Source: Paraburkholderia acidisoli (GTDB lineage Bacteria; Pseudomonadota; Gammaproteobacteria; Burkholderiales; Burkholderiaceae). From it: 64,000 bases of DNA. The DNA is taken from assembly GCF_009789675.1 (NCBI RefSeq), contig NZ_CP046913.1, positions 682,001 through 746,000 on the forward strand, written 5' to 3'. Below, piece after piece: positions 1 to 64,000 of this stretch (position 1 is the first letter of the stretch; each line of letters opens with the position of its first letter). The notes beneath the pieces are model-generated. The model saw only the letters and a list, made by a program, of their open reading frames with translations. It was not told where the DNA came from and made no database searches. A program made the translations under genes and the position numbers.

Positions 1-3000
1 GTTTGCGCGTCGGTGGTTTGCGCCGAAGGCGTGACGCCGGGCTTGTAGGCCGTGAAGCGCGACGGACGGTTTTCCTCGAACTTGATCTCGGGACCGGCGG
101 CGTGGGCGGGCGCAGCGGCCGGTGCCGGTGCGGCCACGGCGGCTGCGGCGACCGGCGCGGCAAGCGGTGCGACAACCGGCGCGGCAAGCGCCTGCACGGC
201 CACGGCCGGTTGCGCGGCGGCGAGCGGCACGCCTTGCAGCACGTCGAGCTGACGCGCCATCACCATTTGCATCGCGGCGAGCTGATCGCGAATCACCGAT
301 TGCAGGTCGCCCGTGGCCGGCGCGACGGCGAACGGCACGGCAAGCGGTGCGGCAGCGACCGGTGCGACGACCGCGGTCACCACGGCCGCGGCAGGTGTGG
401 CAGCCGGAGTCGCAGCGGCGGCCGGTGCGGCCGCTTCAACCGGCGCAGGCGCAGCCACCGGTGCCGGGTCGGGCGGCAACTGACCGTCGAGGAAACCGGC
501 GAGCGCGGGCAGCGTCGGGTAGTCGCTCATGATCTGGCGGAAGCTGATCGTGACGTCGTAGCGGCGGCGCAGCTGGCGCGAGACCTGACCCATGAAGAGC
601 GAGTCATAGCCGAGATCCCAGAAGGTCACGTCGGGGTTCGACGTGTCGGGCGCTTCGCCGGACATTTCGGCGAGCAGCGCAGCCAGTTCGGCAATGAGAC
701 GCGGTTTGCGGTCGATTTGAGCGATTTGGTCCATGGCGGTCTGAGGAATGTCGTTGTTGGCGTCGGTCGATGCAGGTGCGGCGCTGGCGCTGGCGAGCGT
801 CGCGGCTTGCGTCGTCGTGGTCGTCGTTGTGATCGTGAGCGGGTTCGGAACGGAAGAGGCGGCGGCGGGCGCGTCGATCCAGTGCCGTTCGGGTTCGAAC
901 GGATAGGTCGGCAGTGACACGCGCCGGGCGGCATGCGGTTGAACGGCTTTCCAGTCGGGCGTGACGCCGTTGAGCCAGAGGCGGCCCGTGGCTTCCGCGA
1001 AGAGCGCCAGTTCGCGCTCGCGCAGCGAGAAGTCGGGCAGCGAGGCGATGGCGGCCTGATAACGATCCTTCGCCAAACCTTGCGTGGCGAACGTCGCGAG
1101 CGTGCGGCCGGGGCCGATCTCGAGCAGCAGCGGCTTGCTGTCCGCGCTGGCGGTGGCCGTGGCGAGCGCGTCGCCGAAGCGCACGACGTTGCGGCAGTGG
1201 GTCGCCCAGTAGTGGCCCGTCACGGGCGTTTGCGCGGACGCCCATTCGCCCGTCACCGACGACACGTACGGAATCTTCGGCAGTGCGAACGTGAGCGTGT
1301 CGGCGACCTTGGCGAGTTCGTCCACCACGCCCGACATCATGCGCGAGTGGAACGCATGCGACGTATGCAGGCGGCGATGTTCGATGTCGCTGGCCTTGAG
1401 CGTGGCCTCGAATGCCTCGATGGCCGCGAACGGCCCGGCCACGACGCTCAGCGAGGGCGCGTTGAGCGCGGCGAGATCGACGTCGGCGGGCAGGATCGGC
1501 GTGAGTTCGGCTTCGGGCAGACGCACGACCAGCATCGCGCCCGGCTCGGCGGCCTGCATCAGCGCGCCGCGTTGCGCGATCAGATACAGCGCGTCTTCGA
1601 AGGCGATCGCCTCGGCCACGCAGGCCGCGACCAGTTCGCCCACGCTATGGCCGATCATCGCCGTGGGCTTGATGCCGCGCGCGATCCACAGTTGCGCGAG
1701 CGCGTATTCCACGAGGAACAGCGCGGGCTGCGCGTAGATCGTGGAGCGGATCGGGTGCGGGGTGTCATCGCCTTCGGGCGCGGCGCTGAACATCAGCGTG
1801 CGGATGTCGAGACCGAGATGCGGCGCGAGCACTTCGGCGCCCTTGTCGATCCACTGCCGATACACGGGCTGCGTGCGATAGAGCGCGTCGCCCATGCCCG
1901 GATATTGCGAACCCTGGCCGGGGAACATGAACACGACGGGCGGCGCGGCTTGCGGCGCCTGCGCTTCGAGTGCGCCCTTCGCGAGCTTGGCCTGCGCTTG
2001 CTCCGTGTTCTCGGCTACCACCACCGCGCGATGCGTGAACGCGCGGCGGCCCGTTTGCAGCGTGGCGGCCACGTCGGCGAGCGCGGCGTCGGCATGCGTG
2101 CTCAGGTGCGCGGCGAGATTCGCTTTCGCGCGTTCGAGCGCGGCGGCGCTGCGGGCCGAAACCGGCAGGATTTGCGGCGCGTTATCGGCATCGTGCGCTT
2201 CGTCCGCATCGTTCGCGGCATTCGCACTCGTGTACTCCGGCGCTTCTTCGAGCACGACGTGCACGTTGGTGCCGCCCACGCCCAGCGAACTCACGCCCGC
2301 GCGGCGCGGTGCCTCGCCCGCTTGCCACGCGCGCGCGGCCACGTTGAAGAAGAACGGGCTGTTCGCGAGTTCGATGGCGGGGTTCGGCGCGCTGAAGTGC
2401 GTGAGCGGCGGCAGCGTGCGATGGCGCAGCGCCAGCGACGCGGCGATCAAACCGGTCACGCCCGCGGCCGCGTCGAGATGGCCCACGTTGGCCTTGGCCG
2501 AGCCGAGCGCGCAGAACTGGCCGCGCTGGCCGCCATCCACGCCGCCCAGCCGGAACGCCTGCACGAGGCCCGCGAATTCGATCGGGTCGCCGAGCGGCGT
2601 GGCCGTGCCGTGCGCTTCGATATAGCCGATCGAGGCCGGGTCGATGCCCGCTTCGGCATGGGCGATGGCCACGGCGCGCGCCTGGGCGTCGACGCTCGGC
2701 GCGGTGAAGCCGACCTTGTCGGCGCCGTCGTTGTTGATGCCCACGCCGCGGATCACGGCGTAGATCGGATCGGCGTCGGCGATGGCGTCTTCGAGGCGCT
2801 TGAGCAGGACCACGCCCGCGCCGCTGCCGAACACGGTGCCTTGCGCGTTCGCGTCGAACGGCCGGCACACGCCGTCGGGCGCGCCCATGCCGCCTTCCTG
2901 GTAGAAGTAGCCGCGCTTTTGCGGGAACGTGATCGACACGCCGCCCGCGAGCGCCATCTCGCAGCGTCCCGCGCGCAGGTTCTCGACCGCGAGGCCGATG

Positions 3001-5402
3001 GCCGTGAGCGAGGTCGAGCACGCCGTTTGCACGGACACCGCCGGGCCGGTCAGGCCGAGCTTGTAGGCGGTGCGCGTGGCGACGAAATCGCCCGCGCCCA
3101 CGAGCTTCTGATATTCGCCGATCTGGAACTGGCTCGTGAATTCGTCGATCACGGCGCGGTCCGTCAACACGTGCTTGAGGAAGTACGTGTTCATCGAGGT
3201 GCCCGCGAACACGCCCACCGCGCCCGAGATGGCCGCCGGATCGTAGCCCGCGTCTTCGAACGCTTCCCACGCGATTTCGAGGAACAGGCGCTGCTGCGGG
3301 TCGGTGAGCGCGGCTTCGCGCGCGAGCATGCCGAAGAAGCCCGCGTCGAAGCGATCGACGTCGGGCAGGATCGGCCGCGCCTTCACGTAGCTCGCGTCGC
3401 GGCGCGACTTGTCGTCGAAGCTGTCTTCGAGTTCGGTCACGTCGAAATGCGTGACGCAGTCGCGGCCCGCGAGAATGTTCGCCCACAGCTCGCCCACGTT
3501 GCGCGCGCCCGGGAAGCGGCCCGACATGCCGACCACGGCGATCGCGCCGCTCGAGGTCGCGGCGCGGCGCGGGAGCGATTCGCCCGGCGCCGCGTCGTTC
3601 GCCTCGTGCAGCTGCGCGGCCAGCGCTGCCACGTTCGGATGGCGGAACAGGTCGACGAGCGCGAGCCCGGCCGTCACGTCGCGCGCGATGATCGCGTGCG
3701 CGCGCATCAGGTCGAGCGAGCGCAGGCCCAAATCGAAGAAGTTCGCGTGGCGATCGACAGGTTTGCCGAGCAGCTGTTCGAACACGGCGGCGAGTTTCGC
3801 GGCGATGTCGGTGCCGGCCGGGGTCGATGCTTCGGTATGCGAATCAGTTTTATTCAGGCTCGCGAGCAGCGCTTTACGATCGATCTTGCCGTTGGGCGTG
3901 AGCGGAAAGTCCGGCAACACGCGCAGTTCCGTCGGCATCATGTAGTCGGGCAGCGCGGCCTTGAGATGCGCGCGGATCGCTGCGGCGGCAGCGGTAACGT
4001 TTGCGGCGCTGGATTTGACAAAGCCGGCGATGGCCTTGCCGCGCGCGTTCTCGAACGCGGCCACGGCGGCGTCGGCCACGCCGGGCGCGACGCGCAGCGC
4101 GTGCTCGATCTCGTCGAGTTCGATGCGCTTGCCCGCGATCTTGATCTGGCGGTCGTTGCGGCCGAGGAACTCGATCGCGCCGTCGGCGCGGCGGCGCACG
4201 AGGTCGCCGGTGCGGTAGAGCTTGCCGCCCGGCGCGAACGGATCGTCGACGAACTTCTCGGCGCTCAGTTCGGGGCGATTGAGGTAGCCGAGCGCCACGC
4301 CCGCGCCGCCCGCGACGAGTTCGCCCACTTCGCCTGCGGCGACCGGCGCGAGTTTCTCATCGACGATATGCACGGTCGTGCCCGCGATCGCGTAGCCCAC
4401 CGGAATCGCCTCGCCGTTCGCGAGCGCTTCGCTGCCGCGCACGACGCGGTAGCAGCACGTGAAGGTCGTGTTCTCGGTCGGGCCGTAGCCGTTCACGATC
4501 TGCAGCGCGGGATGCGCGTCCATCGCCTTGCGCACGTGCACGGGCGAGAGCACATCGCCGCCCGTGAGCGCTTCCTTGAGCGGCGCGAACGCTTCGATCC
4601 GGTAGTCGGCGAGCGCGTTGAAGAGACCGGCCGTGAACCACGCGGTGGTCGCGTTCAGGCGCGCGATTTCGGCGGCGATGACGTCGAGCGAGGGTTGCAC
4701 GTCGCCGATGATCGCGGCGCAGCCGCCGTTGAGCAGCGGGCCCCAGATTTCGAGCGTGCTGGCGTCGAAGGCGAGCGGCGCGAGATTCAGGAAGCGCGTG
4801 TGCGGCGCGAGTTCGGTGAACGTCTGGCCGTGCACGAGACGCGAGATCGCGCGGTGCGGCACGATCACGCCCTTCGGCTTGCCCGTCGAGCCCGAGGTGT
4901 ACATGATGTACGCCGCGTCGTCGCCGTGGCGCGCTTGCGTTGCAGCGGCGTCGGCGTGCGCGGACGCGGCCAGCAGATCGGCGAGATCGATTACGTTGCC
5001 TTCGAGATCGCCGATGCTGGCGAGCGCCGCGCTATCGGCGACGATCAGCTTCGGCGCGCAATCGGCCACGATGAAGTCGAGCTGCGCTTTCGGATACGCG
5101 GGATCGAGCGGCACGTAGACAGCGCCCGCGCGCAGGATCGCGAGGATCAGCGCGAGCGTGTCGCGGCTGCGCGGGACCATGATCGCGCAGCGCTCGCCGG
5201 CCGCGAGACCGCGCTCGGCCAGCACGTGCGCGAGGCGCGCCGAACGCGCGTCGAGCGAGGCGTAGGTGTCTTCACCCGTGGCGTCGACGGCGGCAATGCG
5301 ATCGCCGAACTGCGCGACCGTGGCCTCGAAGCGAGCGATCACGCCGGCCGCGTGATGCATCGATTCAGGCGTGTCTCCTGAAAACCCCTCTATGAGTGAC
5401 AT
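1..5402 (-). CDS. Hybrid NRPS-PKS, A-PCP-KS-AT-ACP module (3' end outside window)
   Basis: Megasynthase that would activate an amino acid and extend it with malonyl-CoA. The visible 1,800 residues contain an adenylation domain (1-500; [11 protein letters not shown] and NGYGPTE cores), a PCP (Ser562 in LGLRSLD), a ketosynthase (about 617-1045; Cys795 in TACSTS, later HGT and NVGH histidines), an acyltransferase (Ser1253 in GHSVGE, with HAFHS, the malonyl-type signature) and an ACP (Ser1601 in GYDSL). An Ala/Pro/Val-rich linker follows, and the reading frame stays open at base 1. There is no condensation domain before the A domain, so this is a loading or first module. The ATG at 5402 is chosen because the A domain follows directly. 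The PPTase gene upstream on the same strand would activate the carrier domains. The next domain (condensation, aminotransferase or other) cannot be seen. Confidence 0.93.
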
Positions 5403-5863
5403 CTGTCGCTCTCCGATCGTTTTGGTAATGGCCTCGTACGGGTCATGCCGGGCGGGCGATCCACGCCACGCTTATCGAGGTACGCAGGTAGCCAAAAGGA
5501 AGGCGGGACACGATGTCTGGTTCGGATTGAGCTGAACGCCGGTCAAGGCCGCTCATGAGCGCAGCTAGATTCATCGACTCGTCCCCCGGTGCGCCGTGGT
5601 GGTGGTGTGGCCACCGCGGTAATTTCCTGTAAGTGAAATTTAAGTTTTGGCGGATGGGTTGTCCGTTCGCCTACGCACACACGGGGAAATCAACTGCACA
5701 TTGCACAAATGGCATAACGGGGCGCAGAGCAAGGCGGGGCGCGGGTCGTGAAAAAACCGCGAACGCGTTCCCGGCCGTTTCGAGGCCGAAAAGCGGCGGG
5801 TAAAACGGGGACGATGCGATTCAGTTATGAAACATCTCACGCTGCGCGCGTGACGATTGGCGC
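5403..5863. other. Intergenic region upstream of the NRPS-PKS gene
   Basis: 461 bases without a convincing gene, between the PPTase stop and the NRPS-PKS start, both on the minus strand. It must hold the 5' leader and probably a promoter of the megasynthase. The one clear structure is the dyad at 5621-5640. No good -35/-10 pair was found on the minus strand. Confidence 0.6.
5621..5640. promoter_or_regulatory. Inverted repeat, candidate operator
   Basis: Perfect 6-base arms AATTTC and GAAATT separated by 8 bases, in an AT-rich pocket of an otherwise GC-rich intergenic region, about 220 bases upstream of the NRPS-PKS start. The size and symmetry suit a dimeric repressor or activator site. No regulator gene is in the window, so the function is a guess. 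Confidence 0.3.
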
Positions 5864-6598
5864 TCAGTTCAGGCCACTGACGCCATTCATGCGGACGATG
5901 GACCAGTCCGTGCGCCGCGCGGCCACCGCGCCCGCGCACGCCGGGTTCACGGCCAGGGCGCGAATGCGCCACTGCGCCGCTTCCTGCGCGTCGCCGCCCA
6001 CGTAGCGCGGCGTGGTGTCGCCATGGGCGCCGAGATCGAATTCGAAATGATCGGGCGGCAGAATGAAGCCGGTGCCGAGCGCTTTCAGACACGCTTCCTT
6101 GCGCGCCCACGTTTCGAAGAACACCGCTTCGCGTTCGGCGTGCGGCAATGCGTCGAAGGCCGCGAGTTCGCGCCACGAGAAGACTTGCGTCGGCAAACTC
6201 TCTTCGATCACGCGCACGTTTTCCACGTCGATACCAATTTCAAATCCGTTCGCCACCGCGAGCGCCGCGATGTGTTCGCTGTGGCTGAGATTGAAGTGGA
6301 GTGTCCAGTGCGCCGCCTGCGTCGCGCAGCGCGGTTTGCCTTCCGGACCGTAATCGATGGCCACCGCGTGCGGCGGCAGCGCGAGATAGCGCGCGAGAAG
6401 GCTGCGCGCTGCGCCGCGTCCCGCCACGTAGCGGCGGCGATGGATGTCGAAACGGAATTTGCCGGCGCGCTCGCGTTCTTCGGGGGAAAGCGTCGCCCAG
6501 TACTGGTCGATCTCACGCTCGCTGGCGTGGTCGTCCAGATCCCACTGCCACACGTGCACAACGTGCGGAGCGGGCGGCGCGAGAAGGGACGATGGCAT
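5864..6598 (-). CDS. 4'-phosphopantetheinyl transferase, Sfp/AcpT superfamily
   Basis: Transfers the phosphopantetheine arm of CoA to the conserved Ser of carrier proteins, converting apo-PCP/ACP to the holo form. The 244-residue product has the family hallmarks in order: a basic N-terminal half with RYVAGRGAARSLLARYL, the histidine-containing NLSHSEH segment, the Mg-binding GIDVE motif and the WARKEACLKA motif (WxxKEA). This is the length of the Sfp-type, two-subdomain class rather than the short AcpS class. The ATG at 6598 fits the domain start. It lies just upstream of the NRPS-PKS on the same strand, so its likely partners are that enzyme's PCP and ACP, although Sfp types are often promiscuous. 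Confidence 0.92.
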   Translation of the reverse strand: MPSSLLAPPAPHVVHVWQWDLDDHASEREIDQYWATLSPEERERAGKFRFDIHRRRYVAGRGAARSLLARYLALPPHAVAIDYGPEGKPRCATQAAHWTLHFNLSHSEHIAALAVANGFEIGIDVENVRVIEESLPTQVFSWRELAAFDALPHAEREAVFFETWARKEACLKALGTGFILPPDHFEFDLGAHGDTTPRYVGGDAQEAAQWRIRALAVNPACAGAVAARRTDWSIVRMNGVSGLN

Positions 6599-6909
6599 GG
6601 CGGGCGTGGGCGAGTGAAAGCGGACTATCTAGCTGGGATCGATCGATGTTTCGATCTACCAGGCGATTCTACTTAGCAATACGCGCCGGTTTGTTATCAA
6701 CCCCACAGATCGCTTTCGGAACGTCGCTTACGATTGGCCCACATTGCACTGCACTGCGCATACGCAGCAATTTCGCAGACAGACATCGTTCGGACAAGAC
6801 GAGTGGACGCCCAATGACGACAGCGATTGCGATCACGGCAGGAGGAGACAGGCAGCGAGGCACGCGCGAACGTGCCCGCTGCGCCGTGGGCGCGAACGGT
6901 GTTGCGCAG
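6599..6909. other. Non-coding gap between methyltransferase and PPTase genes
   Basis: 311 bases with no supportable ORF, no hairpin followed by a T-run, and no RNA gene recognised. The flanking genes are both minus strand. A gap this long suggests the PPTase has its own promoter, but I could not identify one. Confidence 0.5.
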
Positions 6910-7746
6910 CTATTGCAGCCGCTCGAGCCACAGTCCCGTGTACGCGATCACATTGGCGGAAGGATGGTCGGGCACGGGAATGCCGAACTCCGGCGCGCGC
7001 CATTCGCCGAGTACGCCGTAGCCGAGACGCCTGAAGTCGTCGATAAGCTTGGCGCGGTTGTAAAGCATGCACGCAACCCGGATATGCCCGACGTCCTGCA
7101 CCACGGCGAAGTCGCTGCCGTCGATGAGCGGGGTGCGATTGATGAGTATGTATTGCGGGCGATGCGCGATGCTTGCAATTAACTCCGGCAAAGGCTTGCT
7201 GAAATAATGAAGCGAGCCGCTCGCAATGAACAGATCGACTTCGCCAATGTTGCTGAAGTCGTCGGTGAACGAGAGATTGCGCGCGTCGCGATCGCTCGCC
7301 AGCGTGCGGCCTCGCGAAATATTCTCGGGCAGATCGTAGACGGTCCAGGTGACGTCGTCGCGCAAAGGCAGGTAATTGCGGTAGCAGTAGTAGAGATTTC
7401 CGACATTGCCACCCATGTCGAAGATCTTGCGCACGCCGCTCAGCCGATCTCGCAGGTAATAAAACGCGGCGTAGTCGCTGGTGCCGGCCGCGCGATCGAG
7501 ATGCCAGGCGGCATTGGCGGGATTCTCGTGGCCGCCTTTCGCGAACGGCCGGACCGCGCTTTCGGCTTCGCCGAGCGTGCGGAAGCTGCGACGGTAACCC
7601 AGCATCCAGCCGACGAGGGTCGCGCCGAAGCGTGTGCGACCGGTTCCTTCGATCACGCGGCGCCCGTATTGCGTTCTACCGAATACCCGAAAAAGCTTGG
7701 CTGCCGAGACGATTTGCATGTCCCGTAGTCTGATCTGCGTTTGCAT
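6910..7746 (-). CDS. Putative methyltransferase, TIGR04325 (LIC12133-like) family
   Basis: 278 residues. The central region has a Rossmann-like SAM-binding stretch, IFDMGGNVGNLYYCYRNYL, followed by WTVYDLPENISRGRTLA and an SGSLHYF segment, the pattern I associate with family TIGR04325. Assignment is from pattern memory; the substrate is unknown, and members occur in polysaccharide and natural-product loci. ATG 7746 is preferred over ATG 7752 because GGAG lies about 7 bases before it and too close to the other. A second member of the family lies 510 bases upstream on the same strand. The locus also holds an NRPS-PKS and an oxygenase, so O- or N-methylation of the product is plausible, but catalysis has not been shown for the family as far as I know. 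Confidence 0.75.
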   Translation of the reverse strand: MQTQIRLRDMQIVSAAKLFRVFGRTQYGRRVIEGTGRTRFGATLVGWMLGYRRSFRTLGEAESAVRPFAKGGHENPANAAWHLDRAAGTSDYAAFYYLRDRLSGVRKIFDMGGNVGNLYYCYRNYLPLRDDVTWTVYDLPENISRGRTLASDRDARNLSFTDDFSNIGEVDLFIASGSLHYFSKPLPELIASIAHRPQYILINRTPLIDGSDFAVVQDVGHIRVACMLYNRAKLIDDFRRLGYGVLGEWRAPEFGIPVPDHPSANVIAYTGLWLERLQ

Positions 7747-8256
7747 AACCATGCTCCGACAGAGAGGAAAAATGCACCAGTCTCACCCGCAGCGCGAGAG
7801 CCGATGACGGTGCCAGCCAGCGTGAGCCCGACTTTCACGCAACGCGCGAAAAATCAGTGCGTCATGCCGATGTGAAGTGGGCGGCGTCGTCGCCCGGTTG
7901 CGGTGCGACGTTCGCGGAAAAGGCGTGTCTGGGAGTGGATTGCGCCGTGCGCGGCGTGACAGTGAGTCGTCGCTAGCGCAATAGCGGCACGCGGCCCACG
8001 AGGCGTGGGGTCGTGCGCATCGACCGTTCGGGCGACGTACAGGCGCATAGGAGTCTCCTCGCGTTGGGGGCAGCACGCTTGTGCCTCGTGCCCCCCCCGT
8101 CATCCATGGCAACACACTACGGCGTGCGCAACGCGTGAACCGTGCGCAATCGCACCAACCCATCGATCCGGGCGTGACGACAGGACGCCTTAAAGCGCGT
8201 CTACGCCTGCTCGAAAGCGGCCCATTCGATGGGGTCCCGATCCCGATCCCACGGTC
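7747..8256. other. Long gap between the two TIGR04325 genes
   Basis: 510 bases. The only coding candidate is the 64-codon minus-strand ORF at 7854-8048. A run of eight Cs occurs at about 8091-8098. No transposase remnant, tRNA or clear terminator was recognised. Confidence 0.5.
7854..8048 (-). CDS. Possible small ORF of unknown function (64 aa)
   Basis: Starts with ATG at 8048 behind a GAGGAG ribosome-binding site at 6-base spacing, better than those of most genes nearby. The product is rich in His and Arg (for example CHAAH and GRRRRPLH) with no recognised domain, signal peptide or membrane segment. Its third-position GC (about 70 percent by my count) is lower than in neighbouring real genes, which argues against a conserved protein. 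It could be a true small protein, a decayed gene or chance. Not recognised. Confidence 0.2.
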   Translation of the reverse strand: MRLYVARTVDAHDPTPRGPRAAIALATTHCHAAHGAIHSQTRLFRERRTATGRRRRPLHIGMTH

Positions 8257-9108
8257 TCATTGCGTCTGCGCTTCCGGTTGACGCTCGAAATAAAACCCTT
8301 CGAGACACGAGAGCGTTCGCTCCGGGTGAAACGGAATCGACACGCTGATTTCCGGCACCAGCCAGCGGTCGCGCAGCCGATAACCGTGCGACTCGAAATA
8401 CGCCATGAACTTCTTGCGGCTGAAGAATCGATACGGCGTGGCCGTGGTGATGTAGTTCTGGATCGTCCAGATTTCGCCGTCGTCGGTGAGCGACACCTTG
8501 TTGACGAAGATGTGCGACGGCAGCGTCTCGACGCTTTCGAGTACGCCCGGCCCTTTCTCGCCCAACGGGTCGGGCAGATACTGTATGACGCCCAGCATCA
8601 GCATGATGCTCGACATCGGCGCCTCGGCGAGATCGGTGCCGAACGTGATCATCGTCGACTTCAGTTCCTCGTGACGCGCGATGCCGCGCTTCACCGTTTC
8701 CGGCATATCCACCACGTGCCAGCGCAACGGCATGGAGAGCAGGTCGTAACGGGTGCAGATTTCATAGAAGATGCCGCCGGCGCCGCCGATATCCAGCACG
8801 GTACTGCCGGACTTGAGCAGTTTGCTCAGCCAGAGCAGCACGGCGAACTGCGAAGTCTGAAACGGCTGCGGCGCTTCATGGGTCTCTTCGTGCACGAGCA
8901 CCCTGGCAATGCCTTCGTCGTTCCAGCCGACATGATTGAGGTCGGTCGCGGCGCGCTCGGCGTCTTCGAAACTGCCGTACAGACCGAAGAAGGGATTCAT
9001 GCGTTTGGACCAGACCGTCCGCGCATAGAACTGCGGCACGCCCGGAATCTTGCCGACCCAGCTGCCGACCTGGCTGTGCATGAACATGGCTTTCAGAACG
9101 TTCTTCAT
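8257..9108 (-). CDS. Putative methyltransferase, TIGR04325 family (second copy)
   Basis: 283 residues with the same layout as the neighbouring family member: N-terminal FYARTVWSKRMNPFFGLYGS, then a glycine-rich SAM-type loop VLDIGGAGGIFYEICTRY, WHVVDMPETVKRG and a GVIQYLPDP segment. By eye the two proteins are similar only in these core motifs, so they look like old paralogues rather than a recent duplication. GGAAA precedes ATG 9108 at a suitable distance. The gene ends 8256 bases into the window beside a 510-base gap, and a JmjC oxygenase gene lies 70 bases upstream on the same strand, so the two may be cotranscribed. Function in tailoring the NRPS-PKS product is inferred from position only. 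Confidence 0.75.
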   Translation of the reverse strand: MKNVLKAMFMHSQVGSWVGKIPGVPQFYARTVWSKRMNPFFGLYGSFEDAERAATDLNHVGWNDEGIARVLVHEETHEAPQPFQTSQFAVLLWLSKLLKSGSTVLDIGGAGGIFYEICTRYDLLSMPLRWHVVDMPETVKRGIARHEELKSTMITFGTDLAEAPMSSIMLMLGVIQYLPDPLGEKGPGVLESVETLPSHIFVNKVSLTDDGEIWTIQNYITTATPYRFFSRKKFMAYFESHGYRLRDRWLVPEISVSIPFHPERTLSCLEGFYFERQPEAQTQ

Positions 9109-9178
9109 GGCGTTTCCAGAGACACGGTTTCCGGCACGGAGCGGCGCCGATCAATAGCGTGGCTGGGGGCGATCGGCA

Positions 9179-10072
9179 CTATCGCGAGATCAGGGACTTC
9201 ACACGCCGGAATCCGCTGAGCGCCGCCACCTTCGAGCTATCGACGAATGCCGGCGCTCCCGGCGGCTGCGGCGGCCGCGGCACGAGCCCCAGCTTTCTCA
9301 GCTTGTGATTCGCGCGATAGACGTCGCCGTAGCGGCGCGGGAATTCCATGTTCAGGCTGAGCGAGATCGACACGTTGTCGTGGTTCTGTACCCAATGCGC
9401 CGCGTGCGTGGGAATGTGCACAGCGTCGCCCGGATGCAGCGTGAACTTGCGGGCCACGGTTTCCGCATGCGGCTTGTAAGTGCCCGCCGTGATCGACACT
9501 GAGTAGTACTCCTCGATTTCTTCCTCGGTGGTCACGCTGCGGTCCATCGGGTCGCACACCCACAGGTCTTTCGAGCCTTGAATCTGCACGAGGAAATTCA
9601 CCTCGGCGTCGAAGTGATAGGGCGTCTTGCGGCCCGGCGACGTAATGAAAACGAGCATTTCCGCGTTGCTCAGCAGGCGCGATCCTTCCGGGCCGGCCAG
9701 CTCGCGCACGAAGGCCTCGTACTCGTCGAGCAGCGCCTTGTAGGCCGGGTCGAGTTCGACGTGTTTCATCACGAGCCAGGCGCCCGCCGTTTCGATCCGG
9801 TCGATGATCTCGGGGATCGTCATGTTCGGTTTGGGCGTGGTGCCCCACTTGTCGGCCAGACTGAGATCGCCCGCGTCGACATACACGTCGCCCTCGCGCT
9901 TCGAGGCCGCCTCGGCCACCTTCGTCAACGCCTCGATCGAAAACAGCGGATGGCCGGCGAGCGGATGTTGCGCCGCGAACGGCTGCTTGTGGAGCGCGGC
10001 GCAGGACGCGGTGAACGAATCGACGGTGCCCCATTGCGTATGGGACGTGCCAGGGACGGTACGGGTCAACAT
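9179..10072 (-). CDS. JmjC/cupin-8 family putative Fe(II)/2-oxoglutarate oxygenase
   Basis: 297 residues. A jelly-roll core carries an iron-binding HxD in TPYHFDAEVNFLVQIQG and a distal histidine in HIPTHAAHWVQN, about 70 residues later, as expected for the HxD...H facial triad. The family includes hydroxylases of amino acids, proteins and natural-product scaffolds. ATG 10072 (MLTRTVPG) is preferred because GGAG lies 7 bases upstream; the frame is open further upstream but that part has no conserved look. It is followed after 70 bases by a TIGR04325 gene on the same strand. A tailoring hydroxylase for the NRPS-PKS product is the best guess; a protein hydroxylase or non-enzymatic cupin is possible. 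Confidence 0.78.
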   Translation of the reverse strand: MLTRTVPGTSHTQWGTVDSFTASCAALHKQPFAAQHPLAGHPLFSIEALTKVAEAASKREGDVYVDAGDLSLADKWGTTPKPNMTIPEIIDRIETAGAWLVMKHVELDPAYKALLDEYEAFVRELAGPEGSRLLSNAEMLVFITSPGRKTPYHFDAEVNFLVQIQGSKDLWVCDPMDRSVTTEEEIEEYYSVSITAGTYKPHAETVARKFTLHPGDAVHIPTHAAHWVQNHDNVSISLSLNMEFPRRYGDVYRANHKLRKLGLVPRPPQPPGAPAFVDSSKVAALSGFRRVKSLISR

Positions 10073-10713
10073 GGATCGACTCCAGACGCAGGAAATATCG
10101 ACAAAGATTTCGAAAGCCGCAGGGCGGCGAGTGCCGCGACCCGGCCAATGCCGTGCTGGTTGCAGTGCGGGCTGCGCCGAGCCGAATACCGCGCGACGCC
10201 AGCCATATGCGCGGCAGTTTGGCCGATGCGATTTGCCGCGAATGTTCGCCGTCACTCACTCCGCACAACTTACCGCTACGGCGCGCTGAAGGGTCAGAAC
10301 TACCGGTTCGCGGCGCAGCGTCCGGGGGATCCGCGTCGATCGAATCGGAATCAGATTGCGTGAGGAAAGGGAGAAACGAGCCGATAGGCACGGCGAGCCC
10401 GGTTTGGGTCACCCGTTGCAGCGGTTTTCCGGGGCGCGATCAATCAACTGGGATGTAACGAGTGTTTACCCCTAATGTCGAACGACAGCTTTAATTGGCG
10501 TGTCGTGACGTTACTGAAATTGTGGCGGGAATCGCTCCGTGACGCATTTTCGGGATCGCGATGTGCATCTTAATTATTTGATTTTTCTAGCTATATTCAG
10601 GATGGTCGATCTTCGATCGAGTGCGCGAGTCGACATCCCATCGCCTTGAATTTCATGCACGACGCATCCCGTCCCGGGGAACTCCGTGCGCAAAATCCCA
10701 TCTGTCCCGGTTC

Positions 10714-10742
10714 TTGAATTTGTCATTCCCCGTCCATATAAT
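10714..10742 (+). promoter_or_regulatory. groESL promoter, TTGAAT-17-TATAAT
   Basis: TTGAAT at 10714-10719, a 17-base spacer and a perfect TATAAT at 10737-10742 form a strong housekeeping-type promoter. The CTTGAA start of the -35 also resembles a heat-shock sigma -35, but the matching CCCCAT -10 is poor. The last base of the -10 is the first of CIRCE. Confidence 0.8.
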
Positions 10743-10768
10743 TAGCACTCACCGCATGAGAGTGCTAA
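10742..10768. promoter_or_regulatory. CIRCE element (HrcA operator)
   Basis: TTAGCACTC, nine bases, GAGTGCTAA: an exact match to the CIRCE consensus. It begins at the end of the -10, covering the transcription start, where HrcA binding blocks groESL transcription until heat shock. Confidence 0.97.
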
Positions 10769-10865
10769 CAACGCTCGGTGCAACCATACCTCTGGCTGAC
10801 GGTTGTCGGCAGCCAGGTTTTCTTGAGTCTCTTCTCAAGTCCCAATCAAGATAGAGGATCTATCC

Positions 10866-11156
10866 ATGAACCTTCGTCCTTTGCATGATCGCGTGATCGT
10901 CAAGCGCCTGGATCAAGAAACCAAGACCGCTTCGGGCATCGTGATCCCGGACGCAGCGGCTGAAAAGCCGGATCAAGGCGAAGTCCTGGCAGTCGGCCCG
11001 GGCAAGCGCGACGACAAGGGCGCGCAAATCGCCCTCGACGTCAAGGTTGGCGATCGCGTCCTGTTCGGCAAGTACGCTGGCCAGACCGTCAAGGTCGATG
11101 GCAACGAACTGCTCGTGATGCGCGAAGAAGACATCATGGCCGTGGTGCAGAAGTAA
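10866..11156 (+). CDS. groES: Co-chaperonin GroES
   Basis: 96 residues, full length. Starts [15 protein letters not shown], contains the mobile-loop region around TASGIVIPD that docks on GroEL, and ends with the [19 protein letters not shown] beta-barrel tail. A GAGGA site precedes the ATG. It caps the GroEL chamber in ATP-dependent folding in the cytoplasm. It is first in a two-gene operon with groEL 45 bases downstream, controlled by the CIRCE element and the strong promoter upstream. Confidence 0.99.
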
Positions 11157-11198
11157 GCTTCGCCCACCGCACATTCATCAAGAATCCCAAGGAGTTAG

Positions 11199-12842
<1,644 letters not shown>

Positions 12843-12920
12843 TCTCGGCTTACGCCGCGAGTTACATCGAAGTGCTGATGGAGATACGCCTCGCGGCGTG
12901 TTTCCATCGCCCGAAAAGAA

Positions 12921-12950
12921 AAAACCCGCAGCGATGCGGGTTTTTTTTCG
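12921..12950 (+). terminator. Intrinsic terminator of groESL
   Basis: Stem CCCGCA / TGCGGG with a GCGA loop at 12925-12940, preceded by an A-run and followed by eight Ts (12941-12948). The A-run can pair with the T-run to lengthen the stem. Confidence 0.93.
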
Positions 12951-13007
12951 TCTGTACGTTTTGTCGATACACCGCGCGCACGGCGCGGTGATCAGTTCAA
13001 AGCGGCG

Positions 13008-13889
13008 TCAATGCTTGGCTTCGCCCGGCGGCGGCAGGTGCTCGGCGGCACCGGCGCCCGGCGGCGTTTCGCCGTCTTCCTCGGTGTCGTTGCTGCGCGC
13101 CCAGAAAAACCGGTCGGGCAGCCACGCGCCCATGCCCGGCCGAAACGCGCTCTGCACGGCCTGATACAGATATTCCTGCGCCTCGCGCACGGCTTCGGGC
13201 GGCTCCTGCCCGTTGGCGAGCAAGGCCGCGATGGCCGCGCCGAGCGTGTCGGTCACGCCCATCATCGCTTGCGGATTGCGGTCCCACAGATCCTGGCGCA
13301 CCTGGCCGTCTTCGCTGTAGAGCGTGTTGACGATGCGGTGCGAGCCCGTTTCCATCGCGAGGATGTACTCGCAGCCGGTGGAGAGCAGGTGCGCGATGGC
13401 CGCGTCCACGCCGGGCGCGTCGGCGTCGCCGTCGGGTTGCGCGAGCGCGATGAGCGTGGAGACGTCGGCCACCAGCAGCGTGGTTTGCGGCACGAGCAGG
13501 TCGGCCATGGCCTCGCGCAGTTCGTCGGCGGCGAGCACGTGTTCGTCGTCGAGCGTGAAGTCGGGCGCGAGAATGAGCGGCACGTCGTCGTAGTCGGCGA
13601 CTACTTCGGCGATCGCGCTCACGACTTCGGCGCGCGCGCCCGCGCCCACCTTGAAGGCGGCAATAGGCATGTCTTCGAGCAGCATGCGCGCCTGGGTCGC
13701 GACGGTTTCGGGGTCGAGGCCGGTGACTTCGTCGCAACCCGCGGAGTCGCGCACGGTGTAGCCGGTGAGCGCCGAAACGCCGTGGCAGCCCATGCTGGCG
13801 AGCGTGAGCAGGTCGGCTTGCAGGCCGCCGCCGCCGGTCGGATCGGAAAGGCCGAAGGTCAGGACGATGGGAGGGGTGTCGCTGGGCAT
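13008..13889 (-). CDS. ThiD-family (hydroxymethyl)pyrimidine kinase-like protein
   Basis: 293 residues from ATG 13889; an upstream TTG at 13958 is less likely. The ribokinase-type fold is shown by TFGLSDPTGGGGLQADLLTLASMG near the N-terminus, matching ThiD's AGSDPSGGAGIQADL, and by VTALxGYTVRD-like strands. ThiD phosphorylates hydroxymethylpyrimidine and its monophosphate in thiamine synthesis. Oddly, the C-terminal anion-hole motif, normally GTGC or GTGD, reads GVTDTLGAA, and the C-terminal tail after it is long and acidic/Pro-rich. It may therefore have an altered activity. Genomes of this family are often annotated with such a gene beside rubredoxin, which it faces divergently here. Confidence 0.75.
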   Translation of the reverse strand: MPSDTPPIVLTFGLSDPTGGGGLQADLLTLASMGCHGVSALTGYTVRDSAGCDEVTGLDPETVATQARMLLEDMPIAAFKVGAGARAEVVSAIAEVVADYDDVPLILAPDFTLDDEHVLAADELREAMADLLVPQTTLLVADVSTLIALAQPDGDADAPGVDAAIAHLLSTGCEYILAMETGSHRIVNTLYSEDGQVRQDLWDRNPQAMMGVTDTLGAAIAALLANGQEPPEAVREAQEYLYQAVQSAFRPGMGAWLPDRFFWARSNDTEEDGETPPGAGAAEHLPPPGEAKH

Positions 13890-14170
13890 GAACGTAGCGA
13901 AAGAAGAGGAACGTCGAGCGGGCGCGAACTGCTGCACCCGCGCTGCATCAGATGCCAATTATGCGTCTTCCGGGGACGGATGGCTCGCGCGCGGTGCGGA
14001 TTTTTGCGCAACGCGCCACGTTCATTCGCGCCATTTCATTATCCGACCTGCGCCAGAGCGGCGCGGCGGGCGTTTCGCGGGCCGGCGCGCTAGGCATAAA
14101 AACGCCAACACGGTACCATCATGGCTCTCGTTTCTCCCCACTGCTTTTGACTTTTTCACGCGGCATAAGA

Positions 14171-14341
14171 ATGGAATATAGAAGCTGGATGTGCCTGATC
14201 TGCGGCTGGATCTACGACGAAGAAGCCGGTTTGCCGGACGAAGGCATCGCCCCCGGCACGCGCTGGGAGGATGTGCCCATCAACTGGACGTGCCCCGAGT
14301 GCGGCGCGCGCAAGGAAGACTTCGAGATGGTCCAGATCTGA
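14171..14341 (+). CDS. Rubredoxin
   Basis: 56 residues, normal length. Two knuckles, CLICG (near residue 8) and CPECG (near 41), supply the four Cys ligands of a single iron; the aromatic core residues Trp, Tyr and Phe are in the usual places (GWIYDEE, NWTCPECG). Small cytoplasmic electron carrier. The ATG at 14171 gives the exact family start MEYRSWMCL; the open frame upstream is non-conserved. An intrinsic terminator follows after about 75 bases, so it is probably monocistronic. It is divergent from the ThiD-like gene. Confidence 0.97.
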   Translation: MEYRSWMCLICGWIYDEEAGLPDEGIAPGTRWEDVPINWTCPECGARKEDFEMVQI

Positions 14342-14857
14342 GGCCGTGGAGGCCGGTAGCCATTTCCACTCTCGGGTGGCCAACGCAACCGGCTGACTAT
14401 GTGTCGATGATCCCAACGCCGGCGCGCTCGCGCGCCGGCGCTGTTTTTTCCGCTGGTTTCGTCGATTGGCTTGATTGAAGCAACCGGGGTGCGTGACCGG
14501 TCGGCATCGACAGGCACCAGAATTGCGCGCCCTTCGAAGCGGTTTTCACTGCGCCAGCGTTGCTGTCAGCCGCTGCTGTCAGCCTCTTTAATTCGCGCAG
14601 ATGTCGTGCACCGGGCGCCTCCGCGCACAACGCTCGATCCCGGACTGTGCTGTCGCGCACGGCGCGATGTCGCTTTCGATGCTGGAATGCGCATCGGCGT
14701 GCCACCATTTGCGTGACGCGCGCGGCGTTCACGTGCGGCCATCGTCCGGCACGCCGCTATCTTTCGCTCCGCCCGCCGTCGCAGACCCGGTGCCGCTGTT
14801 GCGCCGACGTCGCGGTTTCCCGGCGAGGTCGGCCCGCAATCGTTTCCGGCGCTGCCC
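14342..14857. other. Non-coding stretch between rubredoxin and the Ala-rich protein
   Basis: 516 bases. After the rubredoxin terminator I see only an 11-base direct repeat TGCTGTCAGCC at 14561-14571 and 14574-14584. In relatives I recall pil chemotaxis-like genes in this position, so it may be a deletion scar; that is memory, not evidence from the bases. Confidence 0.4.
14417..14449 (+). terminator. Intrinsic terminator after rubredoxin
   Basis: Perfect 10-base stem CGCCGGCGCG / CGCGCCGGCG with a CTCG loop (14417-14440), followed by CTG and six Ts. Confidence 0.92.
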
Positions 14858-16339
14858 ATGAATCTGTCTCCCCGTTTCGAAGCGTTGCCCAACCCGCGTG
14901 GTGGCCAGGTGCCGTTCGCGCACGGCGCGCTCGCCCAGGCGCTTGCCGCGCTCGACGACCAGCGCGACGTCGCCCGCCCGCTGCGCCAGGCCGCGCGCAC
15001 GCTGCGCGACGCCGGCTGGCTCGCCGCCGCGCGTTTCGCCGACACGCTCCTGCTCGCCTCGCCGCTCGCGCTCGCCGCGCCGGTGCCCGTCGCGCCGCCG
15101 CCGGGCTTGCCCGCGCGGCCGTTGCACGCGCAGGAGGAGCCCGAAGGCGCCGAAGTCCGCGACGCGTTTCGCGACGCGCTCGAAGCGCTCGTCGCCGCGC
15201 TCGACCGCCACAATCTGCGCGAACTCGCGTGTTCACCGGCGCTCTACGCGCGCCAGCACGCGCTCGTCGCGGCGCTCGGCGAGCACATGCCCGGCGTCGC
15301 GCTCGCCTACGACGAAGTCGCGTTGCACGGCCGGCCGCTCGCGCCCGCCACGCTGCGCGCGCAGCCGGCGCAGCGCTTCGGCCAGGTGCGCGCGCGTTAC
15401 GAGGCGGCGCTGCTGCCCGCGCTCAAGGCGCGGCTGAGCAACGGCGGCTCCGGCGACGCGTTCGCGCTGGCCGCCTTCGACGACATGGACGCCTGCATGA
15501 GCGAACTCGCGAGCGCGGATCCCTACGACTTCTGGCGGCTTGCCGCCGCCTGCGGCCGCGTGTTGCGGCGGGGCGTGGACTCGTGGGGCGACGAGGGCGT
15601 GCGGCGCTTCTACGCGCGCTGCAATCTGCTGATCGGCGAACACGCGCGCGGCCTGCGCTTTGCGCCGCAATCGCTGGTGCGCTCGACGCTCGCGCAGCTC
15701 TGGCGTGACTACGCGCTGTTCGGCGCGGCGGCCGAAGACACCGACGACGTGGAACTGCTGCACGACTATGGCTTGACCGTCGACTGGCACGTGGCCGGTA
15801 CGCAGGCGTCCGAGGCGCTCTGGGAAGCCGCAAGCGAAGAGGCCAGCGCGGCGGCGTCGCGCGTGGCGCACTCGCGCGATCTCGGTGCGCTGGTCGTCAA
15901 CGGCAACGCGTACGAAGACTTTTTGCAGACCGCCGACGCGTCGATGCTCGCCATCGGCGCGCATTCGCGCACGCTCGCCGCGCGCGGCGAAGGCGGGCAC
16001 GCCGATCCGGCCGAGGCGCTGGTGGCGGCCAACGCCGCGTACCGCATCGGCGCGGCGGCATGGGCGCTCGGCCTCGGCCACGTGGGCTTGCTCGCCGACG
16101 CGCTCGGCCTCGCCTGGCGTCGCACCGCGCACGCCGCGACGCTCGGCGCGCACGCGGAGGTGTCGCACGCCGATCAGGTCGCGCCGAATGTTGCCGCGCC
16201 CGGCGCGGAGGCGATCGAGGAAGCGAGCGAGGCGCTGCGCGCGATGCTGCACAAGGTCGCGGCCGGGGTCGCGCAACCCGATGCCACGCCCGCCGTGCGC
16301 GCGCTCGGCACGGCGATCGCGGGCAGCGTGCTGCATTGA
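14858..16339 (+). CDS. Ala-rich protein with degenerate Hpt-like segment (PilL/ChpA remnant?)
   Basis: 493 residues, very rich in Ala, Leu and Arg, predicted to be almost entirely helical, without signal peptide or membrane segment. Around residues 390-425 the sequence (AANAAYRIGAAAWALGLGHV, then GLLADALGLAWRR) has the spacing of a histidine phosphotransfer helix pair, but the AHxLKG phospho-acceptor motif is replaced by AAYRIG, so the histidine is missing. A segment DPYDFWRLAAACGRVLRRG near residue 220 may be a second such bundle. In related beta-proteobacteria a pilG-pilH-pilI-pilJ-pilL cluster sits between rubredoxin and yqgE, as I recall. A relic of the N-terminal part of PilL/ChpA is therefore my best reading, but it is an inference. 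Confidence 0.55.
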   Translation: MNLSPRFEALPNPRGGQVPFAHGALAQALAALDDQRDVARPLRQAARTLRDAGWLAAARFADTLLLASPLALAAPVPVAPPPGLPARPLHAQEEPEGAEVRDAFRDALEALVAALDRHNLRELACSPALYARQHALVAALGEHMPGVALAYDEVALHGRPLAPATLRAQPAQRFGQVRARYEAALLPALKARLSNGGSGDAFALAAFDDMDACMSELASADPYDFWRLAAACGRVLRRGVDSWGDEGVRRFYARCNLLIGEHARGLRFAPQSLVRSTLAQLWRDYALFGAAAEDTDDVELLHDYGLTVDWHVAGTQASEALWEAASEEASAAASRVAHSRDLGALVVNGNAYEDFLQTADASMLAIGAHSRTLAARGEGGHADPAEALVAANAAYRIGAAAWALGLGHVGLLADALGLAWRRTAHAATLGAHAEVSHADQVAPNVAAPGAEAIEEASEALRAMLHKVAAGVAQPDATPAVRALGTAIAGSVLH

Positions 16340-16365
16340 AGGCTTGACGCTGCGCGAAGTGAAGC

Positions 16366-16399
16366 GCGGCAATGCGAAGTGCGGCAATGCGAAGTGCGG
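16366..16399. repeat. 15-base tandem repeat, 2.3 copies
   Basis: Unit GCGGCAATGCGAAGT occurs at 16366-16380 and 16381-16395, followed by a partial GCGG. The preceding GCGCGAAGTGAA is a degenerate extra copy. It starts 27 bases after the stop of the Ala-rich protein. Confidence 0.9.
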
Positions 16400-16498
16400 T
16401 GGGCGCGGCGAACTCGATCGGCGAAAGCGGGCATCGGCCGGGTATCGCTTTTGCCTGCGAATGCAGCATGTTGGTGCGTCTCAACAGCGCGCCAATAC

Positions 16499-16529
16499 GC
16501 GATTTGGCGCCTTTTATCGGCCAAATCGC
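16499..16529. promoter_or_regulatory. 10-base inverted repeat upstream of yqgE
   Basis: Perfect arms GCGATTTGGC (16499-16508) and GCCAAATCGC (16520-16529) around an 11-base AT-richer spacer, 150 bases before yqgE. No T-run follows, so an operator or an mRNA hairpin is more likely than a terminator. Confidence 0.45.
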
Positions 16530-16678
16530 CATGTGACGCGAATCGCGGCCGCACGCCGTGCAGCCCCTGGGCGCGCGCGTGTTAGAGTGAGTCATTCCCC
16601 TGCCATGCGCGATACGGCGGCCGCAGCCGTTTTGCCCGCGCGCCGCCGCCGCGCATCGCCTTTGCTAGAATTCAGACC

Positions 16679-17257
16679 ATGTCCAAGAGTACCGATCGCA
16701 TCAATCTCACGAACCAGTTCCTGATCGCCATGCCCAGCATGGCGGACCCCACGTTTTCGGGAACGGTGGTTTACCTTTGCGATCATTCGGAGCGCGGCGC
16801 GCTCGGTCTCGTTATCAATCGTCCCACCGACATCGACCTCGAAGCGCTGTTCTCGCGCATCGACCTCAAGCTCGAAATCGAACCGCTGCTGCACGTGCCC
16901 GTCTACTTCGGCGGCCCGGTGCAGACCGAGCGCGGCTTCGTGCTGCACGCGCCCGCCGAAGGCACGAACTACACCTCGTCCATGTCGGTGCCGGGCGGCC
17001 TCGAAATGACCACCTCGAAGGACGTGCTCGAAGCCGTCGCCAACGGCAGCGGTCCCGAGCGCTTCCTGCTCACGCTCGGCCACGCGGGCTGGGGCGCGGG
17101 CCAGCTCGAAGAGGAAATCTCGAAGAACGGCTGGCTCACGGTCGAAGCCGACCCGAAGATCGTGTTCGACGTGCCCGCCGAGGATCGCCTCGAAGCGGCG
17201 CTCGCGCTGCTCGGCATTTCGTCGTCCATGTTGTCGGGCGAGGCGGGCCACGCATGA
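16679..17257 (+). CDS. yqgE: YqgE/AlgH family protein (UPF0301)
   Basis: 192 residues, full length. Conserved N-terminal [30 protein letters not shown] (quoted in part: AMPSM, DPxF, VYLCDH), GLVINRP, and a central [15 protein letters not shown] block identify the family. Cytoplasmic protein of uncertain function, almost always next to ruvX in proteobacteria, as here: its TGA overlaps the ruvX ATG (17254-17257), indicating translational coupling. The ATG at 16679 fits the family start. Confidence 0.96.
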
Positions 17258-17748
17258 GCGTGGCGGGTCAGGGCCAAGGCCAGGGGCAGTCCGGCCACGG
17301 TCAGACGGCAGGCGCGGTGAGCCGCGCCCTGACCGGCGACGCCACCCTGCTGGCGTTCGATTACGGCGAAAAACGCATTGGCGTGGCGCTCGGCAACGTG
17401 CTCACGCGCAGTGCGCGCGCGCTCACGGTCATCGCCAATAAAAGCCGCGACTATCGCTTCGAAGCCATCGGCGACTTGCTGCGCGAATGGCAGCCCAATG
17501 TGCTCGTGGTCGGTTTGCCGTGTCATCCGGACGGCACGCCGCACGCCATGACGCAACAGGCGCAGCGCTTCGGCAATCAGCTGAACGGGCGCTTCAATCT
17601 GCCGGTCGTGTGGGTCGACGAGCGCTATTCTTCCGTCGATGCCGAAGCGCGCATGCGCGAGCGCGGCGAACGCACGGGGCGCGACGTGCATGTCGATGCC
17701 GAAGCCGCCTCGGTGATCCTGCAGCAATATCTCGACGAACTCCCATGA
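17254..17748 (+). CDS. ruvX: Holliday junction resolvase-like RuvX/YqgF
   Basis: 164 residues. RNase H-like fold: [16 protein letters not shown] carries the first catalytic Asp, [10 protein letters not shown] the second strand, and [10 protein letters not shown] the later acidic residue. YqgF-type proteins process the 5' end of pre-16S rRNA and have been proposed as Holliday junction resolvases. The first 28 residues form a Gly/Gln-rich extension ([13 protein letters not shown]) not typical of the family core. The start overlaps the yqgE stop and the stop overlaps the pyrR start (17745-17748), so three genes are coupled. Confidence 0.95.
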
Positions 17749-18266
17749 GCACACCCGACGCCGAAGCGCTCTATCGCGCCGTCCTCGACCAGATCCGCGC
17801 GGGCTATGCGGCGGACGCGTTCAGCGCGCCCGAAGGCATCGCCATCGTCGGCATTCATAGCGGCGGCGCGTGGGTGGCCGAGCGGCTCGCGCAGGACCTC
17901 GACGCCGCGCAATGGGGCGTGGCCAACGTGGCGCTGCATCGCGACGACTACGCGAAGAAGGGCTTGCACAGCCAGGCGCGGCCCACCTCCTTGCCGTTCG
18001 AAGTGGCGGGGCGCCGCATCCTGCTCGTCGACGACGTGCTCTCCACGGGCCGCACGGTGCGCGCGGCGCTCAACGAACTCTACGATTACGGCCGCCCGGC
18101 CGCGGTGGAACTCGCCGTACTCGCCGATCGCGGCGGCCGCGAACTGCCGGTCGCGGCGCGCTTCGCGGGCGGCGCGGTGAGCCTGCCCGACGACGCCAAT
18201 CTCGTGCTCGCACGCGGCGACGACGGCCGCTTCGCCTTTCATCTCGAGCCGCGCGGCAACGCCTGA
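17745..18266 (+). CDS. pyrR: PyrR family uracil phosphoribosyltransferase / pyrimidine regulator
   Basis: 173 residues, normal length. The PRPP-binding loop [18 protein letters not shown] is intact, preceded by [15 protein letters not shown]. In Firmicutes PyrR binds pyr mRNA; in Pseudomonas and relatives it acts on the pyr genes in a less clear way and also has UPRTase activity. Its ATG overlaps the ruvX stop. It is followed by pyrB 128 bases later on the same strand. I saw no obvious PyrR-type attenuator hairpins in that gap. Confidence 0.95.
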
Positions 18267-18394
18267 CGCGCGCGGCGCTCGCCGGTAAATCGACAGCGAG
18301 TCCACATGGAATCGCCCGTCATTTGCCAACCCACGGTGAGCGAACCGCGCCGCGCCTCACGCTTTGCCCCGGCTTTATCTCCAGGATTCACGCG

Positions 18395-19435
18395 ATGAAC
18401 ACACAGTCCACGCCCGACGCGCCGCTGAACGCCGCGCGCGACGATGCGCGCTTTCGCTACGGCTTTCTCAAAGGCAACCCGCAGCTCACGAAAAACGGCG
18501 AGCTGAAGCATCTGCTGTCGATCGAAGGCTTGCCGAGGTCGATCGTCACGCACATTCTCGACACGGCCGAGCAGTTCGTGAGCGTCACCGACCGCGAAGT
18601 GAAGAAGGTGCCGCTCCTGCGCGGCAAGTCGGTGTTCAACCTGTTCTTCGAGAACTCCACGCGCACGCGCACGACCTTCGAGATCGCGGCAACGCGGCTT
18701 TCGGCCGACGTGCTGAATCTGAACATCAACGCTTCGTCCACGAGCAAGGGCGAGTCGCTGCTCGACACCATCGGCAATCTCTCGGCGATGCATGCCGACA
18801 TGTTCGTGGTGCGTCACGCGTCGAGCGGCGCGCCGTATCTGATCGCCGAGCATTGCGCGCCGCACGTGCACGTGATCAACGCGGGCGACGGTCGTCACGC
18901 GCACCCCACGCAGGGGCTGCTCGACATGTACACGATCCGCCACTACAAGCGCGACTTCACGAATCTGCGCGTGGCGATCGTGGGCGACATTCTGCATTCG
19001 CGTGTCGCGCGCTCCGACATCCACGCGCTCACCACGCTCGGCGTGCCCGAAGTGCGCGCGATCGGCCCGCGCACGCTGCTGCCGGGCGGCCTCGAACAGA
19101 TGGGCGTGCGCGTGTTCCACAACCTCGACGAAGGGTTGAAGGACGTGGACGTCATCATCATGCTGCGCCTGCAGAACGAGCGCATGAGCGGCGCGCTGCT
19201 GCCCTCGGCACAGGAGTATTTCAAGAGCTGGGGCCTCACGCCCGAGCGTCTCGCGCTCGCCGCGCCCGACGCCATCGTCATGCATCCGGGGCCGATGAAT
19301 CGCGGCGTCGAAATCGACTCGCAGGTCGCGGACGGCCCGCAGTCGGTGATCCTCAATCAGGTGAGCTTCGGCATTGCCGTGCGCATGGCGGTGATGGGCA
19401 TCGTCGCGGGCAATAACGCCGACAACCACGACTAA
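18395..19435 (+). CDS. pyrB: Aspartate carbamoyltransferase catalytic subunit
   Basis: 346 residues. Condenses carbamoyl phosphate with aspartate in UMP synthesis. Carbamoyl-phosphate binding motif [12 protein letters not shown], the [12 protein letters not shown] loop, and the [12 protein letters not shown] loop near the C-terminus are all present. The start ATG 18395 (MNTQSTPD) is chosen because the frame upstream overlaps pyrR in another frame and is not conserved. It is about 35 residues longer at the N-terminus than the E. coli chain, as in the class of ATCases that form a complex with PyrC'. pyrC' follows after 11 bases. Confidence 0.97.
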
Positions 19436-19446
19436 CGCGGAACAGC

Positions 19447-20742
19447 ATGAGCATGAAGATCCACATTCAAGGCGGCACGCTGATCGATCCGGCGGCGGGC
19501 ACCGAAATCCGGCAGGACGTGTTTATCGAAGCGGGCAAGATCGCGGCCATCGGCGCGGCGCCCGCCGGTTTTCACGCCGACAAAACCCTCGACGCGCGTG
19601 GCTTGACGGTCGCGCCCGGTCTCGTCGATCTGAGCGCGCGACTGCGCGAGCCGGGCTACGAGCACAAGGCGACGCTCGACTCGGAAATGCACGCGGCGCT
19701 CGCGGGCGGCGTGACGAGCCTCGTGTGCCCGCCCGACACCGATCCCGTGCTGGACGAGGCGGGTCTCGTCGAGATGCTGCAGCATCGCGTGAGCAAGCTC
19801 GCGCGCGCCAACGTGCATCCGCTCGGCGCGCTCACGGTCGGCCTGAAAGGGCAGGTGATCACGGAGATGGTGTCGCTCACGGAAGCGGGCTGCATCGGTT
19901 TCACGCAGGCCGATACGCCCATCGCCGACACCCAGGTGATGCTGCGCGCGCTGCAATACGCGAGCACCTACGGCTACGCGGTGTGGCTGCGTCCGCAGGA
20001 CGCGTATCTCTCGAAGGGCGGCGTGGCCGCGAGCGGCGCGCTGGCGTCGCGGCTGGGGCTTTCGGGCGTGCCGGTGAGCGCGGAAACCATCGCGCTGCAC
20101 ACGCTGTTCGAGCTGATGCGCGTGACCGGCGCGCGCGTGCATATCCAGCACGTGTCGTCGGCGGCGGGTGTGACGCTGATGCGCGCCGCGAAGGCCGAGG
20201 GCTTGCCCGTGACCTGCGACGTGACGATCAACCATCTGCATCTGATCGACATGGACATCGGCTATTTCGACGCGCAGTTCCGGCTCGATCCGCCGTTGCG
20301 CCAGCAGCGCGACCGCGAGGCGATACGCGCGGGGCTGCTCGACGGCACCATCGACGCGATCTGCTCGCAGCACACGCCCGTGGACGACGACGAAAAACTG
20401 CTGCCGTTCGCCGAAGCCACGCCGGGCGCGACCGGGCTGGAGCTGTTCCTGTCGCTCACGGTGAAATGGGCGCAGGACGCGGGCGTGCCGCTCGCAAAGG
20501 CGCTCGCGCTCGTGAGCGCGGCGCCGGCGGCGATCGTGCAAAAAGACGCGGGGCGCCTCGCCGTGGGCGCGAACGCGGACCTGTGCGTGTTCGACGCCAA
20601 CGCGCACTGGCGGGTGGAACCGCGCGCGCTGCGCAGTCAGGGCCACAACACGCCGTTCCTCGGTTACGAACTGCCCGCCGTGGTGCGCGCGACGCTCGTG
20701 GCGGGGCGCGTGGGTTTCGAGCGCGCGCATCAGCACGCGTGA
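19447..20742 (+). CDS. pyrX: Dihydroorotase-like protein PyrC' (inactive homologue)
   Basis: 431 residues, full-length amidohydrolase fold. The usual zinc-binding DxHxHLREPG reads D61-L-S63-A-R65-L-REPG, so both histidines are lost, and the catalytic Asp in the usual TDHAPH is Gln308 in SQHTP. A histidine remains at HIQHVSS. An enzyme lacking these residues should not catalyse dihydroorotase chemistry. In Pseudomonas, PyrC' of this kind is a structural partner needed for the ATCase dodecamer. Its position 11 bases after pyrB supports that role. An active dihydroorotase must be encoded elsewhere in the genome. Confidence 0.93.
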   Translation: MSMKIHIQGGTLIDPAAGTEIRQDVFIEAGKIAAIGAAPAGFHADKTLDARGLTVAPGLVDLSARLREPGYEHKATLDSEMHAALAGGVTSLVCPPDTDPVLDEAGLVEMLQHRVSKLARANVHPLGALTVGLKGQVITEMVSLTEAGCIGFTQADTPIADTQVMLRALQYASTYGYAVWLRPQDAYLSKGGVAASGALASRLGLSGVPVSAETIALHTLFELMRVTGARVHIQHVSSAAGVTLMRAAKAEGLPVTCDVTINHLHLIDMDIGYFDAQFRLDPPLRQQRDREAIRAGLLDGTIDAICSQHTPVDDDEKLLPFAEATPGATGLELFLSLTVKWAQDAGVPLAKALALVSAAPAAIVQKDAGRLAVGANADLCVFDANAHWRVEPRALRSQGHNTPFLGYELPAVVRATLVAGRVGFERAHQHA

Positions 20743-20797
20743 CAGATTTGTGTCATGTAACTTTGCTAGCATCCGCCGATTCAGCCTGACGTCGACA

Positions 20798-21604
20798 ATG
20801 AGCCTTTTCATCCGCAAGACCCGTTTGTTCGCGCATCTGCTGCGCGGCGCCTGGATCGTCGCCACGCGCTTTCCGCGCGCCAGCGTCGACGTGCGACACG
20901 CGCTGAACCGCGCGTGGTCCCTCAAGATGCTCCAGTTGTGCGGCATGAAGCTCGTCGTGCACAACGATTCGGCGCGGCTCGACGCGGGCGCGCTCGTGGT
21001 GAGCAATCACATCTCGTGGATCGACATCTACGTGATCAATGCGTGGCGCCCGACGCCGTTCGTCTCGAAGGCCGAGATCCGCAACTGGCCGCTGATCGGC
21101 TGGTTCGCGAAGCATCTCGACACGGTGTTCATCGAGCGCGAGAAACGCAGCGACGCGCGCCGCATCATGAACGAACTCTCCTCGCGGCTCGAGCGCGGCG
21201 AACTGATGTGCGTGTTCCCGGAAGGCACGACGTCGAGCGGCGTGGCGCTCTTGCCGTTCCATTCGAACATGTTCCAGGCGGCGGTGGCGGCGGGCAAGCC
21301 GGTGCAGCCGCTGTGCATTTACTACGAAGACGCGCAGGGGCGGCAGACCACGGCGCCCGCGTATATCGACGATCTCTCGCTCAAGCAGTCGCTCGACGCG
21401 ATGCTCGGGGCGGGCGCGATCACGGCGCACGTGTACGTGGGCGAGCCGATCGTGGCGGAAGATCGCCGCACGTTGGCGGCGCGCGCGCAGGAAGCGGTGA
21501 ATGGGGCGCTGGAGGCGATGCGCGGGCCGGTGGTGGCGGGCGTGACGGGCGAGGTGCCGGTCGTGTCGGGGGAGTTGCCTGGCGCACAGGGCGCTCAGGC
21601 TTGA
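20798..21604 (+). CDS. 1-acyl-sn-glycerol-3-phosphate acyltransferase, PlsC type
   Basis: 268 residues from ATG 20798 (MSLFIRKTRL). Contains the acyltransferase motif I NHISWID (HX4D), motif II-like region around SKAEIRNWPLIGWFAKH, and motif III FPEGTTSSG. A hydrophobic N-terminal stretch should anchor it to the inner membrane, where it adds the second acyl chain in phosphatidic acid formation or acylates an ornithine-type lipid. It follows pyrC' by 55 bases, so read-through is possible. It converges on apaH with 21 bases between the stops. The C-terminal 40 residues are Gly/Val-rich and non-conserved. Confidence 0.93.
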   Translation: MSLFIRKTRLFAHLLRGAWIVATRFPRASVDVRHALNRAWSLKMLQLCGMKLVVHNDSARLDAGALVVSNHISWIDIYVINAWRPTPFVSKAEIRNWPLIGWFAKHLDTVFIEREKRSDARRIMNELSSRLERGELMCVFPEGTTSSGVALLPFHSNMFQAAVAAGKPVQPLCIYYEDAQGRQTTAPAYIDDLSLKQSLDAMLGAGAITAHVYVGEPIVAEDRRTLAARAQEAVNGALEAMRGPVVAGVTGEVPVVSGELPGAQGAQA

Positions 21605-21625
21605 CCTGAATTCTGGCTAAGGCGG

Positions 21626-22477
21626 TCAGTGGCTCGTCGCGCGGCAGCTTTCGCAGGGCACCTGGGTCAACACGCGCTGCCACGGGTCGGCTTCGAGCTG
21701 CACGCAGGAGAGCCGTTCGCCCCACACGCATCCCGAATCGAGTCCGATCAGATTCTTGCGCAACGTGAGGCCGAGCGCGGCCCAATGGCCGAACACCACG
21801 GTGACGTTCCCGGTTTTGCGGCCCGGCACGTCGAACCACGGCATATAGCCCGCGGGCGCGGAATCGAGGCCGCCGCTCGTCGTGAAATCCATCACGCCTT
21901 CGGCGTTGCAAAAGCGCATGCGCGTGAGCGCGCTGCACGTGACGCGCAGGCGGTCGATTCCCTTCAGATCGTCCGACCAGCGGTTCGGCTCGTTGCCGTA
22001 GAGACCCGCGAGCGTCGTCTTCCAGTCGTCGCGCCGTAACGCTTTCTCAAGATCGTGCGCGAGTTCCATCGTCATGTCGGCGTCCCATTGCGGCAGCACG
22101 CCCGCATGGACCATCAGCAGGTTGTTTTCAAAGTGCGCGATCGGCCGGTGGCGCACCCAGTGCAGGAGATCCTCGGCGTCGGGCGCGTTGAGGATGTCGT
22201 CGATGGTGTCGCCCTTTTTCGACTTGCGAATGCCCGCGGAAACCGACAGCAGATGCAAATCGTGATTGCCCAGCACGGCAACGCCGCGCTCGCCGAGCGC
22301 GATCACTTCGCGCAGCGTCTCGAGCGAGGCCGGGCCGCGGTTGATGAGGTCGCCGGCGAACCACAGCGGCGCGTCGGGCGAGGGCGCCGCCTTGGCGAGC
22401 AACTGGCGAAACGGGGTGAGGCAGCCTTGCAGATCGCCGAAGGCGAGCGGGGCCGGGAACGACGCTTGCTTCTTCAT
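21626..22477 (-). CDS. apaH: Symmetric bis(5'-nucleosyl)-tetraphosphatase ApaH
   Basis: 283 residues. Hydrolyses Ap4A to two ADP. Metallophosphatase motifs are clear: FGDLQGC (GDxxG), GDLINRGPASLETL (GDxxxRG) and GNHDLHLL (GNHD). Unlike the E. coli-type MATYLIGDVHG start, the sequence begins with MKKQASFPAPLAFGDLQG, as in Burkholderia. ATG 22477 is selected; the open frame upstream is unconserved. It is divergent from rmlB, a neighbourhood I recall from Burkholderia O-antigen loci. Confidence 0.95.
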   Translation of the reverse strand: MKKQASFPAPLAFGDLQGCLTPFRQLLAKAAPSPDAPLWFAGDLINRGPASLETLREVIALGERGVAVLGNHDLHLLSVSAGIRKSKKGDTIDDILNAPDAEDLLHWVRHRPIAHFENNLLMVHAGVLPQWDADMTMELAHDLEKALRRDDWKTTLAGLYGNEPNRWSDDLKGIDRLRVTCSALTRMRFCNAEGVMDFTTSGGLDSAPAGYMPWFDVPGRKTGNVTVVFGHWAALGLTLRKNLIGLDSGCVWGERLSCVQLEADPWQRVLTQVPCESCRATSH

Positions 22478-22843
22478 CGGGTTGAAATGAGTTCGGTGTA
22501 CGGCGCAGAGTTGGGGTGTGAAGTTATCACAGGACGGCGATCGTGGTGCGGCGCGGTAGAGCGGTTTCGCCATGACCTTGACCCGCGCCCGACTCGTGGA
22601 ATTGGCACGAAAGATGCGATGCGGGATTTTGTCAAGCTGTTTCAAGATGTTAGGGGGATAGCTTTCGCTCCGGCTATCCTTATAATCTCTCGGTACAAAA
22701 TCCGCGCCGGACTATGCTAGTCAGATAAAACGGACGCTTTTTTCCCACGGAAGCGACTCACGGTACGCTTCCAGAGCAAACTGGCTTCGGGGATTCACAT
22801 CGCCAGGTTTGCTAATACATCACTCGCGCCAAAGAGGAGTTCC
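22478..22843. other. apaH-rmlB divergent intergenic region
   Basis: 366 bases that hold the O-antigen operon promoter with a TATAAT and a dyad, then a leader of about 150 bases. No JUMPstart/ops element (GGCGGTAG) was found in it. AAAGAGGAG precedes the rmlB ATG. Confidence 0.6.
22656..22686 (+). promoter_or_regulatory. Probable O-antigen operon -10 with adjacent dyad
   Basis: TATAAT at 22681-22686 is the only perfect -10 hexamer before rmlB. Directly upstream, GGATAGC (22656-22662) and GCTATCC (22673-22679) form an inverted repeat with a 10-base spacer that covers the -35 position, and no consensus -35 is visible there. A weak -35 beneath a dyad suggests activator or repressor control. Confidence 0.5.
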
Positions 22844-23905
22844 ATGATCCTGGTTACGGGCGGTGCCGGCTTTATCGGCGCCAACTTTGTGCTTGACTGG
22901 CTGCGTCAATCGGACGAGCCCGTCGTGAACGTCGACAAGCTCACCTACGCGGGCAATCTCGGTACGCTGCAGTCGCTCAAGGGCGATTCGCGCCATATCT
23001 TCGCTCAGGTGGACATCTGCGATCGTGCAGCGCTCGACGCGCTGCTGGCCGAGCACAAGCCGCGCGCGATTCTGCACTTCGCGGCCGAAAGCCATGTCGA
23101 CCGCTCGATCCACGGTCCCGCCGACTTTGTTCAGACCAATGTGGTCGGCACGTTCACGCTGCTCGAAGCCACGCGCCAGTACTGGAACGCCCTGGGCGCC
23201 GAAAAAAAGGCCGCCTTCCGCTTCCTGCACGTTTCCACGGACGAAGTGTTCGGCTCGCTCTCGGCAACGGATCCGCAATTCTCGGAAACCACGCCTTACG
23301 CGCCGAACAGCCCGTATTCGGCGACCAAGGCCGGTTCCGATCATCTCGTGCGCGCGTATCACCACACGTATGGTCTGCCCGTCCTGACCACGAATTGCTC
23401 GAATAACTACGGCCCGTACCAGTTCCCCGAAAAGCTCATTCCGCTGATGATCGCGAACGCGCTCGCCGGCAAGCCGCTGCCCGTTTATGGCGATGGCCAG
23501 AACGTGCGCGACTGGCTGTACGTGGGCGATCACTGCAGCGCGATTCGCGAAGTGCTCGCGCGCGGTCAGGCTGGCGAGACGTACAACGTCGGTGGCTGGA
23601 ACGAGAAGAAGAACCTGGAAGTCGTGCACACGCTGTGCGACCTGCTCGACGAATTCCGCCCGAAGGCCGCTGGCTCGTATCGCGATCAGATCACCTATGT
23701 GACCGACCGCCCGGGCCACGATCGCCGTTACGCGATCGACGCGCGCAAGCTCGAGCGCGAGCTGGGCTGGAAGCCCGCTGAAACCTTCGAGACGGGTCTG
23801 GCGAAGACGGTGCAGTGGTACCTGGACAACCAGGCATGGTCGGACGAAGTGGCCTCGGGCGACTATCGCAAGTGGGTCGAGACCAACTACGCGACGCGTA
23901 CGTAA
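22844..23905 (+). CDS. rfbB: dTDP-glucose 4,6-dehydratase
   Basis: 353 residues, full length. Second step of dTDP-L-rhamnose synthesis: oxidises C4 and removes water at C5/C6. NAD loop [11 protein letters not shown], active-site STDEVFG, and [11 protein letters not shown] (YxxxK) are intact, with ESHVDRSI and [10 protein letters not shown] signatures typical of RmlB. Excellent GAGGAG site before ATG 22844. First gene of a long plus-strand operon; rmlA follows after 11 bases. Confidence 0.98.
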
Positions 23906-23916
23906 AGGCGGCTGAC

Positions 23917-24810
23917 ATGGCACGTAAAGGCATTATTCTCGCGGGCGGTTCCGGCACGCGGCTCTATCCGATCACGCATGCGGTGTCGAAGCAGCTGCTG
24001 CCCGTGTACGACAAGCCGATGATCTACTACCCGCTTTCGACGCTGATGATCGCGGGCATTCGCGACGTGCTCATCATCTCGACGCCGCAGGACACGCCGC
24101 GCTTCGAAGCCATGCTCGGCGACGGCAGCCAGTGGGGGATGAACATCCAGTACGCGGTGCAGCCTTCGCCCGACGGTCTCGCGCAGGCCTTCATCATCGG
24201 CAAGGAGTTCGTGGGCAACGATCCTTCCGCGCTCGTGCTCGGCGACAACATTTTCTACGGCCACGACCTCGCGAAGCAGCTCGAGCGCGCCAACTCGCAA
24301 GAGTCGGGGGCGACGGTGTTCGCGTATCACGTGCACGATCCGGAGCGCTACGGCGTGGTCGAATTCGACCAGGGCTTCCGCGCGCTGTCGATCGAGGAAA
24401 AGCCCGCGAAGCCGCGCTCGAACTACGCGGTGACGGGCCTCTACTTCTACGACAACCAGGTTTGCGACATTGCCGCGGACATCAAGCCTTCGCCGCGCGG
24501 CGAGCTGGAAATCACCGACGTCAATTCGCGCTATCTGCGCGACGGCGCCTTGAATGTCGAGATCATGGGCCGCGGCTATGCATGGCTCGATACCGGCACG
24601 CACGATTCGCTGATCGAAGCGGCCACGTTCATCGCCACGCTGCAAAAGCGCCAGGGTCTGGTGGTGGCTTGCCCCGAGGAAATCGCGTTCCGCTGCAAGT
24701 GGATCAGCGCCGAGCAACTCGAAAAGCTCGCCGCGCCGCTCGCGAAGAACGGCTACGGCAAGTATTTGAAGAACCTTTTGACGGATCAAGTTGCATGGCC
24801 ATCACGGTAA
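23917..24810 (+). CDS. rfbA: Glucose-1-phosphate thymidylyltransferase
   Basis: 297 residues, full length. First step of dTDP-L-rhamnose synthesis, joining dTTP and glucose 1-phosphate. Nucleotidyltransferase motif [13 protein letters not shown], then [26 protein letters not shown], and [20 protein letters not shown] identify RmlA. ATG 23917 gives the standard [11 protein letters not shown] start. Its end overlaps the start of rmlC by 16 bases, so the two are translationally coupled. Confidence 0.98.
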
Positions 24811-25346
24811 CTGCTACGGCGCTGCCCGAAGTCAAGCTCATCGAGCCGAAGGTGTTCGGCGATGCCCGCGGCTTCTTCTTCGAAAGCTTCAACGCTCGTG
24901 AGTTCGGCGAACTCGTGGGCGAGAACATCGACTTCGTCCAGGACAACCATTCGCGCTCGGCGAAAGGCGTGCTGCGCGGCCTGCATTACCAGGTCGAGCA
25001 CGCGCAGGGCAAGCTCGTGCGTGTGGTGGAGGGCGAGGTTTTCGACGTCGCCGTGGATATCCGCCGCAGCTCGCCGAACTTCGGCAAATGGGTGGGCGTG
25101 CATCTTTCCGCCGACGACCATCGCCAGTTGTGGATCCCGCCGGGCTTCGCGCACGGCTTCGTCGTGTTGTCGGAGTCGGCGCAATTCCTCTACAAGACGA
25201 CCGACTACTGGTTCCCCGAGCACGAGCGCAGCATTGTCTGGAACGACGCGGATATCGGCATTGAATGGCCTGTCGACTTCGAGCCGGTGCTGGCCGCGAA
25301 AGATGCCGCGGGCAAGCGGCTGAACGAAGCCGAAGTCTATGCGTGA
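24795..25346 (+). CDS. rfbC: dTDP-4-dehydrorhamnose 3,5-epimerase
   Basis: 183 residues, full length cupin-like enzyme. Inverts C3 and C5 of dTDP-4-keto-6-deoxyglucose. The signature [17 protein letters not shown] contains the catalytic His, followed by [17 protein letters not shown] and [13 protein letters not shown] 24795 lies within the end of rfbA. The stop overlaps the region where rfbD begins. Confidence 0.98.
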
Positions 25347-25353
25347 GGGCGCG

Positions 25354-26250
25354 ATGACATCCCACACGCAACCCACGATCTTGCTGACTGGCGTGACGGG
25401 GCAGGTTGGTTTCGAACTCGCCCGCACGCTTCAGGGGCTCGGCAAGGTCGTCGCGCTCGACCGCAGCGCGCTCGATCTGTCGAATCTCGACGAAGTGCGC
25501 CGCGTCGTACGCGAGGTCGGACCGCAACTGATCGTGAATCCGGCGGCGCACACGGCGGTTGACAAGGCCGAGAGCGAACCTGACCTCGCGATGCGCCTGA
25601 ACGCGGAGCTGCCGGCCACGCTGGCCGAAGCGGCGAAGCAGCTTGGCGCGGGCCTCGTGCATTACTCGACCGACTACGTGTTCGACGGCGCCAAAGACGG
25701 CGTGTATCTCGAAACCGACGCGACCAATCCGCAAAACGTGTACGGCCGGAGCAAGCTCGCGGGCGAGCAGGCGATCGAGGCGTCGGGCTGCGCGCACCTG
25801 ATCTTCCGTACGAGCTGGGTGTACGGCGCGCGCGGCAACAACTTCATGCGCACCATGCTGCGGCTCGGTGCCGAGCGTCCGGAGTTGAGCGTGGTCGCCG
25901 ACCAGATCGGCGCGCCGACCTGGTCGAACACGATTGCCGCGTTGACCTCGAACGTGCTCGCGCAAGCGGCCGGTGCGACGGATGCCGCGCAATGGTGGGC
26001 CGAGCATTCGGGCGTTTATCACCTGACGGCGGACGGCTCGACTTCGTGGCATGGCTTCGCCGAAGCGATCTTCGAGTTCGCCGCGCTGGAGAACAAGCCC
26101 GTGGTGAAGCCGATATCCGCCTCGGCGTGGCCCACGCCCGCGAAGCGGCCCGCCAATTCGCGCATCTCGAACGACAAGCTCGCCAAGGTATTTGGCGTGC
26201 GGGCGCCGAACTGGAAAGACGCGTTGCGTCTGTGCATGCAGTCCGTGTGA
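25354..26250 (+). CDS. rfbD: dTDP-4-dehydrorhamnose reductase
   Basis: 298 residues from ATG 25354, which has GAGGG 5 bases upstream; ATG 25339 in frame would add five residues and overlap rfbC. Last step to dTDP-L-rhamnose. Rossmann motif LLTGVTGQVGFEL, NPAAHTAVDKAE, the catalytic STDYVF and YGRSKLAGE (YxxxK), and FRTSWVYG are all present. Completes a full rmlBACD set in the order typical of Burkholderia. Confidence 0.97.
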   Translation: MTSHTQPTILLTGVTGQVGFELARTLQGLGKVVALDRSALDLSNLDEVRRVVREVGPQLIVNPAAHTAVDKAESEPDLAMRLNAELPATLAEAAKQLGAGLVHYSTDYVFDGAKDGVYLETDATNPQNVYGRSKLAGEQAIEASGCAHLIFRTSWVYGARGNNFMRTMLRLGAERPELSVVADQIGAPTWSNTIAALTSNVLAQAAGATDAAQWWAEHSGVYHLTADGSTSWHGFAEAIFEFAALENKPVVKPISASAWPTPAKRPANSRISNDKLAKVFGVRAPNWKDALRLCMQSV

Positions 26251-26280
26251 CGCCGTTGGCGGCACGCAAACTCGAACATC

Positions 26281-27267
26281 ATGACCCTCATCGTCACCGG
26301 CGCGGCCGGCTTCATCGGCAGCAATATCGTCAAGGCGCTCAACGAACGCGGCGAAGACCGCATCATCGCCGTCGACAATCTCACCCGCGCGGATAAATTC
26401 CGTAATCTCGTCGATTGCGAGATCGACGATTACATCGACAAGACCGAGTTCGTCGAACGCTTCGCGCGCGGCGACTTCGGCAAGGTCCGCGCGATCTTTC
26501 ATGAAGGCGCCTGCTCGGACACGATGGAAACCGACGGCCGCTACATGATGGACAACAACTTCCGCTATAGCCGCGCCGTGCTCGACACGTGCCTCGCGCA
26601 AGGCGTGCAGTTTCTCTACGCGTCGTCGGCGGCGATCTATGGCGGCTCGAGCCGCTTTGTCGAAGACCGCGAAGTGGAAGCGCCGCTCAATGTGTACGGC
26701 TATTCGAAGTTCCTGTTCGACCAGGTGATCCGCCGCGTGCTGCCCACGGCGAAGAGCCAGATCGCGGGCTTTCGCTACTTCAACGTGTACGGCCAGCGCG
26801 AGACGCACAAGGCGCGCATGGCTTCGGTGGCGTTCCACAACTTCAACCAGTTCCGCGCCGAAGGCAAGGTCAAGCTGTTCGGCGAGTACAACGGCTACGC
26901 GCCGGGCGAGCAGACGCGCGATTTCGTTTCGGTCGAAGACGTGGTGAAGGTCAACCTGTTCTTCTTCGATCATCCGGAGAAGAGCGGCATCTTCAATCTG
27001 GGCAGCGGCCGCGCCCAGCCGTTCAACGACATTGCCACGAGCGTGGTCAACACGCTGCGCGCGATGGAAGGCAAAGGCGCGCTTTCGCTGGAAGAACAGG
27101 TGAAGGAAGGCCTGATCGAGTACATCCCGTTCCCGGACGCGCTGCGCGGCAAGTACCAGTGCTTCACGCAGGCGGACCAGAGCAAGCTGCGCGCGGCGGG
27201 CTACGACGCGCCGTTCCTGACGGTTCAGGAAGGCGTGGATCGTTACGTCCGCTGGTTGGCGAAATAA
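26281..27267 (+). CDS. hldD: ADP-L-glycero-D-manno-heptose 6-epimerase
   Basis: 328 residues. Makes the L,D-heptose nucleotide for the LPS inner core. [11 protein letters not shown] binds [17 protein letters not shown] and [10 protein letters not shown] plus YGYSKFLFD (YxxxK) form the active site, and [11 protein letters not shown] and [11 protein letters not shown] are typical of HldD. It is unusual to find it inside the O-antigen operon straight after rmlD; in many Burkholderia it sits with other core genes. The next gene starts one base after its stop, so it is cotranscribed with the glycosyltransferases. Confidence 0.95.
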
Positions 27268-27268
27268 C

Positions 27269-28189
27269 GTGCCGCTTGCCAGCCAGGGTCACGTCGATAC
27301 CGGCATCGTCGTGGTGTTTTATCGGCCGGACGAAGCGTGCGTGGCGCGCGCCAACCGGCTCGCGGCCTTCGGGCACTGTGTCGTGATCGACAACACGGAG
27401 CGCGAGCGCGCCGCGGCGCACAACGTGCAACCGGCGCTCGACGCGGCCATCACCTATGTGGCGAACGGCGAGAACCGCGGGATCGCAACCGCGCTCAACC
27501 AGGGCGTGGAGATACTGCTGCGCGCGGATTGCCGCGTCGCGCTGCTGTTCGACCAGGATAGCGAGCCCGGCGAGGTCCTGCTGCGCGATCTGCCGGCAAC
27601 GATGCGCCGCGAGATCGACGCGGGCCGTCACTTCGCGCTGATCGGTCCCGCCTACGAGGACGGCCGGCTGGGCGGCACCGCGGCGTTCGTGCGGTTCGGG
27701 TTTCCGGCCTTGCAGCGCATCGCGCCCGAAGGCTCGCAACTGATCGATGTCGATTTTTTGATCACCTCGGGTTCCTGCGTGAACCTGGGCGCCTGGGCGA
27801 CAATCGGCCCGATGGACGACGCGCTGTTCATCGACTTCGTCGATCTCGAATGGTGCGTGCGGGCTCGCGCCGCAGGCTTTCGCGTGGCGGGCGTGCCGTG
27901 GCTGCGGCTCACGCACGAACTCGGGGGCGAGCCCGTGAAGTTTCTCGGGCGCACGTATCCTGGCCATTCGCCGCTGCGGCACTACTACCTCTTCCGAAAC
28001 GCGGTGGCGTTGATGAAAAGGTCCTATGTGCCGTGGCAGTGGAAGGCGAACGAGCTGCTGAAGATGCCGTTTCGTCTCGCGATCTATGGCATCTGGCTCA
28101 AGCCGCGGCGGCGTCATCTCCAGATGGCGTTCCTCGGCATCTGGCATGGTTTGATGGGTCGGGGTGGCCCGCTGACCGCTGTCCATTGA
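27269..28189 (+). CDS. GT2 family glycosyltransferase, rhamnosyltransferase-like
   Basis: 306 residues, GTG start at 27269 one base after hldD. GT-A fold features: IVVVFYRPD N-terminal strand, ENRGIATALNQGVE, FDQDSEP (the DxD-like motif), and a late FIDFVDLEWCVRARAAGF acceptor-site block. The C-terminal part, HELGGEPVKFLGR followed by SPLRHYYLFRNAV, is characteristic of the RfbF/WbbL-like rhamnosyltransferases, matching the dTDP-rhamnose genes upstream. Cytoplasmic face of the inner membrane, adding a sugar to the lipid-linked O-chain. Exact linkage unknown. Confidence 0.88.
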   Translation: MPLASQGHVDTGIVVVFYRPDEACVARANRLAAFGHCVVIDNTERERAAAHNVQPALDAAITYVANGENRGIATALNQGVEILLRADCRVALLFDQDSEPGEVLLRDLPATMRREIDAGRHFALIGPAYEDGRLGGTAAFVRFGFPALQRIAPEGSQLIDVDFLITSGSCVNLGAWATIGPMDDALFIDFVDLEWCVRARAAGFRVAGVPWLRLTHELGGEPVKFLGRTYPGHSPLRHYYLFRNAVALMKRSYVPWQWKANELLKMPFRLAIYGIWLKPRRRHLQMAFLGIWHGLMGRGGPLTAVH

Positions 28190-28248
28190 AAAGGCACGCG
28201 TTGGAGCCAACGGGCTCTGACGCGTATTGCAAATCGTCGAAAACAGAT

Positions 28249-29031
28249 ATGTTCAACTTGATATTTTCAGACCTGAAGCAGAGCGCCGTCTCCTGGCGCT
28301 TGTGGACCTTGCTCGGCTGGCTCGAAATCAGACAGCGTTACGCGCGTTCGCGAGTCGGTCCGTTCTGGCTGACCATCAGCATGGGCGTGATGATCGGGTC
28401 GATCGGCATTGTGTACGGTTCGCTCTTCGGCATGAAGATGAGCGACTACCTGCCGTTTCTGTCGATCAGCCTCGTGATGTGGACGATGTTCTCGCAGACC
28501 GTTCAGGAAGGCAGTCTCGCGTACATCAACAGTGCGACCTACATTCGCCAGGCCGCCACGCCGAAGCTGATCTATATCCTGCAAGTGGTCTGGCGCAATC
28601 TCGTCATCCTTGCGCACAATTTCATCATCGTCCTCGCGCTGATCGTCATTTTCGGCGTGAAGAACTGGCTGGCGTTGGCGGTTTTCGTGCCCGCGCTGGT
28701 GCTGTATCTGCTCAACGCCATGTGGATCGCGATGATCGCGGCGCTGCTGTCCGCGCGGTTCCGCGACTTGCCGCAGATCATTTCGGCGCTCATCCAGGTG
28801 GCGTTCTACGTCACGCCCATCATTTATCGGCCGGACGCGCTCAAGCGTTTTTCCTTCATCGTCGACTTCAACCCGCTCGCGCATCTGATCGAGCTGGTTC
28901 GCTCGCCGCTGATCGGCCAGATGCCGTCCATGACGACCTGGCTCGTCTCGCTCGGCCTCGCCGTGGTTGGCTGGACGCTGGCGCTGGCCATGACGGGCCG
29001 TTTTCTCAAACGTATTCCTTACTGGGTCTAG
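28249..29031 (+). CDS. wzm: O-antigen ABC transporter permease Wzm
   Basis: 260 residues, six predicted membrane segments, ABC-2 family. EIRQRYARSRVGPFWLT near residue 30 is the conserved cytoplasmic entry of polysaccharide exporters, and the last half has FNPLAHLIELVRSPLIG. It moves undecaprenyl-linked O-polysaccharide to the periplasm with Wzt, which follows after 9 bases. ATG 28249 gives MFNLIFSDLKQS; the frame further upstream overlaps the GT2 gene and is not conserved. Confidence 0.95.
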   Translation: MFNLIFSDLKQSAVSWRLWTLLGWLEIRQRYARSRVGPFWLTISMGVMIGSIGIVYGSLFGMKMSDYLPFLSISLVMWTMFSQTVQEGSLAYINSATYIRQAATPKLIYILQVVWRNLVILAHNFIIVLALIVIFGVKNWLALAVFVPALVLYLLNAMWIAMIAALLSARFRDLPQIISALIQVAFYVTPIIYRPDALKRFSFIVDFNPLAHLIELVRSPLIGQMPSMTTWLVSLGLAVVGWTLALAMTGRFLKRIPYWV

Positions 29032-29040
29032 GAGAGCACC

Positions 29041-29790
29041 GTGGCGTACATTGAACTCAAAGGTGCGACTCTCGACCTGCCGATTTACGACGTGCAGGGC
29101 CGCTCGCTCAAGAAGCAGGTGCTTCGCATGGGCCGCCGCAACACCATCGCCGAAGACAGCGAGGGCGTGATCGTCGTGCGCGCGCTCAATAACGTCGATC
29201 TGCGCTTCGAGGCGGGCGACCGCATCGGCCTGATCGGCCGCAATGGCGCGGGCAAGTCCACGCTGCTGCGCACCATGGCCGGCATCTATACGCCCACGCT
29301 CGGCTCGGTGGAAAGCGAAGGCAAGATCGTGCCGCTGCTCGATATCAGCCTCGGCATGGACGACAACTCCACGGGCATGCAGAACATTCGTCTTCGCGGC
29401 CTGCTGCTCGGCATGACGGACGCCGAGATCAAGGAGAAGACGCAAAGCATCGTGGAATTTTGCGAGCTGGGCGATTACCTCGACCTGCCGCTGCGGACCT
29501 ATTCGAGCGGGATGCGCGTGCGTCTCGCGTTCGCGGTGTCGACGGCCGTGGATGCGGAAATCCTGCTGCTCGACGAGGTGATGGGCGTGGGCGACGCCTC
29601 CTTCATGCACAAGGCGCAGGAGCGTCTGCACGATCTGCACAGCCGCGCCGAGATCGTTGTGCTGGCCATGCACGCGAATTCGGAAATTCGCCGCGTGTGC
29701 AACAAGGCGCTGTGGATGGACGGCGGCTGCGTGCGCGCATTCGGTCCTGTCGAGGAAGTCGTCGCGGCGTACGAAGCGCAGGTTGGCTGA
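29041..29790 (+). CDS. wzt: O-antigen ABC transporter ATPase Wzt (short form)
   Basis: 249 residues from GTG 29041. Walker A GLIGRNGAGKST, signature YSSGMRVRLAFA, Walker B ILLLDEVMGVGD and the switch histidine in LAMHANSE are intact. It energises Wzm. It ends shortly after the nucleotide-binding domain and lacks the C-terminal beta-sandwich that in long Wzt proteins recognises a terminal modification of the O-chain. So chain export is expected not to depend on a capping residue, as in galactan-type systems. The next gene begins one base after its stop. Confidence 0.95.
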   Translation: MAYIELKGATLDLPIYDVQGRSLKKQVLRMGRRNTIAEDSEGVIVVRALNNVDLRFEAGDRIGLIGRNGAGKSTLLRTMAGIYTPTLGSVESEGKIVPLLDISLGMDDNSTGMQNIRLRGLLLGMTDAEIKEKTQSIVEFCELGDYLDLPLRTYSSGMRVRLAFAVSTAVDAEILLLDEVMGVGDASFMHKAQERLHDLHSRAEIVVLAMHANSEIRRVCNKALWMDGGCVRAFGPVEEVVAAYEAQVG

Positions 29791-29791
29791 G

Positions 29792-31684
29792 ATGCGGGCA
29801 AGGTCGTTGGCCGGATCCGCGCGTCGGGCGTGGCTGGCGGCCCGCCAGACGATCCACGCCAGGGGCGGTGTGTTGCCGGTCGCGCGCGCCGTGCTGGCGA
29901 TCGTGCGCCGCCAGGGACTCGGTGGCGTGCGCGGGCTGTTCCAGCGCGCCGTCAACGCCGACGATTACCCCGCGTGGCGGCTCAAATTCGACACGATCGA
30001 CGGCCCGCGTCGCGAGGCGCTACGCGGCAAACTCGCCGCGCTGACGCGCCGGCCGCGCATCTCGATCGTCGTGCCCGTGTTCAATCCGCCGGCGTCCGAC
30101 TTTCGCGCGATGCTCGACTCGGTGTGCGCGCAACTCTACCCGGAGTGGGAACTGTGTCTGTGCGACGACGCCTCGACGCAGGCGCATGTGGGCGAAATCC
30201 TCGCCGAATACGCGCGTCGCGATGCGCGCATCAAGACCGTGCGGCGCGAGACCAACGGCCATATCTGCGCGGCCAGTAACGACGCGCTCGCCTTGGCGAC
30301 GGGCGAGTTCATCGCCTTGCTCGATCACGACGACGTGTTGCCCGAACAGGCGCTTCTGATCGTCGCGCAGTATCTCGAACGTCACCCCACGGCGCAGCTG
30401 CTGTACAGCGACGAAGACAAGCTCACGCCGCAGGGCGAGCGCGTCGAGCCGTACTTCAAGCCGGACTGGGATCCGCTGCTGATGCTCGGTCAGAACGTGT
30501 TTTCGCACCTCGGCGTGCTGGCGCGGGATCTCGTGCTCGCGGTGGGTGGCTTTCGCGTGGGATTCGAGGGTAGCCAGGATCTGGATCTCGTACTGCGTTG
30601 CGCGGAAAAAGTCGCGCGCGAAGACATCGTGCATATCCCGCACGTTCTCTATCACTGGCGGATCGGTGCGCAAAGCACGTCGCGCGAGGTGGCGGCCAAG
30701 CCTTATGTGCGCGAGGCGGCCGTGCGCGCCGTGACGGAGCATCTCGCGAGAACGGGCCGCGCGGCGCGCGTCGAACCGCTGCGCGAAACGTCGTCGATGC
30801 TGCGCGTGGTGTTCGACGTGCCCGCGCCGGCGCCGCTCGTGTCGATTCTCGTGCCCACGCGCGACAAGCCCGAACTGCTGGCGCAATGCATCCATAGTGT
30901 GATGCGCCATACGTCGTACGAAAACTTCGAAATCCTGATCGTCGATAACGGTTCGACTGATCCGCGCGCGCTCGAACTGCTGGCTTCGTTGCGCGCAACG
31001 GACAGAATCCGTGTGATTCGCGACGACTCGCCGTTCAACTACTCGGCGCTCAACAACCGGGCGGCGGCGTTGGCGCGCGGCAGCGTGCTGTGCCTGCTCA
31101 ACAACGACATCGAAGTTCGCGATCCCGCGTGGCTCTCGATTCTGGTCGGCTACGCATTGCAGCCGGAAAGCGGCGCCGCTGGTGCGGCGCTCTGGTATGG
31201 CAGCGAACGCTTGCAGCACGGCGGCATTGCGCTGGCGGGCGAAGCGGTGGCGGGTCACCTTCACCATATGATCGGACGCGAGGAAGCGGGCTACTTCGGC
31301 CGCGCGTTGCTGGCGCAGCAAGTCGCGGCCGTCACGGGCGCGTGCCTCGTGGTACGGAAATCGCTTTACGAGCAGGTGGGCGGCCTGGACGAACAACATC
31401 TCGGCGTTGCCTATAACGATGTCGATCTGTGCCTGAAGCTGAACGCCGCGGGATATTGCAACCTGTACGTGCCGTACGCGAATCTTTACCATCATGAGTC
31501 CGCTTCGCGCGGCTCGGATATGAGCGGGGAGCGCGCGGCGCGCCTCGCCCGCGAGGCGGCGTGGATGCGGCAGCGCTGGGGTGAGCGGCTCTTTCGCGAT
31601 CCTTCGCACAATCCCAACCTCGAGATCGAGGGAGGACGATTTTTCAGCCTGGCGAGTTCTCCACGCATAGGTCAGTTCGACTAG
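29792..31684 (+). CDS. Glycosyltransferase with two GT2 domains
   Basis: 630 residues. An N-terminal basic helical stretch (1-85) is followed by GT2 domain one (about 88-330: SIVVPVFNPPASDF, LLDHDDVLP as DxD, YSDEDKL, VGGFRVGFEGSQDLDLVLR) and domain two (about 350-610: SILVPTRDK, VDNGSTDPR, LLNNDIEV, GAALWYGSERLQHGG, YNDVDLCLKL). Two active-looking DxD-type motifs suggest two different linkages or a polymerase-like alternation. Starts one base after wzt. No transmembrane segment is seen. Same tandem GT2 design as the C-terminal half of the next gene. Confidence 0.9.
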   Translation: MRARSLAGSARRAWLAARQTIHARGGVLPVARAVLAIVRRQGLGGVRGLFQRAVNADDYPAWRLKFDTIDGPRREALRGKLAALTRRPRISIVVPVFNPPASDFRAMLDSVCAQLYPEWELCLCDDASTQAHVGEILAEYARRDARIKTVRRETNGHICAASNDALALATGEFIALLDHDDVLPEQALLIVAQYLERHPTAQLLYSDEDKLTPQGERVEPYFKPDWDPLLMLGQNVFSHLGVLARDLVLAVGGFRVGFEGSQDLDLVLRCAEKVAREDIVHIPHVLYHWRIGAQSTSREVAAKPYVREAAVRAVTEHLARTGRAARVEPLRETSSMLRVVFDVPAPAPLVSILVPTRDKPELLAQCIHSVMRHTSYENFEILIVDNGSTDPRALELLASLRATDRIRVIRDDSPFNYSALNNRAAALARGSVLCLLNNDIEVRDPAWLSILVGYALQPESGAAGAALWYGSERLQHGGIALAGEAVAGHLHHMIGREEAGYFGRALLAQQVAAVTGACLVVRKSLYEQVGGLDEQHLGVAYNDVDLCLKLNAAGYCNLYVPYANLYHHESASRGSDMSGERAARLAREAAWMRQRWGERLFRDPSHNPNLEIEGGRFFSLASSPRIGQFD

Positions 31685-31716
31685 AACCCGATTAGCGGAA
31701 CTCCAATAACGTACCC

Positions 31717-34700
31717 ATGATGAAATTTACCGGCGAACGCTTTTTGCCCGATCAGACAGGCGGTATCGAGCTCGAACACGTGCATCGGTATCGCTGCGCG
31801 GCTGAAGTGTGCGCGAACAAGGACGTGCTCGATATCGCCTGTGGCGAGGGATACGGTTCCGCGCTGCTCGCGGACGAGGCGGCCTCGGTGATCGGCGTCG
31901 ACATTTCGCCGGAGACGATCGAGCATGCGGCGCGGCATCACACCGCCGCGAATCTTCAGTTTCGCCAGGGTTCCGCGCAAACGATCCCGCTCGACGACGC
32001 ATCGGTCGACGTCGTGGTGAGTTTCGAAACGATCGAGCATCACGATCAGCACGCGCAGATGATGGCCGAGATCCGCCGGGTGCTGCGCCCGGACGGCGTG
32101 CTCATCATGTCCAGCCCGGACCGCCGCGTCTACTCGGAACTGACTGGTTTTCAGAATCCTTGGCACGTGAAGGAACTGTCGCGGCCCGAGTTCGAAAGCC
32201 TGATCCGCGGTTCGTTTCGCAACGTGGCGATCTACGGGCAGGGCGTGGTCTATGCGTCGGCATTGCTCGCCGAGGAAGCCGCGCGCGTGGCGAGTTTCCG
32301 CAAGACCGAAGCGGGCATCGAGCGCGGCGCCGGTCTCGTCGCGCCGATGTATGTGATCGCGGTTGCTTCGGATGGCGCGCTGCCCGTGCTGTGCTCGGGC
32401 GTGTTCGAAACCAGCATCGACGAAGCGGAAACCGTGGTCCGTCTCAAGGAGACCCTTGCCGAGACGATCGCCGCGCGCGATCACGGCCTGGTCGGGTTGG
32501 GCGAAGCGCCGAAGGCGCTCGAGGCGGCGTTGGCGCAGGTCGAGGCGCAGAAGGCGGAACTCGACGCGCTGCGTCAAGCGGCGCAGGCGAACCGGCTGGC
32601 TTCGAAGCGGCTCGAGACCGAAAAGCAGGAACTCGAAAATTCGCTGTCCCGGCTCGGCGCGTCGGTCGCGCAACTGAATGCCGCCGTGCATGCGTATCGC
32701 TCGTCGCTGAGCTGGAAAATCACGGCGCCCGTGCGCATCGCCGGGCGCGCCGCGCGTGTCGCACGGCGCCTCGCGCGCGGCCTTCGTGCCATGGCGCGCT
32801 CGGGTTCCGCGCCGACCTTCGCGCCGACGCAAGACCTCGCGCCGGCGCCGGGCGGCGGTTTCATTTCCACCGGCGCCGATCCGCAGATGACGGTCGCGCC
32901 GCATTGGTCCGGTCTGCGTCCTGGCTGGGCGGTGTTCACCGTCGACATGGATTCGGACGAAGCGAGTCTGAACCCGACGCTGTACGCCTTTCACGGCGAC
33001 GACGGCGCACAGGTGTCGTCCTATACGATGCCCGGCTACGGCAAGGGGCGCGAGAAGCGCTTGATCGTGCTGCCGCCCGACGTCCGTTCGCTGCGCTTCG
33101 ACCCGACCGACCGTCGCGACGTCCGCTTCCGGCTCAACGCCGTGAGCGTTCGCAATGTGGGGCGACTGGGCCTCGTGCGCGAAGGCTACGCCGCGCTCGC
33201 CCCCGCGCAACGCGCGGAAGTGTGGCGCGCGTTGCTGCGCGGCAGGCTACGCCTCGCGAAGACGCTCGTGCGCTCGGGCATCGTCGGCAAATACGACATG
33301 GGCGAATATCGCGCGTGGGTGGAAGCGTACGACACGCTCACGCCCGACGACCTCGCGCGCTTGCGCGAACTGGGCGACGCGTTGCCGAACACGCCGCTCA
33401 TCTCGGTCGTGATGCCGGTCTACAACACGCGACCCAGGTACCTGCGCAAGGCGCTCGACAGCGTGATCGCGCAGACCTACCCGCACTGGGAACTGTGCAT
33501 CGCCGACGACAAGTCGCCGAACCCGGAAATCCGCGCGGTGCTCGAAGAGTACCTGCGCAAGGATGCGCGGATTCGCGTGGTGTTCCGGGAAACGAACGGG
33601 CATATCTCGGCGGCGAGTAATTCCGCGCTTGAGATCGTCAAGGGCGAATTCGTCGCGCTGATGGATCACGACGACGCGATGCCCGCGCATGCGCTCTACC
33701 TGATCGCCGCCGAAATCAACCGCCATCCCGACGTCGATCTGATCTACACGGACGAGGACAAGGTCGACGAAAACGATCAGCGTCACGATCCGCATTTCAA
33801 AACCGACTGGAATCGCGAACTGTTCTATTCGCAGAATTTCATCGCGCATCTGGGCGTGTACCGCACTTCCATCGTGCGCGCGATCGGCGGATTTCGCGTG
33901 GGCTTCGAAGGTAGTCAGGACTACGATTTTGCCTTGCGCTTTCTCCAGCACACGGACGGCAGCCGGATCCGCCACATTCCGCACGTGCTTTACCACTGGC
34001 GCATTTTCCCGGGCGTCGCCAGCTTCTCGACCGACAATCCCGATGCTTCCGTGGATACGGCGCGCCGCGCGATGGTCGAATATTTCGCCGCGGTGGAGCC
34101 CACGTCGCAGGTGGTGGGCATCGACCAATTCCCCGGCTGGTGGCGCATCAAGCGTCAGCCGCCGGCGCTGCTGCCGCGCGTGTCGCTCGTCGTGCCCACG
34201 CGGGACCGGGTGGACGTGCTGCGCGCGGCCGTCGATGGTTTGATGCACGCCACCGACTATGACAACCTGGAGATCATCGTTGTCGACAACGACAGCCAGG
34301 AAGCCGAAACGCTCGACTATTTCGCGCAGATCCAGCGGGATCCGCGCGTCAAGGTCCTGACGATCCGCGCGCCGTTCAACTTCTCCGCGCTGAACAACGC
34401 CGCGGTGGAGATCGCCAGCGGCTCGGTGATCGGCTTCATCAACAACGACATCGAGATCATTCATCCCGACTGGCTGCTCGAGATGGTCACGCAGCTCGCG
34501 CAGCCCAATGTCGGCGCGGTGGGCGCGAAGCTCTACTACGCCAACGAAACGATCCAGCACGCGGGCGTGGTGCTCGGCCTCTATGGCGTGGCGGCGCACC
34601 CGCACCGGCATTTTCCGCGCAACACGATCGGTTATTTCGGCCGGCCCATGCTGGTGCAGAACATGTCCGCCGTGACGGCGGCCTGCATGCTGGTGCGTAA

Positions 34701-35046
34701 AGACGTGTTCGAGCAGATCGGCGGTTACGACGAAGTCAATCTGACGGTGGGCTACAACGACGTCGACCTGTGCCTGAAGATTCGCGAAGCGGGCTACGAC
34801 ATCGTCTACACGCCGTTCGCCGAGCTGTACCACCTCGAATCGATTTCGCGCGGTGCGAATCTTTCGGCCGCGCAGATCGAACGCGATGCGCACGAGCGCG
34901 CCTACATGCTGGCGCGCTGGCCCGAAGTCATCGCGCACGATCCGTTTTACAGCCCCAATCTGACGATCGCGGGCGAGAACTACGCATTGGCGTTTCCGCC
35001 GCGGGCGGCCAGGCCGTGGAAGACCGCAGGGGAGGGCGCAGCATGA
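31717..35046 (+). CDS. Methyltransferase-coiled coil-GT2-GT2 fusion
   Basis: 1,109 residues. Residues 1-230 are a class I methyltransferase (VLDIACGEGYGSALLA SAM loop, GVDISPETIE, FETIEHH). About 265-325 is a coiled coil. Residues 329-345 carry the motif SSLSWKITAPVRIAGRA. A beta-rich linker of roughly 190 residues follows, then GT2 one (from about 560; ISVVMPVYN, LMDHDDAMP) and GT2 two (from about 821; SLVVPTRDR, FINNDIEI). It would methylate and extend the O-chain in one polypeptide, perhaps terminating it. ATG 31717 or 31720. Its stop overlaps the start of the following gene. Confidence 0.9.
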   Translation: MMKFTGERFLPDQTGGIELEHVHRYRCAAEVCANKDVLDIACGEGYGSALLADEAASVIGVDISPETIEHAARHHTAANLQFRQGSAQTIPLDDASVDVVVSFETIEHHDQHAQMMAEIRRVLRPDGVLIMSSPDRRVYSELTGFQNPWHVKELSRPEFESLIRGSFRNVAIYGQGVVYASALLAEEAARVASFRKTEAGIERGAGLVAPMYVIAVASDGALPVLCSGVFETSIDEAETVVRLKETLAETIAARDHGLVGLGEAPKALEAALAQVEAQKAELDALRQAAQANRLASKRLETEKQELENSLSRLGASVAQLNAAVHAYRSSLSWKITAPVRIAGRAARVARRLARGLRAMARSGSAPTFAPTQDLAPAPGGGFISTGADPQMTVAPHWSGLRPGWAVFTVDMDSDEASLNPTLYAFHGDDGAQVSSYTMPGYGKGREKRLIVLPPDVRSLRFDPTDRRDVRFRLNAVSVRNVGRLGLVREGYAALAPAQRAEVWRALLRGRLRLAKTLVRSGIVGKYDMGEYRAWVEAYDTLTPDDLARLRELGDALPNTPLISVVMPVYNTRPRYLRKALDSVIAQTYPHWELCIADDKSPNPEIRAVLEEYLRKDARIRVVFRETNGHISAASNSALEIVKGEFVALMDHDDAMPAHALYLIAAEINRHPDVDLIYTDEDKVDENDQRHDPHFKTDWNRELFYSQNFIAHLGVYRTSIVRAIGGFRVGFEGSQDYDFALRFLQHTDGSRIRHIPHVLYHWRIFPGVASFSTDNPDASVDTARRAMVEYFAAVEPTSQVVGIDQFPGWWRIKRQPPALLPRVSLVVPTRDRVDVLRAAVDGLMHATDYDNLEIIVVDNDSQEAETLDYFAQIQRDPRVKVLTIRAPFNFSALNNAAVEIASGSVIGFINNDIEIIHPDWLLEMVTQLAQPNVGAVGAKLYYANETIQHAGVVLGLYGVAAHPHRHFPRNTIGYFGRPMLVQNMSAVTAACMLVRKDVFEQIGGYDEVNLTVGYNDVDLCLKIREAGYDIVYTPFAELYHLESISRGANLSAAQIERDAHERAYMLARWPEVIAHDPFYSPNLTIAGENYALAFPPRAARPWKTAGEGAA

Positions 35047-37001
35047 AAGCGACCGCGAAACGCGCCTTGAAGCGCATCGTCCGGCGCGCGGCGCCGGGTC
35101 TTGCGAACCGCCTGAGCCTCGCGTTGCGCGGGCAGCCGGGCGAGGCCGCATTCGACGCCGCCCGGTTCGGCAATCTGCTGGGGCGAATCCGCCAGGCGCA
35201 ACACGCGTTCGACGCCCGCGAGCCGATCGACGCGGCGCGCGTGGCCGAAGTCGCCGCGCAGTCGTCGGTGGTCGTGGTGGGACATGCGCCGTTCGATAAC
35301 GTCCTCGCGCTCGTGGAAGCGTTGCGGGCCGAGAAGCTCGCCGTCGCCGAACTGGTGATCGTCGATGCCACGTCGGAAACGCCACGGCTCGTCGCGATCC
35401 GCGATCATGTCGAAACCTGGAAGCGCCTGCTGCCGCTCACGCGCTTCAAGGTCGTCCCCTACGCGCGGCAAGATCTCCGTTACGCGGACGCGAACATGAC
35501 CGGCTGGCGCGAAGCCACCGGGCGCTATCTGTGGACGGTCGGGCGTTACGACGTGCCGCTCGCCGGCTGCTTCAGCGCGCTTTTCAAGACCCTGCTGGCG
35601 CACACGGGCGACGTGATCGTGGTGTCGGGCACGGCCGCGCCGGACGCCAGCGTGCGGCACGTCGAGATCGGCGCGCTCGATCGGGCGGGTCTTGAGCCTG
35701 TCGTTCTTCGGCGGGAACAGAGCGAGGCGTTGCTCGCGGCCGCCGTGCGCGCCACCACCGTGCGCCGCGGCGCGCTGCCGCCCAGCGAGGCGGTGAGCGA
35801 ATTTGCCGAAGGCATATTCGGCGGCCCGCGAACCGGTTTGCTGGATGAAAGCGCCTGCGGATTCGATACGCGCTTGATCACGAACCTGTCCGTCACGGAA
35901 TGGTCGAGACGGCTCGGGCGGCGGGGCGTGCCCATAGTGCGCAGCGGTATCGCGTTCTCGCGGTCGATACTCCACCGGCTGACCGACGGCGGTCCCGCAT
36001 GGGAGGCGATTCACGATTTGCGGCGCCTCGATGAGCCGGTCCCGGCGCTGCCGGATGACGCGTCCGAACTCATCGATATCGTGTGCCCGTTCCATCGCGG
36101 CGACGTGATCCTCGCGGTTCAGGTCGCCGCGCGCGCGGCGTCGGCCGGCAAGCGCGTCCGTTTGCATGTGGCGCAAGCGCTGGTCGCCTGGGCGCAGGAG
36201 TTCGGCGGCGGTATCGAGGTCCACGCCGTTCCCGTGCCGGTCGCGGCGGCGCAGGACACCTATCCCGTCTTGCTCGATGCTTACCAGTACGTGTGCTTGC
36301 GCAGCGATGGCGCGCCGCGCATCGCCCGCTGTCATCCGAGTCGCAGCCTTTCCGAGACGGGGCGCAATCTCGTCGACTACATGCTGGAAGAGGTCGGCTT
36401 GCCGCCCGACACGCGGCTGGCGAATCTTCGGCCCGAGAGCAGCGACGAGCAGCGCCGCATCGCGCGCGAACTGGTGGACGCGATCGGCGGAAAGATTGTC
36501 TTCGTTCATCCGCTGGGCGGCTGGCATCTCAAGTCCATTCCGCCTCACATCATGGCGGAACTCGCGCACGAGATGCGCGGCGCCGGGTTCAAGCTCGTCC
36601 AGATCGGCGCCGCGAACGACCGCCGCGTCGAGCACACGGACGGTGCGATTCTGCAGAACTTCATGCCGTCGCAGTGGCGGGCGATTCTGGCGCTCGGTCG
36701 CGCGCTGGTTGGCGTGGACTCTTGGACTTCGCACTTTGGCGCGATTCTGGATACCCCGCAGATCTGCCTGTACGGATCGACGAATCCCGTTCATGTGAGT
36801 TCCAAGCGCTGGTTTCAGGATCAGGAAAACCCCTGCCTGAATCTCGGGCCGATCGTCAATTGCTCGCCTTGCAATTCGCTGAGCTGCGTGGCGTGGCCCG
36901 AGCGCAACTACTGCACGGGCTACGCCATCGATCGCGCGGCGCTTGCCGATTTTCTCACCGGCACCGCGGCACGCGAACCGGAGCTGAGGAAGGCTTCGTA
37001 A
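35043..37001 (+). CDS. GT9-like glycosyltransferase (heptosyltransferase fold), two-part
   Basis: 652 residues. The start ATG 35043 overlaps the previous stop. The N-terminal helix is strongly basic (KATAKRALKRIVRRA). Residues 60-320 are of unknown type with a GT2-like flavour (VIVDATSETPRLVAI). Residues 340-640 match a GT9 heptosyltransferase: VCPFHRGDVILAVQ, FVHPLGGWHLKSIP, LVQIGAANDRR, LVGVDSWTSHFGAIL and LYGSTNPVH. A Cys cluster, CSPCNSLSC plus a later YC, sits near the C-terminus. It probably transfers a hexose or heptose in the cytoplasm; the donor is unknown. The GT9 part is recognised by motif order only. Confidence 0.72.
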   Translation: MKATAKRALKRIVRRAAPGLANRLSLALRGQPGEAAFDAARFGNLLGRIRQAQHAFDAREPIDAARVAEVAAQSSVVVVGHAPFDNVLALVEALRAEKLAVAELVIVDATSETPRLVAIRDHVETWKRLLPLTRFKVVPYARQDLRYADANMTGWREATGRYLWTVGRYDVPLAGCFSALFKTLLAHTGDVIVVSGTAAPDASVRHVEIGALDRAGLEPVVLRREQSEALLAAAVRATTVRRGALPPSEAVSEFAEGIFGGPRTGLLDESACGFDTRLITNLSVTEWSRRLGRRGVPIVRSGIAFSRSILHRLTDGGPAWEAIHDLRRLDEPVPALPDDASELIDIVCPFHRGDVILAVQVAARAASAGKRVRLHVAQALVAWAQEFGGGIEVHAVPVPVAAAQDTYPVLLDAYQYVCLRSDGAPRIARCHPSRSLSETGRNLVDYMLEEVGLPPDTRLANLRPESSDEQRRIARELVDAIGGKIVFVHPLGGWHLKSIPPHIMAELAHEMRGAGFKLVQIGAANDRRVEHTDGAILQNFMPSQWRAILALGRALVGVDSWTSHFGAILDTPQICLYGSTNPVHVSSKRWFQDQENPCLNLGPIVNCSPCNSLSCVAWPERNYCTGYAIDRAALADFLTGTAAREPELRKAS

Positions 37002-37185
37002 TGGCGTGAAAGGCGCGGAAAGGCAGCACGCCGGATTCGTCGGTGTTCGTCGTAACGACGACCCGACCCCCGGGTAACAAAGCGCAAACCTGATTGCCGG
37101 CGCGGCGCATTTTTTGCACACTAACCCATCGGCCCCGATTTCAGCAGATCGCTTGATATCGGCGCCGGATCGTTTCGATTCCTCT

Positions 37186-38031
37186 ATGACCTCGAGTGCG
37201 GAAGCTGGCATGGATCACGGCACGTTGTCCGTATCGGTCGTGTTTTTTTATCCCGATGCGGCGTTGCTTTCCCGCACCTTCGAGAGCCTGGCGCGGGCGG
37301 CCGTGGAACTGGCGCGTGAGCGTCCAGGCGCCTCAACAAGCCTTTATCTCGTCGATAACGGCGGCATGCCCGACTTGCGGCGCGACCTTGCCATGTTGTC
37401 GGCCGCGGGCATCGCGTACACCGTGATCAGCGGTCACGGCAATGTCGGGTACGGGCGCGGACACAATCTCGCGATCCAGCAGGCGCAAAGCCGGTATCAC
37501 CTGGTGCTCAATCCCGACGTCGACCTCGAACCGCGCGCGATGATCGAGGCGATCTCGTTTCTCGACCAGCATCCGGAAGCCGGATTGCTGGCGCCCGCTA
37601 TCGTCGACGACCGTGGGCGGTTGCAGTATTTGTGCCGTCAGTATCCGACGCTGGTCGACCTGTTCGTGCGCGGCTTTCTCCCGCGTGCGGCGCGGCGTCT
37701 TTTCGACCGGCGGCTGGCGCGCTATGAAATGCGCGCGCAGATCAACGAGCGCGATACGTTGTGGGACCCGCCGATCATCAGTGGCTGTTTCATGTTGTTC
37801 CAGACCGCGGTGCTCAAAAAGCTCGGCGGCTTCGACGACCGCTATTTCCTCTATTTCGAGGACTACGATCTCAGCCTGCGCGCGCATGAACTGGCGCGCG
37901 TCGTCTACATGCCCTCCGTGCGGGTGCTGCATCACGGCGGCGGCGCCGCGCGCAAGGGCTTCGCGCATATCCGGATGTTCCTTTCGTCCGCGTGCAAGTT
38001 TTATAACCGGTTTGGATGGAAGTGGCTGTGA
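37186..38031 (+). CDS. GT2 family glycosyltransferase
   Basis: 281 residues from ATG 37186. An in-frame ATG at 37210 has a better GGAAG site and would remove eight residues. GT-A motifs: VSVVFFYPDA, LYLVDNGGMPD, GHGNVGYGRGHNLAI, NPDVDLEP (DxD), and a late YFLYFEDYDLSLRAHE block. It looks like a WbbL/RfbN-type rhamnosyltransferase but the donor is unproven. It follows a 184-base gap after the GT9-like gene and overlaps the next gene by 16 bases, so it belongs to the same operon. Confidence 0.85.
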   Translation: MTSSAEAGMDHGTLSVSVVFFYPDAALLSRTFESLARAAVELARERPGASTSLYLVDNGGMPDLRRDLAMLSAAGIAYTVISGHGNVGYGRGHNLAIQQAQSRYHLVLNPDVDLEPRAMIEAISFLDQHPEAGLLAPAIVDDRGRLQYLCRQYPTLVDLFVRGFLPRAARRLFDRRLARYEMRAQINERDTLWDPPIISGCFMLFQTAVLKKLGGFDDRYFLYFEDYDLSLRAHELARVVYMPSVRVLHHGGGAARKGFAHIRMFLSSACKFYNRFGWKWL

Positions 38032-39005
38032 GCGGGATATTGGTGACGGGCGCGAACGGCTTCGTGGGCCGCGCATTGTGCGAAACGCTGGTGCGTCATG
38101 GCCACGATGTCACGGCGTTGGTGCGGCGCGGCACGCTGGGTATGGCGGGCGTGCGCGAATGGCGCCACGATGCGCCCGACTTCGCTGGCCTGCTCGAAGC
38201 CTGGCCTGACGACCTGACGCCCGATTGCGTCGTTCATCTTGCCGCGCGCGTGCACGTGATGCGCGACGAGTCGCCCGATCCCGGGAAGGCGTTCCATGCC
38301 ACGAACGTCGAAGGGACGTTGCGCGTGGCGCGCGCCGCTCACGCGCGCGGCGTGCGAAGGCTGGTGTTCGCGAGCAGCATCAAGGCGGTTGGCGAGACGG
38401 ACGGCGGAACGCCGCTCGCCGAGTCGGCGGCGCCCGGTTGGCTCGACCCGTACGGCCGCTCGAAGCGCGAGGCGGAAGACGCGCTCTGGGCGCTGGGCGC
38501 CCAGACTTCGCTGGAGATCGTGGTCGTGCGACCGCCGCTCGTGTACGGACCGGGCGTGCGCGCGAACTTCTTGCAGATGATGAGTGCATTGTGGCGCGGT
38601 ATGCCGCTGCCGCTCGGCGCCATCGACGCGCGGCGCAGCATGGTCTACGCGGAGAATCTCGCCGATGCGCTCATGCGATGCGCGACCGACGCCCGCGCCG
38701 CGAACGCGTGCTTCCATGTGGCCGATACCGACGATCTTTCGGTCTCCCAATTGCTGCGCGTACTCGCCGACGACCTGGCCAAACCCGCGCGCCTGATTCC
38801 GGTTCCGCCTGGTCTGCTGAGCGTGGCGGGCAGGTTGACGGGGCGCTCGGCGCAGATCCAGCGGCTGACGTCCGACTTGCGGCTCGACACCTCGCTGATT
38901 CGCGAGAAGCTGGATTGGCAGCCGCCGTTCACGGCCAAAGAGGGACTTGCGAAAACCGCGCGCTGGTATCGTGAGACGCAAGCGACGCGCCATTCACACA
39001 CGTAA
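38016..39005 (+). CDS. NAD-dependent epimerase/reductase, WbpV/WbiG-like
   Basis: 329 residues. Extended SDR fold: ILVTGANGFVGRAL at the N-terminus, HLAARVHVMRDESPDP, FASSIKAVGE and YGRSKREAE (YxxxK), then VVRPPLVYGPGVRANF. In P. aeruginosa O6, WbpV acts with WbpM in making UDP-QuiNAc, and in B. pseudomallei the homologous order is wbiG-wbiH-wbiI, as I recall. The same order of epimerase, initiating transferase and dehydratase is seen here. Start ATG 38016 overlaps the GT2 gene; GTG 38028 is an alternative. Confidence 0.85.
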   Translation: MEVAVSGILVTGANGFVGRALCETLVRHGHDVTALVRRGTLGMAGVREWRHDAPDFAGLLEAWPDDLTPDCVVHLAARVHVMRDESPDPGKAFHATNVEGTLRVARAAHARGVRRLVFASSIKAVGETDGGTPLAESAAPGWLDPYGRSKREAEDALWALGAQTSLEIVVVRPPLVYGPGVRANFLQMMSALWRGMPLPLGAIDARRSMVYAENLADALMRCATDARAANACFHVADTDDLSVSQLLRVLADDLAKPARLIPVPPGLLSVAGRLTGRSAQIQRLTSDLRLDTSLIREKLDWQPPFTAKEGLAKTARWYRETQATRHSHT

Positions 39006-39010
39006 CGACC

Positions 39011-40039
39011 ATGCATGTTTCCATACCGGCAGTTGCCGTATTGATCGCCCTGGTTTGCGCTTCGTTATGCGCGGCCATTCTCGCCGTTCTGCTGAAAAGC
39101 GGGCTGGCGTGGCGGCTCGCGACCGACATCCCCAATGACCGGTCGCTGCACGTTCGGCCAACGCCGCGCGTGGGCGGCTGGGGCATGATGCCCGTCGCCG
39201 TCGCCGCGATCCTTCTGCTGGCGCCGTCGCTCTGGCTGATCGCGCTCGGCACGCTGCTGCTGATGGGTATTTCGCAAATCGACGACCGCCGCGGTTTGCC
39301 TGCGCGCGTGCGCTTCGCCGCGCATTTCGTCGCCGTGGGCGCGCTGGTCCTGGTGTATCCCGCGCCGGTGCCATGGTGGTGCGCCGCCGTGGTGGCGTTC
39401 CTGATGCTGTGGCTCGTCAATCTCTACAACTTCATGGACGGCTCGGACGGCCTCGCGGGAGGCATGGCGCTCTTCGGCTTCGGCGGTTACGCGCTCGCGG
39501 CGCTCGCCGGGCCGCATCCGCTTCCCGCGCTAGGCTGGGCCGCCGCCGCGATCGCGGGCTCGGCGGCGGGATTTCTGCTGTTCAACTTCCATCCGGCCAA
39601 AGTATTTCTCGGCGACGCCGGCTCCATTCCCACGGGTTTTCTGGCCGGAGCACTCGGCTATTGGGGGTGGCGTACCGGCGTCTGGGCGATCTGGTTCCCG
39701 GCGCTGGTGTTTTCGCCGTTCATCGCCGACGCCTCCGCCACGCTGTTGAAGCGTCTCGCGCGTGGCGAAAAATTTTGGCAGGCCCATCGCGAACACTATT
39801 ATCAGCGTATGGTCCGCTCCGGCACTGGCCATGCCGCCACGGCGCTGATATGGTACGTGGTGATGGGACTGGGCACGGCGCTTGCTGTCTGGTCTCTTGG
39901 GCGTTCGCCCGCTCTGCAGTGGGCAATCGTCGGGGCTTGGGTAGCCATCCTTGTGGTGATGGGCTTGGCAATTGACGTTCGCTGGCGGAGTTTTCAATCC
40001 CCAGCAAGACAACGTGAGGTGAATGCTGATGCTCCGTAA
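39011..40039 (+). CDS. Undecaprenyl-phosphate sugar-1-phosphate transferase, WbpL/WbiH-like (GT4 MraY-WecA superfamily)
   Basis: 342 residues with about ten hydrophobic segments. Starts O-chain assembly by transferring a HexNAc-1-phosphate (by WbpL precedent UDP-QuiNAc or FucNAc) to the lipid carrier. Superfamily motifs: RSLHVRPTPRVGGWG, LLMGISQIDDRRGLP (DD), NLYNFMDGSDGLAGG, and KVFLGDAGSIPTGF, ending with HREHYYQRMV, the loop typical of the WecA/WbpL branch. Inner membrane. Its end overlaps the next gene by 17 bases. Confidence 0.93.
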   Translation: MHVSIPAVAVLIALVCASLCAAILAVLLKSGLAWRLATDIPNDRSLHVRPTPRVGGWGMMPVAVAAILLLAPSLWLIALGTLLLMGISQIDDRRGLPARVRFAAHFVAVGALVLVYPAPVPWWCAAVVAFLMLWLVNLYNFMDGSDGLAGGMALFGFGGYALAALAGPHPLPALGWAAAAIAGSAAGFLLFNFHPAKVFLGDAGSIPTGFLAGALGYWGWRTGVWAIWFPALVFSPFIADASATLLKRLARGEKFWQAHREHYYQRMVRSGTGHAATALIWYVVMGLGTALAVWSLGRSPALQWAIVGAWVAILVVMGLAIDVRWRSFQSPARQREVNADAP

Positions 40040-41909
40040 TAAGGCCGGATGGCTATCGTTCGGCGCGTTTCTATTCGACATCAGCGCGGTGGCCGCTGCG
40101 TGGCTGGTCGCCTATCTGCTGCGCTTCAACGCCTCGGTTCCCACGGACTTCTGGCGTGGCGCAATCGACACGCTGCGTTGGGTGCTGCCCATCTACGCGG
40201 TCATGTTCCGCTGCTTCGGCTTGTATCGCGGCATGTGGGTGTTCGCGAGCCTGCCCGACCTGATGCGCATTACCAAAGCGATTGCTTCGGCCGCGCTGCT
40301 GTCCATGATCGTGTCGGTCATGCTGCAACCGACCCCGATCATTCCGCGCTCCGTGTTGATCGTCTCGCCGCTCCTCGTTTTCTTCATCATGGGCGGCTCC
40401 CGGGCGCTTTATCGCGCGACCAAGGAGTTTTACCTGTACGGCGCATTGGTTGCGCAAGGTAAGCCCGTGATCGTGATCGGCGCCGGCGGCGCCGGTGCGA
40501 GCCTGGCGCGCGAACTGTCGCGCTCCGCCGAGTGGCGTCTTGTCGGCTTGCTCGACGACGACCCGGCCAAGCAAGGGCGCGAGATTTACGGCTACAAGGT
40601 ATTGGGCGCGATCGGCGACGTCGCGCACTGGGCGCAGGCGCTCCGGTGCGACTTCGCCATTATCGCGATACCGTCGGCATCGGCCGAAGCGCAGCGCCGC
40701 GCGGCCACCCAGTGTGTGCGCGCGGGCGTCAAGGCGCTCGTCCTGCCCGCATTGAAAGAGCTCTTGCCGGGAGCGGGCTTTCTCTCGCAGGTGCGCAACA
40801 TCGACCTCGAGGACTTGCTCGGCCGCGACGCGGTCAAGATCGACACGCCGCACGTCGAAGCGCTGTTGCGTGGCCGCGTGGTCATGGTGACGGGTGCCGG
40901 CGGCTCGATCGGCTCCGAACTGTGCCGCCAGATTCTCCGCTTCGCGCCCGCGCAGCTCGTGGCGCTCGATCTTTCCGAATATTCCATGTACAAGCTCACC
41001 GAAGAAATTCGGGAGCGCTTCCCCGAGCTTTCGCTGGTGCCCGTGGTGGGCGATGCCAAAGACGCGCTGTTGCTCGACCAGGTCATGGCGCGCTACACGC
41101 CGCACATCGTGTTTCATGCGGCGGCCTACAAGCACGTCCCGCTCATGGAGGAACTGAATGCGTGGCAGGCGGTTCGCAACAACGTCCTGGGCACGTATCG
41201 CGTGGCGCGCGCGGCGATCAAACATAAGGTCCGCCACTTCGTCCTGATTTCGACCGACAAGGCCGTCAACCCGACGAACGTGATGGGCGCGAGCAAGCGC
41301 CTCGCGGAAATGGCGTGCCAGGCATTACAGCAGACGAATGACCATACGCATTTCGAGACGGTCCGCTTCGGCAACGTGCTGGGCAGCGCCGGAAGTGTGA
41401 TCCCGAAGTTCCAGCAGCAGATCGCGAAGGGCGGGCCGGTAACGGTCACGCACCCGGAAATCACGCGCTTCTTCATGACCATTCCGGAGGCGTCGCAACT
41501 CGTGTTGCAGGCTTCGAGCATGGGGCACGGCGGCGAGATCTTTATTCTGGACATGGGGCAGCCCGTGAAGATCGTCGACCTCGCGCGCGATCTGATCCGC
41601 CTGTATGGCTTCAACGAAGATCAGATTCACATTGCCTTCACGGGGCTTCGGCCTGGCGAAAAGCTCTACGAAGAATTGCTCGCGGACGACGAAACGACCA
41701 CGCGCACGCCGCATCCGAAGTTGCGCATCGCGCGCGCGCGCGAAGTGCCCAACAATCTTCTCGACGAATTGCTGCCCTGGCTGATGCAGCACCGCATTCC
41801 CGGCGACGACGAAGTGCGGCGTGACTTGCGACGCTGGGTGCCCGACTACAGCCCGGCCACGGTGCCGGTTCTGCAAAGTGTTCCCGAGGTAGGGCGGGCA
41901 GCAGGCTGA
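40023..41909 (+). CDS. Nucleoside-diphosphate-sugar 4,6-dehydratase, WbpM/CapD/WbiI-like
   Basis: 628 residues. Four N-terminal membrane helices (about 10-120), a Rossmann-like domain beginning VIVIGAGGAGASLARELSR, then the catalytic SDR domain with VMVTGAGGSIGSELCRQ, HAAAYKHVPLME and LISTDKAVNPTNVMGASK; the last has Met where many SDRs have Tyr, as in WbpM. It makes UDP-4-keto-6-deoxy-GlcNAc for QuiNAc or FucNAc. Last gene of the long plus-strand operon. ATG 40023 is used; ATG 40029 is equally possible. Confidence 0.95.
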   Translation: MLMLRNKAGWLSFGAFLFDISAVAAAWLVAYLLRFNASVPTDFWRGAIDTLRWVLPIYAVMFRCFGLYRGMWVFASLPDLMRITKAIASAALLSMIVSVMLQPTPIIPRSVLIVSPLLVFFIMGGSRALYRATKEFYLYGALVAQGKPVIVIGAGGAGASLARELSRSAEWRLVGLLDDDPAKQGREIYGYKVLGAIGDVAHWAQALRCDFAIIAIPSASAEAQRRAATQCVRAGVKALVLPALKELLPGAGFLSQVRNIDLEDLLGRDAVKIDTPHVEALLRGRVVMVTGAGGSIGSELCRQILRFAPAQLVALDLSEYSMYKLTEEIRERFPELSLVPVVGDAKDALLLDQVMARYTPHIVFHAAAYKHVPLMEELNAWQAVRNNVLGTYRVARAAIKHKVRHFVLISTDKAVNPTNVMGASKRLAEMACQALQQTNDHTHFETVRFGNVLGSAGSVIPKFQQQIAKGGPVTVTHPEITRFFMTIPEASQLVLQASSMGHGGEIFILDMGQPVKIVDLARDLIRLYGFNEDQIHIAFTGLRPGEKLYEELLADDETTTRTPHPKLRIARAREVPNNLLDELLPWLMQHRIPGDDEVRRDLRRWVPDYSPATVPVLQSVPEVGRAAG

Positions 41910-41910
41910 A

Positions 41911-41940
41911 GACGGCGCGGCGCAGTGCGCCGGCCGTGTC
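41911..41940. terminator. Hairpin between convergent dehydratase and GT61 genes
   Basis: GACGGC...GGCGCA-G-TGCGCC...GCCGTGTC forms a long GC-rich imperfect hairpin centred at 41925, directly after the operon stop at 41909 and before the GT61 stop at 41957. It lacks a T-run, so it is only a possible bidirectional terminator. Confidence 0.45.
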
Positions 41941-41956
41941 TTGCGTCACGGCGATA

Positions 41957-43156
41957 TCACTGGGCCGACTGCGGCTCCCGCGCGAGAACGCGCTCCATGA
42001 GCGCTTCGACATCCACCGTGAACGGCTTGTGCGCGGCGCGAAAATCGCGGTCGTCGGCGCTGGCTTCGAAGATGCCATAGCGCAGTCCCAGCGAGCCGAA
42101 CAGCGACATATGCGCGTGAATCCAGTGCGGCTCGGATTCAATGTCGACGAGCGTGGTGCCGGGATGGCAGAACACGGCGTTGAACATCGCGGAACCCGAC
42201 GGGCCGACAATCGTGCCGGCCGACGAGAAAAGTCGAATCTGTTCCACCGCGGTCATTCTCGACGGTTCGACGATTTCGAAGCCGTGCGCCTCCAGCGCGT
42301 GAATGAGTTCTTCCTCGTTGCGCATGCGGCGCCCGCCTGCCGCCATCGAAGGACGGTCCATGTTCCGGCGCGTGATGTACAGGCGCCGGCCTTGAGACGC
42401 AACGCCGTGTTTCGCGCGCATCTCGGCGTAGAAGGCGAGGGTGGCGTCGTCGAGAAAACCTTCGTGATTGCGCAGGCTCAGGATGACGGCGCGGTCGAGG
42501 TGGTAAATGGCGTTGGCGTAGTGCGGAATGATTCGTGACGGATCGATGCCGGCGAGCACGAGCAGATCCTGCATGGACTTCGCGTACACCGGCGCGAGCA
42601 CGGGAAGATCGAGGCCCGCTTCCTGCAGCGAGCGAAGCTTGGGCAGCGCGCGAAACAAAAACGAGCCATAGTTCGACGGCTCGGTCGAAGAGAGAATCGC
42701 GACGGGCTCGTTATGAGCGATCACGGGGCGCTCGCGCGGCTCGAAGCGGAATTCGTCGCTGCTGCCTTCTACTCGCACGAGGCCGGTCGATTCGTTGTGG
42801 AAATCGTCGGGCGAGGCGAGGCGCTCCAAGGCGTTGACGCGGGTCCGGTCATCGACGAAAGCCACGTCCGAGCAGAAGGTGCCGTCCGGACCGAGTACCG
42901 TGCGATACCCGGTGAGCGTGACCGCGTTGCGCGCCAGCGCAAACACCGGCGGATAGACAATAGGCGGGCGCGTGCTGAGATCGGGAAAGATGCTCGGCGC
43001 CGCGGGCACGTCGTGGAAGACCGGCGGAATGCGAAGTCGCGTCGACGGCGTGCCGGGCGGCTCGATCCAGACGCCTTCTTCGCCGCTCGCGAGCGCGTTT
43101 GCGCTGATGTGCGGATACGAAAGCGGGTCGCGAAAGCGATAGGTGTTGATCGTCAT
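41957..43156 (-). CDS. GT61 (DUF563) family glycosyltransferase
   Basis: 399 residues from ATG 43156, with AAGGA 6 bases upstream. Recognised by the C-terminal half: RRLYITRRN, EELIHALEAHGFEIVEPS, and GTIVGPSGSAMFNAVF followed by LVDIES, the pattern of GT61 enzymes in capsule and O-antigen loci. GT61 includes beta-xylosyltransferases and other pentosyl/hexosyltransferases, so a donor cannot be given. Minus strand, opposite to the O-antigen operon, and divergent from the giant gene at 43557. Confidence 0.83.
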   Translation of the reverse strand: MTINTYRFRDPLSYPHISANALASGEEGVWIEPPGTPSTRLRIPPVFHDVPAAPSIFPDLSTRPPIVYPPVFALARNAVTLTGYRTVLGPDGTFCSDVAFVDDRTRVNALERLASPDDFHNESTGLVRVEGSSDEFRFEPRERPVIAHNEPVAILSSTEPSNYGSFLFRALPKLRSLQEAGLDLPVLAPVYAKSMQDLLVLAGIDPSRIIPHYANAIYHLDRAVILSLRNHEGFLDDATLAFYAEMRAKHGVASQGRRLYITRRNMDRPSMAAGGRRMRNEEELIHALEAHGFEIVEPSRMTAVEQIRLFSSAGTIVGPSGSAMFNAVFCHPGTTLVDIESEPHWIHAHMSLFGSLGLRYGIFEASADDRDFRAAHKPFTVDVEALMERVLAREPQSAQ

Positions 43157-43556
43157 GGCAGTCCTTGATTGCTCGCCTTGAATGAACCGGGAATGGGCTA
43201 CGACTGCGAGCGGCGATCGATGAAGATGTCGTGAGAGTGTCGATGCGGCAAGACGCGCTGCCGTGAAGCAGGTGGTAAAAAAATATAGCACAACAGGTAG
43301 GTTTGCCTGCGTTTGGGGCACGTCATCCCGTTGGTGTGTCGAAGTCCGTTACTGGCGTTGCGCACGGCCCGCGCGCCCTGCATTGGCGCTCGCTGTGTAT
43401 CCGCGTTTCGCACGCCTTGGGCCTGCCGCCGCCAGGGCGCATTTATACTGCTGTGATTCGGGTCAACCGGGTACGTGATGACGCGCGGGTCGTCGAGTCG
43501 AGTCAGGCTCGAGCGAACGTACTCTCTATCCAGACAATTCCCTGAGCAAGAGGCTT
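43157..43556. other. Divergent intergenic region, GT61 and giant glycosyltransferase
   Basis: 400 bases expected to hold two promoters. TATACT at 43444-43449 is a fair plus-strand -10, but no -35 lies at the right distance. A short A/T-rich run at about 43271-43290 is the only other feature. No ORF is supported. Confidence 0.5.
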
Positions 43557-46500
43557 ATGAACTTACCGGAACAACATCGGATTCTCATTCTGGTGGCGGG
43601 GCCGCCGCGAGGTGGAAATAAAGAGTTGGCGAGTCTGCTCAGGCTCGTGACAGCGTCCCCGGATTCCGGAGCACTGGACGATGTGTCAGTGGGATCGAAT
43701 GCCGGCGAGTCCGAGGTTTTCCAGCGTCATATGTTCGCTGCGCTCGACTCGTCATGGGACGATCCGCGTCCGATTCCGGCAATCCGTTTCGAAAGAACGG
43801 CAGAAAGCGCAACATTTCCGCGCGCTGTGCAGACCCTGCTCGTCGAGACGGCAAGAGGCGGAACGCAGGTCGTCGAACAAGCGGGACTCGCCCGAACCTT
43901 GCCGCTCTGGTACAAGGCGGCGCAGCTGCTGCACAGCGATACGCTCACCGTCATCGCGCTGCGACATCCCGAAGACACGCTCACCTCGTGCTGGCTGCGC
44001 GACGCGCTAGCGCGTCCGTTGGCGCTTGCGGTGTGGCTCGATGCGTTGCTGAGCGCCGAGTTGGCGTCGCGTGGCCGTCCGCGCGTGTGGGTGCGCCATC
44101 ACGATCTGCTCGCCGACTGGCAGGCGCCGCTGCGTGCTATCGCAACGCGACTCGATGTGCCGTTTCCGCCCATCGACGAAGCGAAGCACGCCATGGCCGC
44201 GCGCGTATTGCTGGGCGCGCGTTCGCGAGCCTCCGATGCGTTCGAGCCACACGGCGACGATAAGCTGGGCGAACTGGCGAGCCGCGCGTGGCGGGCGGCG
44301 CTCGCCCTGGTGAGGAATCCCGACGATCGCGCCGCGCAGGAGGCGCTCGACGCGGTGCGCGCCGAGCTGTCGCAAGCCGTTGGCTCAGCCGTTGATACAG
44401 ACGCCGACCGCCGGCTCGAATCCAACCTCGAACGCATTAGCGAGGCGCTCAACGAACGCGATTCGATTCTGCGCGAATCGTCGGCGCGTTACGAAGCCGA
44501 GCATCAGCGCGTCGAAGATGTCGAGCGGGAAGCGCATTCGTTGCGCGACGAAGTCGCGAGCCGCGCGAAGCACGTTGCGCAACTCGAACAGCACGTGGGT
44601 CAGCTTCAGGGCGACCTCCACCGCAAGCAGGAAAGTCTGGCCGATGTCGAGCGCGAAGTCGCCCGCTTGCGGCTTGAAAACGTGGCGATGAGCGACGACA
44701 CGCGGCGCGCCAACGAAGCGCTTCTCAAGCTGCGTTCGGACCAGGCATCGGGCGAAGACGCACGCGGGCGCGAACTGTCGAGAGCGCTGCGCGAAGCGTC
44801 GGTGCAACTCGCGGATGCGCGCGCGCAAGTGCAACTCGTCTACTCGTCGATGAGCTGGCGCGTCAGTGCTCCGTTGCGCGTGATCGGCCGCGCGCTGCCT
44901 GCGGATCTGCGCAGCGGCTTGAGCCGCACGGCGCGCTTCGGTTGGCGCACGCTTACGCCGTGGCGCAACGCGCAACGGCGCATCCTGGCGCAGCGCAGCG
45001 CGCTCGATGCGCGCGCGGTCGAGACCGTCGCGGAGCCGGTGAAGCAGGAAAGCCCGAATAGCGCGGCGATCAACCCGCCGGCCCGTGTTGGCGCGCCGAA
45101 GGCGAGTCCCGAACAATTGCGTCTCGCGCAGGTTATCCGGCATAGCGAATATTTCGACGAAGCGCGCTACGACGCGCTCAGCGGTGCCAGTGCGAGCGGC
45201 ATCGAGCCGGCGCTGCACTACGTTCTGTACGGAGAAGCGCAGGGCCTCGCCCCCTCGGACCGCTTCGATCCCGGCTATTACGGCGACCGCTATCCGGACA
45301 TCGTGGCGTGGGGCGGCAACCGGCTTGGCCACTACATAGAGCGAGGCCGCACCGAAGGTCGTGACGGCATGTCCCTGACCGCGACCATTCCGATGCCCGT
45401 CGACAACATCGACCCGGCCAGGCCGACGGTGGCGGTCGTCGTGCACGAAGCTTCTCGCACGGGCGCGCCGATTCTCGGCTGGAATATCGTGCGAGTGCTG
45501 AAGCAGCGCTTCAATGTGGTGGCGGTGGTGCTGCGACCCGGCGGCGCGCTGGAGTCGTCGTTCGCCGAGGTGGCGAACGTCGTGGTGGGCTCGGTGGCCG
45601 GCGAAAAAAAGGTGGACCTGTTCAATGCCATTGACGGGTTTCATTTCGGAGCCCGCCTCGCCGAGGTGTACGGGCTGCGCTATGTGATCGCCAACAGCGT
45701 CGAAACCCGTTCGCTCGTGCCGGGGCTTGCCGATCGCGGTGTGCCCACGGTGGCGCTCGTCCATGAGTTTTCGGGTTATACCAAACCGGTCGGCAGCCTG
45801 CAGGCGCTCTACGAACATGCGGCCGAAGTCGTGTTTCCCGCGGACATCGTGCGCCGCTCGTCAGAGGCCGACTATCCGATCCTGCGGTTGCGTCACGCGC
45901 ACGTGCTGCCTCAAGGGCCTTCCGAAGTCCCCAAGGCCGCGGTGAAAAAAACGAAGACCGCGTCGGCGTCGAAGGTTGTCGACGTGCGAGCCAGGCTGCG
46001 TCCGCCGGGTGCGGAAGAAGCCTTGCTCGTCGTGGGCATGGGGTTCGTCGACTGGCGGAAGGGCGTGGATCTTTTCGTGGGCGCGCTCACTTCGCTGGTG
46101 GGTCGCTACCCCCGTGCGAACGTGCGTTTCGTCTGGGTGGGGCACGGCTTCAAGGTGTCCGACGCACTGGATATCGCGTCGTATCTGGCGGAGCAGGTCG
46201 AACGCTCGGGCGTGGGAAATCGCTTCGCGTTCGTGGATGCGGTGGAGAACGTCGAAGACATCTACGAACAGGCCGACGTTTTGTTCCTGAGTTCGCGTCT
46301 CGATCCGCTGCCCAACGTTTCGATCGACGCGGCATTGCGCGGCATTCCCGTCGTCTGTTTCGCCGATGCGAGCGGTACGGCCGAAATCCTCGCCGCTTCG
46401 GAAACCACGCGCTCGCTCGTGGTCCCTCACCTCGACGCGGGCGCCGCGGCCGATGTCATCGCGAGGCTCGCGGAAGACCGCAACCAGTTGCAGGCGCTTG

Positions 46501-47678
46501 GCGACGCGGTGCAAACGCTGGCGCGCGAGCGCTTCGACATGGAGCGCTACGTCCAATCGATCGATGCGCTGGGGAGCGGCGCACGTTCGGCGATGGAGCA
46601 GGCGGAAGCCGACGTCCAGACCATTCTCGAATCAGGCGCCTTCGACGCGCCGCAGTTCCTCGGCGCGAGCGCGAGCCAGGTGCCGCTCGAGCGGGCGGTA
46701 CGCCGATACGTCGCGCAGGCGGCGAAGCTCGACTATGCGGCTTTGCCCGTATCGGGCGCGTACACGCGCCGGCCGGCCGCGGGCTTCAACCCTTACACGT
46801 ACGGGCGCGCTGGCGTCGCGGCCGGCGAGCGAGAGCGCGGCGAGCCGTTCGCGCGCTGGCTGCGCTCGGGAAAGCCGGCGGGAGCCTGGGCGCATCCGGT
46901 CATTCGCGTGGACGCGTCAGCGGAAGACGCAAAAACGAAACGCCCGGCGACCGCACTGAAGGTCGCGTTGCACGCGCATATTTTCTACACCGAGCTGGTG
47001 AGCGAGTTGCTGGATGCCGTGGCCGCGAATGCGCAGCCTTGTCGCCTCATTCTCACGACCGACTCGCTGGAAAAGGCGGCGGAAATCAATTTGCTGACCG
47101 AACGATACGGCGTGCCCGCTGACGTGAAGGTGGTCGCCAATCGCGGGCGCGACGTGGGGCCGTTCCTGAAGGTGTTGAGCGAAATCGGCGATCAATATGA
47201 CGTGATTGGCCACGTGCACGGCAAGCGAAGCCTGACGACGGAAAACGTGGCCTCCGATTTTGGTGAACGCTGGCGCACGTTCCTCTGGCAGCATCTGATC
47301 GGCGACAGCGCACCGATGATCGATCACGTCATGCATGCGTTTGCCGACGATTCGCGTTTGGGTCTCGTGTTTCCGGAAGACCCGCATTTGATCGGCTGGG
47401 AAGAGAATACGGAAGTCGCGGCAGAGCTTGCGGCGAAGATGGGCTGGCAGTCGCCGCTGCCGGCTACGCTGGATTTCCCGGTTGGAACGATGTTCTGGGC
47501 GCGTCCTCAGGCTTTGCGCGACTTGCTGGCGCTTGGACTGTCCGACGAGGATTATCCCGAGGAGCCGGTGCCCACCGACGGCACGATCCTGCACGCAATC
47601 GAACGGCTGATTCCCTGCGCGGTCGTGCATGCCGGGTATGGAATCGCAACGACCTACCTGCCGGAATTCACCCGGTAA
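43557..47678 (+). CDS. Four-part fusion: sulfotransferase-like, coiled coil, GT4, RgpF-type domain
   Basis: 1,373 residues. 1-250 resembles a sulfotransferase (LVAGPPRGGNKELASLL loop, ALRHPEDTLTSCW, HHDLLADWQAPL), although the P-loop Ser-Gly-Thr is altered to Gly-Gly-Asn. 290-425 is coiled coil, ending in SSMSWRVSAPLRVIGRA (430-446). 515-600 has the FDEARYD...ALHYVLYGEAQG linker. 620-990 is a GT4 domain (GMGFVDWRKGVDLF, SRLDPLPNVSIDAAL). 1135-1373 matches rhamnan-synthesis RgpF (LHAHIFYTELVSELL, NRGRDVGPFLKVL, HVHGKRS). Likely to build and decorate a rhamnose-rich chain; the order of events is unknown. Followed by a strong hairpin. Confidence 0.85.
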   Translation: MNLPEQHRILILVAGPPRGGNKELASLLRLVTASPDSGALDDVSVGSNAGESEVFQRHMFAALDSSWDDPRPIPAIRFERTAESATFPRAVQTLLVETARGGTQVVEQAGLARTLPLWYKAAQLLHSDTLTVIALRHPEDTLTSCWLRDALARPLALAVWLDALLSAELASRGRPRVWVRHHDLLADWQAPLRAIATRLDVPFPPIDEAKHAMAARVLLGARSRASDAFEPHGDDKLGELASRAWRAALALVRNPDDRAAQEALDAVRAELSQAVGSAVDTDADRRLESNLERISEALNERDSILRESSARYEAEHQRVEDVEREAHSLRDEVASRAKHVAQLEQHVGQLQGDLHRKQESLADVEREVARLRLENVAMSDDTRRANEALLKLRSDQASGEDARGRELSRALREASVQLADARAQVQLVYSSMSWRVSAPLRVIGRALPADLRSGLSRTARFGWRTLTPWRNAQRRILAQRSALDARAVETVAEPVKQESPNSAAINPPARVGAPKASPEQLRLAQVIRHSEYFDEARYDALSGASASGIEPALHYVLYGEAQGLAPSDRFDPGYYGDRYPDIVAWGGNRLGHYIERGRTEGRDGMSLTATIPMPVDNIDPARPTVAVVVHEASRTGAPILGWNIVRVLKQRFNVVAVVLRPGGALESSFAEVANVVVGSVAGEKKVDLFNAIDGFHFGARLAEVYGLRYVIANSVETRSLVPGLADRGVPTVALVHEFSGYTKPVGSLQALYEHAAEVVFPADIVRRSSEADYPILRLRHAHVLPQGPSEVPKAAVKKTKTASASKVVDVRARLRPPGAEEALLVVGMGFVDWRKGVDLFVGALTSLVGRYPRANVRFVWVGHGFKVSDALDIASYLAEQVERSGVGNRFAFVDAVENVEDIYEQADVLFLSSRLDPLPNVSIDAALRGIPVVCFADASGTAEILAASETTRSLVVPHLDAGAAADVIARLAEDRNQLQALGDAVQTLARERFDMERYVQSIDALGSGARSAMEQAEADVQTILESGAFDAPQFLGASASQVPLERAVRRYVAQAAKLDYAALPVSGAYTRRPAAGFNPYTYGRAGVAAGERERGEPFARWLRSGKPAGAWAHPVIRVDASAEDAKTKRPATALKVALHAHIFYTELVSELLDAVAANAQPCRLILTTDSLEKAAEINLLTERYGVPADVKVVANRGRDVGPFLKVLSEIGDQYDVIGHVHGKRSLTTENVASDFGERWRTFLWQHLIGDSAPMIDHVMHAFADDSRLGLVFPEDPHLIGWEENTEVAAELAAKMGWQSPLPATLDFPVGTMFWARPQALRDLLALGLSDEDYPEEPVPTDGTILHAIERLIPCAVVHAGYGIATTYLPEFTR

Positions 47679-47688
47679 CCCTCGCTAT

Positions 47689-47722
47689 CGCGGTTCGCTT
47701 GCTTACTCGCCAGCGAACCGCG
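47689..47722. terminator. Hairpin between convergent genes, probable bidirectional terminator
   Basis: Perfect 11-base arms CGCGGTTCGCT (47689-47699) and AGCGAACCGCG (47712-47722) with a 12-base loop, 10 bases after the giant gene's stop and 8 bases from the epimerase stop on the other strand. No clear T-run follows. Confidence 0.6.
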
Positions 47723-47729
47723 TAACGCG

Positions 47730-48746
47730 TCACCATTCCCCGCGTATTCCGGGCAGTTCCTTGAGATACGTGATGTAACGCGACATGCCTTCTTCGAAGC
47801 TAACGGTGGGCGACCAGCCGAGAATACTGCGCGCGCGCGTGATGTCGAGCACGCTGGCGGGTACGTCGAAGCCTCGGCCCGGCGTGAACGAAACGTTTGC
47901 CGGCCGTTCGAGAATATGGCTCAAAAAGCTCACGATTTCTCGCAACGAGATGCCGCGCCCCGCACCGATATTGATGATGGGTTCGATAACGCCGAAGCGG
48001 CTGCGCGGCGCCTGCATGGCCGCCAGGAATCCCGCGATGGCATCGTCGATATAGATGTAATCGCGAATCGCGCTGCCGTCTCCCCAAATCTCGATGGGTT
48101 GGTTATTGAGCGCACGCGCCGCGAAAATGGAGGCGGCACCCAGCTGGCCATTGGTGTTTTGGCCGGGGCCAAAGGGATTGCTCAGACGAACGATGCGCGC
48201 GTCCACACCCCACGTGCGCCGATAGAGCAGCATGTATTGCTCCGCCGCCACTTTCGATGCGCCGTAAGCGGTGAGCGGGCGCAGCGGATGGTGTTCGGCG
48301 ATGGGCAGCGTCTCCGCCGCGCCGTAGACCGTGCCGCCCGACGAGGCGAACACGACCGGCACTTGCGGCGAGGAACGAAGCGCTTCCAGCAAGCGCACCG
48401 TGCCCATCATGTTGGTGTCCAGATCGCCGAGCGGGTCGGCGTTGGCCGTGCCGGGCACGGTAGACCAGGCGAAATGGAAGATGCCGGAGCAGCCATCGAT
48501 CGCATCGCGCCACTCTTCAACGCTCGCGTCGAGACGGATCGAGGCCGATGCGCTGGCGTTGGCCGCGTCCACCGGGCGCCCTGCGGTCCGAATGGTGTGT
48601 CCCTCAGACAAAAGGCGCGCGATCAATGCCCGGCCCAGAAAGCCCGTGCTACCCGTCACCAGAAACGTGCGCTGCGAAGCCGGCCGTCCCGTGCGCGGCG
48701 CGAGAACGTCGTTGGGGCGCGATTGCGTGGCGTATTGAGATTCCAT
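47730..48746 (-). CDS. NAD-dependent sugar epimerase/dehydratase
   Basis: 338 residues from ATG 48746. Extended SDR fold with FLVTGSTGFLGRALIARLL, FHFAWSTVPGT, FASSGGTVYG and YGASKVAAEQYML (YxxxK), then RLSNPFGPGQ and DYIYIDDAI. General type is GalE/UDP-sugar epimerase or a WcaG-like reductase; substrate not inferable. It is the third epimerase-like gene in the window, which argues for at least one further unusual nucleotide sugar. Converges with the giant gene; the sulfotransferase gene lies 202 bases upstream on the same strand. Confidence 0.85.
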   Translation of the reverse strand: MESQYATQSRPNDVLAPRTGRPASQRTFLVTGSTGFLGRALIARLLSEGHTIRTAGRPVDAANASASASIRLDASVEEWRDAIDGCSGIFHFAWSTVPGTANADPLGDLDTNMMGTVRLLEALRSSPQVPVVFASSGGTVYGAAETLPIAEHHPLRPLTAYGASKVAAEQYMLLYRRTWGVDARIVRLSNPFGPGQNTNGQLGAASIFAARALNNQPIEIWGDGSAIRDYIYIDDAIAGFLAAMQAPRSRFGVIEPIINIGAGRGISLREIVSFLSHILERPANVSFTPGRGFDVPASVLDITRARSILGWSPTVSFEEGMSRYITYLKELPGIRGEW

Positions 48747-48948
48747 TAGGTATCCGGAGCGTTCAGGCGGATCGGCCGCTGTGGCGTGGCGCCATGCGGA
48801 CAAATCGGTGCGCCCATGGGGACAGATTGAGGTGCGAGGCTGACCGCGGGCGCTTTGCGCCGCACTGCTGCGTCGAGGTCAAACCATTTTGCACGAGATT
48901 CATTTTTGACTTCCATTAAACGTACTGCTTTCCACGACGATCGCACGG

Positions 48949-50226
48949 CTAGCGGCGAAAACACCGGCGCGCGAACCTCAGCGGCGCCGTCACGCGCCAT
49001 GATGTGGAGTTGACGAACGAGCTGATTTCCGCGTCGCGAGCCGTCACCTGTGAGTTGAGCTGCGCGATTTGATCTTCGCGGGAAGCCAGTTCACTGCCAC
49101 AGGTCGTGAGCCGGGTTTCGTACTCGCGAATCGTTGCTTGACTGCGTTGCATGGCGGCATCGCGCGCGGCGATTTCCCGCGCGTGCGTTTCGGCCACCGC
49201 CGCGCTGCGCGCGTTCGCTTGCTCGAGTTCGGCGTGCAGTTGCGCTTCGCGGTTAGCGGCGTTGAGCACGGCTTGCTCGAAGGCAACGGACTGCTTGTGC
49301 TCGATGTCCAGCGCAACGTGCAGTTTGCGGATATCGAGCTCGAGGTCCCAGCCATAAGTAAGCAAAGCCTCGGAGCTGAGCAAGAACCGTTCCGCGATAT
49401 CCAGCGCTTCCGTGAGCGCCGCCCGGCGAACCGGCGTTGGCGTTCGAGCGGCCGCCACCATGGCCGAAAAAAGCGTTTTCATCGGCGCGGGCGCGGCGTC
49501 GTCCTGCTCGAGATCGTCGATTCCGTAAGCGGAGTGACGTAGGCCCTGTTCCAGGAAGTCCTGCTCGAAGATTTGCGCTTTGGCCGGGTCCACCGGTAGA
49601 GCAAACGTTTGCGCGAGTTTGCGCAATTCGGCGCCCGGAGCTTCCATCAACCGGTCGTAGTCTAGCAGCACACGCGGTTGCGCCTCGGTAAAGCGCAGCG
49701 CGGGCACCACGTGCGCGAGCCAAAGCATGTGCGATTTGCCGCGCGGGATCTTATTACGGCTGGCCAGCGAGTCCGCCACGCTGAGCGGATGGCGGAAGGG
49801 CACGACGTAGCGCATGCTCGCGCCGAAGCGGTCGAACACGCGCTGCCAGAATGGCAGCAGGCGGCCGATACGCGGATCTTTCAACGCAAACGTGCCGTTC
49901 GCGCATTTGGCCTGGAGCAGCGCGAGCGCGCGTTGCTCGAAAGCGCCGAGCTGGTCTCGGCTCAAACGATCGAGGTGCGGCGAAGGCAGCGCCTGCCAAT
50001 CCACGCCCGCTGCCTCCATCAGCTCCATATTCAACCGGATGATGTCGCTGTCTTCGAAAAAGCCTTTCGGGTTGTCGGGGCCGGCGGGCCAGAGCGTGTT
50101 GCCGAGGCTCGCGCCCATGGCTTCCATCATTCGCGTTGCCACACTCGTGCCGCTGCGGTGCATTCCCAGCACGATGATCAGCGTGCGCGTGGCGAGGGCG
50201 GGAAAAGGGGCGGTTGCGGCTAGCAT
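48949..50226 (-). CDS. Sulfotransferase with C-terminal coiled coil
   Basis: 425 residues. IVLGMHRSGTSVATRMMEAMG is the PAPS 5'-phosphosulfate loop with intact RSGTS, and YVVPFRHPLSVADSL (about residue 140) fits the 3'-phosphate binding site. The C-terminal 295-400 is coiled coil and the last 20 residues carry NSTSWRVTAPLRFARRC (406-422). It is translationally coupled to the APS kinase gene upstream (stop and start overlap at 50220-50226), which would supply PAPS. Its acceptor is likely the glycan made by the neighbouring genes. Confidence 0.9.
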   Translation of the reverse strand: MLAATAPFPALATRTLIIVLGMHRSGTSVATRMMEAMGASLGNTLWPAGPDNPKGFFEDSDIIRLNMELMEAAGVDWQALPSPHLDRLSRDQLGAFEQRALALLQAKCANGTFALKDPRIGRLLPFWQRVFDRFGASMRYVVPFRHPLSVADSLASRNKIPRGKSHMLWLAHVVPALRFTEAQPRVLLDYDRLMEAPGAELRKLAQTFALPVDPAKAQIFEQDFLEQGLRHSAYGIDDLEQDDAAPAPMKTLFSAMVAAARTPTPVRRAALTEALDIAERFLLSSEALLTYGWDLELDIRKLHVALDIEHKQSVAFEQAVLNAANREAQLHAELEQANARSAAVAETHAREIAARDAAMQRSQATIREYETRLTTCGSELASREDQIAQLNSQVTARDAEISSFVNSTSWRVTAPLRFARRCFRR

Positions 50227-50780
50227 GGCGATCGTTCAACCTGGGCAAGGCAGCGTTGGAGCGGGAGCGCCGCGTAGAGTTGTTGCACGCATTCCTCGGC
50301 GCTGCGGTCGGCGGTGCGAAGCACGATGTCGGGGTTCGTGGGCGCGCGATAGGGTGAGTCGATGCCGGTGAAGCCGGCGATACTGCCACCGCGCGCACGT
50401 TTATAGAGCCCCTTCGGATCGCGGCTTTCGCAGATGAACAGCGGTGTGTCGACAAAAACTTCAATAAATCTTTTGCTACCCGCAATGCGCCGCGCATTTT
50501 GCCGATGTTCGGGCTCGGGAGAAATGGTGGCCGTAATGACGGCGTATCCTTCATCGCAAAAGAGCGCGGCGACGTGCGCGACACGACGCAGATTTTCACT
50601 GCGGTCCGCCGCGCTGAAACCCAGATCCGAATTGAGTCCGGCCCGAAGCACATCGCCGTCGAGCGCGATGGCGCGCACACCTTCGTTCTGCAATTTGACG
50701 ACCAGTTCACGCGCAATGGTCGACTTGCCGGCACCCGACATACCCGTCATCCACACCACGACGCCAGTTCGCATTTCCAT
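50220..50780 (-). CDS. cysC: Adenylylsulfate (APS) kinase
   Basis: 186 residues, full-length single-domain kinase. Phosphorylates APS to PAPS, the sulfate donor. Walker A GMSGAGKSTIAREL, DGDVLRAGLNSDLGFS and ENLRRVAHVAALF are the CysC signatures, and VFVDTPLFICESRDPKGLY follows. No CysD/CysN homologue is in the window, so APS must come from the cell's sulfate assimilation enzymes. The last codons overlap the sulfotransferase start, which dedicates it to sulfation rather than to cysteine synthesis. Confidence 0.95.
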   Translation of the reverse strand: MEMRTGVVVWMTGMSGAGKSTIARELVVKLQNEGVRAIALDGDVLRAGLNSDLGFSAADRSENLRRVAHVAALFCDEGYAVITATISPEPEHRQNARRIAGSKRFIEVFVDTPLFICESRDPKGLYKRARGGSIAGFTGIDSPYRAPTNPDIVLRTADRSAEECVQQLYAALPLQRCLAQVERSPC

Positions 50781-51001
50781 TGAAAAATCCCCGCGAGCGA
50801 CGCAAAAAATCGGTTTGATTTTTCATTCTAGCTTCAATCGGCAAGCTGACACCTTTCTGAAATAAACCGCAACAACTGCCCGCGAGCCGTTGTTTACATT
50901 GGAACAATCGCTCACATTATTTCGACCCTGATGCAGTTCGCATTATTGAAATTCCAATGCGTTATATGATGGGCGTCACGTTCCTTGGGATGAGATGCAA
51001 A

Positions 51002-52231
51002 ATGGATCGACGCGATCAGATTTTGAAATACATCGGGAAAGAACAGCTCGGTATCGAGATCGGCCCGTACTGCTGGCCGCTCACGCCCAAGCGCGACGGC
51101 TACCGGTGCCTCGTCATGGACGTATTCGATACGGCGACCACGAGGGCGCGGGCGGCGGAGAACCCGACCTTCACCGCCGAGGTTCTGGCGGGCATCGAGG
51201 ACATCGACCTCGTGGGTTCCAGCACGCTGATCGACGACGTCATCGAGCGCGAAGGCCGTCTCGGCGAGTTCGATTACATCGTTTCCTCACACAATTTCGA
51301 ACATCTCCCCAATCCGCTGCGATTCCTGCAGGGCTGCGCAAGAGTGCTGAAGCCCGAGGGGATCATTTCGATGGCGATTCCCGATCGGCGCGCCTGCTAC
51401 GATTATTTTCGCCCGGTGACGCGGCTCGCCGACTGGCTCGACGCATGGTTGACCGATCGGCATAGACCCACCTATGCGCAATCCTTCGACGAGCGCTGGG
51501 TGCGGGCCAGTTACGATCATCACGGCGTGCCCTACGGCAGTTTCTTCCAGGGCGCCGACCCGGCACTCATTACGGCGGCCATGACGTTCGAGGAAGACTT
51601 CGCGATGTGGCGCGATCGTTTGAAAGCGAACGACGCGGAATACCACGACGCGCATTGCTCGGTCTTCACGCCGGCCTCGCTCGAATTGCTTCTGCGCGAC
51701 AGTGCGTGGCTCGGGCTCATTCCCTTCGAAGTCGTCGAGATCTATCACTCGCCGGGCGTGGATATCTTTGTTCATCTGCGCCGGTTGCGGAGTGTCGAAG
51801 ATGCGCGGCCGGCCGACTACCCGGCAATACGCGAGCGTTTGCTGCACCGCGTGCTCGAGGAAGCCGCGCAGACGTCGAAAATCGGCCACCTGCTGGGCGG
51901 GCTCGATCAGCAGCAGGTCGAGCGCATGGTGCAGGCCGGCCGCGATGCCGGTAGCGCCGACGCCGACGCGCTGGCGCAGCTACAGCGCGAGTCCAACGAA
52001 CTTCGTGCCCAGGTGAGCGCGCTCCAGGCCCAGCTCGGCGAAACCGAACGCGCGGCCAGTTACGCGCGTTCCGAGCGGCTCGCGTTGCAGCGCGAAGTGG
52101 CCGAAAGCCGCGAGAAAGAGCGCCATTTGAATGCGTCGATAGCGGATCTTAGAGAATCGACCAGTTGGCGTATCACCGCGCCAATTCGCAAGGTCAAGCA
52201 GGCCTTGAGCAAAAAGGCGCCCATGAACTGA
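51002..52231 (+). CDS. SAM methyltransferase with C-terminal coiled coil
   Basis: 409 residues from ATG 51002; an earlier ATG 50957 would add 15 residues. The SAM domain (1-250) starts with QLGIEIGPYCWPL and has FDYIVSSHNFEHLPNPLRFL and VLKPEGIISMAIPDRR, the methyltransferase type found in many O-antigen loci. A long coiled coil spans about 300-380, ending in ESTSWRITAPIRKVKQA (385-401) and a basic tail. Divergent from cysC. Probably methylates a sugar of the glycan; the acceptor is unknown. Confidence 0.85.
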   Translation: MDRRDQILKYIGKEQLGIEIGPYCWPLTPKRDGYRCLVMDVFDTATTRARAAENPTFTAEVLAGIEDIDLVGSSTLIDDVIEREGRLGEFDYIVSSHNFEHLPNPLRFLQGCARVLKPEGIISMAIPDRRACYDYFRPVTRLADWLDAWLTDRHRPTYAQSFDERWVRASYDHHGVPYGSFFQGADPALITAAMTFEEDFAMWRDRLKANDAEYHDAHCSVFTPASLELLLRDSAWLGLIPFEVVEIYHSPGVDIFVHLRRLRSVEDARPADYPAIRERLLHRVLEEAAQTSKIGHLLGGLDQQQVERMVQAGRDAGSADADALAQLQRESNELRAQVSALQAQLGETERAASYARSERLALQREVAESREKERHLNASIADLRESTSWRITAPIRKVKQALSKKAPMN

Positions 52232-52484
52232 GCGTGAAGTGGGCGGGAAGCCAGGCGTTAGACATTTCCTCAAATGTTCACACGATTAACGCTGGCTTCT
52301 TCGCACAGATCCCGCTTCCGGGCGTTCCTCATTGCAGCGGGTAGCGGAACTCGCGGTCCATGCCCGCGCCGTTCCGGCCGTGCCGCGGTTGTGGGCACAA
52401 TCCATAAACTGTAAAGTGGCGCCTTGCCATTGGCGCACCTTCCTGCCCGGTTAATTCATCACTTTGGTCTCTGCTGTCCAAACC

Positions 52485-53909
52485 ATGCGTCGAAATCCGC
52501 TCGTTGTCGACCTCGACGGTACTTTGATCCGTTCCGACGTGCTGGTCGAATCGGGATTCGCGTTCCTGAAATCGGCGCCGCTCAGCTTCTACAAGCCGTT
52601 TCTGTGGCTTGCGCGCGGCGGCAAGCCCGCGCTCAAGGCGGGCCTCGCCGAACACACGAACGTCGACGTCACCGTGCTTCCGTATGACGCGACGGTCGTC
52701 GAATGGCTCAAGGAGGAGCGGGCGGCGGGGCGCGAGATCGTACTCGCGACGGCCAGCCATGAACGTTACGCGCATGCGATCGCCGACCACCTGGGTCTGT
52801 TCGACGCCACTTTCGCGACCGCCGACGGCGTGAATCTCTCCGCGCGCCGCAAGCGCGACAAGCTCGTAGCCGAATTCGGCGAGAAGAATTTCGACTACGC
52901 CGGCAACTCGCGCGACGACGTCGCGGTCTGGGAAGCGGCGGGGCGGGCCTATGTCGTCAATCCGGACAGCGGCGTGGAGCGCGCGGCGCGCAAGCTCGGC
53001 AACGTCGAGCGTGTGATCGAGACGCGGCCGCCCACGCTCAAGACGTGGATGAAGTCGTTGCGGCTGCATCAATGGCTCAAGAATCTGCTGATTTTCGTGC
53101 CGCTGCTGGCTGCGCACCGGATCACCGATCCCGCCCTCATCGTGATGGCGCTGCTCGCGTTTTTCGCGTTCGGGCTGTGTGCGTCGAGCGTCTATCTGCT
53201 CAACGACTTGCTCGATCTCGAAGACGATCGCCACCATCCGACCAAACGCCGGCGTCCGCTCGCTTCGGGGGCGTTGCCGCTGACGTGGGGGATCGGCATC
53301 TTTCCGGTGCTGCTGCTCGCGGCCTTCGCGCTGACCGTGCTGTATCTACCCGTGCGGTTCGGCATCGTGCTGCTCGGCTATTACGCGCTCACGCTGGCCT
53401 ATTCGATGTTTTTGAAGCGCCAGGTGATGGTCGATGTCGTGGTGCTCGCGATGCTTTACACGATCCGCATCGTGGCAGGCACTGCGGCGATCGGCGCGCA
53501 TCTCACGTTCTGGCTGCTGGCGTTCTCGATGTTCATCTTCCTGAGCCTCGCGCTCGTGAAGCGCTACGCGGAACTGCATTCGATGCAGGCGCGCGGCCAG
53601 GTCAAGACGCGCGGTCGCGGTTATCTCGCCGACGATCTGCCGCTGATCTCGTCGCTCGGCACGGCGGCCGGCTATCTGGCGGTACTGGTGCTCGCGATGT
53701 ACATCCAGGACGGCGCCACGGCGAAGCTTTATCGTCACACCCAGGTCATCTGGCTCGCGTGCCCGCTGCTGCTTTACTGGGTGAGCCGCACGTGGATCAT
53801 CGCGCACCGCGGCCAGATGCATGACGATCCCATCGTGTTCGCGGCGCGCGACCGCGTGAGTCTCGCGGTGGTTGCGCTGTGCGGCCTGGTCTTCTGGGCG
53901 GCGATCTAA
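52485..53909 (+). CDS. HAD phosphatase-UbiA prenyltransferase fusion, DPPR synthase-like
   Basis: 474 residues from ATG 52485. Residues 1-175 are a HAD hydrolase (VVDLDGTLIRSDV and late GNSRDDVAVWEA). From about 185 on there is a UbiA domain with nine hydrophobic segments and the prenyl-diphosphate motif NDLLDLEDDRHHP (near 240), followed by RRPLASG. This pattern resembles the mycobacterial decaprenyl-phosphate 5-phosphoribosyltransferase, which uses PRPP. The HAD part may then remove the 5-phosphate. It converges on dprE2/dprE1/gtrA, which would finish polyprenyl-phosphoryl-arabinose. The function is inferred from motif and context. Confidence 0.85.
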   Translation: MRRNPLVVDLDGTLIRSDVLVESGFAFLKSAPLSFYKPFLWLARGGKPALKAGLAEHTNVDVTVLPYDATVVEWLKEERAAGREIVLATASHERYAHAIADHLGLFDATFATADGVNLSARRKRDKLVAEFGEKNFDYAGNSRDDVAVWEAAGRAYVVNPDSGVERAARKLGNVERVIETRPPTLKTWMKSLRLHQWLKNLLIFVPLLAAHRITDPALIVMALLAFFAFGLCASSVYLLNDLLDLEDDRHHPTKRRRPLASGALPLTWGIGIFPVLLLAAFALTVLYLPVRFGIVLLGYYALTLAYSMFLKRQVMVDVVVLAMLYTIRIVAGTAAIGAHLTFWLLAFSMFIFLSLALVKRYAELHSMQARGQVKTRGRGYLADDLPLISSLGTAAGYLAVLVLAMYIQDGATAKLYRHTQVIWLACPLLLYWVSRTWIIAHRGQMHDDPIVFAARDRVSLAVVALCGLVFWAAI

Positions 53910-54014
53910 TCTCGTCGCCAGAAGCTGCGCGCGCTGCTCGATCCGTTCACGCGCGGTTGGCCTTGACGGTGCAGCCGTACGGGGCGCGGCAAATTCCGCC
54001 AGAGGCCGCCCAAC

Positions 54015-54764
54015 TCAAATATTCATCTTGTTGAAAACGAACGCAGGCAAATGCCGGATGATCATCATGATGATCGCCCACTTGCCCGGCACATAAGCCA
54101 CGGGCCGCTTGCGGTCCACGGCGCTCACGATCTGCGTGGCCACCTGTTCCACCGGGGCGAGCTTGGCGCCCGTGCCCTTCATGTGCGCGGTCATGGGTGT
54201 GTCGGTCGGGCCGGGCTTGATGAGGCACACGGCCACGCCCGTACCGGCGAGCCGATGCTGCAAGCCTTGCACGTAGCGCGTGACCAGACCCTTCGCCGAA
54301 CCATAGACGTAGTTCGACTTGCGGCCGCGATCGCCGGCCACCGAGCCGATCACGGCGATCGTCCCGCGGTTCGCGCGCGCCATGTGCTGCACGAATGCTT
54401 CCGCATAGAGCACGGGCGAGATCGCGTTGACTTCGAGCGCTTCGCGGCTGGCCTGCAGGTCGTTCTGGCAGGTGGACTGGTCGGGCAGCGAGCCGTGCGC
54501 GATCAGCACGATGTCGGGCAGGCCGGCCGCCGCGATACCGTCCACCGTCGCCTGAATGGCGGCCGGATCGACGAAATCGGTGGTGGCCACGCGGATGGCG
54601 GCTTGCGGCGCACGCACCGCGAGGTCGGCGGCAACCCGTTCGAGTCGGGCGGCGTCGCGGCCGAGCAGCACGAGTTCCGCCGCGCCGGCGGCGAGCCACG
54701 CGCGCGCGCAATGTTGGGCGATCGAGGACGTTGCCCCGACGATGACTATTTTCTTGCCGCTCAA
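54015..54764 (-). CDS. Decaprenylphosphoryl-2-keto-ribose reductase-like SDR (DprE2-like)
   Basis: 249 residues. A TTG at 54764 is chosen as start: GGGAG lies 7 bases upstream and it sits 1 base after the dprE1-like stop. SDR features are IVIVGATSSIAQHCARAW (NADP loop), IAHGSLPDQ, NAISPVLYAEAF and the catalytic YGSAK. It resembles mycobacterial DprE2, which reduces the 2-keto intermediate to arabinose. The partner oxidase is directly upstream, so the two steps of the epimerisation are encoded together. Confidence 0.87.
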   Translation of the reverse strand: MSGKKIVIVGATSSIAQHCARAWLAAGAAELVLLGRDAARLERVAADLAVRAPQAAIRVATTDFVDPAAIQATVDGIAAAGLPDIVLIAHGSLPDQSTCQNDLQASREALEVNAISPVLYAEAFVQHMARANRGTIAVIGSVAGDRGRKSNYVYGSAKGLVTRYVQGLQHRLAGTGVAVCLIKPGPTDTPMTAHMKGTGAKLAPVEQVATQIVSAVDRKRPVAYVPGKWAIIMMIIRHLPAFVFNKMNI

Positions 54765-54765
54765 G

Positions 54766-56103
54766 TTAGCTCCCCATGAGGCGTCGCGACAGCCCGGAAC
54801 TGATGCCGGGGTCGCGGAATGTCGAAAAATCGGCGAGTGCCGGATAGCCTGCTTCGAAGAGGTCTCGCGGCATGCGCGCGTCTTTGGCGGGATAGATGCG
54901 GCCGCCGGCTTCGCGCACGATGGCGTCGAGCCGCTCGAACAGCGCAAGCGTGCTCGCGCCTTGATTCGGAAAGTCGAGCGCGAGCGTCACGCCCGGCTGC
55001 GGAAAGCTCAGCATGCCGACCGGATAGCGGTTGCCGAACGTTTTCAGCACCGCGAGAAACGAGCCGTTGCCGCTTTTCGCGATTTCGCCGAGCATGGCCT
55101 GGGTGGCTTCGAAACCGGCCGCGCGCGGCACGACGCTCTGATACTGATAGAAGCCCTTCGGGCCGTACATGCGGTTCCAGTCGCTGATGCTGTCGAGCGG
55201 ATAGAAGAACGGTTCGTAATGCGCGAGTGCCCGTCCGGCGCGCCACTTCTTCAAATGAAAGTACGCGGCGTTGAAGGGCGGCAGCGTCAGCCGGTTGACG
55301 AGCGAAACCGGCGGCACGAGCGGCATCGGCAGATTTTTCGCGCGCGGTTCGACGCGCCGCTCGGTCGCCTGCACCGCAGCCGTATTCGCGCGCATGAAAA
55401 GGCCGCGTCCCGCCGCGCTGCCCACGCAGTCGATCCATGCCACGGTGTGTTCCCAATCGGCCTCGGAGGCATCGGCGAGCGGAAAGAATTCAGCGAGGCT
55501 GGCAAAGGGCAGCGTTTCAGTGTCGAGCCAGGGACCGGCGGTGCGGCGCAATTGCAGTTCCGCCTTGAGGATCACACCCGTCAGCCCGAGTCCGCCTACC
55601 GTTGCCGCGAACCACTCGCGGTTCAGGTCGGGGCCGCATTCGATGAGCTCGCCGTTCGTGCGCGCGAGCGTGAGGCGCAGCACGTGGTCGCCGAACGAAC
55701 CCACGGCGTGATGGTTCTTGCCGTGCACGTCGTTGGCGATCGCGCCGCCGACCGTCACCAGTTGCGTGCCGGGCGTGACCGGCAGCATCCAGCCGCGCGC
55801 GATAAATAGCCGCTGGATATCGCGTAACAACACGCCCGCTTCGCAGACAAGACGACCGGTTTCGGCGTCGAATGCGATCAGGTGGTCGAGCCCGGTGGTC
55901 GTCCAGAGCACGCCGCCGGGATTCAGGCAGGCGTCGCCGTAGCTGCGGCCCATGCCGTGGGCGAGACCGCGCGCCGCGTTCGGATCGTGCGGATCGCGCC
56001 CGGGCTCGCCGCGCAGGGCAACGGGCGCGCTGTTCAGGTCGGTGAGCGGGATGACGTCGTGCGCGTCGGCGCTCAGGCGTCCCCACGAGTTGACGGGTCT
56101 CAT
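54766..56103 (-). CDS. Decaprenylphosphoryl-ribose 2-oxidase-like FAD enzyme (DprE1-like)
   Basis: 445 residues from ATG 56103, which overlaps the gtrA stop. FAD-linked oxidase with HGMGRSYGDACLN, VTPGTQLVTVGGAIAND, VHGKNHHAVGSFGDHV and, near the C-terminus, IYPAKDARMP, all matching mycobacterial DprE1. The flavin-side residues and the Lys of AKD are kept. At the site of the DprE1 cysteine attacked by benzothiazinones (ICVDFP) the sequence is LALDFP, with Ala375. It oxidises the C2 hydroxyl of polyprenyl-phosphoryl-ribose. Sits between gtrA and dprE2-like genes. Confidence 0.92.
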   Translation of the reverse strand: MRPVNSWGRLSADAHDVIPLTDLNSAPVALRGEPGRDPHDPNAARGLAHGMGRSYGDACLNPGGVLWTTTGLDHLIAFDAETGRLVCEAGVLLRDIQRLFIARGWMLPVTPGTQLVTVGGAIANDVHGKNHHAVGSFGDHVLRLTLARTNGELIECGPDLNREWFAATVGGLGLTGVILKAELQLRRTAGPWLDTETLPFASLAEFFPLADASEADWEHTVAWIDCVGSAAGRGLFMRANTAAVQATERRVEPRAKNLPMPLVPPVSLVNRLTLPPFNAAYFHLKKWRAGRALAHYEPFFYPLDSISDWNRMYGPKGFYQYQSVVPRAAGFEATQAMLGEIAKSGNGSFLAVLKTFGNRYPVGMLSFPQPGVTLALDFPNQGASTLALFERLDAIVREAGGRIYPAKDARMPRDLFEAGYPALADFSTFRDPGISSGLSRRLMGS

Positions 56104-56516
56104 GCGGCGCGCGCCCCGAAAACGAAGCGCTTGTCGAGGTGATACTTCGCGACATAGCCGAACGCGAGACCGATGATGCCGCCGACATAGCGCATCGTGC
56201 TGGTGTGGAACAGATGCTCGAAGCCGAATTCGAAGCCCCAGAAGATGACGGTCGTGACCAGTCCCATCACCGTGTAGAGAAAGAACGTCTGGAGGTCGTG
56301 CGCCGCATTGTTCGCGCGAAAGCGGAAGATATAGCGCTTGTCGAGCACGTACTTCACGACAAGCCCGACACCTGTGCCGACGATCACCGAAAGCGCAATG
56401 GCGTACGGACCGGACCACGCGCGCACAAAGAGATCCTGCGCGCCGATATTGGCCGCGGTCGCGATGAGCGCGAGCACGGCATAGACAGTCGCGAGCCGGG
56501 TGGTGGCGAAAAGCAT
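56100..56516 (-). CDS. GtrA family membrane protein
   Basis: 138 residues, four predicted membrane helices. YVLDKRYIFRF near the middle and YHLDKRFVFG at the C-terminus are the paired family motifs. GtrA proteins are proposed to flip or anchor lipid-linked sugars; the mycobacterial member beside dprE1/dprE2 has been proposed to act in decaprenyl-phosphoryl-arabinose handling. Its stop overlaps the dprE1-like start by 4 bases, supporting that role here. ATG 56516 is the family start. Confidence 0.92.
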   Translation of the reverse strand: MLFATTRLATVYAVLALIATAANIGAQDLFVRAWSGPYAIALSVIVGTGVGLVVKYVLDKRYIFRFRANNAAHDLQTFFLYTVMGLVTTVIFWGFEFGFEHLFHTSTMRYVGGIIGLAFGYVAKYHLDKRFVFGARAA

Positions 56517-56750
56517 CGTGAAGTGGGCGGTGCCGGAAAGGGGAGACCGGCAATCATACTGTATGTGGCTCGCCCGAACGGTGCCGCGGATGACGGTTGG
56601 CGCGGTTTTTCGCGCTGGGGCCCGTGAGCCGGGCGATCGACCGCCGTCGTGGATTGAATCCCTTACGGGCGCGCGAAACGGCAATGCGGCCCTGATTTTT
56701 TGCGCAAAACGCGTTATGTGGCGATGTGCGGCGATGCGTGCGATGCGCGC

Positions 56751-56778
56751 CACAGGACGGCCCGAAAACCGTCCTGTG
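56751..56778 (-). terminator. Hairpin after galE
   Basis: Perfect 10-base arms CACAGGACGG and CCGTCCTGTG with an 8-base loop, 15 bases after the galE stop on the minus strand. No T-run follows, so factor-dependent termination or mRNA 3' end protection is possible. It separates galE from gtrA-dprE1-dprE2. Confidence 0.5.
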
Positions 56779-56792
56779 CCGTTAGAGGGGCG

Positions 56793-57833
56793 TTACTCGA
56801 ATCCGCGCGGATTCTGCTCCTGCCAGCGCCAGTGATCCACGCACATGCGCTCGATCCCGTACTGCGCCTTCCAGCCGATCAGTTTTTCCGCCGTGGCCGG
56901 ATTCGCGTAGCACTCGGCGATGTCGCCGGGGCGCCGCGCCACGATCTCGTACGGCACCGGCCGGCCCGACGCCGCTTCGAACGCCTTCACGACTTCCAAC
57001 ACGCTGTAGCCGCGCCCCGTGCCGAGATTGACGATGAAGCCTTCGCCGCGCGCCGCGAGCGCGTCGAGCGCCTTCAGGTGGCCCTTGGCGAGGTCGACCA
57101 CGTGGATGTAGTCGCGCACGCCCGTGCCGTCCACGGTCGGGTAATCGCCGCCGAACACGCGCAGCTTCTCGAGTTTGCCCACGGCCACTTGCGCGACGTA
57201 CGGCATGAGATTGTTCGGCACGCCGGCCGGATCTTCGCCGATCAGCCCGCTTTCGTGCGCGCCCACCGGGTTGAAGTAGCGCAGCACGGCAATGCGCCAC
57301 GACGGGTCCGAGATCGCGACGTCGCGCAGGATCTGCTCGGCGATCAGCTTGGACTGGCCGTAGGGGTTGGTCGCCGAAAGCGGGAAGTTTTCGTCGATGG
57401 GCGAGCTTTGCGGCACGCCATATACCGTGGCCGACGAACTGAACACGAACTGCTTCACGTCGTGCTTGCGCATCACGTCGAGCACGACGAGCAGGCCGTC
57501 GAGATTGTTGAGGTAATACTCGATCGGCTTCGCGACGGATTCGCCCACGGCCTTGAGCGCCGCGAAGTGGATCACGCCGTCGATTTGATGCGTGGTGAAT
57601 ATTTTCGAGAGCGCCGCAGCGTCGCGCACGTCGGTCTGATAGAACGTGACGGCCTTGCCTGCGATGCGCTCCACGCGCTTGAGCGACTCGCTGCGGCTGT
57701 TGACGAGGTTGTCGACGGCGATCACGTCGTAGCCGTCGTTCAGCAGCTCGACGCAGGTATGCGAGCCGATAAAGCCCGCACCGCCGGTGACGAGAATGGT
57801 GCCTTTCGTGCTTTTCGTATTCGTTGCGCTCAT
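56793..57833 (-). CDS. galE: UDP-glucose 4-epimerase
   Basis: 346 residues from ATG 57833. NAD loop [35 protein letters not shown] and the catalytic YGQSK identify GalE, with RYFNPVGAHESG and DYIHVVDLA late on. Interconverts UDP-glucose and UDP-galactose (or the GlcNAc/GalNAc pair) for surface polysaccharide. It sits downstream of a GT4 gene on the same strand, 29 bases away, so these two are probably cotranscribed. Confidence 0.96.
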   Translation of the reverse strand: MSATNTKSTKGTILVTGGAGFIGSHTCVELLNDGYDVIAVDNLVNSRSESLKRVERIAGKAVTFYQTDVRDAAALSKIFTTHQIDGVIHFAALKAVGESVAKPIEYYLNNLDGLLVVLDVMRKHDVKQFVFSSSATVYGVPQSSPIDENFPLSATNPYGQSKLIAEQILRDVAISDPSWRIAVLRYFNPVGAHESGLIGEDPAGVPNNLMPYVAQVAVGKLEKLRVFGGDYPTVDGTGVRDYIHVVDLAKGHLKALDALAARGEGFIVNLGTGRGYSVLEVVKAFEAASGRPVPYEIVARRPGDIAECYANPATAEKLIGWKAQYGIERMCVDHWRWQEQNPRGFE

Positions 57834-57862
57834 GCGATGGTCCCGTGCAAACGTTGGAAGCA

Positions 57863-59035
57863 TTAAAACGTCGATCCGGCAATGCCCTGGATCAGTTCCC
57901 GGTAGCGTTGTACCACAACGCGTTCATCGAATTCTTTTTCGATTTTTTTTCGTCCGCGCCCGGCCATAGCCGCCCGTTCGGCGTTGCCGAGGTTGAGCAT
58001 GCGCGCGAGCGCATCGGTGAGTGAAGCCGCGTCGCGTGCCGCGCAGAGCAGGCCGTTCACGCCCTCGGCGACCACTTCCCGGCAGCCCGGCACGTCGGTG
58101 GCGACGATCGGGCGGCCCATCGCGCTCGCTTCCATCAGCGTGCGCGGCACGCCTTCGCGGTACGAGGGCAGCACGACGCAGTCGGCGGCGGCGATATAGG
58201 GGCGCACGTCGGCGGTTTCGCCCAGGTATTCGATCACACCTTCGCGTTCCCATGCGGCGACTTCGTCGCGCGAGATCGCGCTCGGGTTATCGACGCCCAC
58301 CGGGCCGAGCAACTGGAAGCGCGCGTGCGGATAGCGCGCCCGCAGCGCGCGCGCGGCTTCGACGTATTCGCCCACGCCCTTGTCCCACAGCAGCCGGCCG
58401 ATCAGCACGAAGGTAAACGAGTCGCGCGCGGGCAGCGGCGTGAACGGGAAGTCGTCGAGATCGACGCCTTCGCCGTGCAAGAGGCGCGCGCGTTCGGGAT
58501 GCGCGAGCAGGTTTTCTTCGCGGAACGCGGTTTCGTCGTCGCGATTGAGAAACCAGATTTCGCGCGGGAAGCGGAACGCGAAGCGGTAGAGCCGCTTGGC
58601 GATCTGCGCGGCGCGGCTCTTCTGGATGAACACGTAGCCGAGGCCCGTGGTGACCGCGACCGAAGGCGTGCGCGCGAGCCACGCCGCGATCGAGCCGTAA
58701 ATATTGGGCTTGATCGTGTAATGGAACACCACGTTGGGCCGGAGCGCGCGGTAATGCTTGAGCAGATCGCGCAGCGTGCGCAGATCGTCGAGCGGATTGG
58801 TGCTTTTCGAGGCCACGGGCAATGCCACGCAGCGGCAGCCCATTTCCGTGAGCGGCTCGAACGTGCGGTCGCGCGGCGCGATCACGGTGACCCGCGCGCC
58901 CGCCTGGGTGAGTGCGCGCAGCAGGCCACGCCGGTAGGTGTAGATCGCCCACGCGGTGTTGCATACGAGGGCGATGTGCAGCGGCGAGTGACGGGAGGCA
59001 GGCGCGGCGGCGGTGCGGTCGGGCGATGAGTTCAC
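57863..59035 (-). CDS. GT4 family glycosyltransferase
   Basis: 390 residues from GTG 59035; no ATG occurs in the N-terminal part and an upstream GTG at 59113 is possible. Two Rossmann domains: LHIALVCNTAWAIYTYRRG at the start, VTTGLGYVFIQKS in the middle, then FVLIGRLLWDKGVGEYVEA and PSYREGVPRTLMEASAMGRP, the EX7E-type GT4 nucleotide-sugar site. Similar proteins (PglA/WbpH-like) add the second sugar to an undecaprenyl-linked acetamido sugar, which fits the WbpL/WbpM chemistry in the window. The donor may be UDP-Gal or UDP-GalNAc from galE. Confidence 0.9.
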   Translation of the reverse strand: MNSSPDRTAAAPASRHSPLHIALVCNTAWAIYTYRRGLLRALTQAGARVTVIAPRDRTFEPLTEMGCRCVALPVASKSTNPLDDLRTLRDLLKHYRALRPNVVFHYTIKPNIYGSIAAWLARTPSVAVTTGLGYVFIQKSRAAQIAKRLYRFAFRFPREIWFLNRDDETAFREENLLAHPERARLLHGEGVDLDDFPFTPLPARDSFTFVLIGRLLWDKGVGEYVEAARALRARYPHARFQLLGPVGVDNPSAISRDEVAAWEREGVIEYLGETADVRPYIAAADCVVLPSYREGVPRTLMEASAMGRPIVATDVPGCREVVAEGVNGLLCAARDAASLTDALARMLNLGNAERAAMAGRGRKKIEKEFDERVVVQRYRELIQGIAGSTF

Positions 59036-59289
59036 GAAAGGGCAGGGCGTCGTCGTTACGGGAAGCCGGGTCGTGCGGCGCGAACAAGGCGCGGCGGGTC
59101 GGGCCGGGCGCACATTTTAGCCGACGGCCACGCGCGCGCGGCCGCTCGGGCGGCCCGTTGCGGCTTGGACGCCGTTCCTGCACTGCATTGGCGGCCCCGG
59201 CTCGCGGCGTAAGATGTCGGGCTGCACGGGCAGCGTGTCTCGGCTACACTGCCCGCGCCCCTTTTTTGAATCGCAGCCTTTTTCCGCCG

Positions 59290-59661
59290 ATGCTTCGTTC
59301 CCTTGCCGCCCTGCTGATTTTCCAGTGCCTCGGCGAGAGCGTGTCCTACGTGTTCTCGCTGCCCGTGCCCGGTCCCGTGATCGGCATGCTGCTGTTGTTC
59401 GCCTTCGCGATGATGCGGCCCGCCGCCGCCGAGGCCATCGAGCCGACCGCGCTCGAATTGTTGCGCCACCTTTCGCTGCTGTTCATTCCGGCGGGCGTGG
59501 GCATCATGGTGTCGGCGCAGGCGCTGCGCGGCGAGGCGCTGGCCGTGATCGCGAGCCTCGTGGTCAGCACGACGCTCGGTATCGCCGTGACGGCGCTCGT
59601 CACGCGTGCGCTGTTGCGCCGTCAACGGCGCGGCATGACCGACGTGGAGAGCGCATCGTGA
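59290..59661 (+). CDS. lrgA: CidA/LrgA family membrane protein
   Basis: 123 residues with four hydrophobic segments. IFQCLGESVSYVFSLPVPGPVIGMLLLF (abridged: LPVPGPVIGM) and LLFIPAGVGIM are the family signatures. These holin-like proteins are linked to murein hydrolase control and, in several bacteria, to pyruvate transport. Overlaps lrgB at its stop (59658-59661). Not obviously related to the glycan genes on both sides. Confidence 0.94.
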   Translation: MLRSLAALLIFQCLGESVSYVFSLPVPGPVIGMLLLFAFAMMRPAAAEAIEPTALELLRHLSLLFIPAGVGIMVSAQALRGEALAVIASLVVSTTLGIAVTALVTRALLRRQRRGMTDVESAS

Positions 59662-60395
59662 ATCTGCCGCTGACGAAACTCGACGCCATCTGGGTTTATC
59701 TCGCCGCGTCCCCGCTGCTCGGGCTCACGCTCACGCTGGTCGCGTACCTCGTCGCCATCAACGTCTATGCGCGCGCGAAGCACAATCCGCTCGCGAATCC
59801 GGTGCTGATCGCGGTGGCGCTCGTCGTGGCGGCACTCAAACTCACCGACACGCCGTATCGCACCTACTTCGAAGGCGCGCAGTTCGTGCACTTTCTGCTC
59901 GGCCCGGCGACGGTCGCGCTTGCGTTGCCGCTGTATCGCCAGTGGGACAAGCTGAAGCGCGGCGCGCTGCCCTTGCTCGGCGGGCTCGTGGCGGGTTCGC
60001 TCACGGCCATCGTTTCGGCGGTGGCCGTGGCGAAGCTGTTCGGCGCCTCGCATCAGACGCTGGCCTCGCTCGCGCCGAAGTCGGTGACCACGCCCATCGC
60101 CATGGCGGTTGCCGAAAAAGTGGGGGGCATTCCCTCGCTCACGGCGGTGCTGGTGATCTCGACGGGCGTGTTCGGCGCGGTCACCGCGCGCTGGATTCTC
60201 AACGCGATTCGCGTGAAAGAAACCGAGGTGCGCGGTTTCGCGATCGGCGTGGCGTCGCACGGCATTGGCACCGCGCGCGCGTTTCAGGTCAGCGAGGAAA
60301 TGGGCGCGTTCTCGGGGCTCGGCATGGGGCTGAACGGCGTGTTCACGGCGTTCGTCGTGCCCGTGTTGCTGCCCGTGCTGTTGCGGTGGATTTGA
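59658..60395 (+). CDS. lrgB: LrgB family membrane protein
   Basis: 245 residues from GTG 59658, which overlaps the lrgA stop. About eight hydrophobic segments, with LLGPATVALALPLY, SVTTPIAMAVAEKVGG and GIASHGIGTARA-like (VASHGIGTARAFQ) family motifs intact. It works with LrgA as the second component of a holin/antiholin-like or pyruvate-uptake system in the inner membrane. Confidence 0.95.
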   Translation: MNLPLTKLDAIWVYLAASPLLGLTLTLVAYLVAINVYARAKHNPLANPVLIAVALVVAALKLTDTPYRTYFEGAQFVHFLLGPATVALALPLYRQWDKLKRGALPLLGGLVAGSLTAIVSAVAVAKLFGASHQTLASLAPKSVTTPIAMAVAEKVGGIPSLTAVLVISTGVFGAVTARWILNAIRVKETEVRGFAIGVASHGIGTARAFQVSEEMGAFSGLGMGLNGVFTAFVVPVLLPVLLRWI

Positions 60396-60509
60396 GGGCG
60401 CGCTTGAAAACAGGTTGGCATCGTCTCAGCGGCCGCTGCTCCTCGAAACTGCCGACCCGCCAAGGACGAGCGGTTATGATGTCCGCTTCGTCCAGAAAGG
60501 TGACTCAAT

Positions 60510-61661
60510 GTGTCCGAGATGAACGGCCCGACCACGCAGAGAAATGGCTTCCTGGATGGCTTGCGCGGTTGGGCTGCGATCATGGTTCTGCTGGCGCATC
60601 TGATTCGAGGCGTGGCATCCACGGCGGCGCCCGCGTTGAACAAGCCGTTTTTGCTGTTTCCGACCGACGGCGACTTCGCCGTGTACGTTTTTTTCGTGGT
60701 GTCGGGTTTTGCCCTGTCCTGGCAATACTTTTCGACGAAAAGCGTCAAATCACTCACGTCGCTGGCGGTAAAGCGCTATCCGCGCTTGACGCTGCCGATT
60801 CTCGCATCGTCACTGATCGGCTTTCTCGTGTGGCGCTCGGGGCTCATGTTCAATCACGCGGCGGCGGCGGCGGTCAATAGTCCGTGGCTCGATTCGGCCT
60901 ACGGCTTCACTGCGTCTTTTGTCGATTGCCTGAAGTTCGCGCTGTTCGACGTGTTCTTCAACTACGATCCGCAGCATTCGTATAACGGCGTGCTCTGGAC
61001 GATGAGTATCGAGCTGTATGGTTCGATGCTGGTGGTCGGTCTGCTCGCCGTATTCGGTGTGTCGAACCGTGTGATTGCCTATCTGGGCGCCGCGCTGGTT
61101 TGCGCGCTGATCAACAGTCCGTTGCTCGCCTTTGTGTTTGGCATTGTGATTGCGGACACGTATCACGCGCGCAGCCGGTTGCGTTCCGTGCTGGAGTCGG
61201 TCGCACCGTATCTCGCCGTGCTCACGTTGATCGGCTGTGTCGCCGCATCGATCTACACGCCTTATCCCCGCGACGCGCGTTTTCTTTCGATGCTAGCGGC
61301 GTTCTCGGTACTGTCCGTCTCGTTCTGCGCGCCAGCCCGGCGTGTGTTCGAGTGGCCGATATCGCGCTCCCTCGGACATATTTCCTTTCCGCTTTACCTG
61401 ACGCACATGTTTGTGTTGCTGAGCTTCACGTCATGGTTCTTCTTGACCCTCGAGTCGCATGGTCTCGGCAAGCAGGCGGCGGCCAACTATGTGGTCATGG
61501 CAACCGTGCCGCTTTGTCTTCTGGGCGCCATCGCATTTCTGCCTGTCGAATCCGCTTCGATACGCCTGTCGCGATGGTTCTCCCGGGTTTGTCTCGCGCG
61601 TGACGTTGGCGTGCTGAACCCCTCGCGCGCGGCCGCCTCTGAAACAAAGGGTCGGCCGTAG
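60510..61661 (+). CDS. OafA-type membrane acyltransferase
   Basis: 383 residues from GTG 60510 behind AAAGG; ATG 60519 is an alternative. Acyltransferase-3 family: FLDGLRGWAAIMVLLAHLIRG holds the catalytic His, FFVVSGFALSW and KRYPRLTLPIL follow, then about nine more membrane segments with LGHISFPLYLTHMF late in the chain. It acetylates or otherwise acylates a sugar in the glycan, probably on the periplasmic side. Another member of the same family follows 81 bases later. Confidence 0.93.
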   Translation: MSEMNGPTTQRNGFLDGLRGWAAIMVLLAHLIRGVASTAAPALNKPFLLFPTDGDFAVYVFFVVSGFALSWQYFSTKSVKSLTSLAVKRYPRLTLPILASSLIGFLVWRSGLMFNHAAAAAVNSPWLDSAYGFTASFVDCLKFALFDVFFNYDPQHSYNGVLWTMSIELYGSMLVVGLLAVFGVSNRVIAYLGAALVCALINSPLLAFVFGIVIADTYHARSRLRSVLESVAPYLAVLTLIGCVAASIYTPYPRDARFLSMLAAFSVLSVSFCAPARRVFEWPISRSLGHISFPLYLTHMFVLLSFTSWFFLTLESHGLGKQAAANYVVMATVPLCLLGAIAFLPVESASIRLSRWFSRVCLARDVGVLNPSRAAASETKGRP

Positions 61662-61742
61662 CCCGCGCGTCTCGCCTGTTACGTCGGTCTGCGCGTTCGA
61701 AGTGCGCTACCTGTCTGCTGCCCTATTCATTCTGAGGAATCG

Positions 61743-62945
61743 ATGCCTCTTGCCGGTTTTCCTGGGCTCGTCTTGCCCACGCTGATTGTCACGGCGCTCC
61801 TGTTTCTGATCGCGAAAGTCATTGATAGAAGATCGTCGTTTTATCGGCAACAGGTCGACGAGGAGTTGTCGGCCACGCGCTTTCATTCCATCGACGGACT
61901 GCGCGGATTCCTGGCGATTGCCGTCATGTATCACCACGCGGTGATCACTTATTTTTACTATGCGACCGGCCGTTGGGACGTGCCTCCTTCGAGACTCGGC
62001 ACCTTGCTCGGTCAAGGCGCCGTCGCGATGTTCTTCATGGTGACGGCGTTGCTGTTCTGGACGCGCGCGCTCAAGGCGCAAGGCCGCATGGATCTGCGGC
62101 GGTTCTTCTGGTCGCGCATTACCCGCATGGTGCCGATGTACGTGGTGTCGTCGGGTGCATTGATCGTCACGGCGTTGGCGCTCACGCATTTCCGCCTGAA
62201 TTACCCGCTGATGCAGCTTTTCAGGGATATCACGTCCTGGCTGCTGTTCACGCTTCCGGGGCAACCCGATGTGAACGGCATGGTGAACACAAAATACATC
62301 AACACGGTGTACTGGTCGCTGGTGTACGAGTGGGACTTCTATCTGCTTTTTCCGTTGATGATGTTCTTCGCGAACCGTCGAGGAAGCTGGATTCTCTTTG
62401 TGGTTTCGGCGTTGCTGATCGCCTGGCATTCGGTCAATAACGTCGAGTGGTATTTCCTCTATGGCGCGCTGACCGCAACGCTGCTCTTTCAGTTTCCGCA
62501 AATCAAGAATGTCTTGCGCGGCGTAGTGGGTTCATTGCTCATTGTCGTAATGAGTGCGGCGATTCTGCATGAAACACCAACGGCTTATGATCCCAGATAT
62601 GCACCGCTATTCTTTGGCATTTTTCTCGTGGTCGCATCCGGGAATTCGTTCTTTGGCATTCTCACTTCGCGGGCTGCGCGTGTTCTCGGGATGATCAGTT
62701 ATAGCGTTTATCTGACGCACAACTATCTTTTGTATCTCACGTTCCGGCTGGTCAATCACTTCCGGGATGTGCAGACTTTGCCTGTCCACGTGTTCTGGGT
62801 CATTACCGGTAGCGTTGCCGTCGTGGTGATCGGGTTGTCCGCCGTGACGTATCGTTTCGTTGAATATCCGTTCCTGAAAATGCGGGTACCCGGGGAGCGC
62901 ACGGAAAGTGCCTCGCCTGCGGCCATGTCGGGTTCGGCGCGGTAG
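61743..62945 (+). CDS. OafA-type membrane acyltransferase (second copy)
   Basis: 400 residues, with a GAGGAAT site before ATG 61743. An N-terminal hydrophobic helix precedes the family core FHSIDGLRGFLAIAVMYHHAV. Further motifs are AMFFMVTALLFWTRAL, RFFWSRITRMVPMY and MISYSVYLTHNYLLY; about ten membrane segments in all. Not a recent duplicate of the preceding gene: only the core motifs match by eye. Role as above, with acceptor and acyl group unknown. Confidence 0.93.
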   Translation: MPLAGFPGLVLPTLIVTALLFLIAKVIDRRSSFYRQQVDEELSATRFHSIDGLRGFLAIAVMYHHAVITYFYYATGRWDVPPSRLGTLLGQGAVAMFFMVTALLFWTRALKAQGRMDLRRFFWSRITRMVPMYVVSSGALIVTALALTHFRLNYPLMQLFRDITSWLLFTLPGQPDVNGMVNTKYINTVYWSLVYEWDFYLLFPLMMFFANRRGSWILFVVSALLIAWHSVNNVEWYFLYGALTATLLFQFPQIKNVLRGVVGSLLIVVMSAAILHETPTAYDPRYAPLFFGIFLVVASGNSFFGILTSRAARVLGMISYSVYLTHNYLLYLTFRLVNHFRDVQTLPVHVFWVITGSVAVVVIGLSAVTYRFVEYPFLKMRVPGERTESASPAAMSGSAR

Positions 62946-63071
62946 TGGATTCCTGCGTAACGCGTGCTTCGTTCGCTCAAGGCCGGGCCGCGCGGCGCTC
63001 CAGATTCGCAAGCCGCGTTCGCCAAAGCGGCAGATAGGGCGTGTTATCGTTCCGCCTTTCGTGGGAACAAG

Positions 63072-64000
63072 ATGACTCAAGCAAAAAACGGCGTCGGCAT
63101 CGATCGGACGATCACACTTTTCGCCCTGTTACTCGGGGCATTCGTCACGGTGACGACCTGTGTGGGCGTCTGGCGTTTCGGCTCGGCCACCATTTTCTGG
63201 GACGAGTGGGACGGCTACCTCGGCTTCTATCGCCGCATTCACGAAGTGGGTGGCGTCAGCCCGTGGTTCGAGAATCACGTTCAGCACCGCATTTTCACGA
63301 CGCGCGTGCTCGCATGGCTGGATATCACGTTGTTTCACGGCAGCCATGCCATTCTGTTTATCGGTGAACTGGTCACACTGGGCGGCGTCGTGTATTTCAT
63401 CGCTAAACGGAGTGCCGGTGCCGCTCGCGTGCTGGCAATCGGCCTTGGCGCCGCATTGCTGTATTCCTGGTCGCAATCGGAATCGCTGACCTGGGGTTTT
63501 GTTTTTCAGGTTACGTCGGCGTATTTTTTCGCTGTCTGGTCGATATACGCTTTTACGCGCGAAGAATGGTCTGCATACAGGCGATTCGGCATTGCGCTGG
63601 TCATGTCGATCCTTTCCGAATTGTCGATGGGAAACGGTCTCGGCGTACCGCTCGTTCTACTGGCGCTGACAGTGGTATTGCGACGTCCATTGAAGGAGGG
63701 CCTTGCGGCGCTGCTCATCGCTGTCGTCACCATTCCGCCGTACTTCTATCACCTGGCGCCCGCCGACGGCCCGCGGCCGGAATCGGAAGCGGGTTCGCAT
63801 CTGCTGTTTTTGCTGAAATTTTTCGCGTTGACACTGGGAAACCCGCTCTGCCAGATTAACGCGGCAATCTCGGTGAGCATGCTGGTCGGCGCCATGACGT
63901 TTGTCGCGAGCCTCGTATTGGTGGCGTGGCTCTGGTTGAGGAAGCGGGTCACCTGGTACCGCGGTTTTCTGATCGGCGTCTGGCTTTTTGCCGTGGCGTG
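63072..64000 (+). CDS. Multispanning membrane protein, possible GT-C glycosyltransferase (3' end outside window)
   Basis: At least 309 residues from ATG 63072, no stop before the window ends. A first membrane helix (about 12-35) is followed by a loop with W43-D-E-W-D47, then at least seven more helices. An acidic pair in the first extracytoplasmic loop is the hallmark of GT-C transferases that use lipid-phosphate sugars. Being beside the polyprenyl-phosphoryl-arabinose genes, it is a candidate arabinofuranosyltransferase. It could also be a flippase, ligase or unrelated protein; no named family was recognised. Confidence 0.6.
   Translation, partial: MTQAKNGVGIDRTITLFALLLGAFVTVTTCVGVWRFGSATIFWDEWDGYLGFYRRIHEVGGVSPWFENHVQHRIFTTRVLAWLDITLFHGSHAILFIGELVTLGGVVYFIAKRSAGAARVLAIGLGAALLYSWSQSESLTWGFVFQVTSAYFFAVWSIYAFTREEWSAYRRFGIALVMSILSELSMGNGLGVPLVLLALTVVLRRPLKEGLAALLIAVVTIPPYFYHLAPADGPRPESEAGSHLLFLLKFFALTLGNPLCQINAAISVSMLVGAMTFVASLVLVAWLWLRKRVTWYRGFLIGVWLFAVA

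Follow-up and report, generated by a model that had tools for sequence, protein, structure and literature searches.

The cassette at positions 52485-56516 of the window (the whole stretch of 64,000 nucleotides analysed here, from Paraburkholderia acidisoli) raises the question of which sugar its products prepare and onto which molecule that sugar is placed. From the genes described below, the cassette probably adds D-arabinofuranose (D-Araf) to the O-chain of lipopolysaccharide (LPS) in the periplasm.

Genes of the cassette and the predicted sugar donor

The cassette comprises the following genes and domains:

52485-53909, forward strand: UbiA protein gene, encoding a HAD-UbiA fusion (ATG at 52485, stop at 53909)
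52485-53009 (border approximate), forward strand: HAD-family domain, predicted 5'-phosphatase of polyprenyl-phosphoryl-5-phosphoribose (Pfam HAD, 7.2e-8)
53031-53909, forward strand: UbiA domain, predicted polyprenyl-phosphate 5-phosphoribosyltransferase (PPPRS, Rv3806c-like; PDB match; Pfam UbiA, 3.3e-22)
54015-54764, reverse strand: DprE2-like SDR, predicted 2-keto reductase (best PDB match DprE2)
54766-56103, reverse strand: DprE1-like FAD oxidase, predicted polyprenyl-phosphoryl-ribose 2-oxidase (PDB match to DprE1)
56100-56516, reverse strand: small membrane protein of the GtrA family, predicted to serve as a flippase or partner for the lipid-linked sugar (NCBIfam gtrA_1, Pfam GtrA)

The genes lie where the original prediction had placed them, with their reading frames checked. 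The TTG start of the SDR gene at 54764 falls one base past the DprE1 stop, and the GtrA gene overlaps the DprE1 start in ATGA. The two motifs that had been named, one resembling DPPR synthase in the UbiA protein and VHGKNHH in the oxidase, are both present. Since the UbiA gene is on the opposite strand and convergent with the other three, the cassette is not one operon.

The family assignments were borne out by searches against the PDB (phmmer), in which the best matches of the three enzymes were DPPR synthase, DprE1 and DprE2 and not unrelated oxidase or SDR families. For the UbiA domain, DPPR synthase (3.9e-30; 8j8j and 8j8k) gave the only PDB matches at E <= 0.001; the domain carries NDLLDLEDDRHHPTKRRRPLASG from residue 240 and keeps the DPPR-synthase motif ND-x-x-D...HPTKR-x-RP. 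The whole fusion (residues 2-474) exceeds the cut-off of the NCBIfam model PRK08238, 'UbiA family prenyltransferase' (695.3 bits against 351), and falls below those of the decaprenyl-phosphate phosphoribosyltransferase models (160.8, 147.6 and 126.4 bits; cut-offs 207, 234 and 474). Its N-terminal HAD domain, a candidate phosphatase predicted to act in the same chain as the PPPRS domain, has DLDGT at residue 9, LATAS at 87 and GNSRDD at 140, which we take to be the HAD catalytic motifs.

The oxidase is similar to DprE1 over its full length (1.5e-73). Counted by hand on the PDB alignment, it keeps Y60, H132, Q334, Q336 and K418, presumably FAD-binding or catalytic residues of DprE1, and has Ala in place of C387, which we take to be the cysteine attacked by benzothiazinones. 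It scores 341.8 bits with the mycobacterial DprE1 equivalog NF053785 (cut-off 500). The SDR matches DprE2 (21gq_C) at 1.6e-25, with the runner-up at 3.5e-14; its scores are 158.1 bits (2.9e-46) with the mycobacterial DprE2 equivalog NF053786 (cut-off 250) and 254.6 bits with its top NCBIfam match, the general SDR model PRK07102 (cut-off 267). The GtrA protein lies above both relevant cut-offs (gtrA_1, 1.6e-55, 186.6 bits; PF04138, 3e-8, 34.3 bits), consistent with its predicted role.

In the route that we infer, with each of its reactions, its lipid, its sugar (D-Araf) and its acceptor, the fused HAD domain would take off the 5'-phosphate, DprE1 would oxidise C2 and DprE2 would reduce it, so that polyprenyl-P-ribose would become polyprenyl-P-arabinose, and GtrA would aid passage of the latter over the inner membrane. 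A GT-C enzyme encoded from 63072, perhaps together with a second GT-C behind it, would then move D-Araf onto the O-polysaccharide before ligation. The four genes originally named did not show the complete pathway claimed for them, because a phosphatase and a transferase were missing; candidates for both have now been found in two features overlooked at the time, namely the HAD domain and the GT-C gene truncated where the window stops.

Transferase candidates and the acceptor

The features of the surrounding locus that bear on the last step are these:

28249-29031, forward strand: Wzm-like gene (reading frame, named by eye)
29041-29790, forward strand: Wzt (Pfam ABC_tran, 9.9e-21)
37114-41909, forward strand: GT2, epimerase, WbpL-like (PF00953) and WbpM-like (PF02719) genes (Pfam)
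60510-61661, forward strand: membrane acyltransferase (Acyl_transf_3), candidate O-acetylation partner (Pfam, 1.2e-25)
61743-62945, forward strand: second membrane acyltransferase, immediately before the GT-C gene (Pfam, 2.4e-29)
63072-64000, forward strand: N-terminal part of the GT-C glycosyltransferase P0005, of a DprE1-linked family, cut by the window end

The P0005 gene continues to about 64709 (L129:5073-6710). In the VIA list for its AlphaFold model (pLDDT 86), GT-C enzymes occupy ranks 1-30 and 32-35, Emb and Aft arabinosyltransferases included, and the Asp past the first membrane helix (D80) is invariant in all 24 rows of the family alignment, A1. The modelled GT-C fold and this Asp mark P0005 as a predicted GT-C glycosyltransferase. 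The family has no Pfam or NCBIfam match, and profile searches of the PDB with A1, or with the alignment A2 described below, returned nothing up to E 10. Excluded from A1 were, among 22 locus hits, L048 (over-long frame) and the own-genome duplicates L127 and L129, and, among 8 proteins, the self entry P0127, the weak P0134, and P0131 and P0133, two GT-C relatives that bear a Pfam acyltransferase domain.

The second GT-C, P0006, is located after the P0005 gene. In A2 (P0006 and 21 of 120 listed proteins), D52-D53 is invariant in 22 of 22 rows, comparable to the DD motif described for AftB in the cited part of PMC12041299. Among its structure matches, AftB ranks fifth by Z (22.0, with ALG12 at 24.4 and Pmt4 ahead) and sixth in Foldseek, behind ArnT and ALG9/12; by sequence, P0006 had no match in the PDB. 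Elsewhere in the genome, the single match to PMT_2 (PF13231) was not taken for a D-Araf transferase, because the genes around it, judged by eye, look like ArnT/ArnB of the L-Ara4N system, and Pfam ALO (PF04030) was not matched (0/1).

The Wzm-like and Wzt genes suggest ABC transporter-dependent O-antigen export. Together with gene order they suggest that the region around the cassette is an LPS O-antigen region, and an O-chain side group is therefore the likeliest target; of the acceptors originally listed side by side (O-chain, exopolysaccharide or pilin), the O-chain is the one best supported by gene context. The GT2-epimerase-WbpL-WbpM order also adjoins the genus-type cassette in relatives. 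Genes resembling waaC and waaA, named by eye, occur nearby. It is unlikely that the donor is as proposed and D-Araf goes instead to another surface polysaccharide (exopolysaccharide or capsule) made by genes of the same region: the region's numerous glycosyltransferases, and a downstream gene resembling a flippase, would suit such a product, and genus-type cassettes are not always beside the same genes, but the Wzm/Wzt-like, WbpL-like and WbpM-like genes, with the waa-like ones, point to LPS. A type IV pilin or other protein is a rather improbable acceptor; the precedent is TfpW of Pseudomonas aeruginosa, a GT-C enzyme that arabinosylates pilin in group IV strains according to the cited part of PMC11841053, whereas the neighbouring genes run against Pfam include no pilin. 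For O-chain arabinosylation, the preferred reading, titles and opening lines of abstracts in the literature yielded no report of D-arabinose in Burkholderia-group O-antigens; the abstract of PMC8707391 reports D-arabinose in a cell-wall polysaccharide of Devosia submarina.

Distribution and descent

Whole-genome searches scored a limited number of first-look candidates per genome, with misses possible, and the counts are thus lower bounds; presence was called at E <= 1e-30. The A1 family occurs in at least 26 of 144 same-genus genomes and DprE1 in at least 68, including all 26 with A1. Each of these 26 (the own genome included) has at least one A1 copy within 12 kb of DprE1, and the nearest starts are at most 5 kb apart in 24 of them and at most 12 kb apart in all. 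Across the order, A1 was found in at least five of 399 genomes, all five with DprE1 (itself in at least 39), and in the three of them outside the genus it lies about 2-4 kb from DprE1; it is also present in 18 of 80 loci retrieved by DprE1 similarity. For P0006, co-occurrence gave no link, as among the candidates scored it appeared in the own genome only (1/144 and 1/399). Judging from the frequency of DprE1, lipid-linked D-Araf may well be common in the genus. The DprE1 relatives across the order, together with the Ala at C387 in the window DprE1, bear on this enzyme as a drug target.

The same counts speak to the identity of the sugar. HAD-UbiA accompanies DprE1 in 67 of 68 same-genus DprE1 genomes, and 26 of 93 HAD-UbiA genomes lack a DprE1 match at E <= 1e-30 among the candidates scored; the first step can thus exist on its own. 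Such genomes, and the missed equivalog cut-offs, would fit an oxidase and SDR acting on a substrate other than polyprenyl-P-ribose, with the HAD-UbiA product used as ribose or another pentofuranose; the retained active-site residues and the near-constant company of HAD-UbiA make this very unlikely.

By descent, the cassette looks like a chimera in which a HAD-UbiA of the genus type (identity up to 87%) stands beside GtrA-DprE1-DprE2 of another type. The window DprE1 is 46-53% identical to those of the other 67 same-genus genomes having one and 70-75% identical to those of other families. A quick 97-row tree did not reject grouping it with 16 same-genus rows (AU test, p 0.221, log-likelihood difference 31.3). 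The careful 46-row tree, built from 42 hand-picked rows of the 97 and four further proteins and trusted more, rejected a same-genus group of 13 rows with the window, P0135 and P0136 (p 1e-49, difference 71.9). Paraburkholderia tropica is the source of P0136, which shares 83% identity with the window DprE1; should this species fall in the same genus, the present genome is not the only one there with this DprE1 type. The window row belongs to no starred set in the quick tree of DprE2, where the 16 same-genus rows are not one clade, and the GtrA tree likewise places the window row in no resolved group. Tree support concerns DprE1 alone, and the case for joint transfer of GtrA-DprE1-DprE2 therefore comes from identity levels together with gene order, which make displacement of the epimerase module by one from another lineage probable. 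The 62 records with DprE1 relatives in a plasmid collection are all below 60% identity (P0006 has none there), so that collection gives no sign of this DprE1 version being plasmid-borne.

That the chimera is a decaying remnant, joined by chance and without product, is scarcely credible: the convergent layout and a sigma-70-like promoter scan of 52200-57000 without a match (of little power, because 0.5 matches were expected by chance) would agree with it, against four intact frames of four and the absence, among the candidates scored in this genome, of another DprE1 or HAD-UbiA at E <= 1e-30. As a whole, we hold only tentatively that A1 is an uncharacterised D-arabinofuranosyltransferase family travelling with DprE1, and that the epimerising module was exchanged for that of a different lineage, with the entry enzyme remaining native. 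If so, sugar-donor modules would be interchangeable parts in O-antigen evolution. The A1 family, which has no Pfam or NCBIfam name, offers a testable candidate.

Comparison with known systems

The closest likeness is to the three-component addition of pentofuranose in Citrobacter youngae O1/O2 (Kelly et al. 2024; the cited part of PMC11127046). Both systems have, here by prediction, a HAD phosphatase-PPPRS fusion, a lipid-linked pentofuranose donor, a flippase, a GT-C with a C-terminal beta-rich domain and an ABC transporter-dependent O-antigen; C. youngae adds Ribf or Xylf with a MATE flippase and a GT136 GT-C, whereas DprE1/DprE2 and GtrA are found here. Residues D80, H108, R366 and Y367 of P0005 recall D31, H106, R349 and Y350 of C. 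youngae ORF12 (GT136), a comparison of residues, not of whole sequences, in which the Asp-to-His spacing is 28 against 75. The same part of that paper reports that candidate loci for glycans containing Araf include homologs of DprE1/E2, and the present combination was thus anticipated in print.

The mycobacterial decaprenyl-phosphoryl-arabinose pathway (Rv3806c, Rv3807c, DprE1, DprE2, Rv3789) has a like order of steps and three similar core enzymes. It differs in its separate, unrelated phosphatase Rv3807c (PMC11127046, in part), replaced here by the fused HAD domain, in the scores under the NCBI equivalog cut-offs, and in the acceptor, here probably an O-chain and not arabinogalactan. Pilin arabinosylation in P. 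aeruginosa group IV (TfpW) shares a PPPRS-type entry and a GT-C transferase, as far as the cited parts of PMC11841053 and PMC11127046 describe it, and differs from the O-antigen-type setting seen here, with its pilin-free Pfam-checked neighbours. Finally, in Azorhizobium caulinodans, noeCHOP arabinosylates a Nod factor, a lipo-chitooligosaccharide, and D-arabinose precursor synthesis was proposed for noeC, noeH and noeO from similarity to M. tuberculosis (PMC2443382, in part). As these sources, in the parts cited, already describe the lipid-linked D-Araf pathway type for Gram-negatives, the gene set itself is no surprise; what is new is the genus-type HAD-UbiA beside a GtrA-DprE1-DprE2 of another type, in which a sugar-epimerising module has probably given way to that of another lineage, and the unnamed DprE1-linked GT-C family.

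Layout and identity of the cassette genes

The original prediction proposed a four-gene polyprenyl-phosphoryl-D-arabinofuranose pathway, and the positions that it gave for these genes are borne out exactly:

52485-53909, + strand, UbiA gene (HAD-UbiA)
54015-54764, - strand, DprE2-like SDR gene
54766-56103, - strand, DprE1-like oxidase gene
56100-56516, - strand, GtrA gene

The last three form a tight run, in which GtrA and DprE1 overlap by ATGA and DprE1 is separated from the SDR by 1 base. Within a 7.9 Mb genome, the window covers 682001-746000 of contig 1; its GC content is 64.7%. The names of some relatives (Paraburkholderia tropica, P. sediminicola, Caballeronia) would place it in the Paraburkholderia/Caballeronia group.

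In the UbiA protein, Pfam finds a HAD domain fused to the UbiA domain. NCBIfam PRK08238 spans residues 2-474 (695 bits, cut-off 351), the HAD motifs are at the expected places, and mycobacterial DPPR synthase, with two sequences, is the protein's sole PDB match at E <= 0.001. The oxidase matches DprE1 in the PDB over nearly its full length (1.5e-73), its remaining PDB relatives being similar mainly in the N-terminal part. A hand count on the PDB DprE1 alignment finds Y60, H132, Q334, Q336 and K418 conserved and C387 (M. tuberculosis Cys387) replaced by alanine. The conserved positions are FAD/catalytic residues of DprE1, and Cys387 is the residue behind covalent benzothiazinone inhibition; because of the alanine, such inhibition would not be expected in the window protein. 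DprE2 is the top PDB match of the SDR (1.6e-25; runner-up 3.5e-14), whose best NCBIfam match is a general SDR model, scoring slightly under that model's own cut-off. The GtrA protein is a clear member of its family (NCBIfam, Pfam). In NCBIfam, all three core enzymes score below the cut-offs of the mycobacterial equivalogs; they are relatives that appear functional rather than certified orthologs.

Ancestry of the cassette

HAD-UbiA is 83-87% identical to the versions in genomes G081, G118, G014, G012, G015, G074 and G163, and groups inside the same-genus rows (quick tree, support 99). The window DprE1 shows only 46-53% identity to that of all 67 other same-genus genomes with a DprE1, but 85% to the protein P0135, 83% to the protein P0136 (P. 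tropica), and 70-75% to those of Polaromonas, Microbulbifer, Pseudochelatococcus, Noviherbaspirillum and Delftia. A careful tree puts it among these relatives; an earlier quick-tree test was not decisive. The trees of DprE2 and GtrA give the window rows no resolved place. In our reading, the cassette's native epimerase module has been displaced; a possible alternative is that an old second copy was differentially lost.

Distribution of an associated GT-C family

Family A1, which includes the GT-C protein encoded from 63072 (+ strand) past the window end, occurs in 26 of 144 same-genus genomes and DprE1 (E <= 1e-30) in 68. All 26 A1 genomes carry DprE1, with nearest starts at most 5 kb apart in 24 of them and at most 12 kb apart in every one (hypergeometric 1.5e-10, a value that takes no account of relatedness or of A1 having been built mostly from DprE1-linked loci). 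Two results speak against strict linkage: 5 of 34 same-genus A1 places are on a contig other than that of DprE1, and in G006 a weak A1 match (6.6e-16) comes without a strong DprE1 (best 8.1e-5). Across the order, 39 of 399 genomes have DprE1 (E <= 1e-60) and five have A1, all five with DprE1; in the three extra-genus A1 genomes the two are ~2-4 kb apart, and among these three the A1 of G335 reads with an internal stop and that of G424 is a partial match. One internal stop is seen in 5 of 39 listed A1 places (4/34 same-genus, 1/5 order; the genomes are G005, G066, G140, G015 and G335). A1 matches, with frames of at least 300 residues in 16 cases, occur in 18 of 80 loci, a count without background, as these loci were picked by DprE1 similarity.

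HAD-UbiA is present in 93 of the 144 genomes, including 67 of the 68 DprE1 carriers; the exception, G156, is 84% complete. In the 26 HAD-UbiA genomes without DprE1 (E <= 1e-30), the product may be ribose or some other pentofuranose in lipid-linked form.

Neighbouring genes, setting and precedents

48949-50226, P-loop protein with GMHRSGTS, sulfotransferase-like by eye
50220-50780, APS kinase, between the P-loop protein and methyltransferase genes
50957-52231, methyltransferase
60510-62945, two acyltransferase_3 genes, upstream of the GT-C gene
L129:7135-9126 (~65134-67125, outside the window), second GT-C gene (P0006), AftB-like DD motif

The P-loop protein has no NCBIfam match and one weak Pfam match, below cut-off. 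Its tail and that of the methyltransferase are charged and coiled-coil-like, with a common STSWR-x-TAP motif; the two could terminate the O-chain and carry a length ruler. The acyltransferase_3 domain is also carried by the GT-C relatives P0131 (904 aa) and P0133 (897 aa), which, with the acyltransferase genes, hints that acylation and glycosylation are coupled. Between ~60500 and the window end, GC stays mostly at 56-59%. The second GT-C is above threshold only in its own genome (1/144 same-genus genomes). In L112 (G029), a genus-type cassette is followed by a different GT-C (9845-11524), whose N-terminal part matches the NCBI terminal beta-arabinofuranosyltransferase model (7.3e-13; 47 bits, cut-off 1050); the locus may thus be one where transferases are exchanged.

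Upstream of the cassette lie Wzm/Wzt-like and dTDP-rhamnose genes (the latter named by eye), followed by GT2, epimerase, WbpL-like and WbpM-like genes. G012 and G163 keep the order wbpL, wbpM, cysC, galE, GT4, lrgB, GT2, wzx-like, manB-like, waaC-like, waaA-like (galE, manB, waaC and waaA named by eye). Relative to this order, the window has HAD-UbiA and the GtrA-DprE1-DprE2 run inserted after cysC and before galE, while the acyltransferases and both GT-C genes stand between lrgB and the GT2 gene that follows it. This arrangement fits an LPS region with an ABC-exported O-antigen, as is also the setting of the Citrobacter prototype (PMC11127046). For pentofuranose side chains, Kelly 2024 describes there a fused phosphatase-PPPRS (polyprenyl-phosphate 5-phosphoribosyltransferase) together with a flippase and a GT-C, as well as candidate Araf loci holding DprE1/E2 homologs (PMC11127046); precedents are also found in P. 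aeruginosa and Azorhizobium. This kind of system is known; the novelty lies in the apparent chimera and in a GT-C family without a name.
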